The translations under genes and the position numbers were made by a program. From the NCBI GenBank assembly GCA_945876745.1, contig CAMCPL010000009.1, positions 1 to 64,000 on the forward strand: 64,000 nucleotides of DNA. Reading direction: 5' to 3'. The notes beneath the pieces were generated by a model, which ran no database searches, was not told the origin of the DNA, and saw nothing but the letters and a program-made list of their open reading frames with translations. Shown here piece by piece: positions 1 through 64,000 of this stretch (positions are counted from its first letter, which is position 1; the number at the start of each line of letters is the position of its first letter). This stretch comes from an uncultured Clostridia bacterium (lineage in GTDB: Bacteria; Bacillota; Clostridia; Oscillospirales; Acutalibacteraceae).

Positions 1-2
1 TG

Positions 3-188
3 GATTCCAACATCGAACGCTGGTACTCAATGAAAGAAATTTGCGAATACCTCGGTGTCAGCCGCGACACCGTACTCGCTTGGATAGAAAAAAGAAATAT
101 GCCCGCCGCAAAAATTGGTCGCCTTTGGAAATTCAAGGTCAGCGAAGTAGACGCTTGGATGAAATCCGGTATTGCGGCGGATAAGTAA
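3..188 (+). CDS. Excisionase-like helix-turn-helix DNA-binding protein (5' partial)
   Basis: The open frame enters from the left edge and ends at TAA 186-188, giving 61 visible residues. It shows a compact MerR/excisionase-type HTH (HTH_17 pattern): a segment reading SMKEICEYLGVSRDTVLAWI, then a basic wing with KIGRLWKFKVSEVDAWM. Proteins of this type bind short DNA sites, as recombination directionality factors or as small local regulators; short HTH_17 proteins of this kind are often found beside restriction-modification genes. It lies 11 bases before a small gene and the Fic gene on the same strand, so a role as regulator of the defence island is plausible. The real start lies outside the window. 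Confidence 0.75.
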   Translation, partial: DSNIERWYSMKEICEYLGVSRDTVLAWIEKRNMPAAKIGRLWKFKVSEVDAWMKSGIAADK

Positions 189-199
189 GAGCACGCATT

Positions 200-409
200 A
201 TGAACGAAGAACGCTTAAACGCTTTTGAAAAAATGCTTTCCGACATTCTTGCGCAGTATGACTCGGTTACAGAGAAATTGGCGGTGCTCAAGGCTGAAGG
301 CAAAGAGAAAACTGTTACCTATCGTCAGCTTTTTATAAATAAACTGCAATATCAAACAATATTGTCGTACTACCGTACATACAAACTTTTGGATAATGAT
401 AAGGAATAA
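200..409 (+). CDS. Small protein upstream of Fic, candidate antitoxin
   Basis: A 69-residue, mostly helical, charged protein with no recognised domain. It ends 12 bases before the Fic gene, and the Fic SD (GGAGG) sits in that gap, so the two are almost certainly cotranscribed. Small genes directly before Fic genes can encode antitoxins (the VbhA-VbhT and FicA-FicT arrangements), but I do not see the class I inhibitory pattern (S/T)xxxE(G/N) here, and the neighbouring Fic protein carries its own inhibitory helix. The antitoxin role is therefore inference from position only. Its own SD is weak. Confidence 0.55.
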   Translation: MNEERLNAFEKMLSDILAQYDSVTEKLAVLKAEGKEKTVTYRQLFINKLQYQTILSYYRTYKLLDNDKE

Positions 410-421
410 CGGAGGTGCGAA

Positions 422-1027
422 ATGGCACTTGAAAATAGATTAGGGCTGACAAGCTCTGCCGACCTTGCCCGTGAAGAAGAACGAATCAGCAAGAAAAAGG
501 CTGCTGAACTTTTTGAAAAGGGTGTTTTAGATGATCTTCCTGTCGGCAAGTTTTCTACATTGCAAGCAATCCATAAATACCTCTTTGAGGACATTTACGA
601 CTTTGCAGGCGAACTCAGAACAGTCAATATTGCAAAGGGCAATTTCCGTTTTGCGCCTTTAATGTACTTGCAAGCGGCGCTTGAGAACATCGATAAAATG
701 CCGCAGTCAAACTTTGACGAGATCGTAGAAAAGTATGTTGAAATGAATATTGCCCACCCGTTCCGAGAGGGTAACGGTCGCAGCACCCGCATTTGGCTCG
801 ACCATATCTTAAAAAACGAAATCGGCAAGGTTGTCGATTGGAGCAAGGTGGATAAGGAAGATTATCTGCTCGCAATGGAGCGTAGCCCAATTAAAGATAT
901 AGAAATAAAACACCTTTTAAAAGCGGCACTAACCGATGAAGTTGACAGTCGTGATGTCTATATGAAAGGCATCGACCACAGCTACTACTACGAAGGATAT
1001 ACAACCTTTAAGACGGAAGAACTGTAA
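422..1027 (+). CDS. Class III Fic protein (protein AMP-transferase) with C-terminal inhibitory helix
   Basis: 201 residues. The Fic core motif HPFREGNGR is at residues 112-120, with catalytic His112, and the flap and N-terminal helices match the compact NmFic-like class. Fic enzymes move AMP from ATP onto Ser, Thr or Tyr of target proteins; NmFic-type enzymes modify DNA gyrase and topoisomerase IV. Near the C-terminus, SYYYEG at residues 187-192 fits the inhibitory motif (S/T)xxxE(G/N), with Glu191 expected to block productive ATP binding. This makes it a self-inhibited class III enzyme of nearly the same layout as Neisseria NmFic. SD GGAGG precedes ATG 422. It sits in a defence island between a small helical gene and an HNH nuclease. 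Confidence 0.92.
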   Translation: MALENRLGLTSSADLAREEERISKKKAAELFEKGVLDDLPVGKFSTLQAIHKYLFEDIYDFAGELRTVNIAKGNFRFAPLMYLQAALENIDKMPQSNFDEIVEKYVEMNIAHPFREGNGRSTRIWLDHILKNEIGKVVDWSKVDKEDYLLAMERSPIKDIEIKHLLKAALTDEVDSRDVYMKGIDHSYYYEGYTTFKTEEL

Positions 1028-1079
1028 ATAGTTTAAATGTAGTTACAATATCTTTATTTGATTCGGAGGATATAATCAC

Positions 1080-1676
1080 TTGAAAACAGATACTCTTGAG
1101 AAAATTGCGCTTCAATTATTGAATCAAAATAGCATGAAGGCTGTAGAAATTCTCAACAATGAATATCCTTTTACCTTTTTAGATCGTTCAAAGAGAACAT
1201 ATACAGAAACACAAAAAATAAAGCAATATATTAAAGATGGCTTTATAGATAGGTATAGCGGAGAGCGTTTGGTTAATCCCGGGTTGTTAAAAGTGATTTC
1301 TTTTTATCTTCCGAATGATTTTCCGTACCATCCCCATTGGAAAATGGATAAATGTCATAATGCATATTGGGAACTCATTCCTACATTAGACCATATTTAT
1401 CCTATCGCATTAGGCGGTGCTGATAGTGAAGAAAACTATGCAACTACATCAATGCTGCATAATTCAATAAAAAACAACTGGACTTTAGAGCAATTACAAT
1501 GGTCTCTTTATCCTCCGGGAGATATCAAAGTTTGGGATGGATTGACACACTTATTTATTTCTTTAGTTGATGCTGACAAGCAGTTGTTAAATGATTCTTA
1601 TATTAAAAAATGGTACATCCTTTCCACAAAAGAAGAGTTGCTTTCAAAGCCCAAGAATGCATTTGTAGAAAAATAA
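1080..1676 (+). CDS. HNH endonuclease family protein
   Basis: 198 residues from a TTG start with SD GGAGG about 10 bases upstream. The central motif LDHIYPIALGGADSEEN followed by LHNSIKNN is the typical DHIxP...GG...N...N pattern of HNH nucleases, with the metal and catalytic residues apparently present. The N-terminal 90 residues are not recognised. Such proteins cleave or nick DNA, and in this setting a restriction or anti-invader role is likely. The base composition is more AT-rich than the flanking Fic genes, suggesting separate acquisition. The exact target and whether it needs a partner are unknown. Confidence 0.8.
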   Translation: MKTDTLEKIALQLLNQNSMKAVEILNNEYPFTFLDRSKRTYTETQKIKQYIKDGFIDRYSGERLVNPGLLKVISFYLPNDFPYHPHWKMDKCHNAYWELIPTLDHIYPIALGGADSEENYATTSMLHNSIKNNWTLEQLQWSLYPPGDIKVWDGLTHLFISLVDADKQLLNDSYIKKWYILSTKEELLSKPKNAFVEK

Positions 1677-1724
1677 ATACAACTGCAAAAATTATAAGTT
1701 ACTAAAACGAAATGAGGTACAAAT

Positions 1725-2807
1725 ATGCCCGACAAGAATTGGCAATTTGAACTTGAAGAATATATAAAGCAGGGCGAGCCTGAAAGAGCCGAAAAAAGTG
1801 AAGCGTGGCAAACTGCTATCGGCTTGCAGGCGGTTGACGGGCTGAAAACCTCCGAATATTTGCTGGATACTGCAAAGGATCACATCGAGGGCAAAATTAC
1901 CATTGATGAGGCTCAGAAGCGTATTTACAGCTATTATGAGCAGAGATCCACCCGCACCGAAACCGAAAACGAAACAAAGGAAGCGGACATCGTTTCTGCA
2001 AGAATAACCAAGATTTTAGGCGAAAAGGCGTTTCAGTTTTCTCCTGCCGAGTGGATTACCATTCACCGCAGATTGTTTGAGGGCGTATTTGACCACGCCG
2101 GACAAATCCGAAAGTACAACATTTCCAAAAAGGAATGGATACTGAATGGCGAAACGGTTATCTACGCAGATTTTAACAGTATAAAAGATACTTTGGATTA
2201 TGATTTTGCCACCGAAAAGCAGTTTTCCTATTAGGGACTGTCCGTTGAAGCATCGGTGAAGCACCTTGCAAAATTTGCATCGGATATTTGGCAGATTCAT
2301 CCCTTTGGCGAGGGTAACACAAGAGCCACCGCCGTGTTTATGATTAAGTATATGAAAACCTTTGGGTTCCGTATCAATAACGATGCGTTCCGTGAAAACT
2401 CTTGGTACTTCCGCAGCGCACTGGTTCGAGAAAACTATAACGATTTGCAAAAAGGTATTCATTCCACCACAAAGTATTTGGAATTGTTTTTCTCAAACCT
2501 TCTGCTCGGCACATACTACGAATTAAAGAATTGCTATATGCACGTTGATTTTGTGGATGAGAACACTTCCCAAAGTATCAATCCAAAAGTTTCAAAGTAT
2601 CAATTTGATACTTTAGACTGTACTTTAGAAGAGCTTGCGGTTTTAGAATTGGTTGCAAAGAATCCGACGATGAAACAGCAAGATCTCGTTGAAGCAACAG
2701 GAAAATCTATTGCAACGATTAAGTGAATTATGAAATCACTGCAAGATAAAAACTATATCCGCCGTGAAAGCGGCAAACGCTACGGCAAATGGGAAGTTTT
2801 GGTTTAA
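1725..2807 (+). pseudogene. Second Fic-family gene with C-terminal winged helix, broken by two in-frame stops
   Basis: One continuous frame from ATG 1725 to TAA 2805-2807 reads as a full Fic-family protein of about 360 residues, but is cut by TAG at 2232-2234 and TGA at 2724-2726. The Fic motif HPFGEGNTR lies just after the first stop; GNTR replaces the usual GNGR, as in a recognised subgroup. After the Fic domain comes a winged-helix segment for DNA binding, and the last 26 codons beyond TGA (ending GKWEVLV) complete it. Each stop is one substitution from a sense codon (TGA from CGA, for example), so these are not frameshifts. The first stop removes the catalytic motif. An ATG at 2256 could restart a fragment, but nothing indicates function. 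Confidence 0.85.
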
Positions 2808-2831
2808 CATATAAGAATAGAGGGATTGATT

Positions 2832-3737
2832 ATGAATTTAAAGACTTTATCTTCAGAAGGTAAAATCGCATATTTGATTAAACCTATTTTGAAAGTATTG
2901 CAAGAAGCAGGCGGTCAATTAGAGCGTTCTGAAATCAAAGAACGCATTGCTGATATGGATGACCAAATTGCTGAATATTCTGTGCTTGAAAAGAAATCAA
3001 AACAAACCGGTAACACATATAAAGAGTTTAATTTCAAGTTTAATTTTGCGATTAAAGATTTATATTTTAATGACTTGTTGACATACACAGATTCATCTCC
3101 TGTTACTTTAACAGAAAAAGGATTATATCTAGATGTTGATAAGCTTGATGTTCAAAAAGAAATTATTGAGCCATCAAAGAAGCATTGGGAAGAACTGAGC
3201 AAAAACAACAAGAAAAATAAAGTTGTTGATATCAGTGATAACGAAGAAGAAACACAAGCCGAAGAAAAAATAAAGGATGATTTCAAGGAAGCACTGCTTG
3301 CCGCCATTGCCAAAATGTCTCCCAAAAAGTTCGAAGCTTTTTCAAGAGCATTATTAAACCGAATGGGCGTTGAGTTCACTGAAAAAGGTGTTCAAATCAG
3401 CAATGACGGTGGTATTGATGGTTACGGATATCACATCGACGCTAATGATTTCAGAACCACAAGAGTAGTTATTCAGTGCAAACGATACAACGTCGCTCCC
3501 GTGTCCGAGCCGGAAATCAACCAATTCTTAGGTGCTATGAATAAGTATCAAGCCGACTACGGCGTGTTTATCACAAACGGTAGATTTACTAATGCTGCAA
3601 GAGTTTCCGCAAGAGAAGGCTCACCCATTACACTGATTGACGGCAACGAATTAGTAAGACTGGTTATAAGATATGAACTGTACATAACACCGGTTAAAAC
3701 ATACGTGTTGGACGAGTTTTATAATACTGAAGAATAA
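2832..3737 (+). CDS. mrr: Mrr-type restriction endonuclease
   Basis: 301 residues from ATG 2832, which has a better-placed SD (AGAGGG) than the TTG at 2826. The N-terminal 100 residues form an Mrr_N-like winged helix; a charged linker follows; the C-terminal half is the Mrr catalytic domain of the PD-(D/E)xK fold, with GGIDGYG near residue 193 and the core VVIQCKRY near 212-219 (catalytic Asp, then Q-x-K). Mrr enzymes cut DNA carrying foreign methylation. It lies 43 bases before hsdM on the same strand, so it may be expressed together with the type I system and has to tolerate the methylation that system makes. Confidence 0.9.
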   Translation: MNLKTLSSEGKIAYLIKPILKVLQEAGGQLERSEIKERIADMDDQIAEYSVLEKKSKQTGNTYKEFNFKFNFAIKDLYFNDLLTYTDSSPVTLTEKGLYLDVDKLDVQKEIIEPSKKHWEELSKNNKKNKVVDISDNEEETQAEEKIKDDFKEALLAAIAKMSPKKFEAFSRALLNRMGVEFTEKGVQISNDGGIDGYGYHIDANDFRTTRVVIQCKRYNVAPVSEPEINQFLGAMNKYQADYGVFITNGRFTNAARVSAREGSPITLIDGNELVRLVIRYELYITPVKTYVLDEFYNTEE

Positions 3738-3780
3738 CAGTATTCATTAATATCGCCAAACACCTATATGGAGAATAAAC

Positions 3781-5529
3781 ATGACAAATAAACAGTTGAA
3801 AAACTTAAAAGATACATTGTGGACGACTGCCGATCAGCTGCGTGCCAATTCCGGCTTGAAGTCCACCGAATATGCCGAGCCTATTCTCGGCCTGATTTTC
3901 TTGCGATTTGCAGATGTAAAATATAGCAAGTTTGAACCTGCAATCAAGGCGGAGTTTGATTCTATCAAGGGAACCCGTATAGAGCGCCCGATTCACGAAA
4001 TTGCGATTGAAAAATGTGGATTTTATCTGCCTGAAGAAGCCAGATATGATTGGCTGCTGAATCTGCCCGAAAGCGAAGACCTTGCCAAAAAGATTAAGGA
4101 AGCCATGGAAGCGGTGGAGAAATATACTGCCGAATTGGAAGATACCCTTCCGAAAGATATTTATTATAGCGTTAACAGCGAAGATGATCCGCTCGTATTG
4201 GCTAAGCTCTTAAAGAACTTTAAGGATATTCCTGCTGATGTGGAGCTTGACATCTTCGGTGAGATTTATGAATACTTCCTGTCCGAATTTGCACTGGCTG
4301 AAGGCCAGGGCGGCGGTGAATTCTTCACCCCTGCATCCGTTGTCCGTTATATGGTTGAAGTTCTTGCACCTACTGAGGGTAAGATTCTTGACCCTGCCTG
4401 TGGCAGCGGTGGTATGTTCGTTCAGACCGCTCATTATATCGAAAAGCACAAGGCACAGGGTAAACAGATGAACTTGCGTGCTTATGGCGTGGAAAAGACC
4501 GGTGCGACTGTTCGACTGGCGAAGATGAACCTTGTCCTGAACAATGTTCGTGGCACCATTACCCACGCAAACTCCTATTACCGTGATCCATACGACAGCT
4601 TCGGTAATTTCGACTATGTTATGGCAAATCCCCCTTTTAATGTAGATGGCGTAGAACTGGATCAGGTAAAAGAGCAGCCCCGCTTCAACACATACGGTGT
4701 ACCTCAGAACAAAACCAAGAATAAGAAGAAAGATGCCAAGGAAACCGTTCCTAACGGCAACTATCTTTGGATCAATCAGTTTGCAACTGCGCTGAATGAT
4801 ACCGGTCGTGCTGCTCTGGTTATGGCAAACTCTGCGTCTGATGCCGGCAACAGCGAAAAGGACATCCGTGTAAAACTGATTGAAAGCGGCATTATCAGCC
4901 AGATGGTCACGCTGCCATCTAATATGTTTACTTCGGTAACGCTGCCTGCTACCTTGTGGTTCTTCGACAAGGCGAAGGTAAAGAAAGATGAAATCCTGTT
5001 TATCGATGCCAGAAATATCTTTACCCAGATTGACCGTGCTCATCGTAAATTTTCCGATGAGCAGATTCGAAACCTCGGTATCATCACCAGACTGTACGAA
5101 GGTAAAACGGAGGACTTTGAAGCTCTGTTGGCTGATTACCGCACGAAATTAGATGAGGCTCCGGAAGTCTCTGATGATGAAGATATTATGCCTAAGAGCT
5201 ACTGGCAGTCCAATATTGACTGGCTGACAGAACGATTCCCAGAAGGAAAATACAGAGATATTGTCGGTCTGTGTAAGGTAGCAACAATCGGCAAGATTTA
5301 TGATGACAAAGGAAAGCTCATCGGCTACGAAGATGACAGCATTGGCGATCAGGACTTTTCTTTGAATCCGGGCCGCTATGTCGGTGTTGTGATCGAGGAT
5401 GACGGCTTAACCCAGGATGAGTTCAAGCAGAGAATGATGGCGTATTACACGGCTCTTTCCAAGCTGAACGAAGAAGCACATGGCTTGGAGAATAAAGTTA
5501 TGGATAATATTCAGAAGTTGATGGGGTAG
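3781..5529 (+). CDS. hsdM: Type I restriction-modification system, methylation subunit HsdM
   Basis: 582 residues. The N-terminal HsdM_N helical domain (about 1-150) is followed by an N6-adenine methyltransferase domain with the AdoMet-binding motif LDPACGSGG at 203-211 and the catalytic motif NPPF at 283-286. HsdM forms M2S with HsdS for host methylation and R2M2S for restriction. The length is normal for the family. SD GGAG precedes ATG 3781. It is the first gene of hsdM-hsdS-ATPase-hsdR, and hsdS starts 4 bases after its stop. Confidence 0.96.
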   Translation: MTNKQLKNLKDTLWTTADQLRANSGLKSTEYAEPILGLIFLRFADVKYSKFEPAIKAEFDSIKGTRIERPIHEIAIEKCGFYLPEEARYDWLLNLPESEDLAKKIKEAMEAVEKYTAELEDTLPKDIYYSVNSEDDPLVLAKLLKNFKDIPADVELDIFGEIYEYFLSEFALAEGQGGGEFFTPASVVRYMVEVLAPTEGKILDPACGSGGMFVQTAHYIEKHKAQGKQMNLRAYGVEKTGATVRLAKMNLVLNNVRGTITHANSYYRDPYDSFGNFDYVMANPPFNVDGVELDQVKEQPRFNTYGVPQNKTKNKKKDAKETVPNGNYLWINQFATALNDTGRAALVMANSASDAGNSEKDIRVKLIESGIISQMVTLPSNMFTSVTLPATLWFFDKAKVKKDEILFIDARNIFTQIDRAHRKFSDEQIRNLGIITRLYEGKTEDFEALLADYRTKLDEAPEVSDDEDIMPKSYWQSNIDWLTERFPEGKYRDIVGLCKVATIGKIYDDKGKLIGYEDDSIGDQDFSLNPGRYVGVVIEDDGLTQDEFKQRMMAYYTALSKLNEEAHGLENKVMDNIQKLMG

Positions 5530-5533
5530 CAAT

Positions 5534-6661
5534 ATGGAATTTACATACTGTAAACTTATAGATGTACTGAGTGATATACATAGTGGTGGCACCCCCTCTA
5601 CCGAAGAATCGTCGTATTGGGGTGGGAATATTAAATGGCTTTCCTCTGGCGAAACAAGTCAAAGGTTTATTAGTGACACAGTTGACAAAATAACAGAAGA
5701 AGGCGTTAAAAATTCATCCACTAAACTGGCTAAAAAGAATAATATCGTTATGGCATGTGCGGGGCAGGGTAAGACGAGAGGTCAAACATCATACTTGCTT
5801 GATGATATGTATATTAACCAGTCTGTAATTGCCTTAGCAACTAAAACTTCTGTATTACCATTATATTTGTTTTATGACTTGTCATCTCGATATGAAGAAT
5901 TGCGTGGTGGGTCGGATGCGAGTAGCACAAGAGGCAGTATAACAACTACAGCATTAAAAAATATGCCTTTCAAATACCCTGACTTATCAATACAGCAGTA
6001 CATTGTGGACATCCTTTTTGGATATGACTCTTTGATTGAAGCGAATAACCGTAGAATTGAGTTGTTGGAACAGACAGCACAGGAACTGTACAAGGAATGG
6101 TTTGTCCGCTTTCGCTTCCCTGGGCATGAAAATACCAAGTTCGAAAATGGTCTGCCAGAGGGATGGAAATGCTGTAGACTGGGAAAAATTATGTCATTTG
6201 GTGCAGGAAAAACTCGTCCCGAATCTGGCGAAACATATCCTGTTTATGGCGGTAATGGAATTTTAGATTATTGTAATTACTACAATAATGAAAATGCAAT
6301 TGTTATTGGGCGTGTGGGTGCATATTGCGGAACGGTTTATTACGAACCTGACAAATGTTGGATATCTGATAATGCGTTGTTTGCAGAAAGCAAGAATAAT
6401 GCACATTTTTATAATTATTACTTGCTTAAAAATATGAATCTCAATACTCGCCAAATAGGAACTGGACAACCACTGATAACGCAGAGTTTATTGAATAAAA
6501 TCAAAATCTTACTTGCTCCAGACTGGCTTATTTTGAAGTACGATAGAATAGCATTTGACTTGCTAAAGAAACAGAATACATTAAGAAAGCAGAATATAAA
6601 TCTTGCGGAGCAGCGTGATATGTTGTTACCTCGCCTGATGAGCGGTAAACTGGAGGTGTAA
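5534..6661 (+). CDS. hsdS: Type I restriction-modification system, specificity subunit HsdS
   Basis: 375 residues with two target-recognition domains. TRD1 (about 1-150) contains the common early motif SGGTPST and ends in a conserved coiled spacer with IELLEQTAQELYKEWFVRF near 175-195; TRD2 (about 205-345) is followed by a second spacer ending LLPRLMSGKLEV, typical of HsdS C-termini. The two halves set a bipartite DNA target; the sequence cannot be read from the protein. It starts 4 bases after hsdM and is coupled to the next gene, whose SD (GGAGGT) lies inside the last codons of hsdS. TRD2 is more AT-rich than hsdM, as expected of exchangeable specificity domains. Confidence 0.95.
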   Translation: MEFTYCKLIDVLSDIHSGGTPSTEESSYWGGNIKWLSSGETSQRFISDTVDKITEEGVKNSSTKLAKKNNIVMACAGQGKTRGQTSYLLDDMYINQSVIALATKTSVLPLYLFYDLSSRYEELRGGSDASSTRGSITTTALKNMPFKYPDLSIQQYIVDILFGYDSLIEANNRRIELLEQTAQELYKEWFVRFRFPGHENTKFENGLPEGWKCCRLGKIMSFGAGKTRPESGETYPVYGGNGILDYCNYYNNENAIVIGRVGAYCGTVYYEPDKCWISDNALFAESKNNAHFYNYYLLKNMNLNTRQIGTGQPLITQSLLNKIKILLAPDWLILKYDRIAFDLLKKQNTLRKQNINLAEQRDMLLPRLMSGKLEV

Positions 6662-6663
6662 AA

Positions 6664-8466
6664 GTGATCAAAAAAGTAGAATTAACAAGATTTAAGAAAT
6701 ATAAATCTCAGAAATTTATGCTAAGACCAAATGGCTTAACACTCCTTGTTGGTGGAAACAACTCTGGTAAATCAACCTTGATTCATGCACTTTCTGTTTG
6801 GGAATTTTGTAAAATGATTCTGCTCCATGAAAAAGGTCGTGAAATATTCAATCAAGATGAGTGGAAAAAAGGTGAAGGATTTGGAATGAGTTCTGAAGAA
6901 TTTTTGCCTATTGCAGTACCTTCACTTAACCATTTATGGACAAATCTCAAAACTCAACTTTCTCCAGCTGAAAAAGAAGCTTGGCCCGATGCATATCCTG
7001 GGTATATAATGAGAATAAAATGCACTTGGGATTATAAAGATCAAATTGATAGAATGCTTGAAATAGGTCTTTCAGTGGTTAATGATCGTTTGTTCATTCG
7101 TGTTACTGATTCTAACTTGTGCAGTCAAGACCATTTACTTACTGTTGTATATCTCCCGACATTTGCAGGTGTTTTGCCCAAAGAGAATAAAGCAACTATT
7201 GCAGAGAGGCGTGCGTTTTTGGGACGTGGTATGGCGGGTTCCGTAATTCGCAATATGATATACGATCTCTATTTGGAAGATAAAAAAATGCGTGACACAT
7301 TGTTAGCAGGCAAAAAACGATTAAGTAATTCCGATAAACAAACCTTAAATGAAACGAGCCCATTACAAAAACTGCAAAACAACTTACGCTCGACATTTTC
7401 CTCACAGCTGGAAATTGAACCCTTTAGTGAAGATTTTCATACTGTGCTGAGAGTCTATGAAAGAAAACTGATCCAAGACGATGGAGAATTGACTGTATTA
7501 CCTAAGAGCAAATATACGCCTCGTGATATTATCACACAAGGAAGTGGATATTTACAATGGCTCAGTATTTTTAGCATTCTGTATAGTTCAAATATTGATA
7601 TTCTGTTGTTGGATGAGCCCGACGCTCATTTACATGCAAGCCTACAGAGTGAGTTGCTAAATCAACTGAGACAAGCAGTTGAGAATGATCAAGAGAAACA
7701 GATTTTGGTTTCAACACACTCTGTTGAAATGATAAAGCAAGCTCCGCTGGAAATTATCTTTTCCATGGATACTCGAAAATATCTATCCGAAGAAACATTA
7801 CGTGTCGCAACTCTTGCAGGCATTGGTAGTGAATATTTCCCGAAAATAGACTTATTAAAGAGATACAAGCGACTGATTTTCGTTGAAAACGAAAGCGATA
7901 AGAAAATTTTGTCCATTCTTGGTAATATATGTGGTATTACTTTGCCTGATGAAATTGTATATTGGGCAAATACTGACGATCATGCAACAAGAAGGCGAAT
8001 TTTCGATAATTTGAAGGCTATCATCCCAAATCTTAAGTGTGTAAGTTTAAGAGATCGTGATATGGATAATCCCGATGTGGTAGGTGATGGACTAAAATAC
8101 AAAGCCATAACACTACCGGCGGACAGTCCTATTCTACTTTTGCAATGGCGACGTAAAAATATTGAGTCCTACCTACTATGCCCCAGGGCTATTGCCGAAG
8201 CTGCCGAAAAGTCTGTTGAAGAAGTTAAGCAACATATTCAACAAAAATTTGCGTTAGCAATAGATGATGATGGATATGCAGAAGCCACTCCACCTGAGGC
8301 GATAATTACTTGCGATGGTAAAAAAGTTTTTACCAAGGAAACTAATGGCTTAGAAGTCGCATTTGGATGTAACAAATATGATGTGGCTAAAAAGATGACT
8401 TCCGCAGAAGTTCCGGAGGACATTAAAGTGTTTTTAACCCAAGTAAAAACATTATTCAGTGTTTAG
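6664..8466 (+). CDS. OLD-like ATPase with C-terminal TOPRIM nuclease domain, inside the type I R-M operon
   Basis: 600 residues from GTG 6664, two bases after the hsdS stop. An ABC-type ATPase domain shows Walker A GGNNSGKST at about 30-38, a signature-like segment near 290, Walker B ILLLDEPDAHLH near 313-324 and a switch His in STHS. The C-terminal part carries TOPRIM features: Glu in FVENESDKK near 405 and Asp-x-Asp in RDRDMD near 462. This is the OLD family plan, shared by Gabija GajA and other anti-phage nucleases. Extra ATPase genes between hsdS and hsdR are known as R-linked genes (rloA in Campylobacter). I infer a defence role, perhaps as a second line behind restriction. It is more AT-rich than hsdM or hsdR. 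Confidence 0.85.
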   Translation: MIKKVELTRFKKYKSQKFMLRPNGLTLLVGGNNSGKSTLIHALSVWEFCKMILLHEKGREIFNQDEWKKGEGFGMSSEEFLPIAVPSLNHLWTNLKTQLSPAEKEAWPDAYPGYIMRIKCTWDYKDQIDRMLEIGLSVVNDRLFIRVTDSNLCSQDHLLTVVYLPTFAGVLPKENKATIAERRAFLGRGMAGSVIRNMIYDLYLEDKKMRDTLLAGKKRLSNSDKQTLNETSPLQKLQNNLRSTFSSQLEIEPFSEDFHTVLRVYERKLIQDDGELTVLPKSKYTPRDIITQGSGYLQWLSIFSILYSSNIDILLLDEPDAHLHASLQSELLNQLRQAVENDQEKQILVSTHSVEMIKQAPLEIIFSMDTRKYLSEETLRVATLAGIGSEYFPKIDLLKRYKRLIFVENESDKKILSILGNICGITLPDEIVYWANTDDHATRRRIFDNLKAIIPNLKCVSLRDRDMDNPDVVGDGLKYKAITLPADSPILLLQWRRKNIESYLLCPRAIAEAAEKSVEEVKQHIQQKFALAIDDDGYAEATPPEAIITCDGKKVFTKETNGLEVAFGCNKYDVAKKMTSAEVPEDIKVFLTQVKTLFSV

Positions 8467-8529
8467 GATGTTTGTCGTATGTCACATCCATAAAGAAAAA
8501 GATGATATACGTGAAAGATAGGTGATTCT

Positions 8530-11500
8530 ATGCCGAAAATCATAACAGAAGATATGATCGAGCAAGCAGCTATCAAGGCTTTGCATGAGAGGCATAACTA
8601 TATTGTTCTGAACTGTATGACAGAAGAACCGGACACACTTCCTGACGAAACCGGACGCAAGGATAAGAAGCAGGTTGTTCTGCCGGATGTGATGTTTGAG
8701 AGCCTTTGCAGAATCAATCCGGATATTCCGACGGAAACGGTGCGCGTTGCGGTGGACGAGTTGTGTCGTACTCCGGTTTCTGGAGACTTAATGCTGACCA
8801 ATTACCAAAACTATCAGAAGATCCGCAACGGCATCACTGTGGAATACAACAAGAACGGCAAGAAGACCTCCAACACACTACGTCTGCTGGCCTATAACGA
8901 TGCTTTGAGCAATACATTTACAATTGCTTCTCAGATGTGGATCAAGGGCGAAACACATTGGCGCAGACCTGATTTGATTATTTTCATCAATGGATTCCCG
9001 ATGGTTTTCATTGAACTAAAAAACAGCAATATTCCGGTAAAGAACGCCTATGATATCAACCTGAAGAACTATTTGAAAGACATTCCATATCTGTTCAACT
9101 ACAACCAGATTTGTGTTCTGTCTAATGGTATGGAAACTCGCCTGGGCAGCTTTGCCGCAGGTTATGAGTTATTCTTTGAATGGCTGAAGGTGGAGAACGA
9201 AAAAGAAAACCCAGACAGAAAAGCCATCCGAGAAAATTGCACCAGCTTGGAGTATTTTATTGCCGGTCTTTGTGAACCGAGGAATCTGTTGGATTACATA
9301 GAGAACTTCATTCTTTACGACCGCCGCAGGACAAAGATTATTGCAAAGAACCATCAGTTCTTTGGTGTAAACAACGCCTATGATGCTTTCCTGCGCCGTG
9401 AGGAATTGAAAGGTAAACTGGGTGTGTTCTGGCATACACAGGGGAGCGGTAAGAGTTATTCCATGGTAATGCTCGCTCGTAAGATCAAGCATAAATGTCC
9501 TGGCAATTTTACATTCCTTATCGTTACTGACCGTGAAGATCTGGATACGCAGATTTATAAAAACTTCCTGCGTACAGAGTTTATTACCGATAAAGATAAG
9601 GTGCAGCCTGCGAACAGCAAGCAGTTGCGTGAGGAATTAAAAGCCAACAAGTCAATCCTGTTTACGCTGATTCATAAGTTTAGATATGATAAGGGAAAGA
9701 AATATCCTGTTCTGTCTGAACGTGATGACATCATCGTTATCGTTGATGAAGCTCACCGCACACAGTACAAGGATTTGGCAGAGAATATGCGCACTGGTTT
9801 ACCGAATGCACAGTTCATGGCATTTACAGGTACACCGTTACTTGGCGCAAAACGACTGACCAATGCGTGGTTCGGTGATTATGTCAGCGAATACAATTTT
9901 GCAGAATCCATCAAAGATAATGCTACCGTACCTCTGTACTATGTGAAGCGTGTACCGGAGGTAGAGTTTCAGAACGATTTCCTTGATTCTGATTTTGCAG
10001 AAATTCTTGAGGAAGAAAATCTAACCGATGCAGAGCAGCGTCGATTGGAAAATCACTATGCAAAGGAACTGGAAGTCATCAAGCGTGATGACCGTCTGGA
10101 TGCCATTGCTCAGCATATTGTTTACCATTTCCCTCGTCGTGGTTTCCGAGGAAAGGGCATGGTTATTTCCGTAGACAAGTTTACTGCCGTGAAGATGTAC
10201 GATAAAGTAAGCTACTACTGGAAAGAAGAAATTAAAAAGTTAAATGCGCAGATAAGCCAAACCAATGATGCGGCTGAAAAGCTCCGTCTGAAAGATATGG
10301 TGGACTATATGCGCAAAGTGGAAATGGCTGTTGTCATCAGCGAAGATGCCGATGAAGAAGCTAAATTTGCAGCGGAAGGATTGTCGATAAAACCGCATCG
10401 TGAACGCATGAATAGGGTTGATGAAAATGGTTTTGATATTGAGGATAACTTCAAAGACCCAAACAATCCGTTGCAGTTGGTTTTCGTCTGTGCTATGTGG
10501 CTGACGGGATTTGATGCGCCGTCTGTTTCCACCTTGTATTTGGACAAGCCTATGAAGGGTCATACTCTGATGCAGACTATTGCCCGTGCAAACCGTGTCT
10601 ATAACGGCAAGGAATGTGGTCTGATTATCGACTATTTGGATGTGTTCAAATATTTGAAACGAGCATTGGCGGATTATGCGTCTGATGATGGCGGCTTAAT
10701 GCCGGTGAAAGATGTGGAAAAGCTGCTGGGACAGTTGCACGAAGCAATTGATCTTACTAAAGCGTTCTGTCTGAGTCATAATGTGGATCTCAGCAAAGTG
10801 GTTGAAGATGGAGATACCTTCAAGAATCTATCGTTCTTCGAGGATTACGCCAATATCATTGTGGGCAACGATGATGTGAAGAATGAGTTTTCTGTGATGG
10901 CTAATACCGTTGATGGTCTGTATGAGTCGCTTAGACCTGATATTTTCAAAATGGATTTTGAGCCAGCTTACAAAGATGCAATTCTATATCTGAAAGGTGT
11001 CATTGACGGAAAAATTCGCCCCGAAAAGATTGAAGCTGCGCAGGCCAGAATCAATGAACTGTTGGATCAGAGTGTTATCACCGCTGCAGATGCAAGAAAA
11101 TACACCATCACAGAAGCAGGTAAAGAGCTTGACTTATCCAAACTGGATATTGATGAACTCAGATCTCAATTCAAAAAGCTGAAGAATAAAAATCTTGAAA
11201 TTGCGAATTTGCGTAAGCATATTGAGGAGAAGCTTCAAAAGATGCTTCGTCGCAATACAACCCGCACAAAGTTTGCCGAGCGTTTCAGAAACATCATTGA
11301 TGAGTACAATGCCGGTGGCTCTCAAAATGATGATTTTTATGAGAAACTTCTGAAGTTAATGGAAGAACTCCAGGCGGAGGAAGAACGTCATATTAAGGAA
11401 GAATTGTCGGAAGCTGAATTGGAACTGTTTGACCTTCTTAGAAAAGAACATCTTACCGCTGATGAAGAAAAGCGTGTAAAACTGGCAGCGAAAGAACTGT

Positions 11501-11712
11501 ATAATACGCTTACCGAAAAGCGAAATGAATTGTTTATTGTTGGATGGCAAAACGATCCTCAGCCGAAGGAACGAGTAAGGGGTGAGATTGTCTGTATCTT
11601 GAATAAGTTCTTGCCGGAAAGCTACGACAGGGAAATTTTCTTGAAAAAGAGTACACCTGTATTTGATTATATCGTTGACCAAGCGATGACTGGGTACAAT
11701 TGGGTTGCATAA
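8530..11712 (+). CDS. hsdR: Type I restriction-modification system, endonuclease and translocase subunit HsdR
   Basis: 1060 residues, normal for the family. The N-terminal HSDR_N nuclease domain shows RRPDLII then VFIELKN at about 145-165 (PD-(D/E)xK). Two RecA-like motor domains follow: Walker A TQGSGKS at about 304-310, DEAH-box VDEAHRTQ near 404, and later motifs FTGTPLL and QTIARANRVY. The helical C-terminal part docks on HsdM. The enzyme moves DNA using ATP and cuts away from unmethylated sites. A 63-base gap separates it from the ATPase gene, which may hold its own start signals. A strong hairpin terminator follows at 11725. Confidence 0.96.
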   Translation: MPKIITEDMIEQAAIKALHERHNYIVLNCMTEEPDTLPDETGRKDKKQVVLPDVMFESLCRINPDIPTETVRVAVDELCRTPVSGDLMLTNYQNYQKIRNGITVEYNKNGKKTSNTLRLLAYNDALSNTFTIASQMWIKGETHWRRPDLIIFINGFPMVFIELKNSNIPVKNAYDINLKNYLKDIPYLFNYNQICVLSNGMETRLGSFAAGYELFFEWLKVENEKENPDRKAIRENCTSLEYFIAGLCEPRNLLDYIENFILYDRRRTKIIAKNHQFFGVNNAYDAFLRREELKGKLGVFWHTQGSGKSYSMVMLARKIKHKCPGNFTFLIVTDREDLDTQIYKNFLRTEFITDKDKVQPANSKQLREELKANKSILFTLIHKFRYDKGKKYPVLSERDDIIVIVDEAHRTQYKDLAENMRTGLPNAQFMAFTGTPLLGAKRLTNAWFGDYVSEYNFAESIKDNATVPLYYVKRVPEVEFQNDFLDSDFAEILEEENLTDAEQRRLENHYAKELEVIKRDDRLDAIAQHIVYHFPRRGFRGKGMVISVDKFTAVKMYDKVSYYWKEEIKKLNAQISQTNDAAEKLRLKDMVDYMRKVEMAVVISEDADEEAKFAAEGLSIKPHRERMNRVDENGFDIEDNFKDPNNPLQLVFVCAMWLTGFDAPSVSTLYLDKPMKGHTLMQTIARANRVYNGKECGLIIDYLDVFKYLKRALADYASDDGGLMPVKDVEKLLGQLHEAIDLTKAFCLSHNVDLSKVVEDGDTFKNLSFFEDYANIIVGNDDVKNEFSVMANTVDGLYESLRPDIFKMDFEPAYKDAILYLKGVIDGKIRPEKIEAAQARINELLDQSVITAADARKYTITEAGKELDLSKLDIDELRSQFKKLKNKNLEIANLRKHIEEKLQKMLRRNTTRTKFAERFRNIIDEYNAGGSQNDDFYEKLLKLMEELQAEEERHIKEELSEAELELFDLLRKEHLTADEEKRVKLAAKELYNTLTEKRNELFIVGWQNDPQPKERVRGEIVCILNKFLPESYDREIFLKKSTPVFDYIVDQAMTGYNWVA

Positions 11713-11724
11713 AACCCATTAAGC

Positions 11725-11766
11725 AACAGGCACAGGAGTCAACCTCTCGTGCCTGTTATTATTTTA
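11725..11766 (+). terminator. Rho-independent terminator of the hsd operon
   Basis: An inverted repeat with arms AACAGGCACAGGAG and CTCTCGTGCCTGTT (one internal mismatch) and a 5-base loop, followed by TATTATTTTAT. It lies 13 bases behind the hsdR stop. The rest of the gap to 11898 shows no supported gene. Confidence 0.85.
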
Positions 11767-11898
11767 TGTATTGATTATTAGTTTATCGATGCCGTCGGTG
11801 TACTTGTCTTGAAGTATCAGTTTATTATGATAATTGAGCAGACATTTGATGAAGGTGGTTTTCGGCGTTGATTAAGAACAGATGGTATTTTTGTCTTT

Positions 11899-12270
11899 TC
11901 AAACGAATACCACCTCGGCATTTACAATTTCTGATGAACGGTTTCGAATATTGTTCATCTTCCGCACCCACGCCGTTTGGTCGATGGATTTGAGCTGTTC
12001 CGTGACGCCTTCTTTTTCGGCGTATTCTTTTACCAGCCGATAAAAGAGGGCTTGTGCCTGTTCTTCGGTATCGGCGAGGTGGGAATGGAGTTTGCCAGAA
12101 GTGAGCAAATTGTAGTACAGAACTTTGTGGTGTTGCTTCAAGTATCGCAGTCGGTGCTGTCCCCACACGCCGATAGGGCGTTCTTCTTCGGCGGGTAAAG
12201 TAAGATTCGGCAAATAGTAATCACCTTGCATTGTGTATGTGCCTCCATACTCTTCAAACAATGATTTCAT
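11899..12270 (-). CDS. tnpV: TnpV-family transposon protein
   Basis: 123 residues. It matches the small TnpV proteins found with clostridial transposons and ICEs: opening KSLFEEYGGTYTMQG, the central GVWGQHRLRYLKQHHKVLYY, and the tail segment GVTEQLKSIDQTAWVRKMNN with conserved WVRxMNxIxNRxxEI. Its biochemical role is not established. SD GGAGGAG precedes the start. It faces the end of hsdR and marks the start of a stretch of mobile-element genes on the - strand. No transposase of the matching element is visible, so it is probably a leftover. Confidence 0.8.
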   Translation of the reverse strand: MKSLFEEYGGTYTMQGDYYLPNLTLPAEEERPIGVWGQHRLRYLKQHHKVLYYNLLTSGKLHSHLADTEEQAQALFYRLVKEYAEKEGVTEQLKSIDQTAWVRKMNNIRNRSSEIVNAEVVFV

Positions 12271-12288
12271 ATTGTAACTCCTCCTTCA

Positions 12289-12816
12289 TTAACCGTCACC
12301 AAAAATATCGGTGTAAAAACACTCAAACTTGATTGGTGAAGGGTTATTGATATCTAATAAGCAATCTCTCTTGCTTTTGAATACTTGCTCTACAGCAAAG
12401 AGTTTTGAGCATAGCCAGCCGTTTTCGATGAAAAGTATATTCGGGTGTCCCATAAAGGAATCAGGTTTGTAATAATTCTGACTATCGATGCCAATCTGCA
12501 AGTCTTTCATCTTAGTTTTGACACATCTCATATATTGTTTTCCGTCATAGTAGTATACAATTGCAGCTTCAGTTTTTTCGGTCTTAATAGTGTAATCAAA
12601 TTCGTAAGTGTTAATAAAAGTATGTTCTGCGGCAAGGCAATAATAAGTCGTCTCCGACAATACAACGCCTTGTTTAGTGATTACAAACTCACCGTTTTGG
12701 ATTACATCGTCAATATCTTCTTTTGTACCGATATATTCCTTTGTAGCACCTGATATTATTGGAGGAACAGAATAGTCCGGCAAACTGACGATGTATAATT
12801 CCTGTTTCAATATCAT
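12289..12816 (-). CDS. Hypothetical protein, accessory
   Basis: About 175 residues, no recognised family. No signal peptide or membrane segment; predicted soluble with mixed alpha/beta character and many aromatic residues (Tyr, Phe). The ATG (12816-12814) overlaps the TGA stop of the DUF6809-like gene upstream by one base, so the two are translationally coupled and probably function together or share expression. It is AT-rich relative to the preceding hsd genes. I cannot assign a function. Confidence 0.65.
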   Translation of the reverse strand: MILKQELYIVSLPDYSVPPIISGATKEYIGTKEDIDDVIQNGEFVITKQGVVLSETTYYCLAAEHTFINTYEFDYTIKTEKTEAAIVYYYDGKQYMRCVKTKMKDLQIGIDSQNYYKPDSFMGHPNILFIENGWLCSKLFAVEQVFKSKRDCLLDINNPSPIKFECFYTDIFGDG

Positions 12817-13114
12817 CACTCCTTTAACAAATCTTCAAACGGTGCTTTTGTTTCTACAAAGGCTTCATAGGCGAAGTTGGCGCCGAGACGGAAGCCCATA
12901 ATGAAACTGTCGAGATTGGATTCTCCGTTCACAACACCCCAAGCGTTCACATAATCGAGAAACCATTTCTTCGACTTGTCGGTCAGAGCGTTGGTCAGTA
13001 AATCTTCGTTATTCATCAGGACTTCCATTTGCTTTTGCACCGCTTTATTTTTTTTGTACTGCGTGCCTGCGGATCAATATTTCCGTAATAAAATTCTTCT
13101 ATAAACCGTGACAT
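12816..13114 (-). pseudogene. DUF6809-like small protein, split by a one-base frameshift
   Basis: The gene starts at ATG 13114 (MSRFIEEFYYGNIDPQARST) and continues, after a shift at a run of eight A (- strand, near 13047-13055), in the frame that ends at 12816 with LDSFIMGFRLGANFAYEAF. Nine A would keep one frame, so the reading is either a true deletion, slippage, or a sequencing error. The restored product (about 99 residues) has the pattern of the short DUF6809-like family: LYYGNI-type start and FRLG...EV/AF end. A 225-base ORF from 13040 covers only the second part. A second member of the family is intact at 28881-29165. Function unknown. Confidence 0.75.
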
Positions 13115-13121
13115 AAATAAT

Positions 13122-13167
13122 GCACCTGCCTTTCGATTACAGTTTAGCAAAATCGAAAGACAGGTGC
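13122..13167 (-). promoter_or_regulatory. Leader hairpin that buries the ribosome binding site of the DUF6809-like gene
   Basis: Two 17-base arms (13122-13138 and 13151-13167) pair completely on the - strand transcript, with one U-G pair, around a 12-base loop. The arm nearer the gene contains the SD (AGGUG) of the start at 13114, so the stem would block translation initiation. No T tract follows, so it is not a simple terminator. A comparable arrangement occurs at 29173-29210. Confidence 0.6.
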
Positions 13168-13193
13168 GAGTATGCGAATTTTCAAATCGCACA

Positions 13194-13766
13194 TTATTTC
13201 TTCTGTTTCATCTTCCTTTGAAAATCGTTCAGCGTTTGGATATGCCACAGGCTTTTGCGGGTTATGGAACGAAAGGTCAGCGAACAGAAAAAGTCGATTA
13301 GAAAGATTTTCGGTATGTAAAAGAGTTGTCCTTTGCGGAACGATTTAAGTTGCCCACGGTTGCACCAATTATTTACGGTGGTTTTGGCGTAGCCGGTCAA
13401 AGCGACAACATCCTGCACGGTAACGACATCCTTATACTTGCCGAGCAGTTTGGCGTAATAGTTGTGCATTTGCCTAAGTACATCCTCGGGCAGTTCTTTG
13501 GAGAGTTTCGCTACATAGTGACCGCCGTACCATCCTCTCGGTGCGGAATAGAGCTCGGGATAAACGGCTCGCTCCTCAAGATACGCCTTGACATCCTCTT
13601 TTTTGATTTTATAGCACCGGGTTTTCTTGCCTGTCCACTCGCATGGCACCTTGCCGCTTTTGAGCAAATGCAACGCCGTGGATTTGCTGATATGGCAAAG
13701 GCGATAAAATTGATCCTTGTTCATCACATTGGGCACGCTGTCCCAGTCAATCGGTAGATTTTTCAT
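13194..13766 (-). CDS. Protein with two helix-turn-helix motifs, excisionase-like
   Basis: 190 residues. An N-terminal HTH_17-type motif (MNKDQFYRLCHISKSTALHL, wing with TRCYKIKKEDVKAYLEE) is followed by a second HTH near residues 115-155 (VTVQDVVALTGYAKTTVNNW then KGQLFYIPKIFLIDFF). Two-HTH proteins of this size accompany integrases in clostridial elements and are taken to be regulators or directionality factors. SD GAGGAG precedes the start. It lies at the right end of the 11.9-13.8 kb mobile debris; no integrase is next to it, and the region 13767-14195 behind it holds no supported gene. Confidence 0.7.
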   Translation of the reverse strand: MKNLPIDWDSVPNVMNKDQFYRLCHISKSTALHLLKSGKVPCEWTGKKTRCYKIKKEDVKAYLEERAVYPELYSAPRGWYGGHYVAKLSKELPEDVLRQMHNYYAKLLGKYKDVVTVQDVVALTGYAKTTVNNWCNRGQLKSFRKGQLFYIPKIFLIDFFCSLTFRSITRKSLWHIQTLNDFQRKMKQKK

Positions 13767-14022
13767 CTGATACTCCTCAAAAATAGATTTCGTCGATTTG
13801 AAGTTCTTTCTGCGGTGTATTGAATTTTGTATTGCCTTCTCTCCCTATTTCTCTCCTGTCTTCCCTGATTTCTCTCCAAAATCGGCAAAAATGACGATTT
13901 GAACCCACTTTGAAAAAATGCAGTCGTAGCAAGGCTTTAAGGGCAAAAAAGCCTTATTTTATGCGGCTTTCGGCGCAGACGAGACGACCTGAAACTGGCA
14001 CAAAACGACCAGTTTTTGACAC

Positions 14023-14054
14023 GCTGACTAAAAGACTCGAAATCTTCTTCGCCA
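14023..14054 (+). other. Possible attachment-site-like sequence
   Basis: TTTTTGACAC (14023-14032) followed by GACTCGAAATC (14044-14054). The same two blocks, with closer spacing, occur at 35769-35791, at the far end of the proposed element, where the second block is the anticodon loop of a tRNA-Ser piece. The rest of the 13767-14195 gap has no gene I can support. Confidence 0.35.
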
Positions 14055-14195
14055 AACGGAAGCCAGTCTTCCAGAAATCCTTTAACCGTGCGGTTTTCGG
14101 GCATCTGCCTATCACCGCATCACACAGAGTTCTAACGGGAATTCTAATACAACTGAATATTTGCGTTAATCTCGGGAAACCGAGTTAACATATAC

Positions 14196-14284
14196 GGAGA
14201 CGTATCGAAGTGGTCATAACGGACATGACTCGAAATCATGATGCCCCTTGAGGGACGTGGGTTCGAATCCCACCGTCTCCGCCA
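14196..14284 (+). tRNA. tRNA-Ser (anticodon CGA)
   Basis: Acceptor strands GGAGACG (14196-14202) and CGTCTCC (14274-14280), discriminator G and encoded CCA (14282-14284). Anticodon stem CATGA/TCATG around loop CTCGAAA with anticodon CGA at 14231-14233; T-arm GTGGG-TTCGAAT-CCCAC; a long variable arm as in type II tRNAs. All stems pair. It decodes UCG serine codons. The 13 bases 14226-14238 recur at 35780-35792, so this gene is the probable integration target of the element to its right. Confidence 0.95.
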
Positions 14285-14321
14285 AAGCCCCAAAGGCGTA
14301 AGTCTTTGGGGCTTACTTATT
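14285..14321 (+). terminator. Terminator behind tRNA-Ser
   Basis: Perfect inverted repeat AAGCCCCAAAG / CTTTGGGGCTT directly after the tRNA CCA, followed by ACTTATT. Confidence 0.75.
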
Positions 14322-14381
14322 ACTGCTTCACTTTTCACTCTTCACTAAAAGGTAAAATTTTTTCAGAAGGAAGCTTGCGGT

Positions 14382-15062
14382 ATGAAATACAGAAACATAA
14401 CAACGGCAAAGTTCATCTCACGCCGGAATCGCTTTGTGGCACAGGTTGAAATAAACGGCAGAACCGAAACCGTCCATGTAAAAAACACCGGCCGCTGTAA
14501 AGAGCTACTATTACCCAATAGCGATGTGATACTTGATAAATCGGACAACCAGAACCGTAAAACGCAATATGACTTGATTGCGGTGTACAAAACAAATCTC
14601 GGTTGGGTAAATATTGACAGTCAGGCACCTAATCAAGTTGTAAAGGAATGGCTTGAGAATAGTCCTGCTCCGTTTCAGGGTATGGAACTGATTAGGCCGG
14701 AATACACCTTCGGAAAATCCCGTGTTGATTTTTATCTGGAGTGTACCGGAAGGAAAATCTTAATGGAGGTCAAAGGCTGTACACTTGAAATTGACGGTAT
14801 CGGCTATTTCCCTGATGCACCGACAGAGCGTGGCGTAAAGCACTTACGGGAGCTTAAGTCTGCGGCAGAGAACGGTTATGAGTGCTATATCGCTTTTGTC
14901 ATCGCTATGCCTGATGTGAGACAGGTGCTTCCGAATATGATTGCTCATCCGGAATTCGGTAGAGCCTTAGCAGAAGCAACAGCGGCAGGCGTAAAAGTGT
15001 TGTATATGATATGTAATGTGAAACCGGACAGCTTATCCGTCACGGAATGTATAGAAGCATAG
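14382..15062 (+). CDS. sfsA: SfsA family DNA/RNA nuclease-like protein
   Basis: 226 residues with all landmarks of SfsA: an N-terminal OB-like part (RRNRFVAQVE, then HVKNTGRCKELL) and a C-terminal PD-(D/E)xK-type nuclease fold with SRVDFYLE, LMEVKGCTLE and FPDAPTERGVKHLREL. SfsA was named for sugar fermentation stimulation and binds nucleic acids; its physiological role is still unclear. Length is normal. SD GAAGGAAG lies before ATG 14382. It is usually a chromosomal housekeeping gene, so its place just behind the tRNA-Ser is either cargo of the element or a sign that the element boundary is elsewhere. Confidence 0.93.
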   Translation: MKYRNITTAKFISRRNRFVAQVEINGRTETVHVKNTGRCKELLLPNSDVILDKSDNQNRKTQYDLIAVYKTNLGWVNIDSQAPNQVVKEWLENSPAPFQGMELIRPEYTFGKSRVDFYLECTGRKILMEVKGCTLEIDGIGYFPDAPTERGVKHLRELKSAAENGYECYIAFVIAMPDVRQVLPNMIAHPEFGRALAEATAAGVKVLYMICNVKPDSLSVTECIEA

Positions 15063-15082
15063 AAAGTGATGATTATTGTTAT

Positions 15083-15127
15083 AAAACCCCCTGAAAATTT
15101 TCAATTTCAAGGAGTTTTATATTTTTA
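15083..15127 (+). terminator. Terminator of sfsA
   Basis: Arms AAAACCCCCTGAAA and TTTCAAGGAGTTTT around an 8-base spacer, then TATATTTTT. Confidence 0.8.
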
Positions 15128-15147
15128 ATATGGAAATACAAAAAATG

Positions 15148-15178
15148 TTGACTCTCACGTTACGTAATAGTATATACT
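15148..15178 (+). promoter_or_regulatory. MerR-type promoter with 19-base spacer
   Basis: -35 TTGACT (15148-15153) and -10 TATACT (15173-15178) are 19 bases apart, longer than the normal 17, with the imperfect palindrome CTCACGTTACGTAA between them. This layout is characteristic of promoters untwisted by MerR-family activators, and matches the autoregulated site of the MerR remnant that follows. Confidence 0.7.
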
Positions 15179-15200
15179 CAGAATCAAGGGAGGAGATTTA

Positions 15201-15485
15201 ATGAAACTGCACATAAGAGAATTTGCAAAGCTTGCGGGAGTGATCGTGCGCACGCTGCACTTTTGCGACGAAATTGGACTGCTGAAACCGTCCTCTGTTG
15301 ACGAACAGAACGGATACCGTTATTATGACGAGTATTCACTGACGCGAATGCAGAAAAATTTTTTTACCGTGAGCTTGATTTTCCTCTGAAAGAAATCCGG
15401 ATAATTTTATCCTCCCCCCGACTATGACAAGCAAAATGCGCTAAAGGAGCAGAAGCAACTGCTTATCGCAAAAGAAGATGATTGA
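15201..15485 (+). pseudogene. Remnant of a MerR-family regulator
   Basis: The start MKLHIREFAKLAGV, then LHFCDEIGLLKPSS and YRYYDEYSLTRMQ, is the MerR HTH and wing of the TipA-like kind. The frame then breaks at an A5-T7 run near 15354; the expected continuation (YRELDFPLKEIRIIL) is in another frame, which breaks again at a run of six C near 15413-15419; the last recognisable part ends at TGA 15483-15485. Everything beyond the DNA-binding domain and the first dimer helix is missing. SD GGAGG precedes ATG 15201. The regulated promoter is still intact, so read-through into the ATPase gene at 15554 is possible. Confidence 0.75.
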
Positions 15486-15553
15486 AGAATATTCGATTTT
15501 GTGATACAATAACAATAAATAACGTGTGAGGTTTTCGCTGAAAGAAGATTTTT

Positions 15554-17347
15554 ATGAGGATAACAAGAATTGAAATTGAAAAATACAAATCAATAAAGAA
15601 ACCAATCGAAATTAACTTCTATGACGATTTGCCGACCGTGTTGATTGGCAAAAACGGAAGCGGGAAAACCAATATTTTAGAGGCGCTTAATGCAATAACT
15701 GAAGCAAATAGCAATTATTTCGGGTTGAACAAAGAAATACCACTTAGCTACAAAGTGCTCATTTGTCTTTCCAAAGATGATATTACTCGACTTTTCCCCA
15801 GCAAAAATATTGATGAGAACAAATGCCGATTTATCGCATGCTCCGGGGAGAACTGCAAAATTGACAGAATTGAATCGGAATATTTAGTCCCGCTTTTAAA
15901 TTCTGAAATTTGCGAAATTCATGACCTTGCGGGCGAGTTAAAGAAAGCTCTCGATGCATACATAAAACAACTCAACAAGATTGCGTATAACGAAAGTACC
16001 GATGTTCCCGTCCGTGGTTTTCAGATCACAGATTTTCGCAATTCAACGACCAATTTTGATATATTGAAATTTCAAGTTGGATTTGTTACTGAACAGGCTG
16101 AAAAACTGGCAGATTCACTGATGCATAACTTTGAAAGCAAAGAAAACTCCTTCAGATTTGGTTATATATATGATTATTTCAGTTTAAACGACACGAAAAA
16201 ATTGTCTTTTCAACTCCGCTATTCAGAACCGGATTTAGCTCCGTTTGAAGCAAGGTTTATCACCGTAAACAAAACGGCGATAAAGCGTGAAATCACAAGA
16301 ATCAATAAGGCAACAAAAGCGTCCTGCGACAGAATCACATCATTGCTCAATGAAATTGATGAACGCAGCAAGCGTCTGAAAGAAGCATTAACCGGCGAAC
16401 AACCGATATCAGACGATAACGGCTCATTTTATAAGTTCATTCGTGAGGTACAAAGGTGTGTCGGCAGCAAATGCTCATTTTTGCGAAACGAAAGCAGCGA
16501 TGTCATATTCAGAAGCAATGAGAGAGAGCAGGAATACTATCGCGATAACAAATCATTTATGGTTTTGCAGACCTATCTCAACAAGGTTTACAATGGAACT
16601 GATAAAGAAGACTTGCTGAAACAAATCCAAACCGAAAATAATTTTTCGCTGACCGATGCAGCTCTGCGCGAATTTGAAGAATATCTTAATTCCGACAAAC
16701 CCGAATTTGAAGCAGGTATGTATGAACATATTTCAGTTGAACGCTCCGAAGGAAAAATTCCGACAATAGTTTTGCATGAAAAATCCGGCGAAACGGTTGC
16801 CCTGAATTCCACAAGCGCCGGCAGACGGTGGTATTTCACCTACTATTTTATGAAAAATACGCTTCATCCCGGAGATCTGTTTATTATTGACGAGCCTGCT
16901 GCTATGCTACATCCCATTGCTCAAAAAGAAGTAATGCGGGAACTGCTTGAACTTGAAAATAAAGAGATTAAAGTCATTTATTCCACTCATAGCCCCTATC
17001 TTGTCCCAAGCGATTGGAAAAGTGTACACTTTGTCACCATGGAAGATAACGGAACAGCAGTAACACAAGAAAACCATAATGACCTTTTGAAACAAGTTAC
17101 CGGTGGCGATATTTTTAATCTACAAAAGCTTTTAGAAAAATACAAAAAATGCGGTTCCTACACAGCAGCTAATAATTGCTATAAAGCTTTGATGAAAAAA
17201 TATGGCTCTATGGAGGATGCATCCTACAAGGTGCCTTTTACCTATAGCACTCTTGAATCATGGAAAAAGAAGAAGCGGGGTACTTCATTTGAAAATGTAA
17301 TATCAATAGCAGGGGCGATTGGCATCTCGCCGGAAAAACTGCTTTAA
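15554..17347 (+). CDS. OLD/PtuA-like AAA ATPase, possible defence protein
   Basis: 597 residues. ABC/SMC-like ATPase with Walker A GKNGSGKTN at about 34-42, a long helical insertion (about 200-400), signature-like region near 415, Walker B LFIIDEPAAMLH near 442-453 and switch STHSPYL near 477-483. No TOPRIM motifs are visible after it; the last 90 residues are helical and end in a segment (SFENVISIAGAIGISPEKL) like the recognition part of an XRE-type HTH. ATPases of this build are paired with an HNH nuclease in Septu (PtuA-PtuB), and an HNH gene follows here after 87 bases. The pairing is inference: a terminator lies between the two genes. Confidence 0.75.
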   Translation: MRITRIEIEKYKSIKKPIEINFYDDLPTVLIGKNGSGKTNILEALNAITEANSNYFGLNKEIPLSYKVLICLSKDDITRLFPSKNIDENKCRFIACSGENCKIDRIESEYLVPLLNSEICEIHDLAGELKKALDAYIKQLNKIAYNESTDVPVRGFQITDFRNSTTNFDILKFQVGFVTEQAEKLADSLMHNFESKENSFRFGYIYDYFSLNDTKKLSFQLRYSEPDLAPFEARFITVNKTAIKREITRINKATKASCDRITSLLNEIDERSKRLKEALTGEQPISDDNGSFYKFIREVQRCVGSKCSFLRNESSDVIFRSNEREQEYYRDNKSFMVLQTYLNKVYNGTDKEDLLKQIQTENNFSLTDAALREFEEYLNSDKPEFEAGMYEHISVERSEGKIPTIVLHEKSGETVALNSTSAGRRWYFTYYFMKNTLHPGDLFIIDEPAAMLHPIAQKEVMRELLELENKEIKVIYSTHSPYLVPSDWKSVHFVTMEDNGTAVTQENHNDLLKQVTGGDIFNLQKLLEKYKKCGSYTAANNCYKALMKKYGSMEDASYKVPFTYSTLESWKKKKRGTSFENVISIAGAIGISPEKLL

Positions 17348-17357
17348 TTTGCGGGGG

Positions 17358-17390
17358 GGGTACAACTGTACCCTCTGATTTTTTTATTTT
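17358..17390 (+). terminator. Terminator between ATPase and HNH genes
   Basis: Palindrome GGGTACAACTGTACCC (17358-17373) followed by a T-rich tail, preceded by a run of eight G. The half-site GGGTACA recurs at 17405-17411, just after a TATAAT box (17397-17402) for the HNH gene, so the hairpin sequence could also act as an operator. Confidence 0.6.
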
Positions 17391-17434
17391 TTGAATTATA
17401 ATATGGGTACATCTTAGAAAAGGAGGTACTCAAA

Positions 17435-17746
17435 ATGTCAAAGTATAAAACCATATATGTATGGAACCGTGTTTTCGGAGAAAAGCAGGAGGTGTACGAT
17501 TACGCTGGAAGGCTAATGAAAAAATTAGCCTGCGGAAATCCGAATAGTTCTTATCACCCGACACTCGATCACATCAGACCGCTTTCAAACGGCGGGTGCG
17601 ATGTCCTCGAAAATATCATAATTTGCCATCGTGATACCAACAAGGAAAAAGCAGATCACTTTCCGCACTGGAAGGCAAACGGCGCATCTTTCCACGCCCG
17701 CAGGGTAAAAGGTTCCCGTGTGGCATACAAAATTATCGAAGATTAA
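17435..17746 (+). CDS. Small HNH endonuclease
   Basis: 103 residues. The HNH motif is clear: LDHIRPLSNGGCDVLENI at about 46-63 and CHRDTNKEK near 66-74, giving the D-H, N and N/H ligands of a beta-beta-alpha metal nuclease. The protein is little more than this domain. SD AAGGAGG and ATG 17435 are unambiguous. The stop codon TAA overlaps the SD of the next gene (acidic protein, 12 bases on), so the two are coupled. It could be the PtuB-like partner of the upstream ATPase, or a nuclease whose activity is held by the acidic neighbour. Confidence 0.85.
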   Translation: MSKYKTIYVWNRVFGEKQEVYDYAGRLMKKLACGNPNSSYHPTLDHIRPLSNGGCDVLENIIICHRDTNKEKADHFPHWKANGASFHARRVKGSRVAYKIIED

Positions 17747-17758
17747 GGAGGAACATCC

Positions 17759-17941
17759 ATGAGCAAAAATTTCTTTGATTACGACGACGGCGACTATGCA
17801 CATTCCATTTCCGACAATATGGCAATTGATTCAGACGGCAACATGATGATGAGAATGGGCGACAACATGGCTATGGACATGGACACCGGCGATCTTCACT
17901 TTATTTCATCTTGGCCTGACGATGAAGACGACGACGATTAA
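17759..17941 (+). CDS. Very acidic, methionine-rich small protein with internal repeat
   Basis: 60 residues with 17 Asp, 1 Glu, 9 Met and only 2 basic residues. Two copies of a DNMAxDxDxG-like unit follow each other (near residues 19-27 and 35-44), and the C-terminus is a DDEDDDD tail. No membrane segment. It sits between the HNH nuclease and the zinc-ribbon gene with gaps of 12 and 15 bases and a strong SD (AAGGAGG). Strongly acidic partners of nucleases can act as DNA-mimic immunity proteins (known for other nucleases), but I do not recognise this family and the role is inference from charge and position. Confidence 0.75.
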   Translation: MSKNFFDYDDGDYAHSISDNMAIDSDGNMMMRMGDNMAMDMDTGDLHFISSWPDDEDDDD

Positions 17942-17956
17942 AAGGAGCGATTGTAT

Positions 17957-18712
17957 ATGGCTTTAATACATTGCCCGAATTGCGGAAAACTTATTAGCGA
18001 CATGGCAACACTATGCCCAAACTGTAACAGCCAAAACGGTGATCCATCTGCAAACGACGCAGTAACCTGTTCTGAATGCGGAAATAAGTACAGCAAAGAA
18101 CAAAATTTCTGTCCGGCTTGCGGTTGTCCCAATAACTCAAATCTCCCAAAAAAGAAGAAGCATAAAGGTATTGCCATTGCAGCAATTATTCTAACTATCG
18201 TTTTAGCAATCGGATTGTTCGGTGCATTTGTGAGCAATAAAAGCAGAGCAACGGTTTATTATGACAATTTAGAAACCGTCACCTACAAAATGCTTGACGG
18301 TGCAGCAAAAGCAGAAACCGCAGGAAATCTTATCAAGAGTGTATGGTACAATGCAATTTATGAGGAAAGGGATTCAGAAACAGATAAATACACTTTAAAA
18401 AACGGCAAATTCGTTGATGATTTTAATGACGCCCTAAGTAATTTGTTTTCCGACGAAGAGTATCAGAAAAACATCTTAGCAATCCAAAATAACCAAGATG
18501 AAGTAATATCTCTGATGAAGCAACTCAATAATCCTCCCAGAGAATACGAGGAAGCATATTCGGTTTTGAAAACATATTATGATAACTATTTGTCAATGAC
18601 TAAGATGGTTATTAATCCAGCAGGGAGTTTGCAATCATTTTCAGACGAATTTAATAGTGCAGACACTGAGACCGTAAACTCTTACGAAAAAATGAAACTG
18701 TATCTAAACTAA
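17957..18712 (+). CDS. Double zinc-ribbon membrane protein
   Basis: About 251 residues from ATG 17957 (SD AAGGAG; a TTG at 17951 is less likely). Two zinc ribbons, CPNCGKLISDMATLCPNC and CSECGNKYSKEQNFCPACGC, occupy residues 5-55, followed by a KKKKHKG stretch, one membrane helix (AIAAIILTIVLAIGLFGAFV, about 70-90) and an outside helical domain of about 160 residues. This cytoplasmic-ribbon plus TM plus external-domain plan is common in Firmicutes and is usually of unknown role. It is the third gene of the HNH-acidic-ribbon run. The group II intron begins a few bases after its stop. Confidence 0.75.
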   Translation: MALIHCPNCGKLISDMATLCPNCNSQNGDPSANDAVTCSECGNKYSKEQNFCPACGCPNNSNLPKKKKHKGIAIAAIILTIVLAIGLFGAFVSNKSRATVYYDNLETVTYKMLDGAAKAETAGNLIKSVWYNAIYEERDSETDKYTLKNGKFVDDFNDALSNLFSDEEYQKNILAIQNNQDEVISLMKQLNNPPREYEEAYSVLKTYYDNYLSMTKMVINPAGSLQSFSDEFNSADTETVNSYEKMKLYLN

Positions 18713-18717
18713 CAAAT

Positions 18718-20628
18718 CGAGTAGGAGGCTACCCATTAGTTGAGTAGCCGACCTCTCACACCACCGTGCGTACCGTTCGGTACACGGCGGTTCAATCATA
18801 TTGAGTGCATAGACTTGTACGCTTCGGATATGTCATAATATCCCCTGCGTGCAAGTCTTTCATTTGTTATGGTATGCTGTAATATACCGCTTCCTGCAAT
18901 AGCCCAATAGCCTTTCCGAGTGTTTCCGTTTCGGCAAGCCTGCAATTCGGGCATACCAAATTTCTTTAGGTTTTCCACCCTTGTTTTTGGCTTCTTCCAT
19001 TGCTTCCAGATATACATTCGTATTCTTCTTCGCAACCACTCGTTCCATTGCTTCATAAGTGTTTCCATTTCCGCTATTCCGTAATAACCAAGCCATCCTC
19101 GCATAAATACCCTTATATTGTTTAACACGGTATCAAGCTTTCTGCCTTGACTACGGGAAGTTAGTTTTCGCAGTTTATCCTTGGCTTTCTTCTTCGACTT
19201 TGCGTGAACTCGGATATATGCACCCTTTCTGTTCCTTCCCATCGCAAAGCCGAGAAACCGAAATTTCGGATTGAATACACACTTACCGCTCGGCTCTTTT
19301 CCGTGTTTACCTTGAGCTTTAATTTCTTCTCAAGATATGCCGTACTTGTTCCGAGCAATCTTTCCGCCGCACGCATACTCTTTGCTAAAAGAAGTATATC
19401 GTCTGCATATCGGATTACCTTTACTCCTCTGCCCTCAAACTCTTTATCGAATTTATCGAGATAGATGTTGGCAAGTAACGGTGACAGATTTCCGCCCTGC
19501 GGTGAACCCTCTTTCGTTTTCATTACTATGCCGTTTTCCATTACTCCGCTTTTAAGATACTTCTTGATTAAATCAATCAGTCTCTTATCCTTGATGTCCT
19601 CACGGAGCATATTCATAAGCAGTTCGTGGTTCAGCGTATCGAAATATTTGGATAAATCAAGGCATACTGCATATTTGTACCCCTCGTCCGCATATTCCTT
19701 TACTTTGAGTATTGCGTCCTTTGCGCTTTTGTGCGGTCTGTAGCCGTAGCTTCCGTCCGAAAACTTCGGCTCATAGATTGGTATTAGCACCTGTGCTATT
19801 GCTTGTTGGATAACGCGGTCTATGACTGTCGGTATTCCGAGCTTTCTCGCTTCCCCGTTGTCCTTGGGAATCTCTACTCTCCTGACAGGCGACGGCTTGT
19901 ATTTGCCGTTCCTTATACTTTCGAGCAGTTCATTCCTATGTTCTTTCAACCACGGGAGGGCTTCATCTACGGTCATACAGTCAACTCCGCTTGCTCCCTT
20001 ATTGGCTTTTACCCGCTTGTAGGCTTTATTCAGATTGTCTCTGCTCAGAACCTTTTCAAGCAAGTCTGCACCGTCCTTTCGGTCAACCTCTCGACCTTCG
20101 GTACTGCACGCTTCTGCATACTCTTCGTGTTTCACACTATCCCTTTGCAGGAAGCCGCCGTTTTCGGCGTATTCTGTTTTCATCATACCGACCTCCTTTA
20201 GTTTCTTACTAGGAACTTATGATTGTTCGGTCCTTCCCGAAAAAAAATTTTTTTCCCCCTCGGTACTATGACCTCTGCTGACTTCTTACAGTTCGTTGTT
20301 ACTACGGAAAAAATTTTTTTCCGCCTGCAAGACCTCCTCGGGTAAGCGTAATCACCTTCACCTCATATATCTGCTGCATTTACACCTTGAAATTCGGGCA
20401 GTATTGGACTTCGTTTTGAATAGGAAACTCGTCCGTTTCAAGTATGCCTTATATGCAGTTTCTGTTCGTCAGACCGAGGCTTTGCCCGCAGAGACACTTT
20501 TAAGTCTCCGCATCCGACTTCTTTCAGACTCCGTCTCACGGCGGACGCCCTTGTCTTCGGCTAACAGTTCCTACTGCCAAGTCTGTAGCGGACTTTCACC
20601 GCCAAGTTATTACACGTGCCGAGCACAC
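18718..20628 (-). mobile_element. Group II intron (probably class C) with maturase gene
   Basis: On the - strand the 5' end GTGTGCTCGG begins at 20628, one base or so behind a rho-independent terminator, and the 3' end lies near 18718. Domain V is visible at about 18749-18793 (arms around GTACCGAACGGTAC), and domain VI just after it (GGCTAC/GTAGCC with an ACTAAT stretch for the branch A). The maturase ORF occupies the middle. Insertion directly downstream of a terminator hairpin and a total length of about 1.9 kb are characteristic of group IIC introns. Exact splice sites are estimates, to within a few bases. Confidence 0.8.
18796..20186 (-). pseudogene. ltrA: Group II intron reverse transcriptase/maturase, frameshifted
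   Basis: The first part (20186 to about 19262) holds the RT domain: palm motif CLDLSKYFDTLNH, GSPQGGNLSPLLANIYL and the catalytic YADD in VIRYADDILLL. The thumb/maturase part (FMRGWLGYYGIAEME, about 18796-19242) continues in another frame. The break lies near 19262, where AATTTCGGTTT would need one more C to keep frame (restoring NFRFLGFAMGRNRKG). The whole would be about 463 residues. Without the thumb and maturase domain the RT alone should not support splicing or mobility, so the intron is inactive unless the shift is a sequencing error or is bypassed. Confidence 0.85.
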
Positions 20629-20629
20629 T

Positions 20630-20668
20630 ATTTAAAAAGGGACAGAAGCAATCACGCACTGTCCCTTT
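20630..20668 (-). terminator. Terminator of the HTH gene and landing site of the intron
   Basis: On the - strand AAAGGGACAG pairs with CTGTCCCTTT around a 13-base loop, then a T-rich tail; the intron starts immediately after. It ends the gene at 20685-21287. Confidence 0.85.
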
Positions 20669-20684
20669 GAAACTTTATTCTTAA

Positions 20685-21287
20685 TCAAGGTTTTTCGTCC
20701 CTTCTCTGTTTTCTCTTACATCTGCGCTGTTCGTTTTCACGCTCTCTGCGTTGTATGTATTTAAATTCTCGGATGAGTTCTTTATATCTCTCGGTGCTAG
20801 GGTTGGATAGTTTTTGCGGTGACGCCATATAGTATATAAATTCTTCTTTCACGCAGTATTGGGTGTTGCCCATTTTTATACCGTGCAGGGTTTCTTCTCT
20901 TATCAGTTCATGTATGCGCTGTGGGCTATGTCCGACCAGTTCCGCCGCCGTCTGCGTGGGCAGAGCTTCGGGTAGCTCTGCCCACAGCATCTCCAACCAT
21001 AGCCTGAAGGCTTCGCAGTTTTCTTCGGTGGCTTCAAGTAACGGGCGCGGATGCCATTCGGTTCGGTTTGAGAACAGACCGTTCAGTTCGGATAGGAAAC
21101 CTACCTCTGTATCCATACGGATTTTGAACATTTCCGCATCCTCTATCAGCACTCGGTACTTATGGGTTGCGTGTCCGGTATTTTCATGCGGGATATAATT
21201 ATGATCCATCAGATATTTCATCTTCCGTGTGGAGATGTGCAGGTATTGTCTAAGCTTACATCCGCTCATATATTTTTCTTCAGCCAT
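20685..21287 (-). CDS. Helix-turn-helix protein of the integrative element
   Basis: 200 residues with two HTH-like parts: residues 7-45 (GCKLRQYLHISTRKMKYLM, then a wing) and 110-145 (TQTAAELVGHSPQRIHELI with wing KMGNTQYCVKEEF). The C-terminus is very basic (RRCKRKQRRDEKP), fit for DNA contact. Two-HTH proteins accompanying integrases are common in clostridial elements; the gene at 13194-13766 has the same general plan with little sequence identity. It lies 51 bases after the integrase stop on the same strand, so it probably shares the int transcript and regulates recombination or transfer. Precise role unknown. Confidence 0.7.
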   Translation of the reverse strand: MAEEKYMSGCKLRQYLHISTRKMKYLMDHNYIPHENTGHATHKYRVLIEDAEMFKIRMDTEVGFLSELNGLFSNRTEWHPRPLLEATEENCEAFRLWLEMLWAELPEALPTQTAAELVGHSPQRIHELIREETLHGIKMGNTQYCVKEEFIYYMASPQKLSNPSTERYKELIREFKYIQRRERENEQRRCKRKQRRDEKP

Positions 21288-21338
21288 ATATTAAATCATC
21301 CTTTCGGTTGGCAAAAATGCACCTTTATCCGAGGTGTA

Positions 21339-22535
21339 TCATTCCTTTGCTTTATTAAAGATATTGCTGATAACATCAGCGCTTTCCTGTTTTTTGGACT
21401 TATCAAGGTGGGCATAGATATTTGCCGTTGTTGAGAGGTCGGAGTGACCGAGGAAGGTCGATACATTCAGCAGAGGCACATCCCGATTGATAAGGATACT
21501 TGCGAAGGTGTGTCGTAGGTCGTGGAAGCGAATCTTTCGCAGGCCGTAGCGCTCGATAAGGTCAGCAAATCGCCCCGTAACTCTGTTCGGTCTTAGCAGT
21601 TCGCCGAGCTGATCAACGCAGATATAATCATCGAATTTGCGATTATAACTGCCTTTGAACATTCGGCGGTATAGGTCTTGCTTTTCCCGTTCCTCGCAGA
21701 GCATTTCGTAGACGGGGTCCGGCAGAGGAAGGGTTCGGCGGCTTGATTTATTTTTCATTTCCTCTACAGGCTCTACGATAACCTTGCCGTTTTCCTTGTA
21801 CTCGATAACCTTGGTGTCGAGCAGGATGGTGCGTTTTTCCCAATCAACCCTTGACCATCTTGCACCCAAGGCTTCGCTTCGGCGTAGCCCCAAGCCACCC
21901 GCTAACATTACCGCAGGGTAGATAACATCCCCGCGCAGGAGTCCGAGCATTGTTATCAGCTCGTCCTCGGAATAATTTTCACCGGTGAACTTGTTTTTCT
22001 TCGGGCGGTCGATTCGGTCGAAGGGGTTGGCATCTATCAGCTCGTACTTGAGCGCTCTTTTGAAGGCGCTGTGCAGGACGGTATGATAGTGAATGACGGT
22101 GTTGGCAACGACACCCGACTCGAACATCCAATCATAAAAATTCTCAATGTCCTTTGACGTTATATTGCCGACCGTCAGATCACTGTGGGCAGTAAAATAC
22201 CGCCGAATTCTACCGTAGATCATTCCATGGTAGCTTTCAGCGGTACTCTTTTGGATATTCTTTTCGATCTTTTTATAGTGGGCGCACATATAATCGAAGA
22301 TTGGAATATCCGAGGCAGGCTTTGCATTTCGGGCAATCTGCTCGGCGTAATCATTTTCAAAGGCTTTGACTACCTCTCGGTAGGCTTTGTTCACCTTTGA
22401 TTTATTTGAGCCTTCGGGAAGACCGAGAGCTCGCCATACGGGTTTTGTCTTACCGTTTTCCTTTACTTGTATCACGGCATAGAGGCGACCCTTTTTAGCC
22501 TGTACGCTGGCGGCAAGTGTGGTTTTGGCATCCAT
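21339..22535 (-). CDS. int: Tyrosine-type site-specific integrase
   Basis: 398 residues. N-terminal arm-binding region, core-binding SAM-like domain (about 85-170), and catalytic domain with the complete set: Arg in LGLRRSEALGARW (about 218), Lys in the following beta-hairpin, HDLRHTF (about 346-352), LGHSDLSTT with the second His, and Tyr nucleophile in ANIYAHL (about 376). It recombines attP with attB and, with Xis, excises. The xis-like gene overlaps its start by 41 bases. SD AAGGAG precedes ATG 22535. Integrases of this group often use tRNA genes, consistent with the tRNA-Ser target, but it lies far from both proposed ends. Confidence 0.95.
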   Translation of the reverse strand: MDAKTTLAASVQAKKGRLYAVIQVKENGKTKPVWRALGLPEGSNKSKVNKAYREVVKAFENDYAEQIARNAKPASDIPIFDYMCAHYKKIEKNIQKSTAESYHGMIYGRIRRYFTAHSDLTVGNITSKDIENFYDWMFESGVVANTVIHYHTVLHSAFKRALKYELIDANPFDRIDRPKKNKFTGENYSEDELITMLGLLRGDVIYPAVMLAGGLGLRRSEALGARWSRVDWEKRTILLDTKVIEYKENGKVIVEPVEEMKNKSSRRTLPLPDPVYEMLCEEREKQDLYRRMFKGSYNRKFDDYICVDQLGELLRPNRVTGRFADLIERYGLRKIRFHDLRHTFASILINRDVPLLNVSTFLGHSDLSTTANIYAHLDKSKKQESADVISNIFNKAKE

Positions 22536-22851
22536 TTGTTATCACTCCTTTTTTATTTTTGCCAACACGAACAATATCACAACTCGTTTGGCAAGTCCAG
22601 ACATTATCGGAAGTTTTCTCAAGAAAGTAGACCCTTGGGTTCGAACTTGGTCTGTCCTTTTGCTGTAAATAATCGATCAGCTGCGATTTGGCAATGCGAT
22701 TTTCTCTGCCGACCTTAACCGCCGGCAGAGTTTTTTCTTTGATAAGCTTGTAGACGGTTTTTATACTGACTCTCAGTATCTCCGCAACTTCAGCGGCGGT
22801 CAGTGACGCCGGATAACAGTGCAATTCTTTTTCGCGCTCCTTTTTAGTCAT
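22495..22851 (-). CDS. xis: Excisionase-like HTH protein
   Basis: 118 residues. An HTH_17/excisionase motif (LTAAEVAEILRVSIKTVYKL, then wing KVGRENRIAKSQLIDYLQQ) covers residues 17-68. The C-terminal 45 residues are not conserved-looking and their codons overlap the start of int by 41 bases, so the functional core is the first 70 residues. It should bind att-site DNA and tilt Int toward excision. SD AGGAG precedes ATG 22851. Order mob - xis - int on one strand is normal for clostridial mobilizable elements. Confidence 0.85.
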   Translation of the reverse strand: MTKKEREKELHCYPASLTAAEVAEILRVSIKTVYKLIKEKTLPAVKVGRENRIAKSQLIDYLQQKDRPSSNPRVYFLEKTSDNVWTCQTSCDIVRVGKNKKGVITNGCQNHTCRQRTG

Positions 22852-22933
22852 AGGCTAACTCCTTTCTCCTACATCTTCATTGTAGGTGTTTCAGTTTCTT
22901 CTATAGTTTTGTCCTCAGTATTATCAGCCTCAC

Positions 22934-24325
22934 TTATGGCGGCGATAGCGCCGACGGCGAGACCGATAATCGCACCGAGGTTTGAAGCATTTTCCTGTGC
23001 TTCGATTCGTTTTCGGCGTTCCTCCGGATCTTCGGATGTGCTTCAATTATACTACCAGCTTCCAGAATACCACGCAGACCAACACCGACAGTGCTACCGC
23101 CGACACCGCTGTGGCAATCATTATTTTCATAATCTTCTGCTGCAGATTCTCGATCGTACTGTCCAGAGCCTTGGTACTCCACGAAAGGGTTTCGGAGCAA
23201 TCCGAAATAAACCGTTCTTGATTCTTCCCAGCCTGTTCTACCATCGTCTGCATCTGAGCCACTGTATCCGCATTGGTATTCACCACCTCCTGAAACGTTC
23301 TCTCCATATATTCCGACTCTATATTCTGTATCTCTGTGCAGTGGTCGGTCAGCTCTTCCCGTGTCGCCAATCTGTCTATCAGCTGATACAGCTTCGGCTG
23401 AAACTCCGTCGCATCCTCCAGCAGTTGGCTCTCCCGCTTGCGCTGTTCTATCGGGATCGCATACACCTGCGGCTGATACGGAATCTGTGCCAGTTCGGAT
23501 ACCGTCCGTGCATTTTTCTGCCTCAGCATATCCACCGCCGTGTTCTGCTGTGAGCCGTTTCCTGATTGTGAACTCATACTCTAATACTCCTTTCAGATAT
23601 TTGTCATCGTGCAGTCGTATGTCCCTGCACTTCATTCCGTTTGGGCAAGTGAAAGTGATATATTTTCTTTCATCTGTCCACGTAACTTGATAGCTGAGCC
23701 GTTTCATTTCTCTTATAAAATCCGCTCGGCTACCGCTTCGGTTCATAACAAAGTCAATGTCGGCAATCAATTTAAATTTCCAACTCTCGCCTTTGGAGGC
23801 GGCGCGGTACTCTCGGCTTGAAATATTTGCACCATCTTTTCTATACGGTTTTAAAACACTAAGCCCGTGTTCGTTACAGATGCTGTCGCTGAGTGTTCGT
23901 AACCGATTCAGCGTTCCGGGGTTCTGCCTGAGCTTATTGCCGTTTTCATAATGCACAGAGTTTATAACAAAGTGATTATGAAGGTACTCGGCATCAGTGT
24001 GGGTAGTCACTAAAACTTCATGTCCTGGCCACGCTTTTTCTGCGAACTCCAAACCGATTTTGTGAACCTGCTCGGCAGAAACATTTTCCTTCGGTGAAAA
24101 GGATTGAACGTAATGATAAAAAGTAATACCGCCCTTCTTTTTATGCGCGTTCTTTGTCACCATAAATTCTGTGAAAGAATTCTCGCCGTTGCAATTTACG
24201 CCGCCCACAAGTCTGCGACCGCTGTCCTCGTCTGCAACCTTTTTCTGTTGCAAACAATAATCTATCACCGCCTTCATTGCGCTGATACTTTGATTGGATT
24301 CGGGAATAAAATTTACGGTTGCCAT
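22934..24325 (-). CDS. mobA: Relaxase (MobP-type mobilization nuclease)
   Basis: 463 residues. The N-terminal half is a MobA/VirD2-type relaxase: early conserved segment MATVNFIPESNQS, the metal-binding region LVTTHTDAEYLHNHFVINSV (about 104-123, His triad around HNH) and NKLRQNPG. It nicks oriT and stays bound to the transferred strand. From residue 250 to about 426 the codons also encode another protein in a different frame (23047-23577), and here the relaxase sequence becomes rich in Gly, Asp, Ser and Thr, poor in hydrophobic residues, as expected for the constrained partner. Its ATG overlaps the mobC stop (TAATG). Confidence 0.9.
   Translation of the reverse strand: MATVNFIPESNQSISAMKAVIDYCLQQKKVADEDSGRRLVGGVNCNGENSFTEFMVTKNAHKKKGGITFYHYVQSFSPKENVSAEQVHKIGLEFAEKAWPGHEVLVTTHTDAEYLHNHFVINSVHYENGNKLRQNPGTLNRLRTLSDSICNEHGLSVLKPYRKDGANISSREYRAASKGESWKFKLIADIDFVMNRSGSRADFIREMKRLSYQVTWTDERKYITFTCPNGMKCRDIRLHDDKYLKGVLEYEFTIRKRLTAEHGGGYAEAEKCTDGIRTGTDSVSAAGVCDPDRTAQAGEPTAGGCDGVSAEAVSADRQIGDTGRADRPLHRDTEYRVGIYGENVSGGGEYQCGYSGSDADDGRTGWEESRTVYFGLLRNPFVEYQGSGQYDRESAAEDYENNDCHSGVGGSTVGVGLRGILEAGSIIEAHPKIRRNAENESKHRKMLQTSVRLSVSPSALSPP
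23047..23577 (-). CDS. Mobilization-associated membrane protein nested out of frame in the relaxase gene
   Basis: 176 residues, entirely inside the relaxase gene in another frame. It has its own SD (AAAGGAG, 9 bases before ATG 23577), a long helical, coiled-coil-rich body (for example RTFQEVVNTNADTVAQMQTM), and one C-terminal membrane helix (IMKIMIATAVSAVALSVLVC region, about 150-174). Small membrane proteins overlapping a relaxase gene are known from ColE1-type plasmids (mobB within mobA), where they tether or stabilise the relaxosome; an equivalent job is the likely reading. The hydrophobic, normal-looking composition compared with the relaxase frame suggests this frame carries the stronger selection here. 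Confidence 0.8.
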   Translation of the reverse strand: MSSQSGNGSQQNTAVDMLRQKNARTVSELAQIPYQPQVYAIPIEQRKRESQLLEDATEFQPKLYQLIDRLATREELTDHCTEIQNIESEYMERTFQEVVNTNADTVAQMQTMVEQAGKNQERFISDCSETLSWSTKALDSTIENLQQKIMKIMIATAVSAVALSVLVCVVFWKLVV

Positions 24326-24642
24326 TATCCCTTCCTCGCAATCTCTAACAGTTGTTCGTAGATTTTCTTCTGTTCGTCTACCACATCTTGAAAATCATAC
24401 GACTGAAACACACCCGAATTTATCTTCGTTGCAATCTGATTCAGGTTGTTGCCGATGCGCTTGAGTTCGATCAGCAACGGTTTTACATCCTCTGCAACTT
24501 GGATGGGTATTTCGAGCGAAAGCGAAACAATATAGTCGGTAAGGCTTCGCTTAGCGCGTTTTGCATTTCGCTCGATGCGTTCCCTTTCGGCACTGGTAAG
24601 GCGAATGGTCAGCGTGTTATCACGCCGTCTTTTTTCACTCAT
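24325..24642 (-). CDS. mobC: Relaxosome protein MobC (ribbon-helix-helix)
   Basis: 105 residues from ATG 24642 (SD GAAAGGA); an ATG nine bases upstream overlaps the SD. The N-terminus RRRDNTLTIRLTSAER is a ribbon-helix-helix strand and helix, followed by the MobC pattern LLIELKRIGNNLNQIATKIN (about 61-80), which marks the family. MobC opens or bends DNA at oriT and helps the relaxase nick. It overlaps the relaxase start and lies next to a palindrome-rich stretch at 24652-24906 that probably holds oriT. Confidence 0.9.
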   Translation of the reverse strand: MSEKRRRDNTLTIRLTSAERERIERNAKRAKRSLTDYIVSLSLEIPIQVAEDVKPLLIELKRIGNNLNQIATKINSGVFQSYDFQDVVDEQKKIYEQLLEIARKG

Positions 24643-24672
24643 TTTTATCATTCCTTTCGTAATAATAGTGGG

Positions 24673-24747
24673 TTCGGGCTACCGCCCGAAATTTCAGCGG
24701 TCAGGCGGACAGCCGGACGCTCTGCTTGCCCCAGACTAAAGTCTGGG
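24673..24747. other. Candidate oriT region with two perfect hairpins
   Basis: Between mobC and the RepA-like gene lie two perfect inverted repeats: TTCGGGC-TACC-GCCCGAA (24673-24690) and CCCAGACT-AA-AGTCTGGG (24730-24747). Origins of transfer normally sit next to the relaxase and relaxosome genes and contain such repeats before the nick site. No nick sequence can be named from the sequence alone. The rest of the gap to 24906 shows no gene. Confidence 0.45.
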
Positions 24748-24906
24748 AAATGAAAAACCGAAGTTCTCACAATCGCCCCAAATTTGCATTTTAATCTTCA
24801 GTGGGGTGTTTATGCATTTCTCTTGCCAAACGCCCCACAAATCGCCTACAAATCGCTCACAGGGACGAAAGGAACGCTTGGGACGAATGTTTTGGGAGGC
24901 CCCTTT

Positions 24907-25926
24907 TTATTCGTCATGAACGACACTATCGTCACTGGCAGAGGAAGAATAATTTACTTCCAAGAGCCTGACTCCGTTACTACGGTGACTGCGAAAACTC
25001 AAACCGAAATCAATGAGACTGTACTCCCAAAGGTTCATCAATCGCTTGAGTCCTCTCGGCGATATTGACTGCTCGGTATGCGTGTTATACATTTCACAGA
25101 ATTCGGTGTTACTGCCGCTGTAAGATTTTTTTGTTTTCATAAAATCAATCAGCAGTTCCATCTCTTTCGGCAAAAGCATTTCACGGTTCTCCATACTGTC
25201 ACGAAGCATTTTCCAAACGAAATCCTTTTTGGAAAACTGCAGTTCGAGCTGACGGTCTTCCACGTCACGACCTGTGCAGTAGAGTGTGGCACTGTCAGCA
25301 TTGCGCTTGCTCTTGTCAAGAACAAAAGCAGTATCGACTGCGCCTACGATACCTGTGGTGCCGGTCAGCTTATTGAACGGATCGCTGTCGCCCTGCTTAC
25401 GAAGGTGATGCACAAGCAGAAGACAAATATTTAGTTCGTCTGCCAACTGTTTCAGCAACCGAATTTCATCGTAGTCGTTTGCGTAAGAGGTATCGATACT
25501 GTTGTTGCGCACAATCTGAAAAGTATCAACCGCAACGAAAACGGTATCGGGATGCTCTTTCACAAATTCACGAATCTGTTCGCACAGCCCATCTGATAAA
25601 GTTCCGGCAGAGGTAGCAAAAAACGCATTGGGAGGAACCTCGTCCGTGATACACAGAAGGCGATTCTGAACACGGCGCAGGGTATCTTCAAGACAAAGAT
25701 ACAAGGTTGTTCCCTTTGTCGTTTTTAAATCCCACATCGGTTCACCCTTTGCAATGCGGATGCACAGATCCAGCACCCACCACGATTTGCCTATCTTGGA
25801 AGCGCCGCCGAGGATACACATACCTTGCGGCAACAAGGTTTCTACACAAAACTTTGTCGGGGGCAGTTTCATGTCCATCAAGGTTTCGCCGTCAATGACA
25901 GCAAGTTTTGCGTTTTTATCAGCCAT
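24907..25926 (-). CDS. RepA-like RecA-fold ATPase/helicase (AAA_25)
   Basis: 339 residues from ATG 25926 (SD AAAGGAG); an upstream in-frame ATG at 25944 overlaps the SD. RecA-type fold like the hexameric helicase RepA of RSF1010: Walker A GGASKIGKSW at about 41-50, Walker B VFVAVDTFQIV near 135, and LLLVHHLRK near 175 as sensor region. The C-terminal 90 residues look like a winged helix. In mobilizable elements this protein is taken to support autonomous replication after excision. It is the first gene of the - strand repA-mobC-mobA-xis-int run and is preceded by a hairpin with a T run. Confidence 0.85.
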   Translation of the reverse strand: MADKNAKLAVIDGETLMDMKLPPTKFCVETLLPQGMCILGGASKIGKSWWVLDLCIRIAKGEPMWDLKTTKGTTLYLCLEDTLRRVQNRLLCITDEVPPNAFFATSAGTLSDGLCEQIREFVKEHPDTVFVAVDTFQIVRNNSIDTSYANDYDEIRLLKQLADELNICLLLVHHLRKQGDSDPFNKLTGTTGIVGAVDTAFVLDKSKRNADSATLYCTGRDVEDRQLELQFSKKDFVWKMLRDSMENREMLLPKEMELLIDFMKTKKSYSGSNTEFCEMYNTHTEQSISPRGLKRLMNLWEYSLIDFGLSFRSHRSNGVRLLEVNYSSSASDDSVVHDE

Positions 25927-25943
25927 AGGAATTTCTCCTTTCA

Positions 25944-25993
25944 CAAAAAAGTAAGAGCGAAAACATCAGCCGCGGAACCAGTGCTTTCGCTCT
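25944..25993 (-). promoter_or_regulatory. Terminator-like hairpin in the leader of the RepA-like gene
   Basis: On the - strand AGAGCGAAAGCA pairs with TGTTTTCGCTCT (12 pairs, one G-U) around a 16-base loop, followed by TTACTTTTTTG and then the SD. This is the form of an intrinsic terminator, but it lies before, not after, the gene, so attenuation is the likely use; it could alternatively end an upstream transcript. Confidence 0.55.
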
Positions 25994-26079
25994 CCTAATT
26001 ATCTAATGGCTGAAAAATCGAAAATTACATAAAATATTGTGAGCGTTAAAAATCGTTTCTAAAAAAATTGTGATTTTTA

Positions 26080-26108
26080 ATGACAACGAAATATTTTTGT
26101 GATATAAT
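26080..26108 (+). promoter_or_regulatory. Sigma-A type promoter for the DUF6076-like gene
   Basis: -35 ATGACA (26080-26085), 17-base spacer, -10 TATAAT (26103-26108). The start codon used is ATG 26170, leaving a leader of about 55 bases. It diverges from the repA-mob operon. Confidence 0.75.
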
Positions 26109-26169
26109 TATCGTAGAGTATGGTTTATGGTACAGACCGTTTTGTAAAATTATAGTGCGGGGGAAGCGC

Positions 26170-27357
26170 ATGAGGGCAATCGAAACAAAACCGATCGGCG
26201 ATGCGAATTTTTATAAATTCTCTATCGACTTCGTTGACGATAAATTTATCATAGGCGGACAATCTTTGCCGCTCGGAATTATCACGCACGATATATTAAA
26301 CATTCCCGTAGACAAACAGCCTGCTATCGGCGACGTGGGCAATGAATTAATTACCTTATATAGCCGTCTGAATTCAGAAAACTACAGCGATGAGCTTTTT
26401 ATAAGCATCAGAGAAACGATTGAAAAAACAATAAAGGTTATTAAAAAAATTAAACCGTTTTCTTACTTTAACATCAACGGCGAATACGATTACATTAATT
26501 TTCTTCTCAGTGATGCTAAAATTAAGGAGTGGAATCACAGTTTTTCTTCTATGCCGATTCCTAACATTAATTTTGTACCCGAAGGCACGGAAATGTATGA
26601 CCAAGCTATTATTCTCACAGAGTTTATAAAATCCTATATGTACCTTTGTACTGACACCGTCAATTTTTATAACATTGCGAAGACCTATTTTGTAAATCTC
26701 ACCGAAAACGGTTTTCGCGACAAAGTGCTTCTCGCCGGGTATACAAAAGAGTTCTTTTCCCACGAGGGAATTTTACAGTGGCTCGAAGATATGAATGTGA
26801 CCGATTTCACACACAACTTTACGCTTGAGCCGGGCGTTTGGATGGCACCCGTTATAATAAAAAATAAAGATGGCTTAGCTATGCTCGGTCGCCGAATCCA
26901 TTTCGACCGTATGCTGAACTTTTATGTTACCGATATGTTTGAGGGGCTTGCTGTTGGACACTACTCTTGGCAATGCGGGATCTGTAATAAATTTTTCTTT
27001 ATGGAGACGGCGCGTAAACAACTGTATTGCAGCACAGTCAATCCGGAGTACGGTGTTCCTTGCGCTTACGTCGCTAAAAACAAATTAAATATGCCAAAGC
27101 AAAAGAAATCAGACGGGCGCGGTTATGTCACTTGGAAACACAGAAAAGACTCTATCCGCCGTGAAAAATATCTCACGAATAATAACAAACCAAATGCAAA
27201 ATACGATATGGAGACCTGCCTTAAAGCAAGCGAGCTTATCAACCGTTATTTTGAGCAGGCACAAATTGATTTCGATTACGCTGAGAATGGGTACGAACAG
27301 GATATGGCTTTAGATCATATCTTTGCCGAGGCGAAACGATTGCTCGGCAAAAAATAA
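26170..27357 (+). CDS. DUF6076-like protein with zinc-finger-like C-terminal part
   Basis: 395 residues from ATG 26170 (SD GGGGGA); the longer frame from 26080 would start inside the promoter. The N-terminal 260 residues are not assigned. A C-terminal region has CGICNKFFFMETARKQLYC (about 276-294) and a further PCAYV Cys, a treble-clef-like metal site found in short proteins that resemble phage and ICE regulators. I recall this as the DUF6076 family, which is not functionally described. The last 130 residues are basic and helical. It has a strong own promoter and a sigma-factor-like gene follows 33 bases later, so the pair is probably an accessory regulatory operon. Confidence 0.65.
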   Translation: MRAIETKPIGDANFYKFSIDFVDDKFIIGGQSLPLGIITHDILNIPVDKQPAIGDVGNELITLYSRLNSENYSDELFISIRETIEKTIKVIKKIKPFSYFNINGEYDYINFLLSDAKIKEWNHSFSSMPIPNINFVPEGTEMYDQAIILTEFIKSYMYLCTDTVNFYNIAKTYFVNLTENGFRDKVLLAGYTKEFFSHEGILQWLEDMNVTDFTHNFTLEPGVWMAPVIIKNKDGLAMLGRRIHFDRMLNFYVTDMFEGLAVGHYSWQCGICNKFFFMETARKQLYCSTVNPEYGVPCAYVAKNKLNMPKQKKSDGRGYVTWKHRKDSIRREKYLTNNNKPNAKYDMETCLKASELINRYFEQAQIDFDYAENGYEQDMALDHIFAEAKRLLGKK

Positions 27358-27390
27358 TAATATCCTTATTCTTTGAAAGGAGGTGCGAGG

Positions 27391-28761
27391 ATGAACGCAG
27401 AATATATAAAAGTTGCAAACAAACTGCTTTGCGGTATTACGGACAAGCGGTTGCGTGAGCCTGAAATATGGAACGATATTTTATCTTCCGTTCGGTCGGG
27501 AAAACTTAAGCTTTGGGAAATCAACGATGAGATTTTGCATATAAAATATTTCTGCAAAGAAAAAATCGAACTCGCATCTACCTTTACCGAGACCGATAAA
27601 AGCGGTGTGCAGTTCGATGACCTGAACGAGTATTTTATTAAGGCGCTTGAGAGCCGTGATAAAGGATATTTTGAAGCATTTATCAAAACTTACGAGCCTG
27701 TGCTTCACAACCGTGCCGAGCATTTTGTCAGCCGTTATAACTTAACCGAGGACGATTCCGAGGATATCAAACAAATCTTTTTAGAGACACTGTGGTTTGC
27801 TTTTCTTGATTATGATACCTTCGATCCTATTCCACTTTTGCAGTATATAAAAAAGGCAGCACACCATAAACAACTTGATTATATCCGCACAACCAAAAAT
27901 GCCTGTACCGTGCCAACGCAAAACGGATATAATGATTTGCGAAAGGTTATGAGCATTTATAATAACAATCCTGAGCTTTCTACCAATGAGCGTATTGCTC
28001 TCATCGTAAAAGAAACAGGGTTTACTGAGGAGAAGGTCACCGAGCTTATTGTCATCGGCAAGGCTACCGAGTATCCCATCGGCATCGTACCGGCAGAAGA
28101 TGATGAGGAAGAACTTGACGGTGCTATCTCGAACGAGCTTATTGAAGATCCGTCTATATCTCTGTTTCAAGAGGCTTGGCGGAATATTTGCCGTGAGTAT
28201 TTTCGTGAGGTCGCCGATAAAATTTCACCTAAGGATAAGCAAATATTATCACTGTCGCTCGGTGTTTGTTTCGATTGCTTCGGTATTTTCAAACCGAGCA
28301 CCTATGCGGAGATTGCTATGAAGCAAGGTGCTTCGGGTGAGAAGAGCATTGAGAAAAAACGCAAGACAGCAATCGAAAAGTTTGCAAAGCAACTTTGTGA
28401 ATTGGGCTTCTGCGACGGTGTTTCCCTAAAGCAAACGGATATGGTTATTGTTAAAGAAAACGGTGAGAAAAAGGTGCAGTCGGTGACCTACGCCTATACT
28501 CCCTACGGAGAAGGCGAAGCCGGAGAGATCATTCATACCACCATTGGTAAACACCGCTTTCAGGTCATTCGCCTTGCCGAGTTTGATGTGACCGGTGTTT
28601 ACGCTGAACAAGTTACAAAAATTATCGGTTATATGAACGGTAATTTTATTAAAGAAAAGTTTTATGCTATTCCCTTGGAGGAACTATCCAAAGTGAATAA
28701 GCATAACGCTAAACCCAAGCTGCCGTTTTATAAAAAGCCCCGTACAACCGAACAGAAATAG
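27391..28761 (+). CDS. Sigma-70-like protein, accessory
   Basis: 456 residues from ATG 27391 (SD GGAGG). Residues about 85-165 resemble sigma region 2 (FEAFIKTYEPVLHNRAEHFV, DSEDIKQIFLETLWFAF, then IKKAAHHKQLDYIR), and about 200-225 resemble region 3 (NERIALIVKETGFTEEKVTEL). A region 4-like part near 290-330 (STYAEIAMKQGASGEKSIEKK) is weaker. The C-terminal 110 residues are beta-rich and unassigned. It may direct transcription of element genes. The fit to a genuine sigma factor is moderate: the protein is long and no promoter can be matched to it. Followed by a terminator at 28825. Confidence 0.6.
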   Translation: MNAEYIKVANKLLCGITDKRLREPEIWNDILSSVRSGKLKLWEINDEILHIKYFCKEKIELASTFTETDKSGVQFDDLNEYFIKALESRDKGYFEAFIKTYEPVLHNRAEHFVSRYNLTEDDSEDIKQIFLETLWFAFLDYDTFDPIPLLQYIKKAAHHKQLDYIRTTKNACTVPTQNGYNDLRKVMSIYNNNPELSTNERIALIVKETGFTEEKVTELIVIGKATEYPIGIVPAEDDEEELDGAISNELIEDPSISLFQEAWRNICREYFREVADKISPKDKQILSLSLGVCFDCFGIFKPSTYAEIAMKQGASGEKSIEKKRKTAIEKFAKQLCELGFCDGVSLKQTDMVIVKENGEKKVQSVTYAYTPYGEGEAGEIIHTTIGKHRFQVIRLAEFDVTGVYAEQVTKIIGYMNGNFIKEKFYAIPLEELSKVNKHNAKPKLPFYKKPRTTEQK

Positions 28762-28824
28762 TTTTATCGACCCGTAGGCCGTTTCAGATGAAACAAACGC
28801 CTACAAAGGCAAAACAATAAATTA

Positions 28825-28885
28825 CCCACCAGATGTTGTGGCAAGGTTCAGTGCCTGACCGCCGCATCCAGTGGGCATTTTTATA
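28825..28885 (+). terminator. Large hairpin terminator behind the sigma-like gene
   Basis: CCCACCAGATG (28825-28835) pairs with CATCCAGTGGG (28865-28875), with an inner GGCA/TGCC stem, followed by CATTTTTATATTT. The 28762-28824 gap before it contains only a weak inverted repeat (GTAGGC/GCCTAC). Confidence 0.65.
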
Positions 28886-29165
28886 TTTCTTCCACCGTTC
28901 CTAAGCCTTCCATTACTTCGACCATTATGCGTGTTGCGAGGATGAATCCCGAGCTGAACGCTTCACGCTCGGTGATGCAGGACAGTTCGCTTGTGCAGTC
29001 CTTGAATTTTTCAAAAGTTTCTTTTTGCTTCTCTGACAGACCAGCATTGAGTTCTTCCTCGTTTTTGCATATCATCTTAACAAGCTTATCCACTCTCGTT
29101 CCTCTCTTGATATACCTTTCGTGTGGACTTATGTTGCCGTAGTATAAATCTTCAAGTGTTGTCAT
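28881..29165 (-). CDS. DUF6809-like small protein
   Basis: 94 residues from ATG 29165 (SD AAGGAGG). It carries the family signature LEDLYYGNISPHE at the start and FSSGFILATRIMVEVMEG near the end, with a charged helical middle. The family is frequent in Firmicutes mobile elements; its role is unknown. It is intact, whereas the relative at 12816-13114 is frameshifted. Its SD is inside a 10-base-pair leader hairpin (29173-29210). It ends just behind the terminator of the + strand operon. Confidence 0.75.
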   Translation of the reverse strand: MTTLEDLYYGNISPHERYIKRGTRVDKLVKMICKNEEELNAGLSEKQKETFEKFKDCTSELSCITEREAFSSGFILATRIMVEVMEGLGTVEEI

Positions 29166-29172
29166 AAAAATT

Positions 29173-29210
29173 GCCTCCTTTGCAGTACAAACACATACCA
29201 CAAAGGAGGC
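29173..29210 (-). promoter_or_regulatory. Leader hairpin that buries the SD of the DUF6809-like gene
   Basis: On the - strand GCCTCCTTTG (29201-29210) pairs perfectly with CAAAGGAGGC (29173-29182), leaving an 18-base loop. The second arm contains the SD AAGGAGG for ATG 29165. Opening the stem would be needed for translation. The other DUF6809-like gene has the same layout at 13122-13167. Confidence 0.65.
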
Positions 29211-29225
29211 GACAAGTCCAGCTTT

Positions 29226-31736
29226 TTATTCGCTCTGACCTTTTTGAATTTCTACATCCAATTCACTATTAAATTTCAAGAAGGTTTTATTTTTTATGCT
29301 TTCAAAAAAAGCATGATAATTTTTAGGCGTCAACATAGTAAATTTATAAACATTTTCGCCAAGATACTTATTAATCAACTTAACATGCTCAATAGCTGCA
29401 TTGTGCTTACCTATATTCTCCGCATGTGGCGATTGTATTTCTTCATCGCCTTTTATTTCAACAATTATTATATTATCATTGATTTTTAGAATAAAATCCG
29501 GATTAAATTTGTCATACCTTATTGCTTCTCCATGCCTAGGATTTTTCTTCCATGAGTAATCTATGGAATAAAAATTTTTGGATGGAGACTTTATCCAAGC
29601 AGTAATCATATCAGAATTATCTATTAATCCATCAATAAATTTCTTTTCTGGATCATGATTCGAAAAACATAACGAGGTTATGGTTTTAAATTTATTTTTA
29701 TTTGACACCTTTTTCTGTTTATATCCATTACTCGTGTCTATGATTTCATCAAAAAACTCTGTTTCTTCGTCTGACAAATATCCTTTTGTATCATCAGTCC
29801 AAAATAATGTATTACTGTTTTTTAATAAGCTGGCACTTGTTGATTCACTGCCCATATCTCTCGTAGATACAACAAAGTATTTGTCCGGATTTGTACTATA
29901 AGTTACATAGGTTGAGCCTTGGCGCCAAGCAGTAGACATAGCAGAAATAAATTTGTTAGACAATGAATCTGTTATTACAGTATTGCCACTTTCTTCTAAC
30001 GAGTGCTTAATTATTTCCTCTAATTTTTCAATCGAATACTTCTCTTGATATTGTTCTGCCAACCCCAAACCTTCGTCGTCCGGAACATCTCTAAATCTAT
30101 CCCACATTTTTAAAGCCATATCTTCAATGCTAATAGTCTTATGTTTTAGTTTTGTGTTCCATGTTTTGCTTTCATTTTTTAGATTAGAAAGCTCTATTTC
30201 AACTGTTTCTTCCGGTGATACGGTTGGTAATGTTATATAACCTTTATCAAACAAATTATAAAGACCAACCTTTTCCTTCTTTTTAGGGGAAGCTATAGGA
30301 TCTTTTTTATATTCACAATTGCAAATTTCAAAATGAAATTCCGAATTAGGTTCAATTTTCGTTGAAATACGGCGTTCTATTTCCAATATTTCATCAACAA
30401 GTTTTTTAACTGCAAGTGACCATTTTTCATGATTGAAAACTATTACCTCAGGCTTGCCAAACATCATATTCCAGTTTGATGGTATACGAAGTCCTCTACC
30501 CAAAACTTGAGCAATTAACAACTTTGAATTAAACGCTCTTTCTTCATCAGGAATTATTTGAAATACGCGCTTAACATCCCAACCCTCTGTAAGCATAGAA
30601 ACAGAAAAAATCCATTCAACTTTAGATGTGCTTGAATCTACATCTTTCAATCTTGCCCTGTCACCAGCTACATTCGGTTTGGAATGAACAACTAAAACTC
30701 TTTCGTTAACTTCATCATCAGATAATTTAAAGTTATCCTTAAGGTAGTTTTTAAATCTTCTCGCAAGTGCGTCACACGAGGAGGTTTTTTCGGTTACAAC
30801 AATAGAAATAGGCAAGATGTTTTTAGAACTTAATTTTTCCTTAATTTCATTATGTGAATTGATAATAACTTGCCATTGGTCTTCTTTTTTAGTTGGCATA
30901 TTTTCTTTTATAATATATGAAACATTTTTAACCCAACCATCATCTATTGCTTGCTTTAAAGAATATCGATAGATTACATCCACAAAATAATCATTATCTT
31001 TATAGTAACAAGTACCCGATACTCCGATATTATATTTAGGTTTAATAGTTTCTATAAAGTTTTTCCATTGATTTTGCTCTGTGTAATAAATATGATGCGA
31101 TTCGTCACTCAAAACGAGTGTTTTCTCACCCTTTCCGATTAAACTATCCGTTATTGAACTGCGAGAATTTTTATAAATAGCATCTCTATTTTCTACACAG
31201 ATACATCCTTTGACAACACTTTCATCGCTGGCAATAATTCTAGGAGGAGGTGTGGATAAGCAACTATTTAATTTGCTATCAGCAGCGAAAGTTTCAAATT
31301 TGTTTTTTAACTCACGCTCTATAGTGATACTTGGTACAAGAACAAGAACTTGATCAACAAATCCTGCACTTAACATTATTGTGGCGAGTCCATATAATAC
31401 CCAACTTTTTCCTGTGCCTGTTGCTAAATCCAAGTTTGCAGTATAAGTATTTTTAAAAAATAACTTATTAATGAAATTTTTCTCTGTTGAATATTTGTCT
31501 TTAAGATGATAATTATTAGAATAATTTTCTTTTGCTAAATCTTCAATATTCCTATATTGATTACCGCACATAAATCGTAATGCTGCATAAATAGCTTCTT
31601 CTTGATATTTTCGGCCATCTGTTAAAGTTAAAACAAATTTATCGTATTTACTTTCATCCCACTTACTTAAATCAACATTATTCCCAACATTTAATACTAA
31701 ATCTTGTTCTTTGATTTTAATTTTATTTTGTTCCAT
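29226..31736 (-). CDS. res: Type III restriction-modification system, helicase-endonuclease subunit Res
   Basis: 836 residues from ATG 31736, 14 bases inside mod (a TTG at 31739 is also possible). Superfamily 2 helicase with Walker A LATGTGKSW at about 105-113, DESH in place of DEAD/DEAH at about 211-214, and helicase motif VI near QVLGRGLRIP. A C-terminal PD-(D/E)xK nuclease shows FNPDFIL then VEIKGDEE near 760-767. Type III enzymes with Mod cut near two inversely oriented sites after ATP-dependent one-dimensional search. Length is slightly below the usual 900-1000. Very AT-rich like mod, so acquired as a unit. Confidence 0.9.
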   Translation of the reverse strand: MEQNKIKIKEQDLVLNVGNNVDLSKWDESKYDKFVLTLTDGRKYQEEAIYAALRFMCGNQYRNIEDLAKENYSNNYHLKDKYSTEKNFINKLFFKNTYTANLDLATGTGKSWVLYGLATIMLSAGFVDQVLVLVPSITIERELKNKFETFAADSKLNSCLSTPPPRIIASDESVVKGCICVENRDAIYKNSRSSITDSLIGKGEKTLVLSDESHHIYYTEQNQWKNFIETIKPKYNIGVSGTCYYKDNDYFVDVIYRYSLKQAIDDGWVKNVSYIIKENMPTKKEDQWQVIINSHNEIKEKLSSKNILPISIVVTEKTSSCDALARRFKNYLKDNFKLSDDEVNERVLVVHSKPNVAGDRARLKDVDSSTSKVEWIFSVSMLTEGWDVKRVFQIIPDEERAFNSKLLIAQVLGRGLRIPSNWNMMFGKPEVIVFNHEKWSLAVKKLVDEILEIERRISTKIEPNSEFHFEICNCEYKKDPIASPKKKEKVGLYNLFDKGYITLPTVSPEETVEIELSNLKNESKTWNTKLKHKTISIEDMALKMWDRFRDVPDDEGLGLAEQYQEKYSIEKLEEIIKHSLEESGNTVITDSLSNKFISAMSTAWRQGSTYVTYSTNPDKYFVVSTRDMGSESTSASLLKNSNTLFWTDDTKGYLSDEETEFFDEIIDTSNGYKQKKVSNKNKFKTITSLCFSNHDPEKKFIDGLIDNSDMITAWIKSPSKNFYSIDYSWKKNPRHGEAIRYDKFNPDFILKINDNIIIVEIKGDEEIQSPHAENIGKHNAAIEHVKLINKYLGENVYKFTMLTPKNYHAFFESIKNKTFLKFNSELDVEIQKGQSE

Positions 31737-33606
31737 CAATTACAACCCTCTTTTCATTACCTGCGTTATCAATAAAAATAAACATGGCTTTTTTATTTAT
31801 GGTTTTAATCTTAATAGATTTTTTCAACTGACTTTCTTTTGTTTTTGTGTTCTTTACATATAAATCCTTGTTATAAAGAATATCGTCAATATCAAATATT
31901 TCACCATTATAATTATAGTCGATCAAAACCATTGCAAGTTCTGTTTTTTGTTCGCCCTTTATTCTACTGTTGCTCCTAAATTTTTTGATTTGTAAAGTGT
32001 TCTTTACTATTTTAAAATCCACTTGTGGTGGCTGAATAAAATCAAAACCAACAGAGTCAACAATTTCATTTACAGAATCGATATCACGAGGCTGTTTAGG
32101 TGGAGTGAAATTTTCAGTAAATTTGGCGAGCATAGAATATGGAACACGCAAAATATGATATATTCTATCTTTAATTTCTACCTCATCTTCGGCAAATGTA
32201 AACTGTCCTTGTGGCGCTATTATGAAAATCTCATTACCAACATTACCGCCAAGAATTACATCTATTTCACTAATTGTTTCATATGAAATCTTCATATTGT
32301 CTTTTTTTAATTCTTGAGGTGAATATACTTTAACTAAACAATTATCTTTCTCTCCATCAAACTCCAATCCCCGAATTGTATTTTTTACCACTTGACAATT
32401 CCATAATTGAAGTGCAAACAATTTCCAGTTTTCATTATCAAATTTGTTTAATTTTTCAGCATCGTATAAACCGCCAGAATACAACATAAACGGACGAATA
32501 TTATTTATTTGTAACAAGCGCTTTTGGATTGTATAAATAGAATATTTACCAACATCTACAGCTATCCAACGACGTCCTAGTTTTTCGGCTACAGCAGGCG
32601 TTGTACCGCTACCAGCAAAAAAGTCTAAAACCAAATCGCCTATATTCGTAGTTGAATTAATAACTCTATACAATAATTTTTCTGGCTTTTGAGTCGGGTA
32701 ATTTACTATTTCAGGTGAATTTACAATTGTTTGAAAACTTGCGATATCTTGCCAAACATCTGAAACAGGAACACCTTTTGCTGTATCCAAATATAACCGT
32801 TTTTCTTTAGTAATACTTTTATATCGGCGACCATCTTCATCAACCGAAGAAAATCTTTTTAATTGTTTTTCTGAGTACGGTAAAAACTCCTTATTAAATA
32901 TTCTATTATTAGATTTAGAATAATATAATATTGTATCATGGCCTCGTACAAAATTCTCAGCTAAACTTTTAAATCCAGAAACGCCACTTAATTGCCAAAT
33001 AATTTCTCTTTGAAAATTATTTTTTCCAAACACTTCATCCATAATTACTTTTATATAATGAACCATTTTGTTGTCTAAATGAACAAAAATACTTCCATCA
33101 TCTGTCAATAATTCTCTAGCTAGTATTAATCGCTTGCGTATAAATTCTATAAATGCAGCACCTGATAATTTATCAGCATAGGCCACTTGTTCTTCGCCAT
33201 TCACCTTAAATTCCTGTCTAGTAGCAAACGGAGGATCTATATATATTAATCTAACACCATCTGTTCCATCTGTATTCTTAAGTTTCCCGTCCTTTTTCAT
33301 TTGAATTAGGGTTTTTAAAATTTGCAGATTTTCTCCGAAAATCAACTTGTTAATCCATTCGTTAGAATTAACTGTTGCATTTGGAGGAAAAATTCTATCT
33401 TCTTGCAACGGGACGGGAATAGTTTGTGACAAAATTTGTTCTCGGCTTTCTTTTCCCCAATATGTCAATTCATACTCACGTTTTTCAGGTGGAAAAAGAA
33501 TATGAGAAATTTCATTCGGTATTTCTTGATTATTTTCAATATATTCTCTTGCCATCTCAAGTGCCTGCAACTGCACTGCTTTAGCGTTTTGATTTGTAAC
33601 ACTCAT
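31723..33606 (-). CDS. mod: Type III restriction-modification system, adenine methyltransferase Mod
   Basis: 627 residues. Beta-class N6-adenine methyltransferase: motif IV IDPPFAT at 123-129 comes before AdoMet motif I DFFAGSGTT at 328-336. The region between (about 190-300) is the target-recognition part; the C-terminal 280 residues bind Res. SD GGAGG precedes ATG 33606. mod and res overlap by 14 bases. No short sequence repeat of the kind that drives phase variation of mod genes is seen at the start or within the N-terminal part. Confidence 0.93.
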   Translation of the reverse strand: MSVTNQNAKAVQLQALEMAREYIENNQEIPNEISHILFPPEKREYELTYWGKESREQILSQTIPVPLQEDRIFPPNATVNSNEWINKLIFGENLQILKTLIQMKKDGKLKNTDGTDGVRLIYIDPPFATRQEFKVNGEEQVAYADKLSGAAFIEFIRKRLILARELLTDDGSIFVHLDNKMVHYIKVIMDEVFGKNNFQREIIWQLSGVSGFKSLAENFVRGHDTILYYSKSNNRIFNKEFLPYSEKQLKRFSSVDEDGRRYKSITKEKRLYLDTAKGVPVSDVWQDIASFQTIVNSPEIVNYPTQKPEKLLYRVINSTTNIGDLVLDFFAGSGTTPAVAEKLGRRWIAVDVGKYSIYTIQKRLLQINNIRPFMLYSGGLYDAEKLNKFDNENWKLFALQLWNCQVVKNTIRGLEFDGEKDNCLVKVYSPQELKKDNMKISYETISEIDVILGGNVGNEIFIIAPQGQFTFAEDEVEIKDRIYHILRVPYSMLAKFTENFTPPKQPRDIDSVNEIVDSVGFDFIQPPQVDFKIVKNTLQIKKFRSNSRIKGEQKTELAMVLIDYNYNGEIFDIDDILYNKDLYVKNTKTKESQLKKSIKIKTINKKAMFIFIDNAGNEKRVVIDGTK

Positions 33607-33949
33607 ATTTTTTGTTCCTCCAATTAATATCTCTGTATTCCCGTAAAAATCTGTGCTTCACTTTGGCAATTAAGCATAAATTTACTCTAATTATACAAAA
33701 TTCTGTGTCCGATTTAAAGGACTTTACGAATTTTTTCAATTTTCTTTTGTATTCAAGACAAAATTAATTTTCCTTGTTATTTGCATTCTCAAATGCTAAG
33801 TTTACATTAAAATATATTAAAATATTTTCTGATGTCACCCCAATCGGGACGATGAGGTTATCTCTGTCGAAGGCAGAAAGGCGCTCGCTCATGCAGAGCA
33901 CAGAGGATGAGCCGAGCACCGAGGGCGATTTACCCATAACACTTTCATT
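33607..33949. other. Gene-free stretch between mod and the DUF4143 ATPase gene
   Basis: The left part (33607-33830) is very AT-rich and holds the mod leader with a TATAAT-type -10 box on the - strand (near 33693-33698). The right part (33832-33945) is markedly richer in G+C and contains inverted repeats such as GCTCAT/ATGAGC; it resembles a small inserted repeat element. A 57-codon reading frame crosses it on the - strand but has no recognisable SD or family. Confidence 0.4.
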
Positions 33950-35299
33950 TTAGAACTGCAAATTCTTATTGCCCCAATCAGCGTTAAAAAACATAATGTA
34001 GTAGATTGGTATATAAGTTATTTTGCCGTTTTGTGTGACATTTCTTTCGTTAGATACAACGAATGCTTTTTTGATATGATAATCTTCGTTTTGAACAAAT
34101 GTGTTTAATGCGCTATGCACGGTATAGTCCTTACCGGACTTTACTTCAATCGGTACAGCAGAAAGACTATCATAGTCATCAATAAGATAATCAACTTCAC
34201 CCTTGCTGCGATTGTCATAATAAAATAGCTTATGACCGTGAGCGATTAATTCGCTCGCAACAGCTGTTTCATAAACAGATCCCAGATTGATACTTCTCTC
34301 ATCATTCAGCACAGCTCGGATGTTATTTCCGTAAAGAATGCCCGTAAGAATACCGACATCATTCAGATAAAGTTTAAGCAGATTCTTTCCGGTAGATTCG
34401 ATCAGGGGGAATGTCGGATTAGAAATCGCCTGAACATTCAGTGCGATACCTGCGCTTATAAGATAATCGAATTCATCGGCATAATTATTGAACGTCTTAC
34501 CCCTCTTGTTCTCAATGCTTTGTACAACAATTCTTTTTTTCTTATTCTCCATATTAGAGGGGATAAGGTCATAAATTCTACGAATCTTCAATTTCATTTC
34601 ATCATCATATTTTGAAGCATCTGCAGCATAGTAATCGTGAATTTCATCTTGTATATCGCGGACTGCTTGAATGTTTTTTGTTTCAAGATAGGCGTTAACC
34701 GCATCGGGCAATCCGCCTACAAGCAAGAATTTGCGGAATAAATCCAGCATTTTATTGTGCATGGACTCATCTAATGCTTCAAATCGTTCAAACTTTTTGC
34801 GCATTGAGGAAATCGCAAGTTCGTTCATTCCGTTAGCATAAAGAAATTCCTCAAAATCCAGCGGGAACATTCTAACCTTTCGAATACTGCCCATTGGGAT
34901 TGATGTGGTTTGCGATAGCGTAACACCTAAAAGCGATCCGCTTGCAATATAAGTGAACTTATTATCCTGCGACAAAAATTTGAGCAGAGTGAGTAAATGA
35001 GGATAGACTTGAATTTCATCAATAAAAATCAGAGTGTTTTCTTTATTCTTCATTTTATTTCCTGCAAGCATACTGACTTGCAGATAAAAATCTTCTACGG
35101 TTTTAGTATTTTCAAAAAGTCGGTCGCCCAAAGAATCGGCAATCATATTGATTTCTATATAGTTTTCAAAAAGTTTTTTACCTACATGGTTAATGATATA
35201 GGTTTTGCCAATCTGACGGGCGCCGTCGATTAAAAGAATCTTTTTAGAATCAGATTTTAAATGCTCTTCAATGAGAGATTCTATCTTACGATATAGCAT
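33950..35299 (-). CDS. AAA ATPase with DUF4143 domain
   Basis: 449 residues from ATG 35299 (SD GGAGG); the longer frame to 35359 has no SD. N-terminal AAA_14 domain with Walker A LIDGARQIGKT at about 23-33 and Walker B LIFIDEIQVYP near 90-100, arginine-finger region after it, then the DUF4143 domain with the typical YDNRSKGEVDYLID and VPIEVKSGKDY (about 375-405), a PD-(D/E)xK-like arrangement. The family is abundant in gut anaerobes, often in many copies, and is of unknown function; links to defence have been proposed. It stands alone at the right end of the proposed element. Confidence 0.85.
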   Translation of the reverse strand: MLYRKIESLIEEHLKSDSKKILLIDGARQIGKTYIINHVGKKLFENYIEINMIADSLGDRLFENTKTVEDFYLQVSMLAGNKMKNKENTLIFIDEIQVYPHLLTLLKFLSQDNKFTYIASGSLLGVTLSQTTSIPMGSIRKVRMFPLDFEEFLYANGMNELAISSMRKKFERFEALDESMHNKMLDLFRKFLLVGGLPDAVNAYLETKNIQAVRDIQDEIHDYYAADASKYDDEMKLKIRRIYDLIPSNMENKKKRIVVQSIENKRGKTFNNYADEFDYLISAGIALNVQAISNPTFPLIESTGKNLLKLYLNDVGILTGILYGNNIRAVLNDERSINLGSVYETAVASELIAHGHKLFYYDNRSKGEVDYLIDDYDSLSAVPIEVKSGKDYTVHSALNTFVQNEDYHIKKAFVVSNERNVTQNGKITYIPIYYIMFFNADWGNKNLQF

Positions 35300-35779
35300 A
35301 AAAATTCCTCCGTCAAAACTTTTCAAATGTATTATAGCACAATAATATTGACATTTCAATATAAAACCGCAATATTATTTATGACATTTCAAAGTTAGAA
35401 GATGAAAATTTCAGCTAAAATGAGTAAATCTTATATTTTAGCCGGGGCTTTGTGTTATCAGTGTGTAAAACAAATTATCACTTTCAAGAAGAATTAACCA
35501 ACACGATTTTGGGTGTTGTCCGGCTCAACCGGTGTTTTTCTTGCACTGCCAAACAGGTGATTTTGGAGTCAAAATAGGCGTAGTTCTATAAAAAAATCTA
35601 ATAGACTTTTCCAAAAATCCATTAGAACTCGGCGAAATCGGAGAAGACTTTTAGACCCTGATTTTCACTGCTTTTTTGGATATAAAAACCGAAAGAACCC
35701 TTAAAACATCGGTGCTTTCGGGGTTCTCTTTATCTCCTTTATCTTCCGTTAAATTCCGCTAAGTTCGTTTTTTGACACT
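35300..35779. other. Gene-free right end of the proposed element
   Basis: No supported gene. It holds an inverted repeat with GAACCC/GGGTTC arms (35692-35731) and, next to the tRNA piece, TTTTTGACAC (35769-35778), which also occurs at 14023-14032. Confidence 0.5.
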
Positions 35780-35838
35780 TGACTCGAAATCAGTTAGGGA
35801 GCAATCCCCCGCGAGTTCGAATCTCGCCGTCTCCGCCA
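35780..35838 (+). pseudogene. Displaced 3' part of a tRNA-Ser gene (attR-like)
   Basis: Anticodon loop CTCGAAA, a variable arm with GGGA/TCCCC, T-arm GCGAG-TTCGAAT-CTCGC, acceptor 3' strand CGTCTCC and GCCA are all present, but no D-arm or acceptor 5' strand precedes them. The acceptor strand equals that of the tRNA-Ser at 14196. The first 13 bases equal 14226-14238. This is what remains at the far junction when an element enters a tRNA gene at the anticodon loop. Confidence 0.8.
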
Positions 35839-35875
35839 AAAAAGCCTACAAACGAAATCGTTTGCAGGCTTTTTC
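35838..35875. terminator. Bidirectional terminator
   Basis: AAGCCTACAAACGA / TCGTTTGCAGGCTT (one mismatch) flanked by A and T runs, between the tRNA piece and the end of the symporter gene. Confidence 0.85.
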
Positions 35876-35880
35876 TTATA

Positions 35881-37374
35881 TTATTTTTCCGAATTTTGCT
35901 TTACATAAGGCGATTTGCCGGATTCGGGTAATGAGTTACGGCGAGCATTGAGGTCGCTTTCGACAAGCGCTCTTTTTTCCTTTGTGTAATCAACAAACAA
36001 AAGCGGAATTATGAACAGTACGCTCGCTATTGCAGGGGTCAGAACAACAAGCGGCCATATCCAGCTGTCAAAGGCGGCGGTTTGAGTTCCGATATAAACC
36101 TCGGCGTTATCTATTGCTCTATATCCCAAAAGATGCAACGCAAGGGTTGCCAGTCCGGAGGTTATTCCGCTTGAAATTTTAGTAAACGAGGTTTGCATAG
36201 AAAAGGTAATACCCTCGGTTCTCTTGCCTGTTTTCCACTCCATATAGTCGATACTGTCGCAGAAAATTGAGGTCTGTGCGATTGACGACGCACCTGACGG
36301 AATACTGCCTATACCAATAATGATCATAGACAGCCAAAGCTTTTTGCCCTCAAAGCCTACGAAAAATGCTACAGTTCTTGCAACAATGTTGAATATTTGA
36401 ATGAAAATAAGCACATTTCGGTAGCCGCCGAGCCATCTTTTCATTTGGTCGGCAAAAAGCATACCGATAAAGCTCGGAAGTCCCGTAACAATAAAATAGA
36501 TAGTAGTAAGACCAAGTGCGCCAATAAGACCGTTGCCCAAAAAATCACCGGGTATTTCGTACTTAAAGAAATATGTAACAAGTGAAATGCCGAATCCCAG
36601 TGAGCCGAACAGATTAGAGAGCGTAACAAGCAAAAGCATTTTATTCTTAAACAAAAGCAAAAAGCTTTCACGCAGAGTTTCCTGCTGTTCCTCTTTCACA
36701 ACGGTAATTCTTTCTTTTACGTAGCTGCAACGATAGCTGAGCATTGCGCCGCCCAAGCCGAAAATAACGGCAAAAACGAGAGTTACGAGTGCCATACTCA
36801 TACCGAAGGAATTTGCAATCATTTCAAGCGCCATAGGAATAACGGTACTGAATGCGCCGTAAACAATGCTTCCGATAGTTCTTGACCATTGAACAAATCT
36901 GTCTCTTTCTGACGAATTGGGAGAAACGGTTGCGGTAATTCCCCACACGCTGACATCCTGAACGGTATATGCCAAATCCCAGCAAATATACATAATGATG
37001 AAATACGACACTCTCAGCCAAAGTAAATTATCATCGGTACTGAACACGAGGAAAAGAAAGACTGTGAACACGCCGACAGGAAGCGGAGTATATTTCAAAA
37101 ACGGTCGCAGCTTTTCGCCGTTTGCAAATGTATGACGGTCGATAAACGAGCCGACAATCGGGTCATTTATTCCGTCCCACACCTTCATAACAATAAGCAA
37201 AACCGAAACAGTGAGTGCAGGAAACAGAGCAATATCCGTCATAAAATACGTAAAAAACGAGCCGCCTATGAGCGAATAAACAAGATTTTGACCCGCAAGA
37301 CCCGAAAGAAAGTTTACTAATTCCTTTTTCTCAACATATTTCTTTTGAGAATTATCAATCAAATTTTCAGCCAT
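35881..37374 (-). CDS. GPH-family sugar:cation symporter (MelB-like)
   Basis: 497 residues with about twelve membrane segments and the marks of the glycoside-pentoside-hexuronide:cation symporter family: KVWDGINDPIVGSFIDR near 65-82 (the Asp-rich loop after helix 2) and the LRPFLKY segment that follows. It brings a sugar or glycoside in with Na+ or H+; the substrate cannot be read. The start has AGGTGG as SD. It stands alone, downstream (as transcribed) of pheT and its terminator. A glycosidase gene (beta-mannosidase) lies 8 kb away but is not linked by operon. Confidence 0.88.
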   Translation of the reverse strand: MAENLIDNSQKKYVEKKELVNFLSGLAGQNLVYSLIGGSFFTYFMTDIALFPALTVSVLLIVMKVWDGINDPIVGSFIDRHTFANGEKLRPFLKYTPLPVGVFTVFLFLVFSTDDNLLWLRVSYFIIMYICWDLAYTVQDVSVWGITATVSPNSSERDRFVQWSRTIGSIVYGAFSTVIPMALEMIANSFGMSMALVTLVFAVIFGLGGAMLSYRCSYVKERITVVKEEQQETLRESFLLLFKNKMLLLVTLSNLFGSLGFGISLVTYFFKYEIPGDFLGNGLIGALGLTTIYFIVTGLPSFIGMLFADQMKRWLGGYRNVLIFIQIFNIVARTVAFFVGFEGKKLWLSMIIIGIGSIPSGASSIAQTSIFCDSIDYMEWKTGKRTEGITFSMQTSFTKISSGITSGLATLALHLLGYRAIDNAEVYIGTQTAAFDSWIWPLVVLTPAIASVLFIIPLLFVDYTKEKRALVESDLNARRNSLPESGKSPYVKQNSEK

Positions 37375-37466
37375 AACAGCACCACCTTTTAGTAAATTAT
37401 ATCATATTATCAGGAAATATCAAATACTTTTTTGGTGAAAAACAACAATTAGCCATTATAAAAAAA

Positions 37467-37498
37467 CACTCTCTGTGCCGTTGAGCGCAGAGAGCGTT
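37467..37498 (-). terminator. Terminator of pheST
   Basis: On the - strand ACGCTCTCTGCGC...GAGAGTGT forms a hairpin followed by TTTTTTTATAAT, right behind the pheT stop. Confidence 0.8.
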
Positions 37499-37506
37499 TA
37501 GAAATA

Positions 37507-39873
37507 TCAACCTTTTAGAGAAATATTCTTTTCCTTAAGGGCGTTTATTATTTTATCGGTAACCTCCTGAACTTCCTCACGGGTGAGAGTTTTTTCAGGA
37601 TGCGCAAAGGTCAGACGGGTGGTTATTGATTTTGTTCCGTCTGCTTCGTCATCATAGATATCGGTTACCTCAATTTTCTTTATGAGCGAACTGTTCACAA
37701 GTTTGACTGCCTCGGCAATAGGAGCAAACCTTTGAGATACGAACGAAAGGTCAATTTCCATTTCGGGGAACTTCGACGGTTCCTCATAAGAGATCGAAGC
37801 GTTCTCTATTTTCGCAAACTTTCCAACATCAATTTGAGCAAAAACGATAGCAGCCTTTTTGTCTATCTTCTTCGATACGGCAGGATGAGCAATACCGATT
37901 TCACCGATTTCAACACCGTCGCAGAAAATTTTGTTAAGATTTCTCGGATGCTGGTAATCCTTTGTTGCCTGCTTCGCTTCAAAAGTCAAAGGCTTATGCT
38001 TAATATCGTCGGACATTGTTGCAAGAATATCACGCAAATGATAATAAAGAGAAGCAACGTTTTGAGTCTTGCTGAACAATGTTACGGCAAGCATCTTGTT
38101 TTCTACGCAAAGATTGTTTTCATCAACTGCGCTTACAACTCTGCCAATCTCGAAAATACCGAAGTTCGGTGAGAACGAGGTATTACTCTTTATTTGACAT
38201 AGCTGGGTCGGAATAATCGAATCACGTATAGTTTCGATATTCGGATTCGTTGCACCCTCAAGTTTAATTACGCCGCTCGGCTCAAGTCCGATTGCTTTAA
38301 GCTCGTCGTAATAGCTCCAAACGTAGGAATGAAGCTCGTGAAGTGAAAAGCTCTTGACAAGCAAGTCCTTAATTCTGTCCTCAACCGTCTTTTCAATATC
38401 GGGCTTTACAGGATAAAGCGGAGCGTTTGCGGTATTAATCTCAAAATTATCATAGCCGTAAATACGTGTGATTTCTTCGATAATATCAGCCTTAATGGTA
38501 ACGTCCTTCGTTGCTCTCCAAGATGGAACAACAACGCTGAAATCATCGTTACTTTCGCTTGCTTCAAAGCCGAGAGAAGCAAGGGTTTTAAGAATTGTTT
38601 CATTAGGAATGTTAATACCCGTATACTTATCAACAAAAGCCTTATCAAATTCGAGCTCAATCTTAGGATAGTGATAAGCGTAGTCGTCGGTAAGTGATGA
38701 AACGACCTTAACCTCGCTGTCGGAGTCCTGAAGCAATTTTACAAATCTTGCGATTGCAACGGTTGTCATTTCAGGGTCAAGGCTCTTTTCGTATCTCATA
38801 GAAGCATCTGTTCTGTGGGAAAGGCGAACGGTTGATTTACGGATTGAAGCGGCGTCAAAGGTAGCAGATTCAAGAGTAAGAGTTGTAGTATCGTCAACGA
38901 TTTCGCTGTCAAGACCGCCCATAATACCTGCGATGGCAACAGGAGTATTATCCGAGCAAATCATAAGTGTGTTTTCGTCGATATTACGCTCGACACCGTC
39001 AAGAGTTTGGAATGTAAACGGCTCATCAAAGCGCTTAATTCTAATCTTTTCTACCTTACGGCTATCGAACGCATGCATAGGCTGTCCCATTTCAAGCATA
39101 AGATAGTTAGTTAGATCGGCAAGGAAATTGATTGCTCTCATACCGCAGTAATAAAGGCGAATACGCATATTAACAGGCGACACGCTTCTGTTTACATTTT
39201 CAATCTGCATACAGGAATATCTCTGACATAGAGGATCTTCGATTTTCATATCAACCTTTGGCAGATTGTCGTATTTTGCAGTATCAATGACATCAAGCGG
39301 CTTCAATTCTCTGCCTGCAAGGGCTGCAAATTCACGGGCAATTCCGTAATGTCCCCATAAATCAGGGCGGTTTGTAAGCGACTTATTATCAACCTCAAAA
39401 ATAATATCGTCGATAGCGTAAACATCTTTAAGGTCGGTACCGTTTGGAATATCGTCGGTAATCTCCATAATACCGCTGTTATCGTCGGAAATACCGATTT
39501 CCTTTTCACTGCAGCACATACCGCAGGAGGTATAGCCAGCAAGTTTACGGGGTGCAATCTCAATTTCTCCGAGCTTTGCGCCGACCTTTGCGAACGCCGT
39601 TTTCATACCGACTCTTACATTCGGTGCGCCGCAAACAACGTCTGTCAGCTCGCTCTCGCCTGCGTCAACCTTCAAAAGGTGGAGCTTCTTTGAATCGGGA
39701 TGAGGCTCAACAGATTTAATTTCGGCAACAACAACGCCCGATAAATCTTCACCCTTGAAAAATATTTCATTCTCAACCTCGGCGGTTGAAAGAGAAAACT
39801 GATTAATCAATTTCAGCTTATCAAGTCCGGACAAATCAACGAAGTCCGAAATCCAATTCATAGATAAAAACAT
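37507..39873 (-). CDS. pheT: Phenylalanine-tRNA ligase beta subunit
   Basis: 788 residues, standard bacterial length. Order: N-terminal EMAP-like tRNA-binding domain (VVVAEIKSVEPHPDSKKL near 47-64), B3/B4 editing region (about 200-375), B5 domain (about 400-475), the catalytic-like core, and the C-terminal FDX-ACB anticodon-binding domain (FPEMEIDLSFV near 697). With PheS it forms the alpha2-beta2 enzyme that charges tRNA-Phe. It lies 17 bases after pheS and shares its T-box-controlled transcript. Confidence 0.97.
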   Translation of the reverse strand: MFLSMNWISDFVDLSGLDKLKLINQFSLSTAEVENEIFFKGEDLSGVVVAEIKSVEPHPDSKKLHLLKVDAGESELTDVVCGAPNVRVGMKTAFAKVGAKLGEIEIAPRKLAGYTSCGMCCSEKEIGISDDNSGIMEITDDIPNGTDLKDVYAIDDIIFEVDNKSLTNRPDLWGHYGIAREFAALAGRELKPLDVIDTAKYDNLPKVDMKIEDPLCQRYSCMQIENVNRSVSPVNMRIRLYYCGMRAINFLADLTNYLMLEMGQPMHAFDSRKVEKIRIKRFDEPFTFQTLDGVERNIDENTLMICSDNTPVAIAGIMGGLDSEIVDDTTTLTLESATFDAASIRKSTVRLSHRTDASMRYEKSLDPEMTTVAIARFVKLLQDSDSEVKVVSSLTDDYAYHYPKIELEFDKAFVDKYTGINIPNETILKTLASLGFEASESNDDFSVVVPSWRATKDVTIKADIIEEITRIYGYDNFEINTANAPLYPVKPDIEKTVEDRIKDLLVKSFSLHELHSYVWSYYDELKAIGLEPSGVIKLEGATNPNIETIRDSIIPTQLCQIKSNTSFSPNFGIFEIGRVVSAVDENNLCVENKMLAVTLFSKTQNVASLYYHLRDILATMSDDIKHKPLTFEAKQATKDYQHPRNLNKIFCDGVEIGEIGIAHPAVSKKIDKKAAIVFAQIDVGKFAKIENASISYEEPSKFPEMEIDLSFVSQRFAPIAEAVKLVNSSLIKKIEVTDIYDDEADGTKSITTRLTFAHPEKTLTREEVQEVTDKIINALKEKNISLKG

Positions 39874-39890
39874 AATGTCACTCCCCTTTC

Positions 39891-40943
39891 TTATTCATCA
39901 TCGGTGAACTGGCTCATAGCCTTTAGGCTGCCGCCATTCAAATCACGAATATCCTTAATACCGTATTTCATCATAACAAGTCTTGTAAGACCCAAGCCAA
40001 AGGCAAAGCCTGTGTATTCTTCGGGGTCAACACCGCCCATACGAAGCACCTCAGGGTGAATCATACCGCAGGGGCAAAGCTCAAGCCAACCGCTGTGCTT
40101 ACAGCTCGGACAGCCCTCGCCGCCGCAAATAAGACAGCTTATATCAAGCTCGAAGCCCGGTTCAACGAACGGGAAGAATCCCGGACGAAGTCTAACCTTA
40201 ATATCCTTTTCAAATACCTGTGAAAGCATTGTCTTCATAAAGTAAATAAGGTTTGAAATAGAAATATCCTTGCCGACCATCATACCCTCCATTTGGAAGA
40301 AAGTATTTTCGTGACAGGCGTCGGTTGCTTCATTTCTGAAGCATCTACCGGGGAAAATTGCTTTAATAGGTGTGCCGTTTTCAATCAGCGCGTCCTTGTA
40401 TTTACGCAAAATTGCGTTTTGAGCCGCCGAGGTTTGCGACTTCAAAAGCTGACCGTTCGTGAGATAATAGGTATCCTGCATATCACGTGCAGGGTGGTCC
40501 TTCGGTACATTAACAGCCTCGAAGCACTCATAGTCGGTTACAACCTCCGGATAGTCCTCAACAGTAAAGCCCATTGACTTGAATATCTGCTCACATCTGC
40601 GCTGAACAAGAGTTACAGGGTGATACGAACCTTGGCTGAGCTTTGCGGGAACAGACAGGTCAAGCTCAGGCATAAGCTCAATTTCCTTTTGAATTTCCTT
40701 TTGCTTCATTTCCGAGGTTTTCTCGGTTATTCTTTGAGCAACGGCTGATTTAAGCTCATTCACTCTCTGACCGAATTCCTTCTTTTCCTCTGCCGTAAGG
40801 CTTTTCATCATTTTCATAAGGTCGGTTACGCTTCCCTTTTTTCCGAGATACGCAACACGAATTTCCTCAAGCTGTGCAAGGTCGGCAATTGAGCCGAGCT
40901 CCTGCTCGAACTTATCCTTAAGCTCTTTAATCTTTTGTTCCAT
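39891..40943 (-). CDS. pheS: Phenylalanine-tRNA ligase alpha subunit
   Basis: 350 residues from ATG 40943 (SD GGAGG); the longer open frame to 41018 runs into the T-box terminator and is not used. An N-terminal coiled-coil arm (1-85) is followed by the class II synthetase core with HPARDMQDTYYL, motif 2 GRCFRNEATDACHENTFFQ, and motif 3 GFAFGLGLTRLVMMKYGI. A CLICGGEGCPSCK insertion with four Cys (about 275-287) may bind zinc, as seen in some bacterial PheS. Transcribed with pheT. Confidence 0.97.
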   Translation of the reverse strand: MEQKIKELKDKFEQELGSIADLAQLEEIRVAYLGKKGSVTDLMKMMKSLTAEEKKEFGQRVNELKSAVAQRITEKTSEMKQKEIQKEIELMPELDLSVPAKLSQGSYHPVTLVQRRCEQIFKSMGFTVEDYPEVVTDYECFEAVNVPKDHPARDMQDTYYLTNGQLLKSQTSAAQNAILRKYKDALIENGTPIKAIFPGRCFRNEATDACHENTFFQMEGMMVGKDISISNLIYFMKTMLSQVFEKDIKVRLRPGFFPFVEPGFELDISCLICGGEGCPSCKHSGWLELCPCGMIHPEVLRMGGVDPEEYTGFAFGLGLTRLVMMKYGIKDIRDLNGGSLKAMSQFTDDE

Positions 40944-40964
40944 AATTCCCTCCGTAAAAAAATA

Positions 40965-41165
40965 AAAACGCCTCAAATAATTGAGACGAAAAATTCCGCG
41001 GTACCACTCAAATTGCACATAAAAAAGTGTGCCTCTCTGCCCTTTAACGCAGGGTTACGCTCTGCTTAGTTTCTCGCAGAGAGCTCGCAGGCTGAAATTC
41101 AACATACGCAGAATGTGTATTTTCACCGACCATACACTCTCTTCAATTCCAATCGCACGTCTACT
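40965..41165 (-). promoter_or_regulatory. T-box riboswitch (phenylalanine) controlling pheST
   Basis: On the - strand an AGAGAG-type box with a stem I leads to a loop where TTC (41094-41096) can serve as Phe specifier; then the T-box core GAGTGGTACCGCGGAA (about 40992-41008) followed by CGTCTC/GAGGCG hairpin and a T run (40965-40990), which is the terminator. Uncharged tRNA-Phe would pair with specifier and T-box to favour the antiterminator. Confidence 0.92.
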
Positions 41166-41198
41166 TACACCTGTTCATTGCCGATACATTTACAATAA

Positions 41199-41227
41199 AT
41201 TATACCCTTTTGCTTCAAACAAGTCAA
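41199..41227 (-). promoter_or_regulatory. Promoter of pheST
   Basis: -35 TTGACT (41227-41222), 17-base spacer, -10 TATAAT (41204-41199), directly upstream of the T-box leader. Confidence 0.88.
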
Positions 41228-41264
41228 GTTTTTTCCGCCATTTATGTAAAAAATAAAAAAAGTA

Positions 41265-41293
41265 TTGAAATTAATATAAAATATGTTTATAAT
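41265..41293 (+). promoter_or_regulatory. Promoter of ireB, divergent from pheST
   Basis: -35 TTGAAA (41265-41270), 17-base spacer, -10 TATAAT (41288-41293). The leader has the palindrome ATACAT-TTATT-ATGTAT. Confidence 0.75.
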
Positions 41294-41353
41294 ATAACTT
41301 GATTTGACATACATTTATTATGTATATGACCGAATTATATGGAGGTGTGTTAA

Positions 41354-41596
41354 TTGAAGGACAAGACTATGACATTCAGGATAGCCAACGAAAACGAGGA
41401 TATCATGAGAGATACATTGACTGCCGTATATGACGCTTTGAAGGAAAAGGGCTACAACCCAATTAACCAAATTGTCGGTTATATTCTTTCGGAGGACCCC
41501 ACATATATTACCACCCACAACAACGCAAGAAGCCTGATTAGAAAAATCGACCGTGATGAGCTGCTTGCTGAAATGGTAAGGTCATACTTGGGATAA
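41354..41596 (+). CDS. ireB: IreB family regulatory phosphoprotein (UPF0297)
   Basis: 80 residues from TTG 41354, with SD GGAGGTG. It is a full-length Ire[41 protein letters not shown], then [14 protein letters not shown]. The threonines near the start (such as those at 5 and 7) match the region phosphorylated by IreK, a PASTA Ser/Thr kinase, in Enterococcus, where IreB tunes cell-wall antibiotic resistance. In many Firmicutes ireB is followed by ruvX and a DUF1292 gene; here the next gene is a different 96-residue protein. Confidence 0.93.
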
Positions 41597-41644
41597 CCGA
41601 TAATTCCTAAAAGTCAAAATAAGAATTGAAAAGGAGGGTTACCT

Positions 41645-41935
41645 TTGGCAGAAGAAAAATTTCTCGAATACAAAGGAAGACCTTTGGTTAGGGCAGGAAA
41701 GCAAATCTACTACGGCAGCTTAAACGACCCGTATGTAGTTTATCTCACGATAAAAAACAGCAATGAATTAAAGGATATTACTCTTGCGCAAGAGGTTACA
41801 ATTCAGCTGCTGTCAACCGACGACACTCTGCCGCCGAAGGACAGAATTATCAAAAAGAGCGAAAAAAACGGTCTGTTCGTTGCACTCGATTTAGGAGCTA
41901 CTTGGCTTGAACGCCAGCTCAAAAAAGAAGCATAA
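41645..41935 (+). CDS. Conserved small protein next to ireB
   Basis: 96 residues from TTG 41645 with SD AAGGAGG. No family recognised. It begins EEKFLEYKGRPLVRAGKQIY and is beta-rich in its first two thirds, ending in a short helix (WLERQLKKEA). No signal or membrane segment. The compact build and the position in an ireB operon suggest a housekeeping role; I cannot say more. A terminator follows. Confidence 0.75.
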   Translation: MAEEKFLEYKGRPLVRAGKQIYYGSLNDPYVVYLTIKNSNELKDITLAQEVTIQLLSTDDTLPPKDRIIKKSEKNGLFVALDLGATWLERQLKKEA

Positions 41936-41944
41936 ATCAATTTA

Positions 41945-41977
41945 GGGGCTGTATTTTTCACAGCCCCTTTAATATTG
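41945..41977 (+). terminator. Terminator of the ireB operon
   Basis: AGGGGCTGT / ACAGCCCCT around a 6-base loop, followed by TTAATATTG. Confidence 0.85.
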
Positions 41978-42033
41978 TTTATTCAAATGCAATACGGGAT
42001 TATAGATTAGAAAAATAGTTCGGAGGCAAATTT

Positions 42034-43158
42034 ATGAGCCAAAAATCAAAAGCAGAAAAGAAAGTGTCGGGATTAAAGGTGTTTTTGATTATTGTTTTAA
42101 TTTTAGCGATAATAATTGGTTTAGGAATAGGCGTAATATGCTATATGGTGCGTCCTGTAGATGACCAAAGCGACAAGGCTGTTCCTGTCGGAGGTATGCT
42201 TACGTCACAAACCGTCGAATACAAGCACACCTCGGCACATGGTCTTGAAAACAATCTTATTTTGAAGATAATGCAGATTGTGTGGAAAAGCTGTGACGCT
42301 TCCGATACTGCGCTTCACGCAGAGCAAACTCCGCCTGAGAATATTATTTCTCACAAGGATATTGAATACCTTGAAGACGGTAATCCGTACCACAGGCTTG
42401 ACGTTTTTTATCCGGAGGGTGAAATTCCTGCGGAAGGCTTGCCTGTTGTAATCGACATACACGGCGGCGGCTGGATGTACGCTACAAAGGATTTGAACGA
42501 ATACTACTGCAAGGAAATTGCAAGCAAGGGATATATCGTTTTCAGCATCAGCTACCGTTTAGTTCCCGATGTTACGGTAAACGAACAAATTCAGGACTGT
42601 GCAAGCGCACTTGCTTGGATAAGCGAGAATATGAGTAATTACCCGGCAAACGCAAATACCGTTATGCTCACGGGCGACAGCGCAGGCGGTCAGCTTTCGG
42701 CTTACTGCACGGTACTCAATCAAAGCCCTGAGCTTCGTGAAATTTTCGGCACCTGCGAAACAAATCTAAACATAAAATGCCTTGCGCTCACCTCGCCTGT
42801 TGCTTATATGAATCACGGCGGATTGTTCAGCGTATACACAAGAATGCTTTGGGGCAAGGATTACAAGCAAAAGCCTACATATGAATTTATGGACATAAGC
42901 GACATTATCATTTATGCCGACGATATGCCGCCGACATACTTCATTACAAGCTCCGGCGACACTCTTGCACACGACCAAACGGTAACGGCATACAATCTTT
43001 TCCTTGAAAGAGGAATAGAAAGTGAGCTTGTGGATTTCGACGAATATGAAGGTAAGAAGCTCCCTCACGTTTTCAGCGTGCTTGACCCATTCTCCGAGCC
43101 GTCACAGCAAGCTATTGACGGTGCGCTCGACTTTTATCAAAGAGCTTTGCTTCGTTAA
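42034..43158 (+). CDS. Membrane-anchored alpha/beta hydrolase (esterase/lipase)
   Basis: 374 residues. One N-terminal membrane helix (VFLIIVLILAIIIGLGIGVI, about 12-32) then an extracellular alpha/beta hydrolase of the hormone-sensitive-lipase/BD-FAE kind: oxyanion motif IDIHGGGW near 143-150, nucleophile elbow GDSAGG near 211-216 (Ser213), and a C-terminal Asp (near 311) and His (HVF near 347) to finish the triad. Likely deacylates an ester on the cell surface, perhaps acetylated glycans. SD GGAGG. The VanZ-like gene starts 9 bases after its stop. Confidence 0.88.
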   Translation: MSQKSKAEKKVSGLKVFLIIVLILAIIIGLGIGVICYMVRPVDDQSDKAVPVGGMLTSQTVEYKHTSAHGLENNLILKIMQIVWKSCDASDTALHAEQTPPENIISHKDIEYLEDGNPYHRLDVFYPEGEIPAEGLPVVIDIHGGGWMYATKDLNEYYCKEIASKGYIVFSISYRLVPDVTVNEQIQDCASALAWISENMSNYPANANTVMLTGDSAGGQLSAYCTVLNQSPELREIFGTCETNLNIKCLALTSPVAYMNHGGLFSVYTRMLWGKDYKQKPTYEFMDISDIIIYADDMPPTYFITSSGDTLAHDQTVTAYNLFLERGIESELVDFDEYEGKKLPHVFSVLDPFSEPSQQAIDGALDFYQRALLR

Positions 43159-43167
43159 AGGGTTTTT

Positions 43168-43707
43168 ATGTTTCATTATTTCTATGCACAGAATTTAACG
43201 GCTTTTGCGATAATACTGCTGGGTGCGTCATTCTGTTTAACGATATTCCACACCGTGCTTCGCTCACACAAAGCCGAAAGAATTTTCATCAGTCTATGCA
43301 CCGCCTCATACATTGCTTTGATAATTTACGCAACGCTCTTTTCCCGGGAAAAATCGGAAACCGCGCACGGTTATTCACTCATTCCGTTCATTACCTACTA
43401 CAAGGCTGAAACGGAAAATGTAGAATTTTACAGAGAGGCGTTTATGAACGTTGCGCTGTTTTTTCCGCTTGGCTGCTTTGCATACTGCTTTGATATCAAG
43501 GGCAGAAAAAAACGGACTGTGCCGATAATTTCAGCGCTCATATTTAGCAGTATTATTGAGATATTACAGTATGCTTTCAATCTCGGCTATGCAGAGGTTG
43601 ACGACGTTATTCACAATACGGCAGGAGTAATAATCGGCATTTTGGCATGCACTCTGACGGAAAAAATACTGAAAGAAGCAAAATATATTTTATACGATAA
43701 CAAATAA
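43168..43707 (+). CDS. VanZ-like membrane protein
   Basis: 179 residues with four to five membrane helices and the VanZ core: ATLFSRE near 53, LIPFITYY near 72, NVALFFPLGCFAY near 93-105, and FSSIIEILQYAFNLGYAEVDDVIHNTAGVIIG near 132-162, where the E and the D-D-x-x-x-N are family hallmarks. VanZ proteins give mild resistance to teicoplanin or lipoglycopeptides in some hosts, by an unclear mechanism. No vanA/B cluster is near. Weak SD; probably expressed by coupling with the hydrolase upstream. Confidence 0.88.
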   Translation: MFHYFYAQNLTAFAIILLGASFCLTIFHTVLRSHKAERIFISLCTASYIALIIYATLFSREKSETAHGYSLIPFITYYKAETENVEFYREAFMNVALFFPLGCFAYCFDIKGRKKRTVPIISALIFSSIIEILQYAFNLGYAEVDDVIHNTAGVIIGILACTLTEKILKEAKYILYDNK

Positions 43708-43735
43708 AAGTCACTCAAAAGGGGTGACTTTTATT
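43706..43735. terminator. Bidirectional terminator
   Basis: AAAAGTCAC / GTGACTTTT hairpin between the convergent VanZ-like and PPTase genes. Confidence 0.85.
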
Positions 43736-43736
43736 A

Positions 43737-44339
43737 TTATAGACAGACTATTTCAAAATCGGGGATTGGGTTAGTTGAGCAGACGGACAAGGGATAGTCA
43801 CCGATGAATTTTGTTAAGGCGTAAAGGGTTTGATTATTAACCGTGACGGATTTGCCATCAATCAGCGGCATAACGTCAAAGCTCTTTGCATTCAGGGAAA
43901 GTCCCGTACCTAAATGCTTCATAACAGCTTCCTTGAGAGTCCAAAGCTGTGTAAAATTTTTAAGAGGCTCAACGGACACATACTCCAATTCATTTTGAGT
44001 GAACACACGCTCTTTAACACGCAGGCTTTCCTGTCTGGGTGCTTCGACATCAACACCCACCTCATCATTATCAACGGCGAGTGCCACCCATTTTCCGCTG
44101 TGAGAGATATTAAATCGCATATCGGTTTTTCTGCTAAACGGCTTGTCGTTTTTTTCGTATTCGATATCGCAATCCTCCAAGCCGAGGACTTTCCAAAGCA
44201 GAACGCCTGCGGCATAAGAACGAAGCACATCGTCATTATGACGATAGCGTTTAGCGTCTTCATATCTTTTCGGAAAATGCTTTATACATTCCTCAAAGCC
44301 AAATTTCCTGCTTATATCAATCAAATACACCTTTATCAT
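43737..44339 (-). CDS. sfp: 4'-phosphopantetheinyl transferase (Sfp type)
   Basis: 200 residues from ATG 44339 (SD AAGGATG); the upstream extension to 44438 lacks an SD. Sfp-type motifs are clear: FNISHSGKWVALAV then VGVDVE (the Mg-binding Asp-x-Glu) and WTLKEAVMKHLGTGLSL (the second Glu and the Lys). It moves phosphopantetheine from CoA onto a Ser of carrier proteins. No NRPS or PKS gene is in the window, so it may serve fatty acid synthesis or a pathway elsewhere. Confidence 0.9.
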   Translation of the reverse strand: MIKVYLIDISRKFGFEECIKHFPKRYEDAKRYRHNDDVLRSYAAGVLLWKVLGLEDCDIEYEKNDKPFSRKTDMRFNISHSGKWVALAVDNDEVGVDVEAPRQESLRVKERVFTQNELEYVSVEPLKNFTQLWTLKEAVMKHLGTGLSLNAKSFDVMPLIDGKSVTVNNQTLYALTKFIGDYPLSVCSTNPIPDFEIVCL

Positions 44340-44496
44340 AAAAAGCATCCTTACGTTAAGTCTAAAATCATTATAATATCGCAAAAAAAATTTGTCAATC
44401 GGCAATCTGTATACGAAAACAGTATTGAATTTGTGCATTTTTTAATGTACAATAATATGGTAGAATAGCAAAAAAACAACAACAGGAATACAAAAA

Positions 44497-45312
44497 ATGA
44501 AAAGAATAGTAACAATTCAGGACATATCCTGCGTCGGGAAATGCTCGCTTACCGTTGCACTGCCGATAATCAGCGCAATGGGAATTGAAGCAAGCATTAT
44601 ACCGACCGCAGTTTTATCGGCTCATACAATATTTGAGGGGCACACATTTAAGGATTTAACGAACGAAATTACTCCCATTTCCGAGCATTGGAAAAAGGAA
44701 GGCTTCGATTTTGACGCAATATATACAGGGTATTTAGGAAGCAAAAAACAAATTGACATAGTTTCTAAATTTTTTGACGACTTCAAAACCGACGGTAATT
44801 TTATTTTTGTCGATCCCGCTATGGCGGACGGCGGCGTTTTATATCCGCACTTTGATGACAGATTCGTAGAAAAAATGAAGAGGCTTTGTTCGAGAGCCGA
44901 TGTAATTTCACCAAACCTGACAGAAGCGGCATTGCTTACAGGTCGTGAATATAAGAAAGAATACGACCGTAATTATGTAGAAAGCATTGTGTACTCTCTT
45001 GTTGAAAACGGTTCAAAAAACGTTATCCTTACAGGAATTGCACTCGACGAAAAATACGGAATCGTTTCGTACGACGGCAAAGAGTTCGACTACTTTACTC
45101 ACGAAAAGGTAGACAGAGTTTTCTACGGCACAGGCGACATTTTTTCTTCCGTTTGCGTGGGCGCGCTAACGCAGGGAAAGCCGCTAAAACAGGCAGTAAA
45201 GACTGCCGGCGACTTCACATTGGCAAGCATAAAGGCAAGCGTAAGAAATCCCGACACAAGATATTACGGCGTTGATTTTGAGTCGGTATTGCATACTCTA
45301 TATGAAAAATAA
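44497..45312 (+). CDS. pdxK: Pyridoxal/pyridoxamine kinase
   Basis: 271 residues. PdxK/PdxY type of the ribokinase superfamily: start IVTIQDISCVGKCSLTVALPI, VDPAMADGG near 108, SPNLTEAALLTGREY near 139-153 and the GTGD anion hole with catalytic Asp (FYGTGDIFSS, about 210-219). It phosphorylates pyridoxal-type B6 vitamers. The C-terminal part is normal. SD CAGGA. Followed by a clear terminator. Confidence 0.92.
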   Translation: MKRIVTIQDISCVGKCSLTVALPIISAMGIEASIIPTAVLSAHTIFEGHTFKDLTNEITPISEHWKKEGFDFDAIYTGYLGSKKQIDIVSKFFDDFKTDGNFIFVDPAMADGGVLYPHFDDRFVEKMKRLCSRADVISPNLTEAALLTGREYKKEYDRNYVESIVYSLVENGSKNVILTGIALDEKYGIVSYDGKEFDYFTHEKVDRVFYGTGDIFSSVCVGALTQGKPLKQAVKTAGDFTLASIKASVRNPDTRYYGVDFESVLHTLYEK

Positions 45313-45316
45313 AACA

Positions 45317-45358
45317 AGCCTCCGAAGCGGCGAAAACCGTTTCAGAGGCGTTTTTTAT
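45317..45358. terminator. Bidirectional terminator
   Basis: GCCTCCGAAGCGG / CCGTTTCAGAGGC hairpin followed by GTTTTTT, between convergent pdxK and beta-mannosidase genes. Confidence 0.85.
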
Positions 45359-45366
45359 TATAAAAA

Positions 45367-47895
45367 TCAGTCGAGGTCGATATCCTTCGGCACCTTACCG
45401 TGATGAACGGCGTTGCCGATGTTTACGGGCGAAAAGTAAACCTTTGCACGCTTTGAGAAAGAATTAATTTTACTCTTGTTCATTTCGATATCGCAAAGCG
45501 AGTAAACTACAATACTTTCGGCAATTTCCTTTGCGTTCATACCGTCGTTCAGGGTCATTGTAATAACCTTTTCCTCACCGGGAAGCAAATCAAAGAAGTT
45601 GTCGGAGAACGGAAGATGAGTTTTACTGCACTCCGCTTTAACAAGTCTTGCATACTTATCTGTTTTTATTTTCAGTTCAAGAGTGTTGCCTTTAACGCAA
45701 ATAACTGTTTTCAGCTTTGCCTTCGGCAGCTTCAAATTCTTTTCCTTATCTAAAAGCAGGGTTTTTCTGCTGACAATTTTTCCGTCCTCTCTCAATGTTG
45801 CAACAAGTCCCGAATGTTGCTTATCGCAGCGTGAAAGCCAATCCGACGGAATATCAACAACGAGACTGTCCTCAACTGCAATATCAACGGTTTTACTCAA
45901 AACAACTCCGTCATTAAAATCAAACAAAGCATACTCAAGCGTTGCAGTCTTATTCTCAATTCTGTCGTTAAGAACATACAGCCTTACGCCGTCCTTATCG
46001 TCCTCAAACGATACTGTAAACGGCTCGTTAAAATGCCTTGCGCCGTATTGAAGCGCCTTATAATTTCCGTAGTAGTCAATACTTGACCACGAGCAAACGC
46101 CCCAGCAATCGTTAAACTGCCAATACATCGAGCCGTTGCATCTTCCCTTATTTCTGCGCCAATGCTCCGTTGCATCAGCAATACATTCAAGCTGAGTTAC
46201 CTGCGACAGATAAACATAATCTCTGAAATGCTTCGGAAGATTAAATCTACCGGCGATATAGTAAACCATTTTGTCGTTGCCGTTCATACATTTTTGGTGA
46301 GACAGGAAAACCTTGCTGTTAAGGTCGTAATCCTCAGGCTTTGCAAAAATGCGAATGGAATTCATATCGGGCAGAGATTCAAAGCCGAACTCACTGCAAA
46401 ATCTCGTCATACGACGGCGATAATAGTTCATTGGCTTCAAGCCGTGCCACACACCCCACAAATGAGTGTCGCCTACATTATCGGCATAAACGCCGACGTT
46501 ATGAGACTTTCCGATAGGAGAGCCCGGTGTGTAAGGAGTAAGAGAGTCTATTTTGCGAATTTCACTCTCCAGAATTTCATAAAAGAATTTTTCTGTCCAC
46601 GAGATATATTTCGGCATATTAATCCACGCCATATGCATATCCTCAATCTCGTTGTTGCCGCACCACAAAGCAAGAGACGGATGAGAGCAAATACGGCGAA
46701 CATTATATGCAACCTCGGTTTTTACGTTATCGAGATAATCATCAAGGAAGAAAGGATATGCCTGACAAGCAAACATAAAGTCCTGCCATACGAGAATACC
46801 GCGCCTGTCACACTCGTTATAAATGCTGTCGCTTGCATAGTATCCGCCGCCCCAAACACGAAGCACATTCATATTTGAAAACTGAAAAGCGTCCAAAAGA
46901 TAACCAAGCTTTTCATCGTCAAATCTTGTAATCAAGCTATCGGCAGGGATATAGTTTGCACCCTTTGCAAAGATTGCAACACCGTTAATTTTGAATTGGA
47001 AGTTTCTGCCGTATTCGTCCTTTTCACGGTTGAGCTCAATGTGACGAATACCGACTTTTTTTGAAGCCTCGTCAACAACCTCGCCGTTGAACAAAAGCCT
47101 TGCGGTAACGGTATAAAGCGGTTGCTCGCTCCTGTCGGACAAATCATAGGTCCACCAAAGCTCGGGGTCATTAACGCAAAATACGGCGTTATTGCCCTGC
47201 CTTTCAATAAGCTCGCCGTTCGGTGCATAAAGCGAAATCTCGCACTCAACACCGTCTATACCGGTAGGGCTTACGCTTGCCTTAACTATTCCCTTTTCAA
47301 AATCGTAGTCGGCGCTTGCTGTAAAATCAACAATCCTCGCACACTTTACGAATTTGAGATAAATGTCGTCGGTTATACCCGAAAGCGGCAAAACCGGTCC
47401 CCAGTCCCAACCGAAATGACATTGGGGCTTACGGATATGTACAATACCGTTTTGACCGTTTGAATTTACGGGAGTTGAGCAATCCTTGTACTTCGCCTTA
47501 ACATAATTTACAGGGGAGTGAAAATAAATACTTATCTCATTTTTACCCTCAAGCGCAAGCGGCTTTATATTGAATACCTGCTCAACAAAACAGTTATTGC
47601 AGGAAAAGGCGGGCTTTGAATTAATTTTTACATCGCAGATTGTATCAAGCTGCTTTGCAACAAGCAAGATTTCATCGGCTTCAAGCTCGTCAGCCGTCAG
47701 CTCAAAAAAGCTACGGTATTCAAAATCGGTTTTTCCTACCCACTCAACCTCGTTTTCGTTAAGTCCGATAAACGGGTCGGGTATGTCGCCGTTGTCCATA
47801 AGGTCAAGAAAATTACAGCCGGGGACAGTCGCATTTTTCCACTCACTTTGTCCGACAGGTCTAAATTCCCAATTTTCACATAAAGACTTTATCAT
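45367..47895 (-). CDS. Beta-mannosidase (glycoside hydrolase family 2)
   Basis: 842 residues from ATG 47895 (SD AAAGGGA); the open frame to 47934 has no better start. Family 2 plan: sugar-binding beta domain (ENWEFRPVGQSEWKNATVPG at the start), immunoglobulin-like domain, TIM barrel with the acid/base motif WCGNNEIED (about 408-416) and nucleophile Glu in the SEFGFES segment (about 509-515), then C-terminal beta domains. It releases mannose from beta-mannosides. No signal peptide is visible, so it acts in the cytoplasm on imported oligosaccharides. No manno-specific transporter adjoins it. Confidence 0.9.
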   Translation of the reverse strand: MIKSLCENWEFRPVGQSEWKNATVPGCNFLDLMDNGDIPDPFIGLNENEVEWVGKTDFEYRSFFELTADELEADEILLVAKQLDTICDVKINSKPAFSCNNCFVEQVFNIKPLALEGKNEISIYFHSPVNYVKAKYKDCSTPVNSNGQNGIVHIRKPQCHFGWDWGPVLPLSGITDDIYLKFVKCARIVDFTASADYDFEKGIVKASVSPTGIDGVECEISLYAPNGELIERQGNNAVFCVNDPELWWTYDLSDRSEQPLYTVTARLLFNGEVVDEASKKVGIRHIELNREKDEYGRNFQFKINGVAIFAKGANYIPADSLITRFDDEKLGYLLDAFQFSNMNVLRVWGGGYYASDSIYNECDRRGILVWQDFMFACQAYPFFLDDYLDNVKTEVAYNVRRICSHPSLALWCGNNEIEDMHMAWINMPKYISWTEKFFYEILESEIRKIDSLTPYTPGSPIGKSHNVGVYADNVGDTHLWGVWHGLKPMNYYRRRMTRFCSEFGFESLPDMNSIRIFAKPEDYDLNSKVFLSHQKCMNGNDKMVYYIAGRFNLPKHFRDYVYLSQVTQLECIADATEHWRRNKGRCNGSMYWQFNDCWGVCSWSSIDYYGNYKALQYGARHFNEPFTVSFEDDKDGVRLYVLNDRIENKTATLEYALFDFNDGVVLSKTVDIAVEDSLVVDIPSDWLSRCDKQHSGLVATLREDGKIVSRKTLLLDKEKNLKLPKAKLKTVICVKGNTLELKIKTDKYARLVKAECSKTHLPFSDNFFDLLPGEEKVITMTLNDGMNAKEIAESIVVYSLCDIEMNKSKINSFSKRAKVYFSPVNIGNAVHHGKVPKDIDLD

Positions 47896-48079
47896 AACAA
47901 TTTCCCTTTCGGCAAAAATCAATACTACAAACATTATATAAAGATATCAGTATATTGTCAAATTAATTATTAAACCGTAAAAATTTACTTACTTTTTATG
48001 AATAAGCTATTGTATAATTTACCTAACAAGTGTAAACTTTAATTAAACGAAAGCAGCGCATTGTTACGGAGAGAAAAAA

Positions 48080-48655
48080 GTGGAGAATGTAAACGTTTAC
48101 GATTTTGACAACACTATATACGACGGTGAAACGCTTGTTGATTTCATATTGTACTACATAAAGACCGACAGAAAAATTTGGAAATACGTACCGAAGCTGA
48201 TAATTATTGCGATAAAGGACGCACTTCATCTTTTTACGGTCGAACAGGCGATTGAAGCATACGCTTCGTTTTTGGAGGGTTACTACGTCAATCTCGGCGA
48301 CACAACGCAGAATGTAATAAAATTCTGGGACAAAAACGAAAAGAAAATAAAGCCGTGGTATGCAAAGGTACAAAAGGAAAGCGACATAATAGTTTCGGGC
48401 TCAACCGATTTCATACTTGATGAGATAATGAAGAGAATGGGTATAAAGCATTATATCGGCTCAAGCATTGACAAGAAAACAGGCAAATTCATACGCCTTT
48501 GCTTTCTTGAAAACAAGGTTAAGGCATTTTATGAAATATATCCCGACAAGCATATACAAAACTTCTATACGGATTCAATGAACGATAAGGCAATGATGGA
48601 TATTGCAGACAACGTTTATTTGGTAAAGAAAAACAAAATAACGAAAATAAAATAA
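48080..48655 (+). CDS. HAD-superfamily phosphatase-like protein (HAD-IB)
   Basis: 191 residues from GTG 48080 (SD GGAGAG). HAD motif I VYDFDNTIYDG at about 6-16 with nucleophile Asp8, motif II IIVSGSTDF near 108-116 (Ser), motif III Lys near 143-150, and motif IV FYTDSMNDKAMM near 165-176. The small helical cap (about 17-90) fits HAD-IB (SerB/CicA-like). Such enzymes hydrolyse phosphomonoesters; the substrate is not evident. A short ORF and a metallophosphoesterase follow on the same strand, suggesting a phosphatase operon. Confidence 0.88.
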   Translation: MENVNVYDFDNTIYDGETLVDFILYYIKTDRKIWKYVPKLIIIAIKDALHLFTVEQAIEAYASFLEGYYVNLGDTTQNVIKFWDKNEKKIKPWYAKVQKESDIIVSGSTDFILDEIMKRMGIKHYIGSSIDKKTGKFIRLCFLENKVKAFYEIYPDKHIQNFYTDSMNDKAMMDIADNVYLVKKNKITKIK

Positions 48656-48664
48656 AAGGCGGTA

Positions 48665-48760
48665 ATGGCTATGGCAAACAAAATTTCAGGCTTTCTAAAC
48701 AGCAAAATCGTCAAAACAGACATCGGCGAGGAAAGCAGTGAACAGGCTGTAAACGAATAA
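48665..48760 (+). CDS. Very small ORF between HAD and metallophosphoesterase genes
   Basis: 31 codons, MAMANKISGFLNSKIVKTDI..., from ATG 48665 with AAGGCGG just upstream. The stop TAA is one base before the ATG of the metallophosphoesterase, which has no SD of its own, so translation through this ORF could deliver ribosomes. It may encode a short peptide or serve only as a coupling leader. No family recognised. Confidence 0.4.
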   Translation: MAMANKISGFLNSKIVKTDIGEESSEQAVNE

Positions 48761-48761
48761 T

Positions 48762-50132
48762 ATGAAAATAACATTTATTGCAGACACACATTACTATTCA
48801 AAATCTCTCGGAGTAAGCGGCAGGGCTTACGAGCTTCGTTTAGGCTCCGACCAAAAATGTCTCGGAGAAACGCAGGAAATAATTGACAGCGCATTTGAAA
48901 AAATTGCGCAATCAGACGCAGACGCAGTCGTTATTTTAGGCGACCTTTCAAACGACGGCGAAAGAGTATCTCACGAGGAATTCAGACAAAAGCTCTATGC
49001 TCTTCAGGAAAGCAAGGACGTTTATATTATTACCGCAACGCATGACTGGTGCTGCGACGAAAACCCTCGCCGCTTTGTCGGTGACGAGGTGTTCGGCGAT
49101 GTTGAGGTTATGAAAAGCGACGAGCTTTACGATTTTTACAAGGATTTCGGTCCGAGGCGTGCTATTGACAGCTTCGTTACAAAAATAGGAACACTTTGCT
49201 ACACAGTCGAGCTATGCAAGGGCGTAAGGTTGCTTTTACTTAACGACGACAAAAACGAAAACGACCACGCCGGCTATACAGAGGACTGTTGGCAATGGAT
49301 TGAAAAGCAAATTGAAAACGCAAGAAACGACAACTGTCTGCTTATAGGAGCACAGCATCACCTGTTATTCCCTCACTTTTCCGCGTTAATTGAGGGCGGC
49401 TCAACCTGTGTTGAGAACAGAGAATATGTCGCTTCAAGATTTGCCGACGCAGGGCTGAAATATATGTTCGTCGGTCACAGTCATATTCAGTCAACGACAA
49501 AATTCACTTCTCCGAACGGGAACGAAATCACACAGGTAAACGTTGCTTCGCTTGTCGGATATCCTGCGCCGATTGTTAATGTTGAAGTCAACGGCGACAA
49601 CACGCTGACATATAACGTTGAGCATCTTGAACACTTCTATATCGGCTCAAAAAGAATTGACGCACAGCGGTATCTTGCAAAGCACGCGAGCGACATTATT
49701 TTCAGAATTTTGGAATGTAAAAGCAAAAAAGACTTTGAACAAAGACTGACTGCACTCGGATTAGACGGCAAAAGGCTGTCGCATACTTGGTTTTTAGCAA
49801 GGCACCTCTTAAGCAAGCTCAATACCTGCTTTGTTTGGGACGTATACAAAATACTCAAACGGCTTGGTCTCGCAAAAAACATTTCCAAAAGCGACGCACT
49901 TGAATACAGATACAAGCCGTTAAAGGAGCTTATCGGCGAAATTTGGCTGTCCGTGCTTGACGGTGCACTTGTACCGCACGAGCGTGAAAGCTCGTATTAC
50001 AGAGTTGTGTACGGCGCATTGTCTGTTTTGCCGACGGTATTCAAAAATAATGACGATATGAAGGAGCTTCTAAACGCCGTTGACATAATACTCACAGGCG
50101 GCGAAATTAACAATCAGCACGCAACAATATAA
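48762..50132 (+). CDS. Calcineurin-like metallophosphoesterase
   Basis: 456 residues. Two-metal phosphoesterase motifs in order: IADTHYY (5-11), VILGDLSNDGE (57-67), ATHDW (about 93), GAQHHLL (about 199) and VGHSHIQS (about 236-243). The GNH(D/E) position reads THDW, a departure from the standard Asn-His pattern. The C-terminal 180 residues are helical and unassigned. Substrate unknown (nucleotide, phosphoprotein or phospholipid). No signal peptide. Depends on coupling for initiation. Confidence 0.88.
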   Translation: MKITFIADTHYYSKSLGVSGRAYELRLGSDQKCLGETQEIIDSAFEKIAQSDADAVVILGDLSNDGERVSHEEFRQKLYALQESKDVYIITATHDWCCDENPRRFVGDEVFGDVEVMKSDELYDFYKDFGPRRAIDSFVTKIGTLCYTVELCKGVRLLLLNDDKNENDHAGYTEDCWQWIEKQIENARNDNCLLIGAQHHLLFPHFSALIEGGSTCVENREYVASRFADAGLKYMFVGHSHIQSTTKFTSPNGNEITQVNVASLVGYPAPIVNVEVNGDNTLTYNVEHLEHFYIGSKRIDAQRYLAKHASDIIFRILECKSKKDFEQRLTALGLDGKRLSHTWFLARHLLSKLNTCFVWDVYKILKRLGLAKNISKSDALEYRYKPLKELIGEIWLSVLDGALVPHERESSYYRVVYGALSVLPTVFKNNDDMKELLNAVDIILTGGEINNQHATI

Positions 50133-50157
50133 ATTGCCGTTTCATTATCGCAAAAAA

Positions 50158-50188
50158 ACAACTCCCGAAATTCGAGAGTTGTTTTTAT
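50158..50188. terminator. Bidirectional terminator
   Basis: ACAACTCCCGAA / TTCGAGAGTTGT hairpin with flanking A and T runs between convergent genes. Confidence 0.85.
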
Positions 50189-50190
50189 TT

Positions 50191-50412
50191 TTAAGTATTG
50201 TTTTTTAGGCTTTCAACGAGGCTTTCGATATCCTTTTTCATCGTTTGAAGGATATCAATATTTTTTTCAAGCTCACGGTTGGATTCGTTAAGCTGCGATT
50301 CCAAATTTGAGTTGATTATCGTCAATCGCTGACACTCGTATTCAGCCTCACTAAGCGCCGCCTTTAAGCGTGCGTTTTCTTTTTTAAGCTGTTCAATTTC
50401 TCTTTTTTGCAT
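50191..50412 (-). CDS. Small coiled-coil protein
   Basis: 73 residues, almost wholly heptad-repeat coiled coil (REIEQLKKENARLKAALSEA opening). No membrane segment. It lies 42 bases after the first parvulin gene on the same strand and before a terminator, so it probably belongs to that transcript. No SD stronger than a weak purine stretch is seen. Function unknown. Confidence 0.6.
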   Translation of the reverse strand: MQKREIEQLKKENARLKAALSEAEYECQRLTIINSNLESQLNESNRELEKNIDILQTMKKDIESLVESLKNNT

Positions 50413-50454
50413 AGAAAATCAATCTGCTTTTATAAAGCTATTTTGAAAGTAGGT

Positions 50455-52311
50455 TTAAGCGTCGATATCGGTATCAATTTCAAAGTAGCGTGAGCCGAAC
50501 CAGCTTTTCTTAATTGTAACCTTTTCCTCAAGCTCGGAAATGGTATCGGTTGAGTCCTCTGACGCAAGTGCCTGCTGTGCAGTATACTGCCATACGGAGT
50601 AGTCGCCTGTGCCGACAAAGTACATAATATGATAGCCGTATTTTGTCTTTACAATAGCAGTATCGCCTGCCTGACGGCTTGAATCGAAGCACCATGCATT
50701 AAAGGTTGCAACCATTTGGTTAGGTACAACGTTTTCATAAATACCGCCGTCGCTGCCGTTTGAATCCTCTGTGTATTCCTTAGCAAGAGCTGCAAATGAG
50801 TCCTCTGTCTTGTCGCCGTTTTCGTACTCGTCAAGAATTTCCTTTGCCTTTGTGTAAGCCTCAGCCCATTCCTCTTCGGTACATTCGGTCGCATCGCTTG
50901 CCGATGAATGGTCGTGTCCGTGCTCGTCTGTTTCTTCCTCTGTCTCCTGTGCAACAGGCTTAATGAGAATATGACGAACGGAAACAGTCTTTTGCTCGGA
51001 GAGATAAACAGGCTTTACGAGATAAACAACCGAGGTTGACTCCTGAATTACGTCTCCTGCCTTACGGTCGGTTGAGAACAACCAATCAAGGCTTGTATGC
51101 TTTGTGTTGTCGTCGGTATCGGGTGTACAAACTGCATATGAAAGCTTCTTCATTGTGCCGTATGTAATACCGTTATACGTTGTTTCAACAGGGTTTTTGT
51201 TTGCTTCGATATCCCAATCGGTTGAAGAATACTTCGAAGCAAGCTCGGCGAAATTCGAGCCGTCTGCCTTAAGAGCGTTTTTGAAAGCGATTGCGTCGTC
51301 CTCGTTATCACACTCAAAGAGCTTTATATCAACTGACTGAAGGTCTGCAAGATTTTCGTCTCTGTATGCTTCTAAATCTGCATCGTCATATTCTTTTTTG
51401 TTAAGCTCCTCTTGATATTCCTCTGAGTAATTCTGCGAAATATAGGAAACCTTTGCCTCGTGGCGGAAAACCTCCTCAGTTACGCCCTTACCCATAGCTG
51501 CCTGAAGATAGCCGGATACGGTATAGCCGTAGTTGCTTGCAGAGGTCTCGTAGCTTTCAAGTGCTTCATCAAGCTCGGACTGCTGATCCTCGGTAATATC
51601 CGGCTCCTTGCCGTCATTTGCCTTTACAGCCATATAATAATATGTATAGGTGTCCTTGATTTGTTCCATAACCTGGTCTTGAATATACTCAAGCCATGTT
51701 TGAGTGTTGCCGTCCTCGTCGGTTCTCTTTTGTTGAGAAAGCTTCTTATCAAAGTCGACATTCATATTTGCTTCTTCAAGGTCAATATCGTACTGCTTAT
51801 ACTGGCTTACGGTTGACTGAAGATTATTGTAGTACATTGCAAAGTAGTAGTTATAGGTGCTTACCTTAACGGTATGCTTATCACCGTCGGCGTCCTTAAT
51901 TGTATATGCGGTAAACACACTCTGCGGCCAGCCGAGAGTTGAGCACAAGCCCTTGCGTACTGCGCCCGTTGCAACATAGGTAAAGAGCAATGCAACAATC
52001 AAAACAACTGCCACAACAGCCTTGATAATCTTCTTCGTTTTTTCGGCAAGCGGGAGAACAAGCTCATCCTCAGTGATTACAATAGCGTCTCTTTCTTTAA
52101 TGAGAGCGTCTCTCTTTGCACGGATTTTGTCCTTCTTCTTTTGATCGGGCTCATTAAGAATGTCGGCCTTAAGAGCTTCAATCTGCTCATTCAAAGCGTC
52201 CTTTCTGTCATATGCCTTATCGTACTTTGCTTCAAGCTTGGCAAACTTTTTGTCAGCCCTTGCCTGTGCTTTTTCTTCTTTAGTAAGCTTTGGTTCTTTA
52301 TCCTTTGACAT
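50455..52311 (-). CDS. Membrane-anchored parvulin peptidylprolyl isomerase (PrsA/SurA-like)
   Basis: 618 residues. A cytoplasmic charged coiled-coil (1-90) precedes one membrane helix (IIKAVVAVVLIVALLFTYVA, about 93-113); the outside part has a SurA-like helical chaperone region (about 150-370) and a PpiC rotamase domain from VRHILIKP near 450 to YGYHIMYF near 570. It helps fold secreted proteins. There is no lipobox, unlike PrsA. The rotamase is interrupted after the first strand by an acidic, His-containing insert (DEHGHDHSS). The next gene upstream is a paralog. Confidence 0.88.
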   Translation of the reverse strand: MSKDKEPKLTKEEKAQARADKKFAKLEAKYDKAYDRKDALNEQIEALKADILNEPDQKKKDKIRAKRDALIKERDAIVITEDELVLPLAEKTKKIIKAVVAVVLIVALLFTYVATGAVRKGLCSTLGWPQSVFTAYTIKDADGDKHTVKVSTYNYYFAMYYNNLQSTVSQYKQYDIDLEEANMNVDFDKKLSQQKRTDEDGNTQTWLEYIQDQVMEQIKDTYTYYYMAVKANDGKEPDITEDQQSELDEALESYETSASNYGYTVSGYLQAAMGKGVTEEVFRHEAKVSYISQNYSEEYQEELNKKEYDDADLEAYRDENLADLQSVDIKLFECDNEDDAIAFKNALKADGSNFAELASKYSSTDWDIEANKNPVETTYNGITYGTMKKLSYAVCTPDTDDNTKHTSLDWLFSTDRKAGDVIQESTSVVYLVKPVYLSEQKTVSVRHILIKPVAQETEEETDEHGHDHSSASDATECTEEEWAEAYTKAKEILDEYENGDKTEDSFAALAKEYTEDSNGSDGGIYENVVPNQMVATFNAWCFDSSRQAGDTAIVKTKYGYHIMYFVGTGDYSVWQYTAQQALASEDSTDTISELEEKVTIKKSWFGSRYFEIDTDIDA

Positions 52312-52398
52312 CGTTTAACTTCCTTTTGTGAATTTTCGATAATATTTTATACTAAAAGACAGAATTTTACAAGTGTTTTTTAGTTATTTGTATAAATC

Positions 52399-54192
52399 TT
52401 ACTCTGTTGCGGCAGCACCGTCGGTCGAAGTCGGCTTTGCAACCTTAACCTTTTTCATTGCGCTTTTGTGAATTTTAATCTCTGCGGAGTCTACAAATTC
52501 GCCCTCCATTTCTTTGCGAAGCGCAGTCTTGCAATCATAAAGATACTTTGAAGTATTCTCTACAAAGAACATAATATGGTAGCCGTAATCGGATTTTACG
52601 ATACCCACGTCGCCAAACTGTCTTGAAGAATCAAGCGCCCATTCCTCAAAGCTCGGAACCATTTGACCGAGAGATACGCCCTCATAAAGACCGCCGTAGA
52701 GACCGGAGCTTCCGTTAGAGGTTGACTCGGTATCGTCCGAATATTTTTCTGCAAGAAGTGCAAAATCCTTTTCGGTTTTATCGGTTTCGTTGTACTCGTC
52801 CAAAATTTCGTTTGCTTCTTTTTCGGCGGCAGCCCATTGCTCGTCGGTGTATTCGGTTTCACCGTTTGCGGCTTGGGCGTCCTGCGAATCCTCATCATCG
52901 GTTTTCGGAGTTACAAGGATATGACGAACGGAGTAAACCTGACTATCGTCTGCAACAGGCTCGCTCGTTTTAAGCAAAATATAAACAAGACTGTTATCTG
53001 CGTCATCAAAAGCGTTACACGAACCGACCGCCGTATCATCTGCAAACAGCCAGTCGATAGCTTCCTGAATAAATCCGGATTCACCTGCCGAAATAGAAGC
53101 CTCGATATTTGCGGCAAGCATTTCGGCACATTCGTCGGTTGTTGAAGCGTAGCCCTGTGCAACATAATCGTCGATAAGCTCTTTACAAACGGTGGGTATA
53201 AGTTTCTTCATATCGTCAACCGATTTGATATCGGAAAGATACGACTTTGCGTTTTCAAGCGCCGCGTCTGCGCCGCCCTCTTCATACGGAACCTGAAGAT
53301 AAGCAAACGAAACGTTTTCGTATTGCGTTTTATGTTCCTCGAAATATGCCTGCTCCTGTTCGGTTGTTACGGTGTATTCAATCTGCTTTTGCTGATAATA
53401 ATTCTCGGCAATATAGCATTGCTCAAGCATTTTTTCAAGAGTAGCGTAGCCGCAATAGTCACCGTAAATCTCGGAAATATAATCATTAACCGACTTATCA
53501 TTATCCGAAGCCGTTTTTTTAAGACCCTCAAGACTTGTAGTGATATTATCCTTTTGAGCTTGAGTCAGCTCAACACCGTTTGCAACGGCTTCCTCGTAAT
53601 AAGCGGTGATGTACTGAATTTGGTCTACGGTATCATTTTCAAACTTCTGCGCCCAGGATATTTCGTTTCCGTCCTCATCAGTAGTCATCTGCGTATCATA
53701 CGACTTCGTTGTATCAATATCATAGTAGCCGTAGCCTGCATAGGTAAGATAATTTTGAGTAATACAGGTATAGTAGTAATTGTACATACCCACCGAAACG
53801 GGAGTTTCGCCGACAGTCATCGCAACGTTGCCGGGATTCATTTTCTCATCGCTGTTCGGCGCTGTGTAATAAAATGCGCCGAGCGTAATGCTTGCACCCA
53901 AAAACAGCACAACTACAACTGCAAGTAAAGCAAACAAAATCGAATCGTGCTTTTTAGGTCCTGCGCTCTTTTTTTCCTCTGCAACAACGGCGGGCTTTTT
54001 TTGAGGGCGAGGTGCAGTTTCATACTTGCTTGAAGCAGGTATTTGAATTTCAAATTCGCCGTTTTGAATAATATTTTCATTCAAGGTCGGCGCCTCGGCA
54101 TCAAACTTCCAGCCATCGTTATTTTCGAGCTTTTCGGTATTGTCAATCGACTTTTCGTTTTCGTTGTTTGTTTCAAATTCTTTCTCGTCCAC
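52399..54192 (-). CDS. Second membrane-anchored parvulin peptidylprolyl isomerase
   Basis: 597 residues from GTG 54192 (SD AGGAG); the longer frame to 54249 has no start with an SD. It has an acidic N-terminal cytoplasmic tail, one membrane helix (ILFALLAVVVVLFLGASITL, about 90-110), a helical chaperone region and a C-terminal PpiC domain (VRHILVTP, later FGDVGIVKSDYGYHIMFF). The plan equals that of the gene downstream, with low overall identity, so the pair arose by an old duplication. Likely a foldase for exported proteins, in one operon with its neighbour. Confidence 0.88.
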   Translation of the reverse strand: MDEKEFETNNENEKSIDNTEKLENNDGWKFDAEAPTLNENIIQNGEFEIQIPASSKYETAPRPQKKPAVVAEEKKSAGPKKHDSILFALLAVVVVLFLGASITLGAFYYTAPNSDEKMNPGNVAMTVGETPVSVGMYNYYYTCITQNYLTYAGYGYYDIDTTKSYDTQMTTDEDGNEISWAQKFENDTVDQIQYITAYYEEAVANGVELTQAQKDNITTSLEGLKKTASDNDKSVNDYISEIYGDYCGYATLEKMLEQCYIAENYYQQKQIEYTVTTEQEQAYFEEHKTQYENVSFAYLQVPYEEGGADAALENAKSYLSDIKSVDDMKKLIPTVCKELIDDYVAQGYASTTDECAEMLAANIEASISAGESGFIQEAIDWLFADDTAVGSCNAFDDADNSLVYILLKTSEPVADDSQVYSVRHILVTPKTDDEDSQDAQAANGETEYTDEQWAAAEKEANEILDEYNETDKTEKDFALLAEKYSDDTESTSNGSSGLYGGLYEGVSLGQMVPSFEEWALDSSRQFGDVGIVKSDYGYHIMFFVENTSKYLYDCKTALRKEMEGEFVDSAEIKIHKSAMKKVKVAKPTSTDGAAATE

Positions 54193-54449
54193 GATATCAC
54201 TCCTAATTATAAAAATATATACTCTTAAAGTATACACTATAAAAAACAACTTTGCAACAGTTTTATTTTATCCATAATGTAAATATAGTATTAATAAGCG
54301 GTAAACCACGGTACAAGCGTAATCGGTATTCGGAAAATCTTACATTTTATAAATATAAAATAAATTTGTTGCAATACCGATTTCGTTGTGATATTATCAA
54401 ACTGTGGTATTGCGATACGACATTATTCGACAATATAGGATGTGAATTA

Positions 54450-55802
54450 ATGCTTAAACAGGATATAAACAGCGACAAACGACTGTTCGCAGTGCTTTTA
54501 GGTATAATAGGCGTTTCGTTTATTTTACCGGAATATATTGCTCCGCTGTTTGTCTTTGTGTTTTATATTTTCTTTCTTGTCCATTTTAAGAAGACCGGCA
54601 GAAACGCAAAAATAGGCTCGCTCGGAAAATCATTTATGGCGTTTACCGGATATATGGTAATCTCCGGAATTTGGAGCAACACTCATATTCTGTCGTCGCT
54701 TATAGGACTGCTGTGGATGGGCTGTTTTCTTGCGTTTATCGAGGTTGCAAATACGGTGAACAAAAAGGAAAAGCTAAAGAATGCGATAACTGCGCTCAAC
54801 ATTGCGTCCGGAATAATCGGCGCGATTGCGGTTTTGGAATTTGTTACATACAACCTATCGGTTCATACCGACTGGTGGAGCTTTAGGGTTGCAAATCCCC
54901 TGTTTTACGAATTTAACGACAAAATTTTTAGCCTGTTTCCGTTTGAAATAGTGAACTACCCATACGAATCAAGAGCATCGGCAACCTTTGATAATCCGCT
55001 TATTTTGGCTACATTTTTAGTTATTACTACGCCGTTTTGCGCTTTTTCGTCAATCTTTTTCAAGCACTCTCATAACAGAAAAATAAGCCGCCTTTGTCTT
55101 ATTTTTTCGCTTGGCGGACTGCTTTGCACAGAGTCGAGGGGTGCATATATTGCCATTGCGCTTTCGATTTTCACCCTGCTTGTAAGCAACAAAAAGATTT
55201 TCAAAAATCTGCTTCCGTTTATTTTCGTATTGGCAATCGGCATACCGCTTACGATTGCACTGAGATATAAAAATGCTCCGGGCGGAAACGAATTTTTAGC
55301 TTCAAACAACAACAGAATTGCAATTTGGAAGGTTTGCGCGGATTTGTTCTGTGAAAACCCGATTATCGGATTAGGCGCAGGTACGGAAAACATACATCAG
55401 GAAATCATAAATCAACTCGGAATTAACAGAACGCATGCCCATAATCTGTTTTTAGAGATTGCAACCGAGGGCGGAATAATCGGCGTCATTCTCGCAGGAA
55501 TAACTATTTATTTCACAATAAGAAATATAGTCAAATTATTTTATCTTAAAAACAACGCGTACAGACCTTACGCCGTTTTGTACACCTCTTCATTTGTAGG
55601 CTTTTTGGTAATGTCGCTTTATGAGTTTACTCTCCAGTCGCCCAAGGAGCTGATGATATTCTTCATACTTCTCGGCTTTATCGAAGCGACTTACAGAATG
55701 GCAAAGGGTACAATCCAGCTTGCACCCGACGAAAGCGGAAGCTTTGAGGAATTCAGCGCACAGGATTATATAAACGACAAAGAGGAAATAACAACAAAAT
55801 AA
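54450..55802 (+). CDS. O-antigen ligase family (Wzy_C) membrane protein
   Basis: 450 residues from ATG 54450 (SD AGGATG); the frame upstream to 54252 is unlikely coding. About ten membrane helices; the large outer loop and Wzy_C motifs are seen: ESRGAYIAIALSI (conserved Arg) near 227-240 and NRIAIWKVCADLFCENPIIGLGAG near 288-311, then THAHNLFLEIATEGG (His) near 330-345. Family members link polysaccharide chains or polymerise them at the cell surface. No glycosyltransferase cluster is adjacent; perhaps cell-wall glycan or capsule attachment. Confidence 0.87.
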   Translation: MLKQDINSDKRLFAVLLGIIGVSFILPEYIAPLFVFVFYIFFLVHFKKTGRNAKIGSLGKSFMAFTGYMVISGIWSNTHILSSLIGLLWMGCFLAFIEVANTVNKKEKLKNAITALNIASGIIGAIAVLEFVTYNLSVHTDWWSFRVANPLFYEFNDKIFSLFPFEIVNYPYESRASATFDNPLILATFLVITTPFCAFSSIFFKHSHNRKISRLCLIFSLGGLLCTESRGAYIAIALSIFTLLVSNKKIFKNLLPFIFVLAIGIPLTIALRYKNAPGGNEFLASNNNRIAIWKVCADLFCENPIIGLGAGTENIHQEIINQLGINRTHAHNLFLEIATEGGIIGVILAGITIYFTIRNIVKLFYLKNNAYRPYAVLYTSSFVGFLVMSLYEFTLQSPKELMIFFILLGFIEATYRMAKGTIQLAPDESGSFEEFSAQDYINDKEEITTK

Positions 55803-55815
55803 AAAAACATAATGA

Positions 55816-55848
55816 AAAGAGAGGCTGAAAAAACGCCTCTCTTTTATT
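55816..55848. terminator. Bidirectional terminator
   Basis: AAAAGAGAGGC / GCCTCTCTTTT hairpin between the ligase-like and ferredoxin genes. Confidence 0.88.
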
Positions 55849-55874
55849 ATGCACAATATCAAATAAATGTACAA

Positions 55875-56045
55875 TTATGCCTGTGCAGGAGCGCCAACAG
55901 GGCAAACACCTTCGCAAGCGCCGCACTCGATGCAAGCATCAGCGTCGATTTCGTACTTTGAGTCACCCTCAGCGATTGCGCCAACAGGACATTCTGCTGC
56001 ACAAGCACCGCAAGAGATGCACTCGTCGGAAATTGCATAAGCCAT
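55875..56045 (-). CDS. 2[4Fe-4S] ferredoxin
   Basis: 56 residues: start MAYAISDECISCGACAAECP, then the second cluster motif CIECGACEGVCPVGAPAQA. The eight Cys in two CxxCxxCxxxCP patterns bind two [4Fe-4S] clusters of the clostridial type. It is a low-potential electron carrier for enzymes such as pyruvate:ferredoxin oxidoreductase and hydrogenase, so the organism is probably an anaerobe. SD AGGAGG lies before ATG 56045. Confidence 0.96.
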   Translation of the reverse strand: MAYAISDECISCGACAAECPVGAIAEGDSKYEIDADACIECGACEGVCPVGAPAQA

Positions 56046-56137
56046 TAAACGTTACCTCCTATCAGAATTATAGTTTTGCATTAACTATTACCCTTAATAT
56101 AACACCCAAAATAATAAATTGCAAGTGTTTTTAATTA

Positions 56138-56953
56138 TTATTTCTTTACAATTCTTACCTCTGATCTGTTTACGGTTACGGGAGAGGCTCCTTCGGGCGC
56201 GGAATCAAGCTGAACCTTGAGCTTTCCTGTAAGCACGGCGGCGTCAACAACAACGCCCCTACCCTCTCTGCAATCGACAACGGCGCCGACTCTCGGAGTA
56301 ATCTTATTCAGGTATTCATAAGAGTTTTGCTCGTATTTCAAGCAACACATAAGTCTTCCGCAACAGCCGCTGATTTTTGTCGGAGCGAGAGAAAGACCCT
56401 GATCCTTAACCATTTTTATTGATACGCTGTGAAAATCATTAAGAAAAGTTGAACAGCAAAACGGTCTGCCGCAAACGCCGAGTCCGCCTATCATTTTTGC
56501 CTCGTCACGAACGCCGATTTGGCGAAGCTCAATTCTCGTATGGAAGGTTGCAACCAAATCCTTTACCAAATCCCTGAAATCAACTCTTCCGTCGGAGGTA
56601 AAGTAGAATATTATTTTCGAGCCGTCAAAGGTATATTCAACCTCTGTAAGACTCATATCGAGCTTATGCTCTTCAATCTTTTTCAGGCAAATCGAATATG
56701 CGTCCTTTTCGGCTTGCTTATTCTTTTCTATGCGTTGCATATCATTTGCATTTGCAATTCTGATAATCGGCTTTAGCGGGCTTACTATTTCGTCATCCTC
56801 AACACTTTGGATTCCCGAAGCGGCGATTCCGTTTTCAACTCCCCTTGCAGTTTCAACAATAACGGTATCTCCCTTATGTACATCTAAATCTTCCGGATCA
56901 AAGAAATAGGTTTTTCCCGTATCCTTAAAGCGAACTCCAACTACCTTTGTCAT
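56138..56953 (-). CDS. ricT: RicT/YaaT (PSP1 domain) regulator
   Basis: 271 residues from ATG 56953 (SD GGAG, six bases); an ATG four codons upstream has no SD. The PSP1 domain with Cys clusters CGRPFCC (about 157-163) and SGCCGRLMCCLKYEQ (about 190-204) is diagnostic. RicT with RicA and RicF binds [4Fe-4S] clusters, guides RNase Y, and is needed for sporulation and biofilm in Bacillus. It is downstream of holB, a common order in Firmicutes. Confidence 0.93.
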   Translation of the reverse strand: MTKVVGVRFKDTGKTYFFDPEDLDVHKGDTVIVETARGVENGIAASGIQSVEDDEIVSPLKPIIRIANANDMQRIEKNKQAEKDAYSICLKKIEEHKLDMSLTEVEYTFDGSKIIFYFTSDGRVDFRDLVKDLVATFHTRIELRQIGVRDEAKMIGGLGVCGRPFCCSTFLNDFHSVSIKMVKDQGLSLAPTKISGCCGRLMCCLKYEQNSYEYLNKITPRVGAVVDCREGRGVVVDAAVLTGKLKVQLDSAPEGASPVTVNRSEVRIVKK

Positions 56954-56985
56954 ATCTTTCTCCATTCACGAGCATAATGCTCAAA

Positions 56986-57969
56986 TTATCTTCCTATTGC
57001 ACGGCGAAAATCGTAGCACAGCTTCGTTATCAAAACGGCGTTATTTGCGTTTGAAACGGTAAGAGTGTACAGATTTTCACTTGCATATATCAAATTCATA
57101 ATTTTCTTTTTACTGAATTTTGTACTGAAATCCTTGGCAATCTCACTATTTCCCGAAAGCACATCACAGCCTTCGCAAAAAACAAGTGCATCACGAAAAA
57201 TCGTTTTCAGCAAAACGAGAGCTGCCGCAAGCATTTCCCTGTCCTTTTCAAAAACAGAGCACGCACAAAGCAGACTGTACTCATTATTATCGGTCAACGC
57301 GCGACAAATATCGCAGGCGATATTGTTTATCCTCGCGAGCCTACTGTCCGACAGGCTTTCAAGCGCTTTGCCGATATTTCCGCCCCACACGGTACAGGCA
57401 CGAAGTGCATCATCATAATCAATATCGGGATTATGAGAGCAAATATAATCTGCGCCGATATTTGCGCTTACGCCCTCAACCGAAATTACGGTGCTCCTTG
57501 AAAGGACGGTTTCGAGAAGTGCGGATTTATTATCCACCGTCAAAAAGAACACGGCATATTCCGGCGGCTCCTCCAAAACCTTTAACAAGGCGTTTTGAGC
57601 ACTTTCATTCATACATTGGCAATTGCCCAAAATGTAAATTTTATAATCGGCTTCATTCGGGCTTACATAAACATTATCCTTTACATCACGCACAACGTCA
57701 ACATGAAAGCTCCTTGCGCCACCTGTTGCCGAATACTCGTAAATATCGGGATGAATATTTTTAAGCACCTTTGAGCATTGAGGGCATTGACGGCAAGGCT
57801 TATCATCACCTCTGCAAAAGAGATTGAGCGCAATTTCTCTTGCAAGAGTGCGCTTGCCCATTCCCTGCTCGCCCTCGATAACAAAGGCGTGAGGAAGTCT
57901 GCCCGACGCTTGCAAAAACGAAAGCTGCTGTTTTATTTTTTCATTACCAACAAAATCAGTAAATTTCAT
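56986..57969 (-). CDS. holB: DNA polymerase III delta' subunit
   Basis: 327 residues. AAA+ clamp-loader fold: FVGNEKIKQQL at the start, Walker A-like EGEQGMGKRT near 32-41, four zinc-binding Cys in CRGDDKPCRQCPQCSK near 52-67, and ESAQNALLKVLEEPP near 112-126. It is part of the complex that loads the sliding clamp. The intact P-loop is not always kept in delta' subunits. It starts 11 bases after the AEC transporter gene ends and is followed by ricT. Confidence 0.93.
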   Translation of the reverse strand: MKFTDFVGNEKIKQQLSFLQASGRLPHAFVIEGEQGMGKRTLAREIALNLFCRGDDKPCRQCPQCSKVLKNIHPDIYEYSATGGARSFHVDVVRDVKDNVYVSPNEADYKIYILGNCQCMNESAQNALLKVLEEPPEYAVFFLTVDNKSALLETVLSRSTVISVEGVSANIGADYICSHNPDIDYDDALRACTVWGGNIGKALESLSDSRLARINNIACDICRALTDNNEYSLLCACSVFEKDREMLAAALVLLKTIFRDALVFCEGCDVLSGNSEIAKDFSTKFSKKKIMNLIYASENLYTLTVSNANNAVLITKLCYDFRRAIGR

Positions 57970-57980
57970 ACCAAACCTTA

Positions 57981-58919
57981 CTAAATTACCTGCGCCAAAG
58001 CAACTATTACGGGCATTGTGGCAATCGAGAAAATACTCGTTTGACCTACAAGCTCGGAGCTCAGCGCAGTATCGTTTTTATATTTTGCGGCATACATAGC
58101 CGTATTAGTTGCAACAGGCGCACTTGCCGAAATTGTAAGTGCGATAAGCATATTTCCGCTTACTCCGATAAGCTTAAACACGAAAAGCATAATGACCGGA
58201 ATGAGAATCAGCCGCAAAAACGACACAAAATAAACTTCCTTTTTAACAAAGAAATTTTTGAAATTACAGTTTGCAAGGAACGTTCCGAAAACTATCATTG
58301 CCATCGGTGAGTTGCACGCTCCGACTCTCGCCATTGTATCAAGAAGAAAATCGGGCAGCTTAACCTGAAGCAAAAACAGCGGAATACCGATAAGCACGCT
58401 GACGGAGCCCGGATTCAAAAACAGGCTTTTCAAATTTATCTTTGCTTTACCGGCGGAAATTTGGCTTATTCCGTAGGTGAATGCCAAAACGTTAAACACG
58501 GCGACATAGCACGAGGAATAAAATACACCCTCTTCACCGACAACGCTTTGTGCAAGCGGCAAAGCGAGAAACGCCGCATTTGAAAACACAATAGCGTAGT
58601 GATATACGCCGCGTTCTGCCTTTGAACGCTTTTTGAAACAAAGCGAAGCAACGGCTATTGCAAACAAATGAGTAAGCGCCGCAAGCAAAACGGAAACAAT
58701 AAGTCCCCTGATATGCTCCTTTGTTCTTTCCATAGAAAGAAACGAATTGATTATTGCAAACGGCAGTATTAAATTAAATATCAAATCAACAAGCTTCGTT
58801 GCGTCGGCACGGACAAAAATCTTCGATTTATCCGCGAAGAAGCCTACAAAGGCGATTAAATACAGAATAACCACCTGAACGGCAACAGTTTGAAGATTAC
58901 CTAAAAATTCTCCTAACAA
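57981..58919 (-). CDS. AEC-family permease
   Basis: 312 residues with about ten membrane helices. Auxin efflux carrier family pattern: the helix-kink motifs AFVGFFADKSKIFVRADATKL near 23-43 and, in the second half, ISASAPVATNTAMYAAKY near 266-283. Bacterial members export or import small organic acids such as malate. It starts 3 bases after the stop of the membrane protein gene upstream, so is part of the gltA-holB run. Its substrate might be a dicarboxylate, given gltA, but that is inference. Confidence 0.85.
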   Translation of the reverse strand: MLGEFLGNLQTVAVQVVILYLIAFVGFFADKSKIFVRADATKLVDLIFNLILPFAIINSFLSMERTKEHIRGLIVSVLLAALTHLFAIAVASLCFKKRSKAERGVYHYAIVFSNAAFLALPLAQSVVGEEGVFYSSCYVAVFNVLAFTYGISQISAGKAKINLKSLFLNPGSVSVLIGIPLFLLQVKLPDFLLDTMARVGACNSPMAMIVFGTFLANCNFKNFFVKKEVYFVSFLRLILIPVIMLFVFKLIGVSGNMLIALTISASAPVATNTAMYAAKYKNDTALSSELVGQTSIFSIATMPVIVALAQVI

Positions 58920-58921
58920 AT

Positions 58922-59521
58922 TTAAGACCTCTTATTGTTTAGAGTTTTTCCTACTGCGTCAACGCTTAAAGCAAGCAAAAACAAACCGCACATCATCATT
59001 GCCGCAGACGGTACGAGCCTATCGGCGAAAGCAGCTTTTTCACACAGGCAACAGACGAAATTAAACACGCCAAACGCTCCGTAAAGCATAAAGCAAACAA
59101 CGCTTTTTCGGTCAATACCGTCTGTCTTTTCGGATTGAAGTGCAAAGCGATACAGTCCGATAATAGACAAAAATACCGTTATGTAATATACAAGGCTTTC
59201 AAAATCGGTTTTCTGCTCAAAGCCGACGAGCAGGAAAAAACCGCCTAGCATACTCCACAAAAGCGGAAATACATTGAGAATCGAAAGCCGCTTAAACTCG
59301 TAGCGAGAGCGTTTTCCAAACGAAAGCGCAAGCATAATCATACAAACGCAGGCTCCGAGTGCAAACAATCCTCTCAATGTATACAGGCACGAGCCTAATA
59401 TCAAATTAAACTGCGCTTGTTCAATATGCCGATAAAGGCTGACAGCACAATAAATAAAATCCAAAAACAAGCATATTGACGAAGCAAGAGCAAGCGTTTT
59501 TGCATAGGCTTTATTTTTCAA
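58922..59521 (-). CDS. Hypothetical membrane protein
   Basis: 199 residues with about six predicted membrane helices, no recognised domain and no signal peptide beyond the first helix. It overlaps no neighbour; gltA ends 23 bases upstream and the AEC gene starts right after. Tight packing in the operon supports that it is real. A general membrane function is all that can be said. Confidence 0.75.
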   Translation of the reverse strand: MKNKAYAKTLALASSICLFLDFIYCAVSLYRHIEQAQFNLILGSCLYTLRGLFALGACVCMIMLALSFGKRSRYEFKRLSILNVFPLLWSMLGGFFLLVGFEQKTDFESLVYYITVFLSIIGLYRFALQSEKTDGIDRKSVVCFMLYGAFGVFNFVCCLCEKAAFADRLVPSAAMMMCGLFLLALSVDAVGKTLNNKRS

Positions 59522-59544
59522 GACGGTTCTCCGTTTCGCACATA

Positions 59545-60912
59545 TTATCTGTCGGACATCGGGACATATTCTCTCGATTTTGTCACACTCTTATACGCAG
59601 GGCGCATAATCTTCGACGAGGTTATGATTTCCTCAACTCTGTGAGCGCACCAGCCGGCAATACGAGCCGAAGCAAAAAGAGGTGTATACAAATCCTCCGG
59701 TATACCGAGTATCTTATAAACGAGTCCGCTGTAAAGGTCAACATTGGCGCACATTACCTTTTCTACACCCTTAACCTCGGCAAACACCTCGGGAGTAAGT
59801 CTTTCGATAGCATCGAGAGTTAAAAATTCCTTTTCAAAGCCGTGCTCAAACGCAAGCTTCTTTGCTGAATTTTTAAGAATTACGGCTCTCGGGTCGGAAA
59901 TAGTATAAACTGCGTGACCCATACCGTAAACAAGACCCGAGCCGTCGCCTGCCTCGTGGCGCATAATTCTTGCAAGCATATCACGAATCTGTGCATCGTC
60001 GGTTGAATCCTGTGTATTTTCCATAATATAATCCATTTGGTGAGCACATTTTATGTTTGCGCCGCCGTGTCTCGGACCTTTGAGCGAGCCTAAGCCTGCC
60101 GAAATAGCCGAATAAGTATCCGTACCGCTTGAGGTAAGAACACGGGTTGCAAAGGTGGAGTTATTACCGCCGCCGTGGTCTGCGTGAAGCATAAGGCAGA
60201 TATCAAGAAGTCTTGCCTCTTCCTCGGTATATTTTTTGTCGGCACGAAGCTGGCGCAAAATAGACTCAGCAACAGAAAGAGATTTATCAACAGGGTGAAG
60301 ATACATCGACTTGTTGTAATATGCTCTGCGCTTAACCTGATAAGCGGAGTTCATAATAGTCGGAAGCTGTGCTATAAGCTGAAGCGACTGACGAAGCACA
60401 TTCGGGATTGAAATATCATCCGGATTATCATCAAAGGAATAGAGCGTCATTACGCATCTTGCCATTTTATTCATAATATCCTTTGATGGGTGCTTCATAA
60501 TCATATCCTCGACAAATTCGTCGGGAAGCTTTCTGCATTCGCCGAAAATATGGCGGATATTCTCAAGCTGTGCCGCAGTCGGAAGAGTTCCGAAAATCAA
60601 AAGATATGCAACCTCTTCAAAGCCGAAGCGTTCCTCTTTAACGCAATTTGAAATGATATCCTTTATGTTATATCCGCGATACGACAGCTTACCTTCCTTA
60701 GGTGTTCTTTCACCGTCCAAAATATAATAACCCTCAACGGAGCAAATTCTCGTAAGCCCCGCCATAACGCCTGTACCGTCGTCGTTTCTCAAGCCTCTTT
60801 TAACATGATATTTGTCAAAATCTTTAGGATTGATATGGTTATTCTTTTCTAATTCGCCGCATAAATTAGAAAGGTCATTAGGTGAAATCGGTAAAATAAA
60901 GTTTTCTGACAT
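59545..60912 (-). CDS. gltA: Citrate synthase
   Basis: 455 residues. Citrate synthase fold with catalytic residues in LHADHGGGNNST (about 237-248, first His), GHAVYTISDPRA (about 321-332, second His), and the Asp-containing C-terminal segment near 370 (VDLYSGLVYKILGI). The enzyme condenses oxaloacetate and acetyl-CoA; in clostridia it supplies glutamate synthesis through an incomplete cycle. SD AAAGGAG before ATG 60912, promoter at 60978-61006, and a short hairpin in the leader. First gene of a run with a membrane protein, AEC permease, holB and ricT. Confidence 0.95.
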   Translation of the reverse strand: MSENFILPISPNDLSNLCGELEKNNHINPKDFDKYHVKRGLRNDDGTGVMAGLTRICSVEGYYILDGERTPKEGKLSYRGYNIKDIISNCVKEERFGFEEVAYLLIFGTLPTAAQLENIRHIFGECRKLPDEFVEDMIMKHPSKDIMNKMARCVMTLYSFDDNPDDISIPNVLRQSLQLIAQLPTIMNSAYQVKRRAYYNKSMYLHPVDKSLSVAESILRQLRADKKYTEEEARLLDICLMLHADHGGGNNSTFATRVLTSSGTDTYSAISAGLGSLKGPRHGGANIKCAHQMDYIMENTQDSTDDAQIRDMLARIMRHEAGDGSGLVYGMGHAVYTISDPRAVILKNSAKKLAFEHGFEKEFLTLDAIERLTPEVFAEVKGVEKVMCANVDLYSGLVYKILGIPEDLYTPLFASARIAGWCAHRVEEIITSSKIMRPAYKSVTKSREYVPMSDR

Positions 60913-60977
60913 TACTGTTCTCCTTTCCGTAGTTTGACATATCGGGCATAATAAACAATACCCGATTTTAATTTAAT

Positions 60978-61006
60978 ATTATACTAAATTATATAATTAA
61001 TGTCAA
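60978..61006 (-). promoter_or_regulatory. Promoter of gltA
   Basis: -35 TTGACA (61006-61001), 17-base spacer, -10 TATAAT (60983-60978). Its leader has ATCGGG/CCCGAT (about 60933-60968) as inverted repeat, without a T run. Confidence 0.85.
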
Positions 61007-61021
61007 GGAGAGTAAATAAAT

Positions 61022-61177
61022 ATGAAAAAAGCTTTGATACTTTTTGTAATAATTTTTTTGATGACAATGCTTGTTCCTTTGATTTCTATGACAAAAAGCA
61101 GTTCGTCAAGCGAGCTTGTAACGCTTTTTAACGGCGAAGGCTGTATTACTACCGTTGTTTTTTATCCCTGTCTGTAA
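61022..61177 (+). CDS. Short secreted or membrane peptide, SpoIID-like N-terminus?
   Basis: 51 codons from ATG 61022 with AAGGAG upstream (11 bases). The product opens with a basic and hydrophobic signal/anchor (KKALILFVIIFLMTMLVPLI) then TKSSSSSELVTLFNGEG, resembling the start of SpoIID-like proteins, but ends abruptly in CITTVVFYPCL. It overlaps the end of gerC on the other strand by 16 bases. It is either a short peptide gene or the stump of a SpoIID-like gene truncated next to gerC. Its SD shares bases with the -35 of the divergent gltA promoter. Confidence 0.4.
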   Translation: MKKALILFVIIFLMTMLVPLISMTKSSSSSELVTLFNGEGCITTVVFYPCL

Positions 61178-62289
61178 CTCTCGTCGGTCATTCTAATATT
61201 TGACTTAACATTTATTTGATATTCAACCGAGGGCAGACTTTCACGGTGGCTTTTCGCTTTTTCTTTGTAGGTGCCGCCGTCGCTTTTTGCGAGCATTTTT
61301 CCGAGCATAAAGGGATCGCTTTTATTAGAAAAACACTTATTTACTGCGCTTTTGCACATCTGCTCGACTTTTTTGTTAACAAGGGCTTCAATTCTTTTTG
61401 CATCCTTTGTGTCAATTTTTGAATCGGTCGCTTTTTGAGCATCGTTAAGAGTGAGCTTCATTGACAAATCAGTTTGCATAACAACACGGTCATTGTCATA
61501 ATACGCTTTATTCTTTGCCTTTGACGAAGTTATTTCTATTCCGACATTACCGAATTTTTCGTCATAAACCGTAATGTTTGCACCGTCTGTAGAATTTTGA
61601 ATCAACAAAAAGCCGAAGGTCTGTTCATCATTAAGCGTTGCGGCATAGTCATTTGATGAAAACACGGCTATTCCGGCGCAGTCGGCATTGTCATCCGACA
61701 CTGAAAACAGCGGAAGATACAAATCGGCGCCCTCAGATTCAACAAGATTTATGACGTCGTTTACACTGACTCCCACGCTTTTACCGATTTGCTCGCCTGT
61801 TCTTATTTTTTCAAAAAGACTTTGCGCGGGAACTCTTGCATTATTTTCCTTTGACTTAATCATATCCTCTCCCTTTTGCTCGCAAACGGCAACGAGAACG
61901 TCGGGTCTACTGTTAACGCCCTCTAAAATAAATTCGATATCGTCTATTCCGTTTTTAACATAATCAAGTCCGAACACGATCACCTTATTTTGACCGAAGA
62001 ACAGCGGCTTTGAAATACTTGAAGAGGTTGCTGAAACACACTCGTTGATATTATTACCGACACCGTTTTCAACCGAGGTTATATTGCTTTCAAGCTTGTC
62101 GGTCGTACCGGTGCCCTTCGACAAGTCGAGATACTGAACGCAAAGCGAGGTTTTTTTGTTTTCATAATCAACGGACAGGCCTTGAACGATGGACATATCG
62201 GAAAGGCGAACGTTGTATTTACACCCGCCGAAAGACGAAGAAATCAGCAGTATCAAGGCTATGCAAACGGCAATTTTAGATTTTTTCAT
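61162..62289 (-). CDS. gerC: Ger(x)C spore germination lipoprotein
   Basis: 375 residues from ATG 62289 (AAGGAG nine bases upstream; an ATG two codons earlier is too close). Lipoprotein signal with lipobox ISSSFGGC (about 16-23), then Ger(x)C architecture: domain 1 (YNVRLSDMSIVQGLSVDYEN), domain 2 with FFGQNKVIVFG near 97, and a C-terminal domain 3. GerC subunits anchor the germinant receptor at the outer face of the spore inner membrane. Overlaps gerB by 14 bases. Confidence 0.92.
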   Translation of the reverse strand: MKKSKIAVCIALILLISSSFGGCKYNVRLSDMSIVQGLSVDYENKKTSLCVQYLDLSKGTGTTDKLESNITSVENGVGNNINECVSATSSSISKPLFFGQNKVIVFGLDYVKNGIDDIEFILEGVNSRPDVLVAVCEQKGEDMIKSKENNARVPAQSLFEKIRTGEQIGKSVGVSVNDVINLVESEGADLYLPLFSVSDDNADCAGIAVFSSNDYAATLNDEQTFGFLLIQNSTDGANITVYDEKFGNVGIEITSSKAKNKAYYDNDRVVMQTDLSMKLTLNDAQKATDSKIDTKDAKRIEALVNKKVEQMCKSAVNKCFSNKSDPFMLGKMLAKSDGGTYKEKAKSHRESLPSVEYQINVKSNIRMTDESYRQG

Positions 62290-63319
62290 TTTCATTTTCT
62301 CCTTTTGAAAATATGAGCCAAAGGGTTGGCACGACAACTCCTAAAAGTGCGAATAGCGCAACAATAACAGCCTTTGAATAGTCGGCGAAATATCCTTGCG
62401 CAGCGTAGTAAATTAAGGCGGTAAGCAGAAAAGCAACTGCCGAAGAAATTATCGAGCGTTTTTTTCTGCTCGGCTTTTTGAAACATTCACAACAGCAATA
62501 TATTAGCACGGAGCATTTGAGAAGAACGCCGAGCACCCAAAACGCCGTATGCAAAATATCCATTCGCGAGGTGTTGAAAAACGAAGCAAGCTGAAACAAG
62601 GTAAATATCGGAAACGACCTGAAATCCGCACCGGCTCCGAGCACTCCGCAACAAAAAGCAAGAAGCAAAAGCACGCTCAAAAATGCAAGCGAAACGCCTA
62701 AATAATAAGGCTTTGACGGATTTTTGTTCACCTTATCACCGAGCGTTAAAAGCAATGCAGGCTCTATTGTGTTTGAGGTAAAAACCGCTGTGTTCATAAT
62801 CATATTTTCTCTTGAATTGTTCCAAACGGGATAAAAATTCAAAATGTTGAATTTATCAAAATTGAGCACTGTTGCGACAAGTATTACAACCAAAAGGATA
62901 ACGCCGCAAAACGATGCAAATCTACCGAGACTTTCTATGCCGAGATATGCGCAGTAGCACGCCGCCGCCAGAATAAGAAAAGAGAAAACAAGAATCGAAA
63001 TTCTCGGATTCATACGAGAAGAAGCAAAATACGAAAAACGTCCCACGTTTACCGCTGTGAACAGGAGAAAATAAAGCGAATATACAGGCGACAGTATTTT
63101 GCTTTTAAGCGGCGATTTTCCTTTTTTCAGGCATATCACGGCAGGAAGCGAGAAAAGCAAAGCCGCCGCATAAGATACTGCAAAGCTAATCAAAATATCA
63201 GCAGACAGATTCCCCACCGAGATTGCACGAACATTGGTAAACGAAACAACCGCACGGGACACGAATATCAAAAAGAAGAACTGTCCCTGCGATATTACAC
63301 CGTTTTTAGCCTCGGTCAT
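62276..63319 (-). CDS. gerB: GerB-type spore germination permease
   Basis: 347 residues with about ten membrane helices, endospore germination permease of the APC superfamily: start GVISQGQFFFLIFVSRAVVS, FYPVWNNS near 168, and TSNTIEPALLLTLGD near 183-197. It is the proposed germinant-sensing or transport part of the receptor. SD AAAGGAG. It overlaps gerA by 14 bases and gerC by 14, one operon. Confidence 0.92.
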   Translation of the reverse strand: MTEAKNGVISQGQFFFLIFVSRAVVSFTNVRAISVGNLSADILISFAVSYAAALLFSLPAVICLKKGKSPLKSKILSPVYSLYFLLFTAVNVGRFSYFASSRMNPRISILVFSFLILAAACYCAYLGIESLGRFASFCGVILLVVILVATVLNFDKFNILNFYPVWNNSRENMIMNTAVFTSNTIEPALLLTLGDKVNKNPSKPYYLGVSLAFLSVLLLLAFCCGVLGAGADFRSFPIFTLFQLASFFNTSRMDILHTAFWVLGVLLKCSVLIYCCCECFKKPSRKKRSIISSAVAFLLTALIYYAAQGYFADYSKAVIVALFALLGVVVPTLWLIFSKGENENEKI

Positions 63320-64000
63320 TTTTATTCGCTCCTTTCAGGGAATGAAGTCTTATACGGCGCTTTGCAAGCTTTGTCCACGAAGTACGCACAAGCGTATCCT
63401 TTAGCGAAGAAGCGGTAAGCGGAGAAAACGGCGAGCTATATGCAACACCGTAGGCGTTGAGCGAGCAGATATTGCAAAAAAGCATACCGCCGAAAAGCAT
63501 AATTCCGTAAATGCCTGTCGTACCGCCGATAATAATGAAAAGTATTCGCAGTACCGCAAGGCTTTCGTAAAGCGGATAAACAACGTACGACGAAACAGCA
63601 GTCACGGCAACAATTATCAGCATAGGAGCTCCTATTACACCTGCCGAAACTGCGGCGTCTCCTATTACGATTGCGCCGATTATAGACACGGCGTGACCCA
63701 CGCTTTCCGGAAGCCGCAGTCCGCCCTCACGCATTATTTCGTAAAGCAGGTGTACAAGTATTGCCTCCGTCATAAGACTGAACGGGGTTGTTGCCTCATT
63801 GGTTGCAATAAGGTAAAGCAGGTTTGTCGGTATCAGCTCTTGATGAAAAGTATCAACCGCAACAAAAACGCCCGGCAAAAAAAGTGAAGTCAAAAATGCA
63901 AAATAGCGTAGCACTCGCATAAATGAAGCAAAAAACGGCGGATTATCGTAATCGTCGCTTGCGCTGAAATTATCCGAAAACAGATACGGAGTGTATATTA
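63306..64000 (-). CDS. gerA: GerA-type spore germination protein (partial, 5' end outside the window)
   Basis: The frame is open to the right edge; the visible 231 residues are the C-terminal half. It shows FSASDDYDNPPFFASFMRVL followed by membrane helices of the GerA family: LTSLFLPGVFVAVDTFHQEL, EAILVHLLYEIMREGGLRLP, and VGHAVSIIGAIVIGDAAV. The conserved GGLRLP and IGDAAV segments identify the family. GerA forms the main membrane channel-like subunit of the germinant receptor. An internal ATG near 63920 is not the start, since homologous codons run on upstream. Confidence 0.93.
   Translation of the reverse strand, partial: IYTPYLFSDNFSASDDYDNPPFFASFMRVLRYFAFLTSLFLPGVFVAVDTFHQELIPTNLLYLIATNEATTPFSLMTEAILVHLLYEIMREGGLRLPESVGHAVSIIGAIVIGDAAVSAGVIGAPMLIIVAVTAVSSYVVYPLYESLAVLRILFIIIGGTTGIYGIMLFGGMLFCNICSLNAYGVAYSSPFSPLTASSLKDTLVRTSWTKLAKRRIRLHSLKGANKNDRG

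Follow-up and report, generated by a model that had tools for sequence, protein, structure and literature searches.

Septu (PtuA-PtuB) and the effectors of the retrons Ec78/Ec83 place an ABC-type ATPase beside a small HNH protein. In the accessible parts of two reports, the known PtuAB systems are an ATPase and HNH pair of which both members are needed, and a C-terminal helix-turn-helix (HTH) domain is not part of Septu as described there (PMC11555353, PMC13096335). OLD and PARIS (AriA-AriB) share the ATPase domain family; the OLD ATPase is fused to a TOPRIM domain, and the PARIS ATPase AriA has the TOPRIM protein AriB as its partner. The controller (C) proteins of restriction-modification (R-M) systems are, as far as the accessible text on them goes, small HTH proteins with operator sites before the nuclease gene. 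CapH+CapP, CapW/BrxR and CapK+CapS are presented, in the accessible part of one report, as sensor-coupled DNA-binding controllers of adjacent exchangeable immune operons (PMC13373217).

We compared with these systems a locus in a 64-kb stretch of DNA, the whole of which we call the window (Table 1). The original prediction had singled out three closely packed genes encoding an HNH nuclease, a very acidic Met-rich repeat protein and a zinc-ribbon membrane protein, behind an OLD/PtuA-like ATPase. These genes are all present, with gaps of 12 bp between the HNH and acidic genes and 15 bp between the acidic and zinc-ribbon genes, and with strong ribosome sites of the GGAG type; the zinc-ribbon gene starts at ATG 17957, with TTG 17951 as a possible alternative. 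The HNH protein scores above the Pfam cut-offs of HNH_4 (E = 3.9e-5) and HNH (E = 1.3e-4). The zinc-ribbon protein does so for Zn_ribbon_3 (E = 3.4e-10), DZR (E = 9.6e-8) and Zn_Ribbon_1, and its membrane segment is a reading by eye. Among the 60 residues of the acidic protein are 18 D/E, 2 K/R and 9 Met, the acidic and basic counts being those predicted, and the protein has no match in Pfam, PHROGs, PADLOC or NCBIfam at E up to 0.1. The ATPase, with a Walker A motif GKNGSGKT and a DEP Walker B, matches Pfam AAA_15 (E = 2.2e-27). Two features had been overlooked: the HTH on the ATPase, and a palindrome with a TATAAT between the ATPase and HNH genes. Since the acidic gene is under purifying selection (median dN/dS ~0.095, from the 21 of 55 sequence pairs with usable dS) and the HNH residues are conserved, the genes in the window are not chance ORFs.

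Table 1. Positions of the cassette features in the window and of the RNA leaders in related loci.
Feature	Position	Strand	Basis and remarks
HNH nuclease-like protein, 103 aa	17435-17746	+	Pfam HNH_4, HNH; proposed effector
Acidic Met-rich repeat protein (family type A), 60 aa	17759-17941	+	Proposed accessory partner
Double zinc-ribbon protein, 251 aa	17957-18712	+	Pfam; one membrane segment by eye; add-on gene
ATPase, AAA_15 / ABC-ATPase kind, 597 aa	15554-17347	+	Pfam; proposed sensor-regulator
Helix-turn-helix region, ATPase C-terminus	17120-17344	+	Profile-profile match to stand-alone HTH of sister loci
Palindrome GGGTACAACTGTACCC	17358-17373		Proposed operator; may also be terminator
TATAAT, promoter-like -10, no good -35	17397-17402	+	Sequence
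Half-site GGGTACA	17405-17411		Downstream of TATAAT
RNA leader, L074	4280-4646		
RNA leader, L075	2-366		
RNA leader, L077	4424-4758		
RNA leader, L083	4417-4758		
RNA leader, L085	1036-1390		
RNA leader, L101	1254-1497		
RNA leader, L102	2021-2284	-	

We consider it an even chance that the locus is a nuclease cassette of a defence island, exchangeable and under the control of a sensor, which resembles Septu in composition and is not a member of it. The three predicted genes would form the 3' part of a four-gene cargo cassette that reads ATPase-HTH, operator/promoter, HNH, acidic protein and zinc-ribbon protein. Comparison with related loci indicates more than a set of chance neighbours, and the unit appears to be the ATPase-HTH, the HNH protein and the acidic protein, with exchangeable parts. 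Among the matches listed for the open-access literature, titles and the first lines of abstracts contained no arrangement that we recognised as this one.

The predicted mobile-element setting is supported by a tyrosine integrase, a relaxase, MobC and a repeat of the 3' end of a tRNA-Ser gene. The tRNA-Ser gene lies at 14196-14284, and its 3' part recurs incompletely near 35780-35840; the repeat spans 26 bp at 92% identity (14261-14286 and 35815-35840) and may bound an integrative element of about 21.6 kb. Besides the mobility genes, this candidate element holds a type III-like R-M pair (29226-33606), and a type I R-M operon that contains its own inserted gene for an AAA_15 ATPase lies at 3781-11712, so that R-M genes flank the cassette on either side as separate gene groups. 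By its gene content, this region of the window is probably a defence island.

Relatives of the HNH protein were found at 28 loci out of 51 pattern matches in a species-level genome scan. The gene is present in 4 of 98 near-relative genomes (the window's own included; one of the four is distant, at 38% identity), in 1 of 398 phylum genomes, which is the window's own, and in 13 of 394 order genomes, where eight matches are strong and full-length and the remaining five score lower, in open frames of 314-346 codons. This rare and patchy distribution fits mobile cargo. Our count set comprises 32 HNH genes (window, L002-L026, L028, L029, L047 and L051-L053, with L027 dropped as cut off); L048-L050 are repeats of L021, L005 and L023, and the window, L002 and L003 are near copies, with HNH proteins 97-98% identical. 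D45, H46 and N69 are conserved in all 32 genes and N60 in 31, positions that we take to be the catalytic ones of HNH enzymes; the genes of L015 and L019 have an in-frame stop. A viral origin of the HNH gene itself found no support in searches of IMG/VR, with no full-length relative (0 matches for the single protein and two short matches for an alignment query), or of plasmid and phage records, where 1 and 12 records matched, all of them over part of the length and at less than 60% identity.

The acidic gene lies 11-13 bp downstream of the HNH gene in all ten members of the window's clade, and the ten rows with a type A partner form one clade (support 99/95) in a tree of the 32 HNH genes, which was built from a short alignment and has mostly weak inner branches (3 of 30 starred). 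This linkage is old, since dS between the acidic gene of the window and those of L004-L007 is 0.77 to 1.85 and is unusable against six others. HNH and acidic genes thus appear to be a stable, co-inherited pair. Downstream of the HNH gene in the 31 judged loci (L012, whose sequence ends too early, is excluded) we found type A in 10, type B, which is short and acidic with YDSGEY repeats, in 3, type C, with NPNN repeats, in 4, and type D alone in 2; L020 carries types C and D together. Twelve of the 31 loci have no recognised small partner, a count made partly by eye, and may hold a partner family that we did not recognise. The HNH proteins of 11 of these 12 retain D45, H46, N60 and N69, L052 having N60D, and the stop in L015 comes later in the frame. 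Types B, C and D matched no Pfam family above cut-off (the best weak match was DUF7167, E = 0.0024, for one D protein), type C had no PDB profile match at E up to 10, and the acidic family had one PDB profile match under E 1, to muskelin (E = 0.0022), which is probably driven by composition.

The HNH and acidic proteins had been likened to a nuclease and a DNA-mimic inhibitor, in which case the HNH protein would be a DNA-cutting toxin neutralised by a partner that mimics DNA. The opposite charges (calculated pI 9.3 vs near 4) and the tight coupling agree with this comparison, and so does the presence of the acidic family behind a second HNH family, H2 (L074, L075, L094), and behind RNase III-like genes (L079, L086, L090). 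Any likeness of the acidic protein to DNA-mimic inhibitors would lie in its 18 acidic residues of 60. An antitoxin of type II would always accompany its toxin, whereas here the 12 partnerless loci include 11 with all four motif residues; moreover, the type C partner of L028 has 0 acidic and 8 basic residues, and the acidic family stands behind zinc-ribbon proteins in 4 of 25 places. We therefore regard a toxin and DNA-mimic antitoxin pair as unlikely.

The third gene of the predicted module fared differently from the first two. It is present in 4 of the 10 clade members (window, L002, L003 and L007; truncated in L003), and zinc-ribbon relatives of the window type adjoin the HNH family only in these four, so that the HNH and acidic genes are linked and not scattered, while zinc-ribbon homologues are largely unlinked to the HNH family. 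Because the zinc-ribbon gene is so rarely beside this family, the three genes were rejected as a unit. Six other zinc-ribbon matches among the 98 relatives showed no HNH match within 1.5 kb (78 nt upstream in the case of L107). In L103 (1956-3770, minus strand), a zinc-ribbon relative of 45% identity immediately follows a 318-aa protein whose HNH domain is related. A group II intron at about 18716-20625 lies directly 3' of the zinc-ribbon gene in the window and is absent in L002. The idea that the window lost a second acidic gene to this intron was rejected because L002, which is free of the intron, likewise has no second acidic gene.

The gene upstream of HNH varies. In 12 of 30 loci (L009 and L052 have too little upstream sequence) it is an ATPase with a C-terminal extension, the copy in L008 being split by a stop or frameshift. 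In 11 of the 30 it is a small stand-alone HTH protein of about 60-73 aa, cut short in L047, with a Pfam HTH_3 match of E = 1.3e-11 for the one tested (L017). The stand-alone HTH sits behind three gene types: DUF4238 genes in L023, L024 and L028 (Pfam E = 1e-18 and 6.4e-18 for L024 and L028), or two kinds of genes for 360-450 aa proteins with an NRNxxIHGDY-like motif at the C-terminus, presumably HEPN-like, for which the three tested gave no Pfam match. In L011, L015 and L018 the HNH gene follows a viperin-like gene (pVip E = 5.1e-68 for L011, the others by resemblance) at a gap of 25 bp with no palindrome of the classes found; L014, L016, L025 and L026 have other or unclear upstream genes. The viperin-like genes of L011, L015 and L018 are themselves preceded by a small ORF that resembles an HTH and by genes that look nucleotidyltransferase-like by eye, the one scanned, in L018, having no informative Pfam match. 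By parsimony on the HNH tree, the upstream labels change 15 times and the downstream labels 9 times, figures that count 'other' and 'none' as states and carry no shuffled control. The ATPase C-terminus and the stand-alone HTH are homologous in a profile-profile comparison (probability 93, E = 3.5e-7), and single ATPase C-termini match Pfam weakly (HTH_3 E = 0.052 for the window member). This homology links the putative sensor to a regulator. The ATPase thus appears to belong to the cassette unit, in a position where ATPase, DUF4238, HEPN-like and viperin genes are exchanged on a constant pair.

The gap before the HNH gene measures 75-100 bp in 19 of 21 cases. The palindrome GGGTACAACTGTACCC matches nowhere else in the window with up to 2 mismatches allowed. 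In exact searches, GGGTACNNNNGTACCC occurred in 12 of 102 loci (7 without duplicates), once each and solely between ATPase and HNH genes, and TGAACCNNNNGGTTCA in 8 of 102 (4 without duplicates), once each and solely in the gap before HNH. By eye, loci with the window-type ATPase have GGGTACANNTGTACCC in this gap, L021 and L022 have GAGTGGACAGCTGTCCACTC instead, the gap palindrome of L020 is GGGTGGTGCGCCACCC, and in most stand-alone HTH loci a separate terminator-like stem is followed by TGAACCANNTGGTTCA or a close variant, the palindrome of L024 being degenerate. In 6 of 21 gaps the palindrome was matched by at most 5% of shuffled sequences, that of L012 lying elsewhere in the gap. The shuffle test alone is unconvincing, and we therefore rely on conserved sequence and position, which are specific to each cassette class and point to a putative operator. 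Because the window palindrome also scores as terminator-like, its operator role is something we infer; the palindromes of L004 and L008 lack a T-run, and the L008 copy is degenerate. No sigma-70 pair passed a consensus scan of the gap between the ATPase and HNH genes.

Taken together with the gene order, these features suggest how the cassette may work. The ATPase would be a sensor fused to a DNA-binding domain. Bound to the palindrome immediately before the HNH promoter, it would either hold the HNH operon low or activate it on a signal, the sequence fitting both directions of control. The trigger would most likely be a product of phage infection or DNA damage, upon which expression of the HNH operon would rise. 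The HNH enzyme would then cut nucleic acid of the invader or the host, in a presumed anti-phage function, and the acidic protein, as a general small partner of the effector slot, would tune or shield the enzyme. If this is right, a dangerous enzyme is checked by joining sensor and DNA-binding regulator in one protein, different sensors are exchanged while nuclease and partner stay constant, and abortive-infection-like wiring becomes testable in a four-gene cassette.

The ATPase could also act by contact with the HNH protein as in Septu, with no transcriptional step. In such a complex a change in ATP or in a phage signal would end the inhibition of HNH by the ATPase, HNH would then cut phage DNA or tRNA, the palindrome would be only a terminator, and the small genes would be passengers. 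The ATPase is indeed of the OLD/PtuA-like kind originally predicted: its profile is nearest to PtuA, OLD and AriA in the PDB, with a retron PtuA-type ATPase at the top (3.7e-8), and the related PADLOC models are AriA (best, 2.6e-28), OLD, AbiLi and PtuA. It adjoins HNH in the 12 loci counted above as the ATPase of the known pair does, and the terminator-like score of the window palindrome would also suit a Septu-like complex. However, searches with the HNH protein gave no PtuB model in PADLOC (E up to 1) and no PtuB chain in the PDB (E up to 5), the ATPase reaches 44.3 bits where the PtuA equivalog cut-off (NCBIfam NF041760) is 500, and 18 of 30 HNH loci have another upstream gene or none of the ATPase kind. 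The cassette further differs from Septu in the HTH at the ATPase C-terminus, the operator-like palindrome and the small partner genes. The likeness is probably one of composition, and a Septu-like complex strikes us as somewhat unlikely.

The proposed sensor-controlled cassette also departs from the other systems named above. The TOPRIM fusion of OLD has no counterpart in the 597-aa ATPase by Pfam, whose C-terminus is HTH-like instead, and the AriB partner of PARIS has none in the three genes behind the ATPase, where the partner is an HNH protein. The HTH and palindrome before the putative nuclease gene may parallel the R-M controllers, but the HTH lies within or behind another gene, and Pfam finds no methyltransferase among the four genes. 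By analogy, the predicted sensor-coupled DNA-binding protein beside an exchangeable operon resembles the Cap controllers, to the extent that the accessible part of PMC13373217 describes them. In these cassettes, however, the predicted DNA-binding domain either forms one protein with an ABC-type ATPase or is encoded separately, after DUF4238 or HEPN-like genes, and Pfam detects no protease, WYL or kinase domain in the ATPase.

The acidic family occurs in 25 places in 24 of 394 order genomes. The preceding gene belongs to the HNH family in 3 places, to H2 in 2, to zinc-ribbon proteins in 4, to type C in 3 and to RNase III-like proteins in 3; a family-less 336-aa protein precedes it once and a 382-aa gene twice, at 112 bp. 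The rest are contig ends (3) or unclear (4), one of each judged from coordinates only. H2 is profile-related to the first HNH family, with Pfam HNH_5 below cut-off. The two RNase III-like proteins scanned match Ribonucleas_3_3 (E = 1.7e-20 and 1.0e-18); besides these genes, every one of the three genomes contains two more matches to RNase III. It is the third RNase III gene that stands directly before the acidic gene (L079 858-2030, minus strand; L086 3835-4992; L090), and a dsRNA-binding domain was seen in the two scanned. Type C follows a DEDDh exonuclease in L096/L105 and, in L098 and L128, a gene that we take from its motif to be nucleotidyltransferase-like; the L098 protein has no Pfam match. 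In L105 (1552-4443), the genes for a 597-aa protein whose start looks XRE-like by eye, the DEDDh exonuclease, type C and type D follow one another as in an operon. The contexts of the acidic family and type C appear to favour nucleic-acid enzymes and are not limited to them, as judged with no random-gene baseline.

Cassettes also appear to replace one another. Positions 13195-13198 of the window, between DUF6809 and HTH_17 genes, are an uninterrupted junction, while the matching flanks hold ATPase-HNH-acidic-zinc-ribbon-acidic genes in L007 and RNA leader-H2-acidic gene in L074; the window's own cassette sits elsewhere, at 15.5-18.7 kb. Over 150 nt, the second and last acidic gene of L007 shows 100% identity to the acidic gene of L074, and the front genes differ entirely. 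Different cassettes thus use one slot and can share an acidic 3' end. Such sharing, and the position of the acidic family behind unrelated genes, would also be expected if the acidic gene were a common 3' tail that provides homology for swapping the front gene and has no direct role with HNH. A mere tail would hardly explain the purifying selection on the acidic protein, or that type A is inherited along with a single HNH clade and types B, C and D are found with HNH genes outside it, and we find this explanation unlikely.

Some sister cassettes have an RNA in the upstream position. A shared non-coding stretch of up to about 330-370 nt was found in 7 loci (Table 1), before H2 in L074, L075 and L102 and before type C in L077, L083, L085 and L101; by BLAST, the alignment is 245 nt long for L101 and 122 nt for L102. 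The leaders of L074, L077, L083 and L085 matched no Rfam family at the gathering score, and for L083 a limit of E 1 yielded a single weak hit, which is unrelated. RNAalifold on the 7 leaders gave 33 pairs, 10 with two-sided change and a covariation term of only -0.18, and the fold z-score is -5.1 for L074 and -1.6 for L083. A covariance model built from the 7 leaders recovered exactly those 7 loci in 310 genomes and had no match in the HNH family loci searched (window, L002, L007, L011, L014, L026 and L028). The leader was accordingly rejected as a part of these HNH family loci and belongs to the sister cassettes.

A broader reading, which we hold tentatively, is a class of exchangeable mobile-element cassettes of gut Firmicutes and phages, each combining an input switch, a nucleic-acid enzyme and one or two tiny repeat proteins (types A-D) as general partners. 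The inputs would be the ATPase-HTH, an HTH behind other sensors, or the ~330-nt RNA leader with a terminator and ribosome-site switch, and the enzymes would be two HNH families, RNase III-like proteins, a DEDDh exonuclease and possibly nucleotidyltransferases. If true, it would give a role to tiny-protein families with no family above cut-off and to a structured RNA with no Rfam match. A terminator hairpin precedes the ribosome site in 12 of 14 leaders, and in 13 of 14 the sequence leading up to the ribosome site has a complementary partner 57-65 or 100-109 nt further upstream, a complementarity with shuffled p <=0.02 in only 4 of the 14.

The covariance model matched before H2 or type C in 11 of 19 viral contigs, which had been fetched by the type C protein alone and include some near copies; three weaker matches were on the opposite strand. 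Leaders were found in the viral contigs L120, L122, L126, L127, L129-L133 and L141-L144. A degenerate pattern of the RNA picked out 6 stretches in viral contigs: 2 of them come from contigs that carry H2 and type C, and the remaining 4 had no match to the RNA model. By resemblance, type C is followed by a ParB-like gene in L127 and L128 and preceded by a terminase-like one in L126 and L127, which is a cargo position of these three viral contigs. In a Dorea phage (PV036443; L095, 3986-4399), type C and a type A relative lie in tandem between tail genes.
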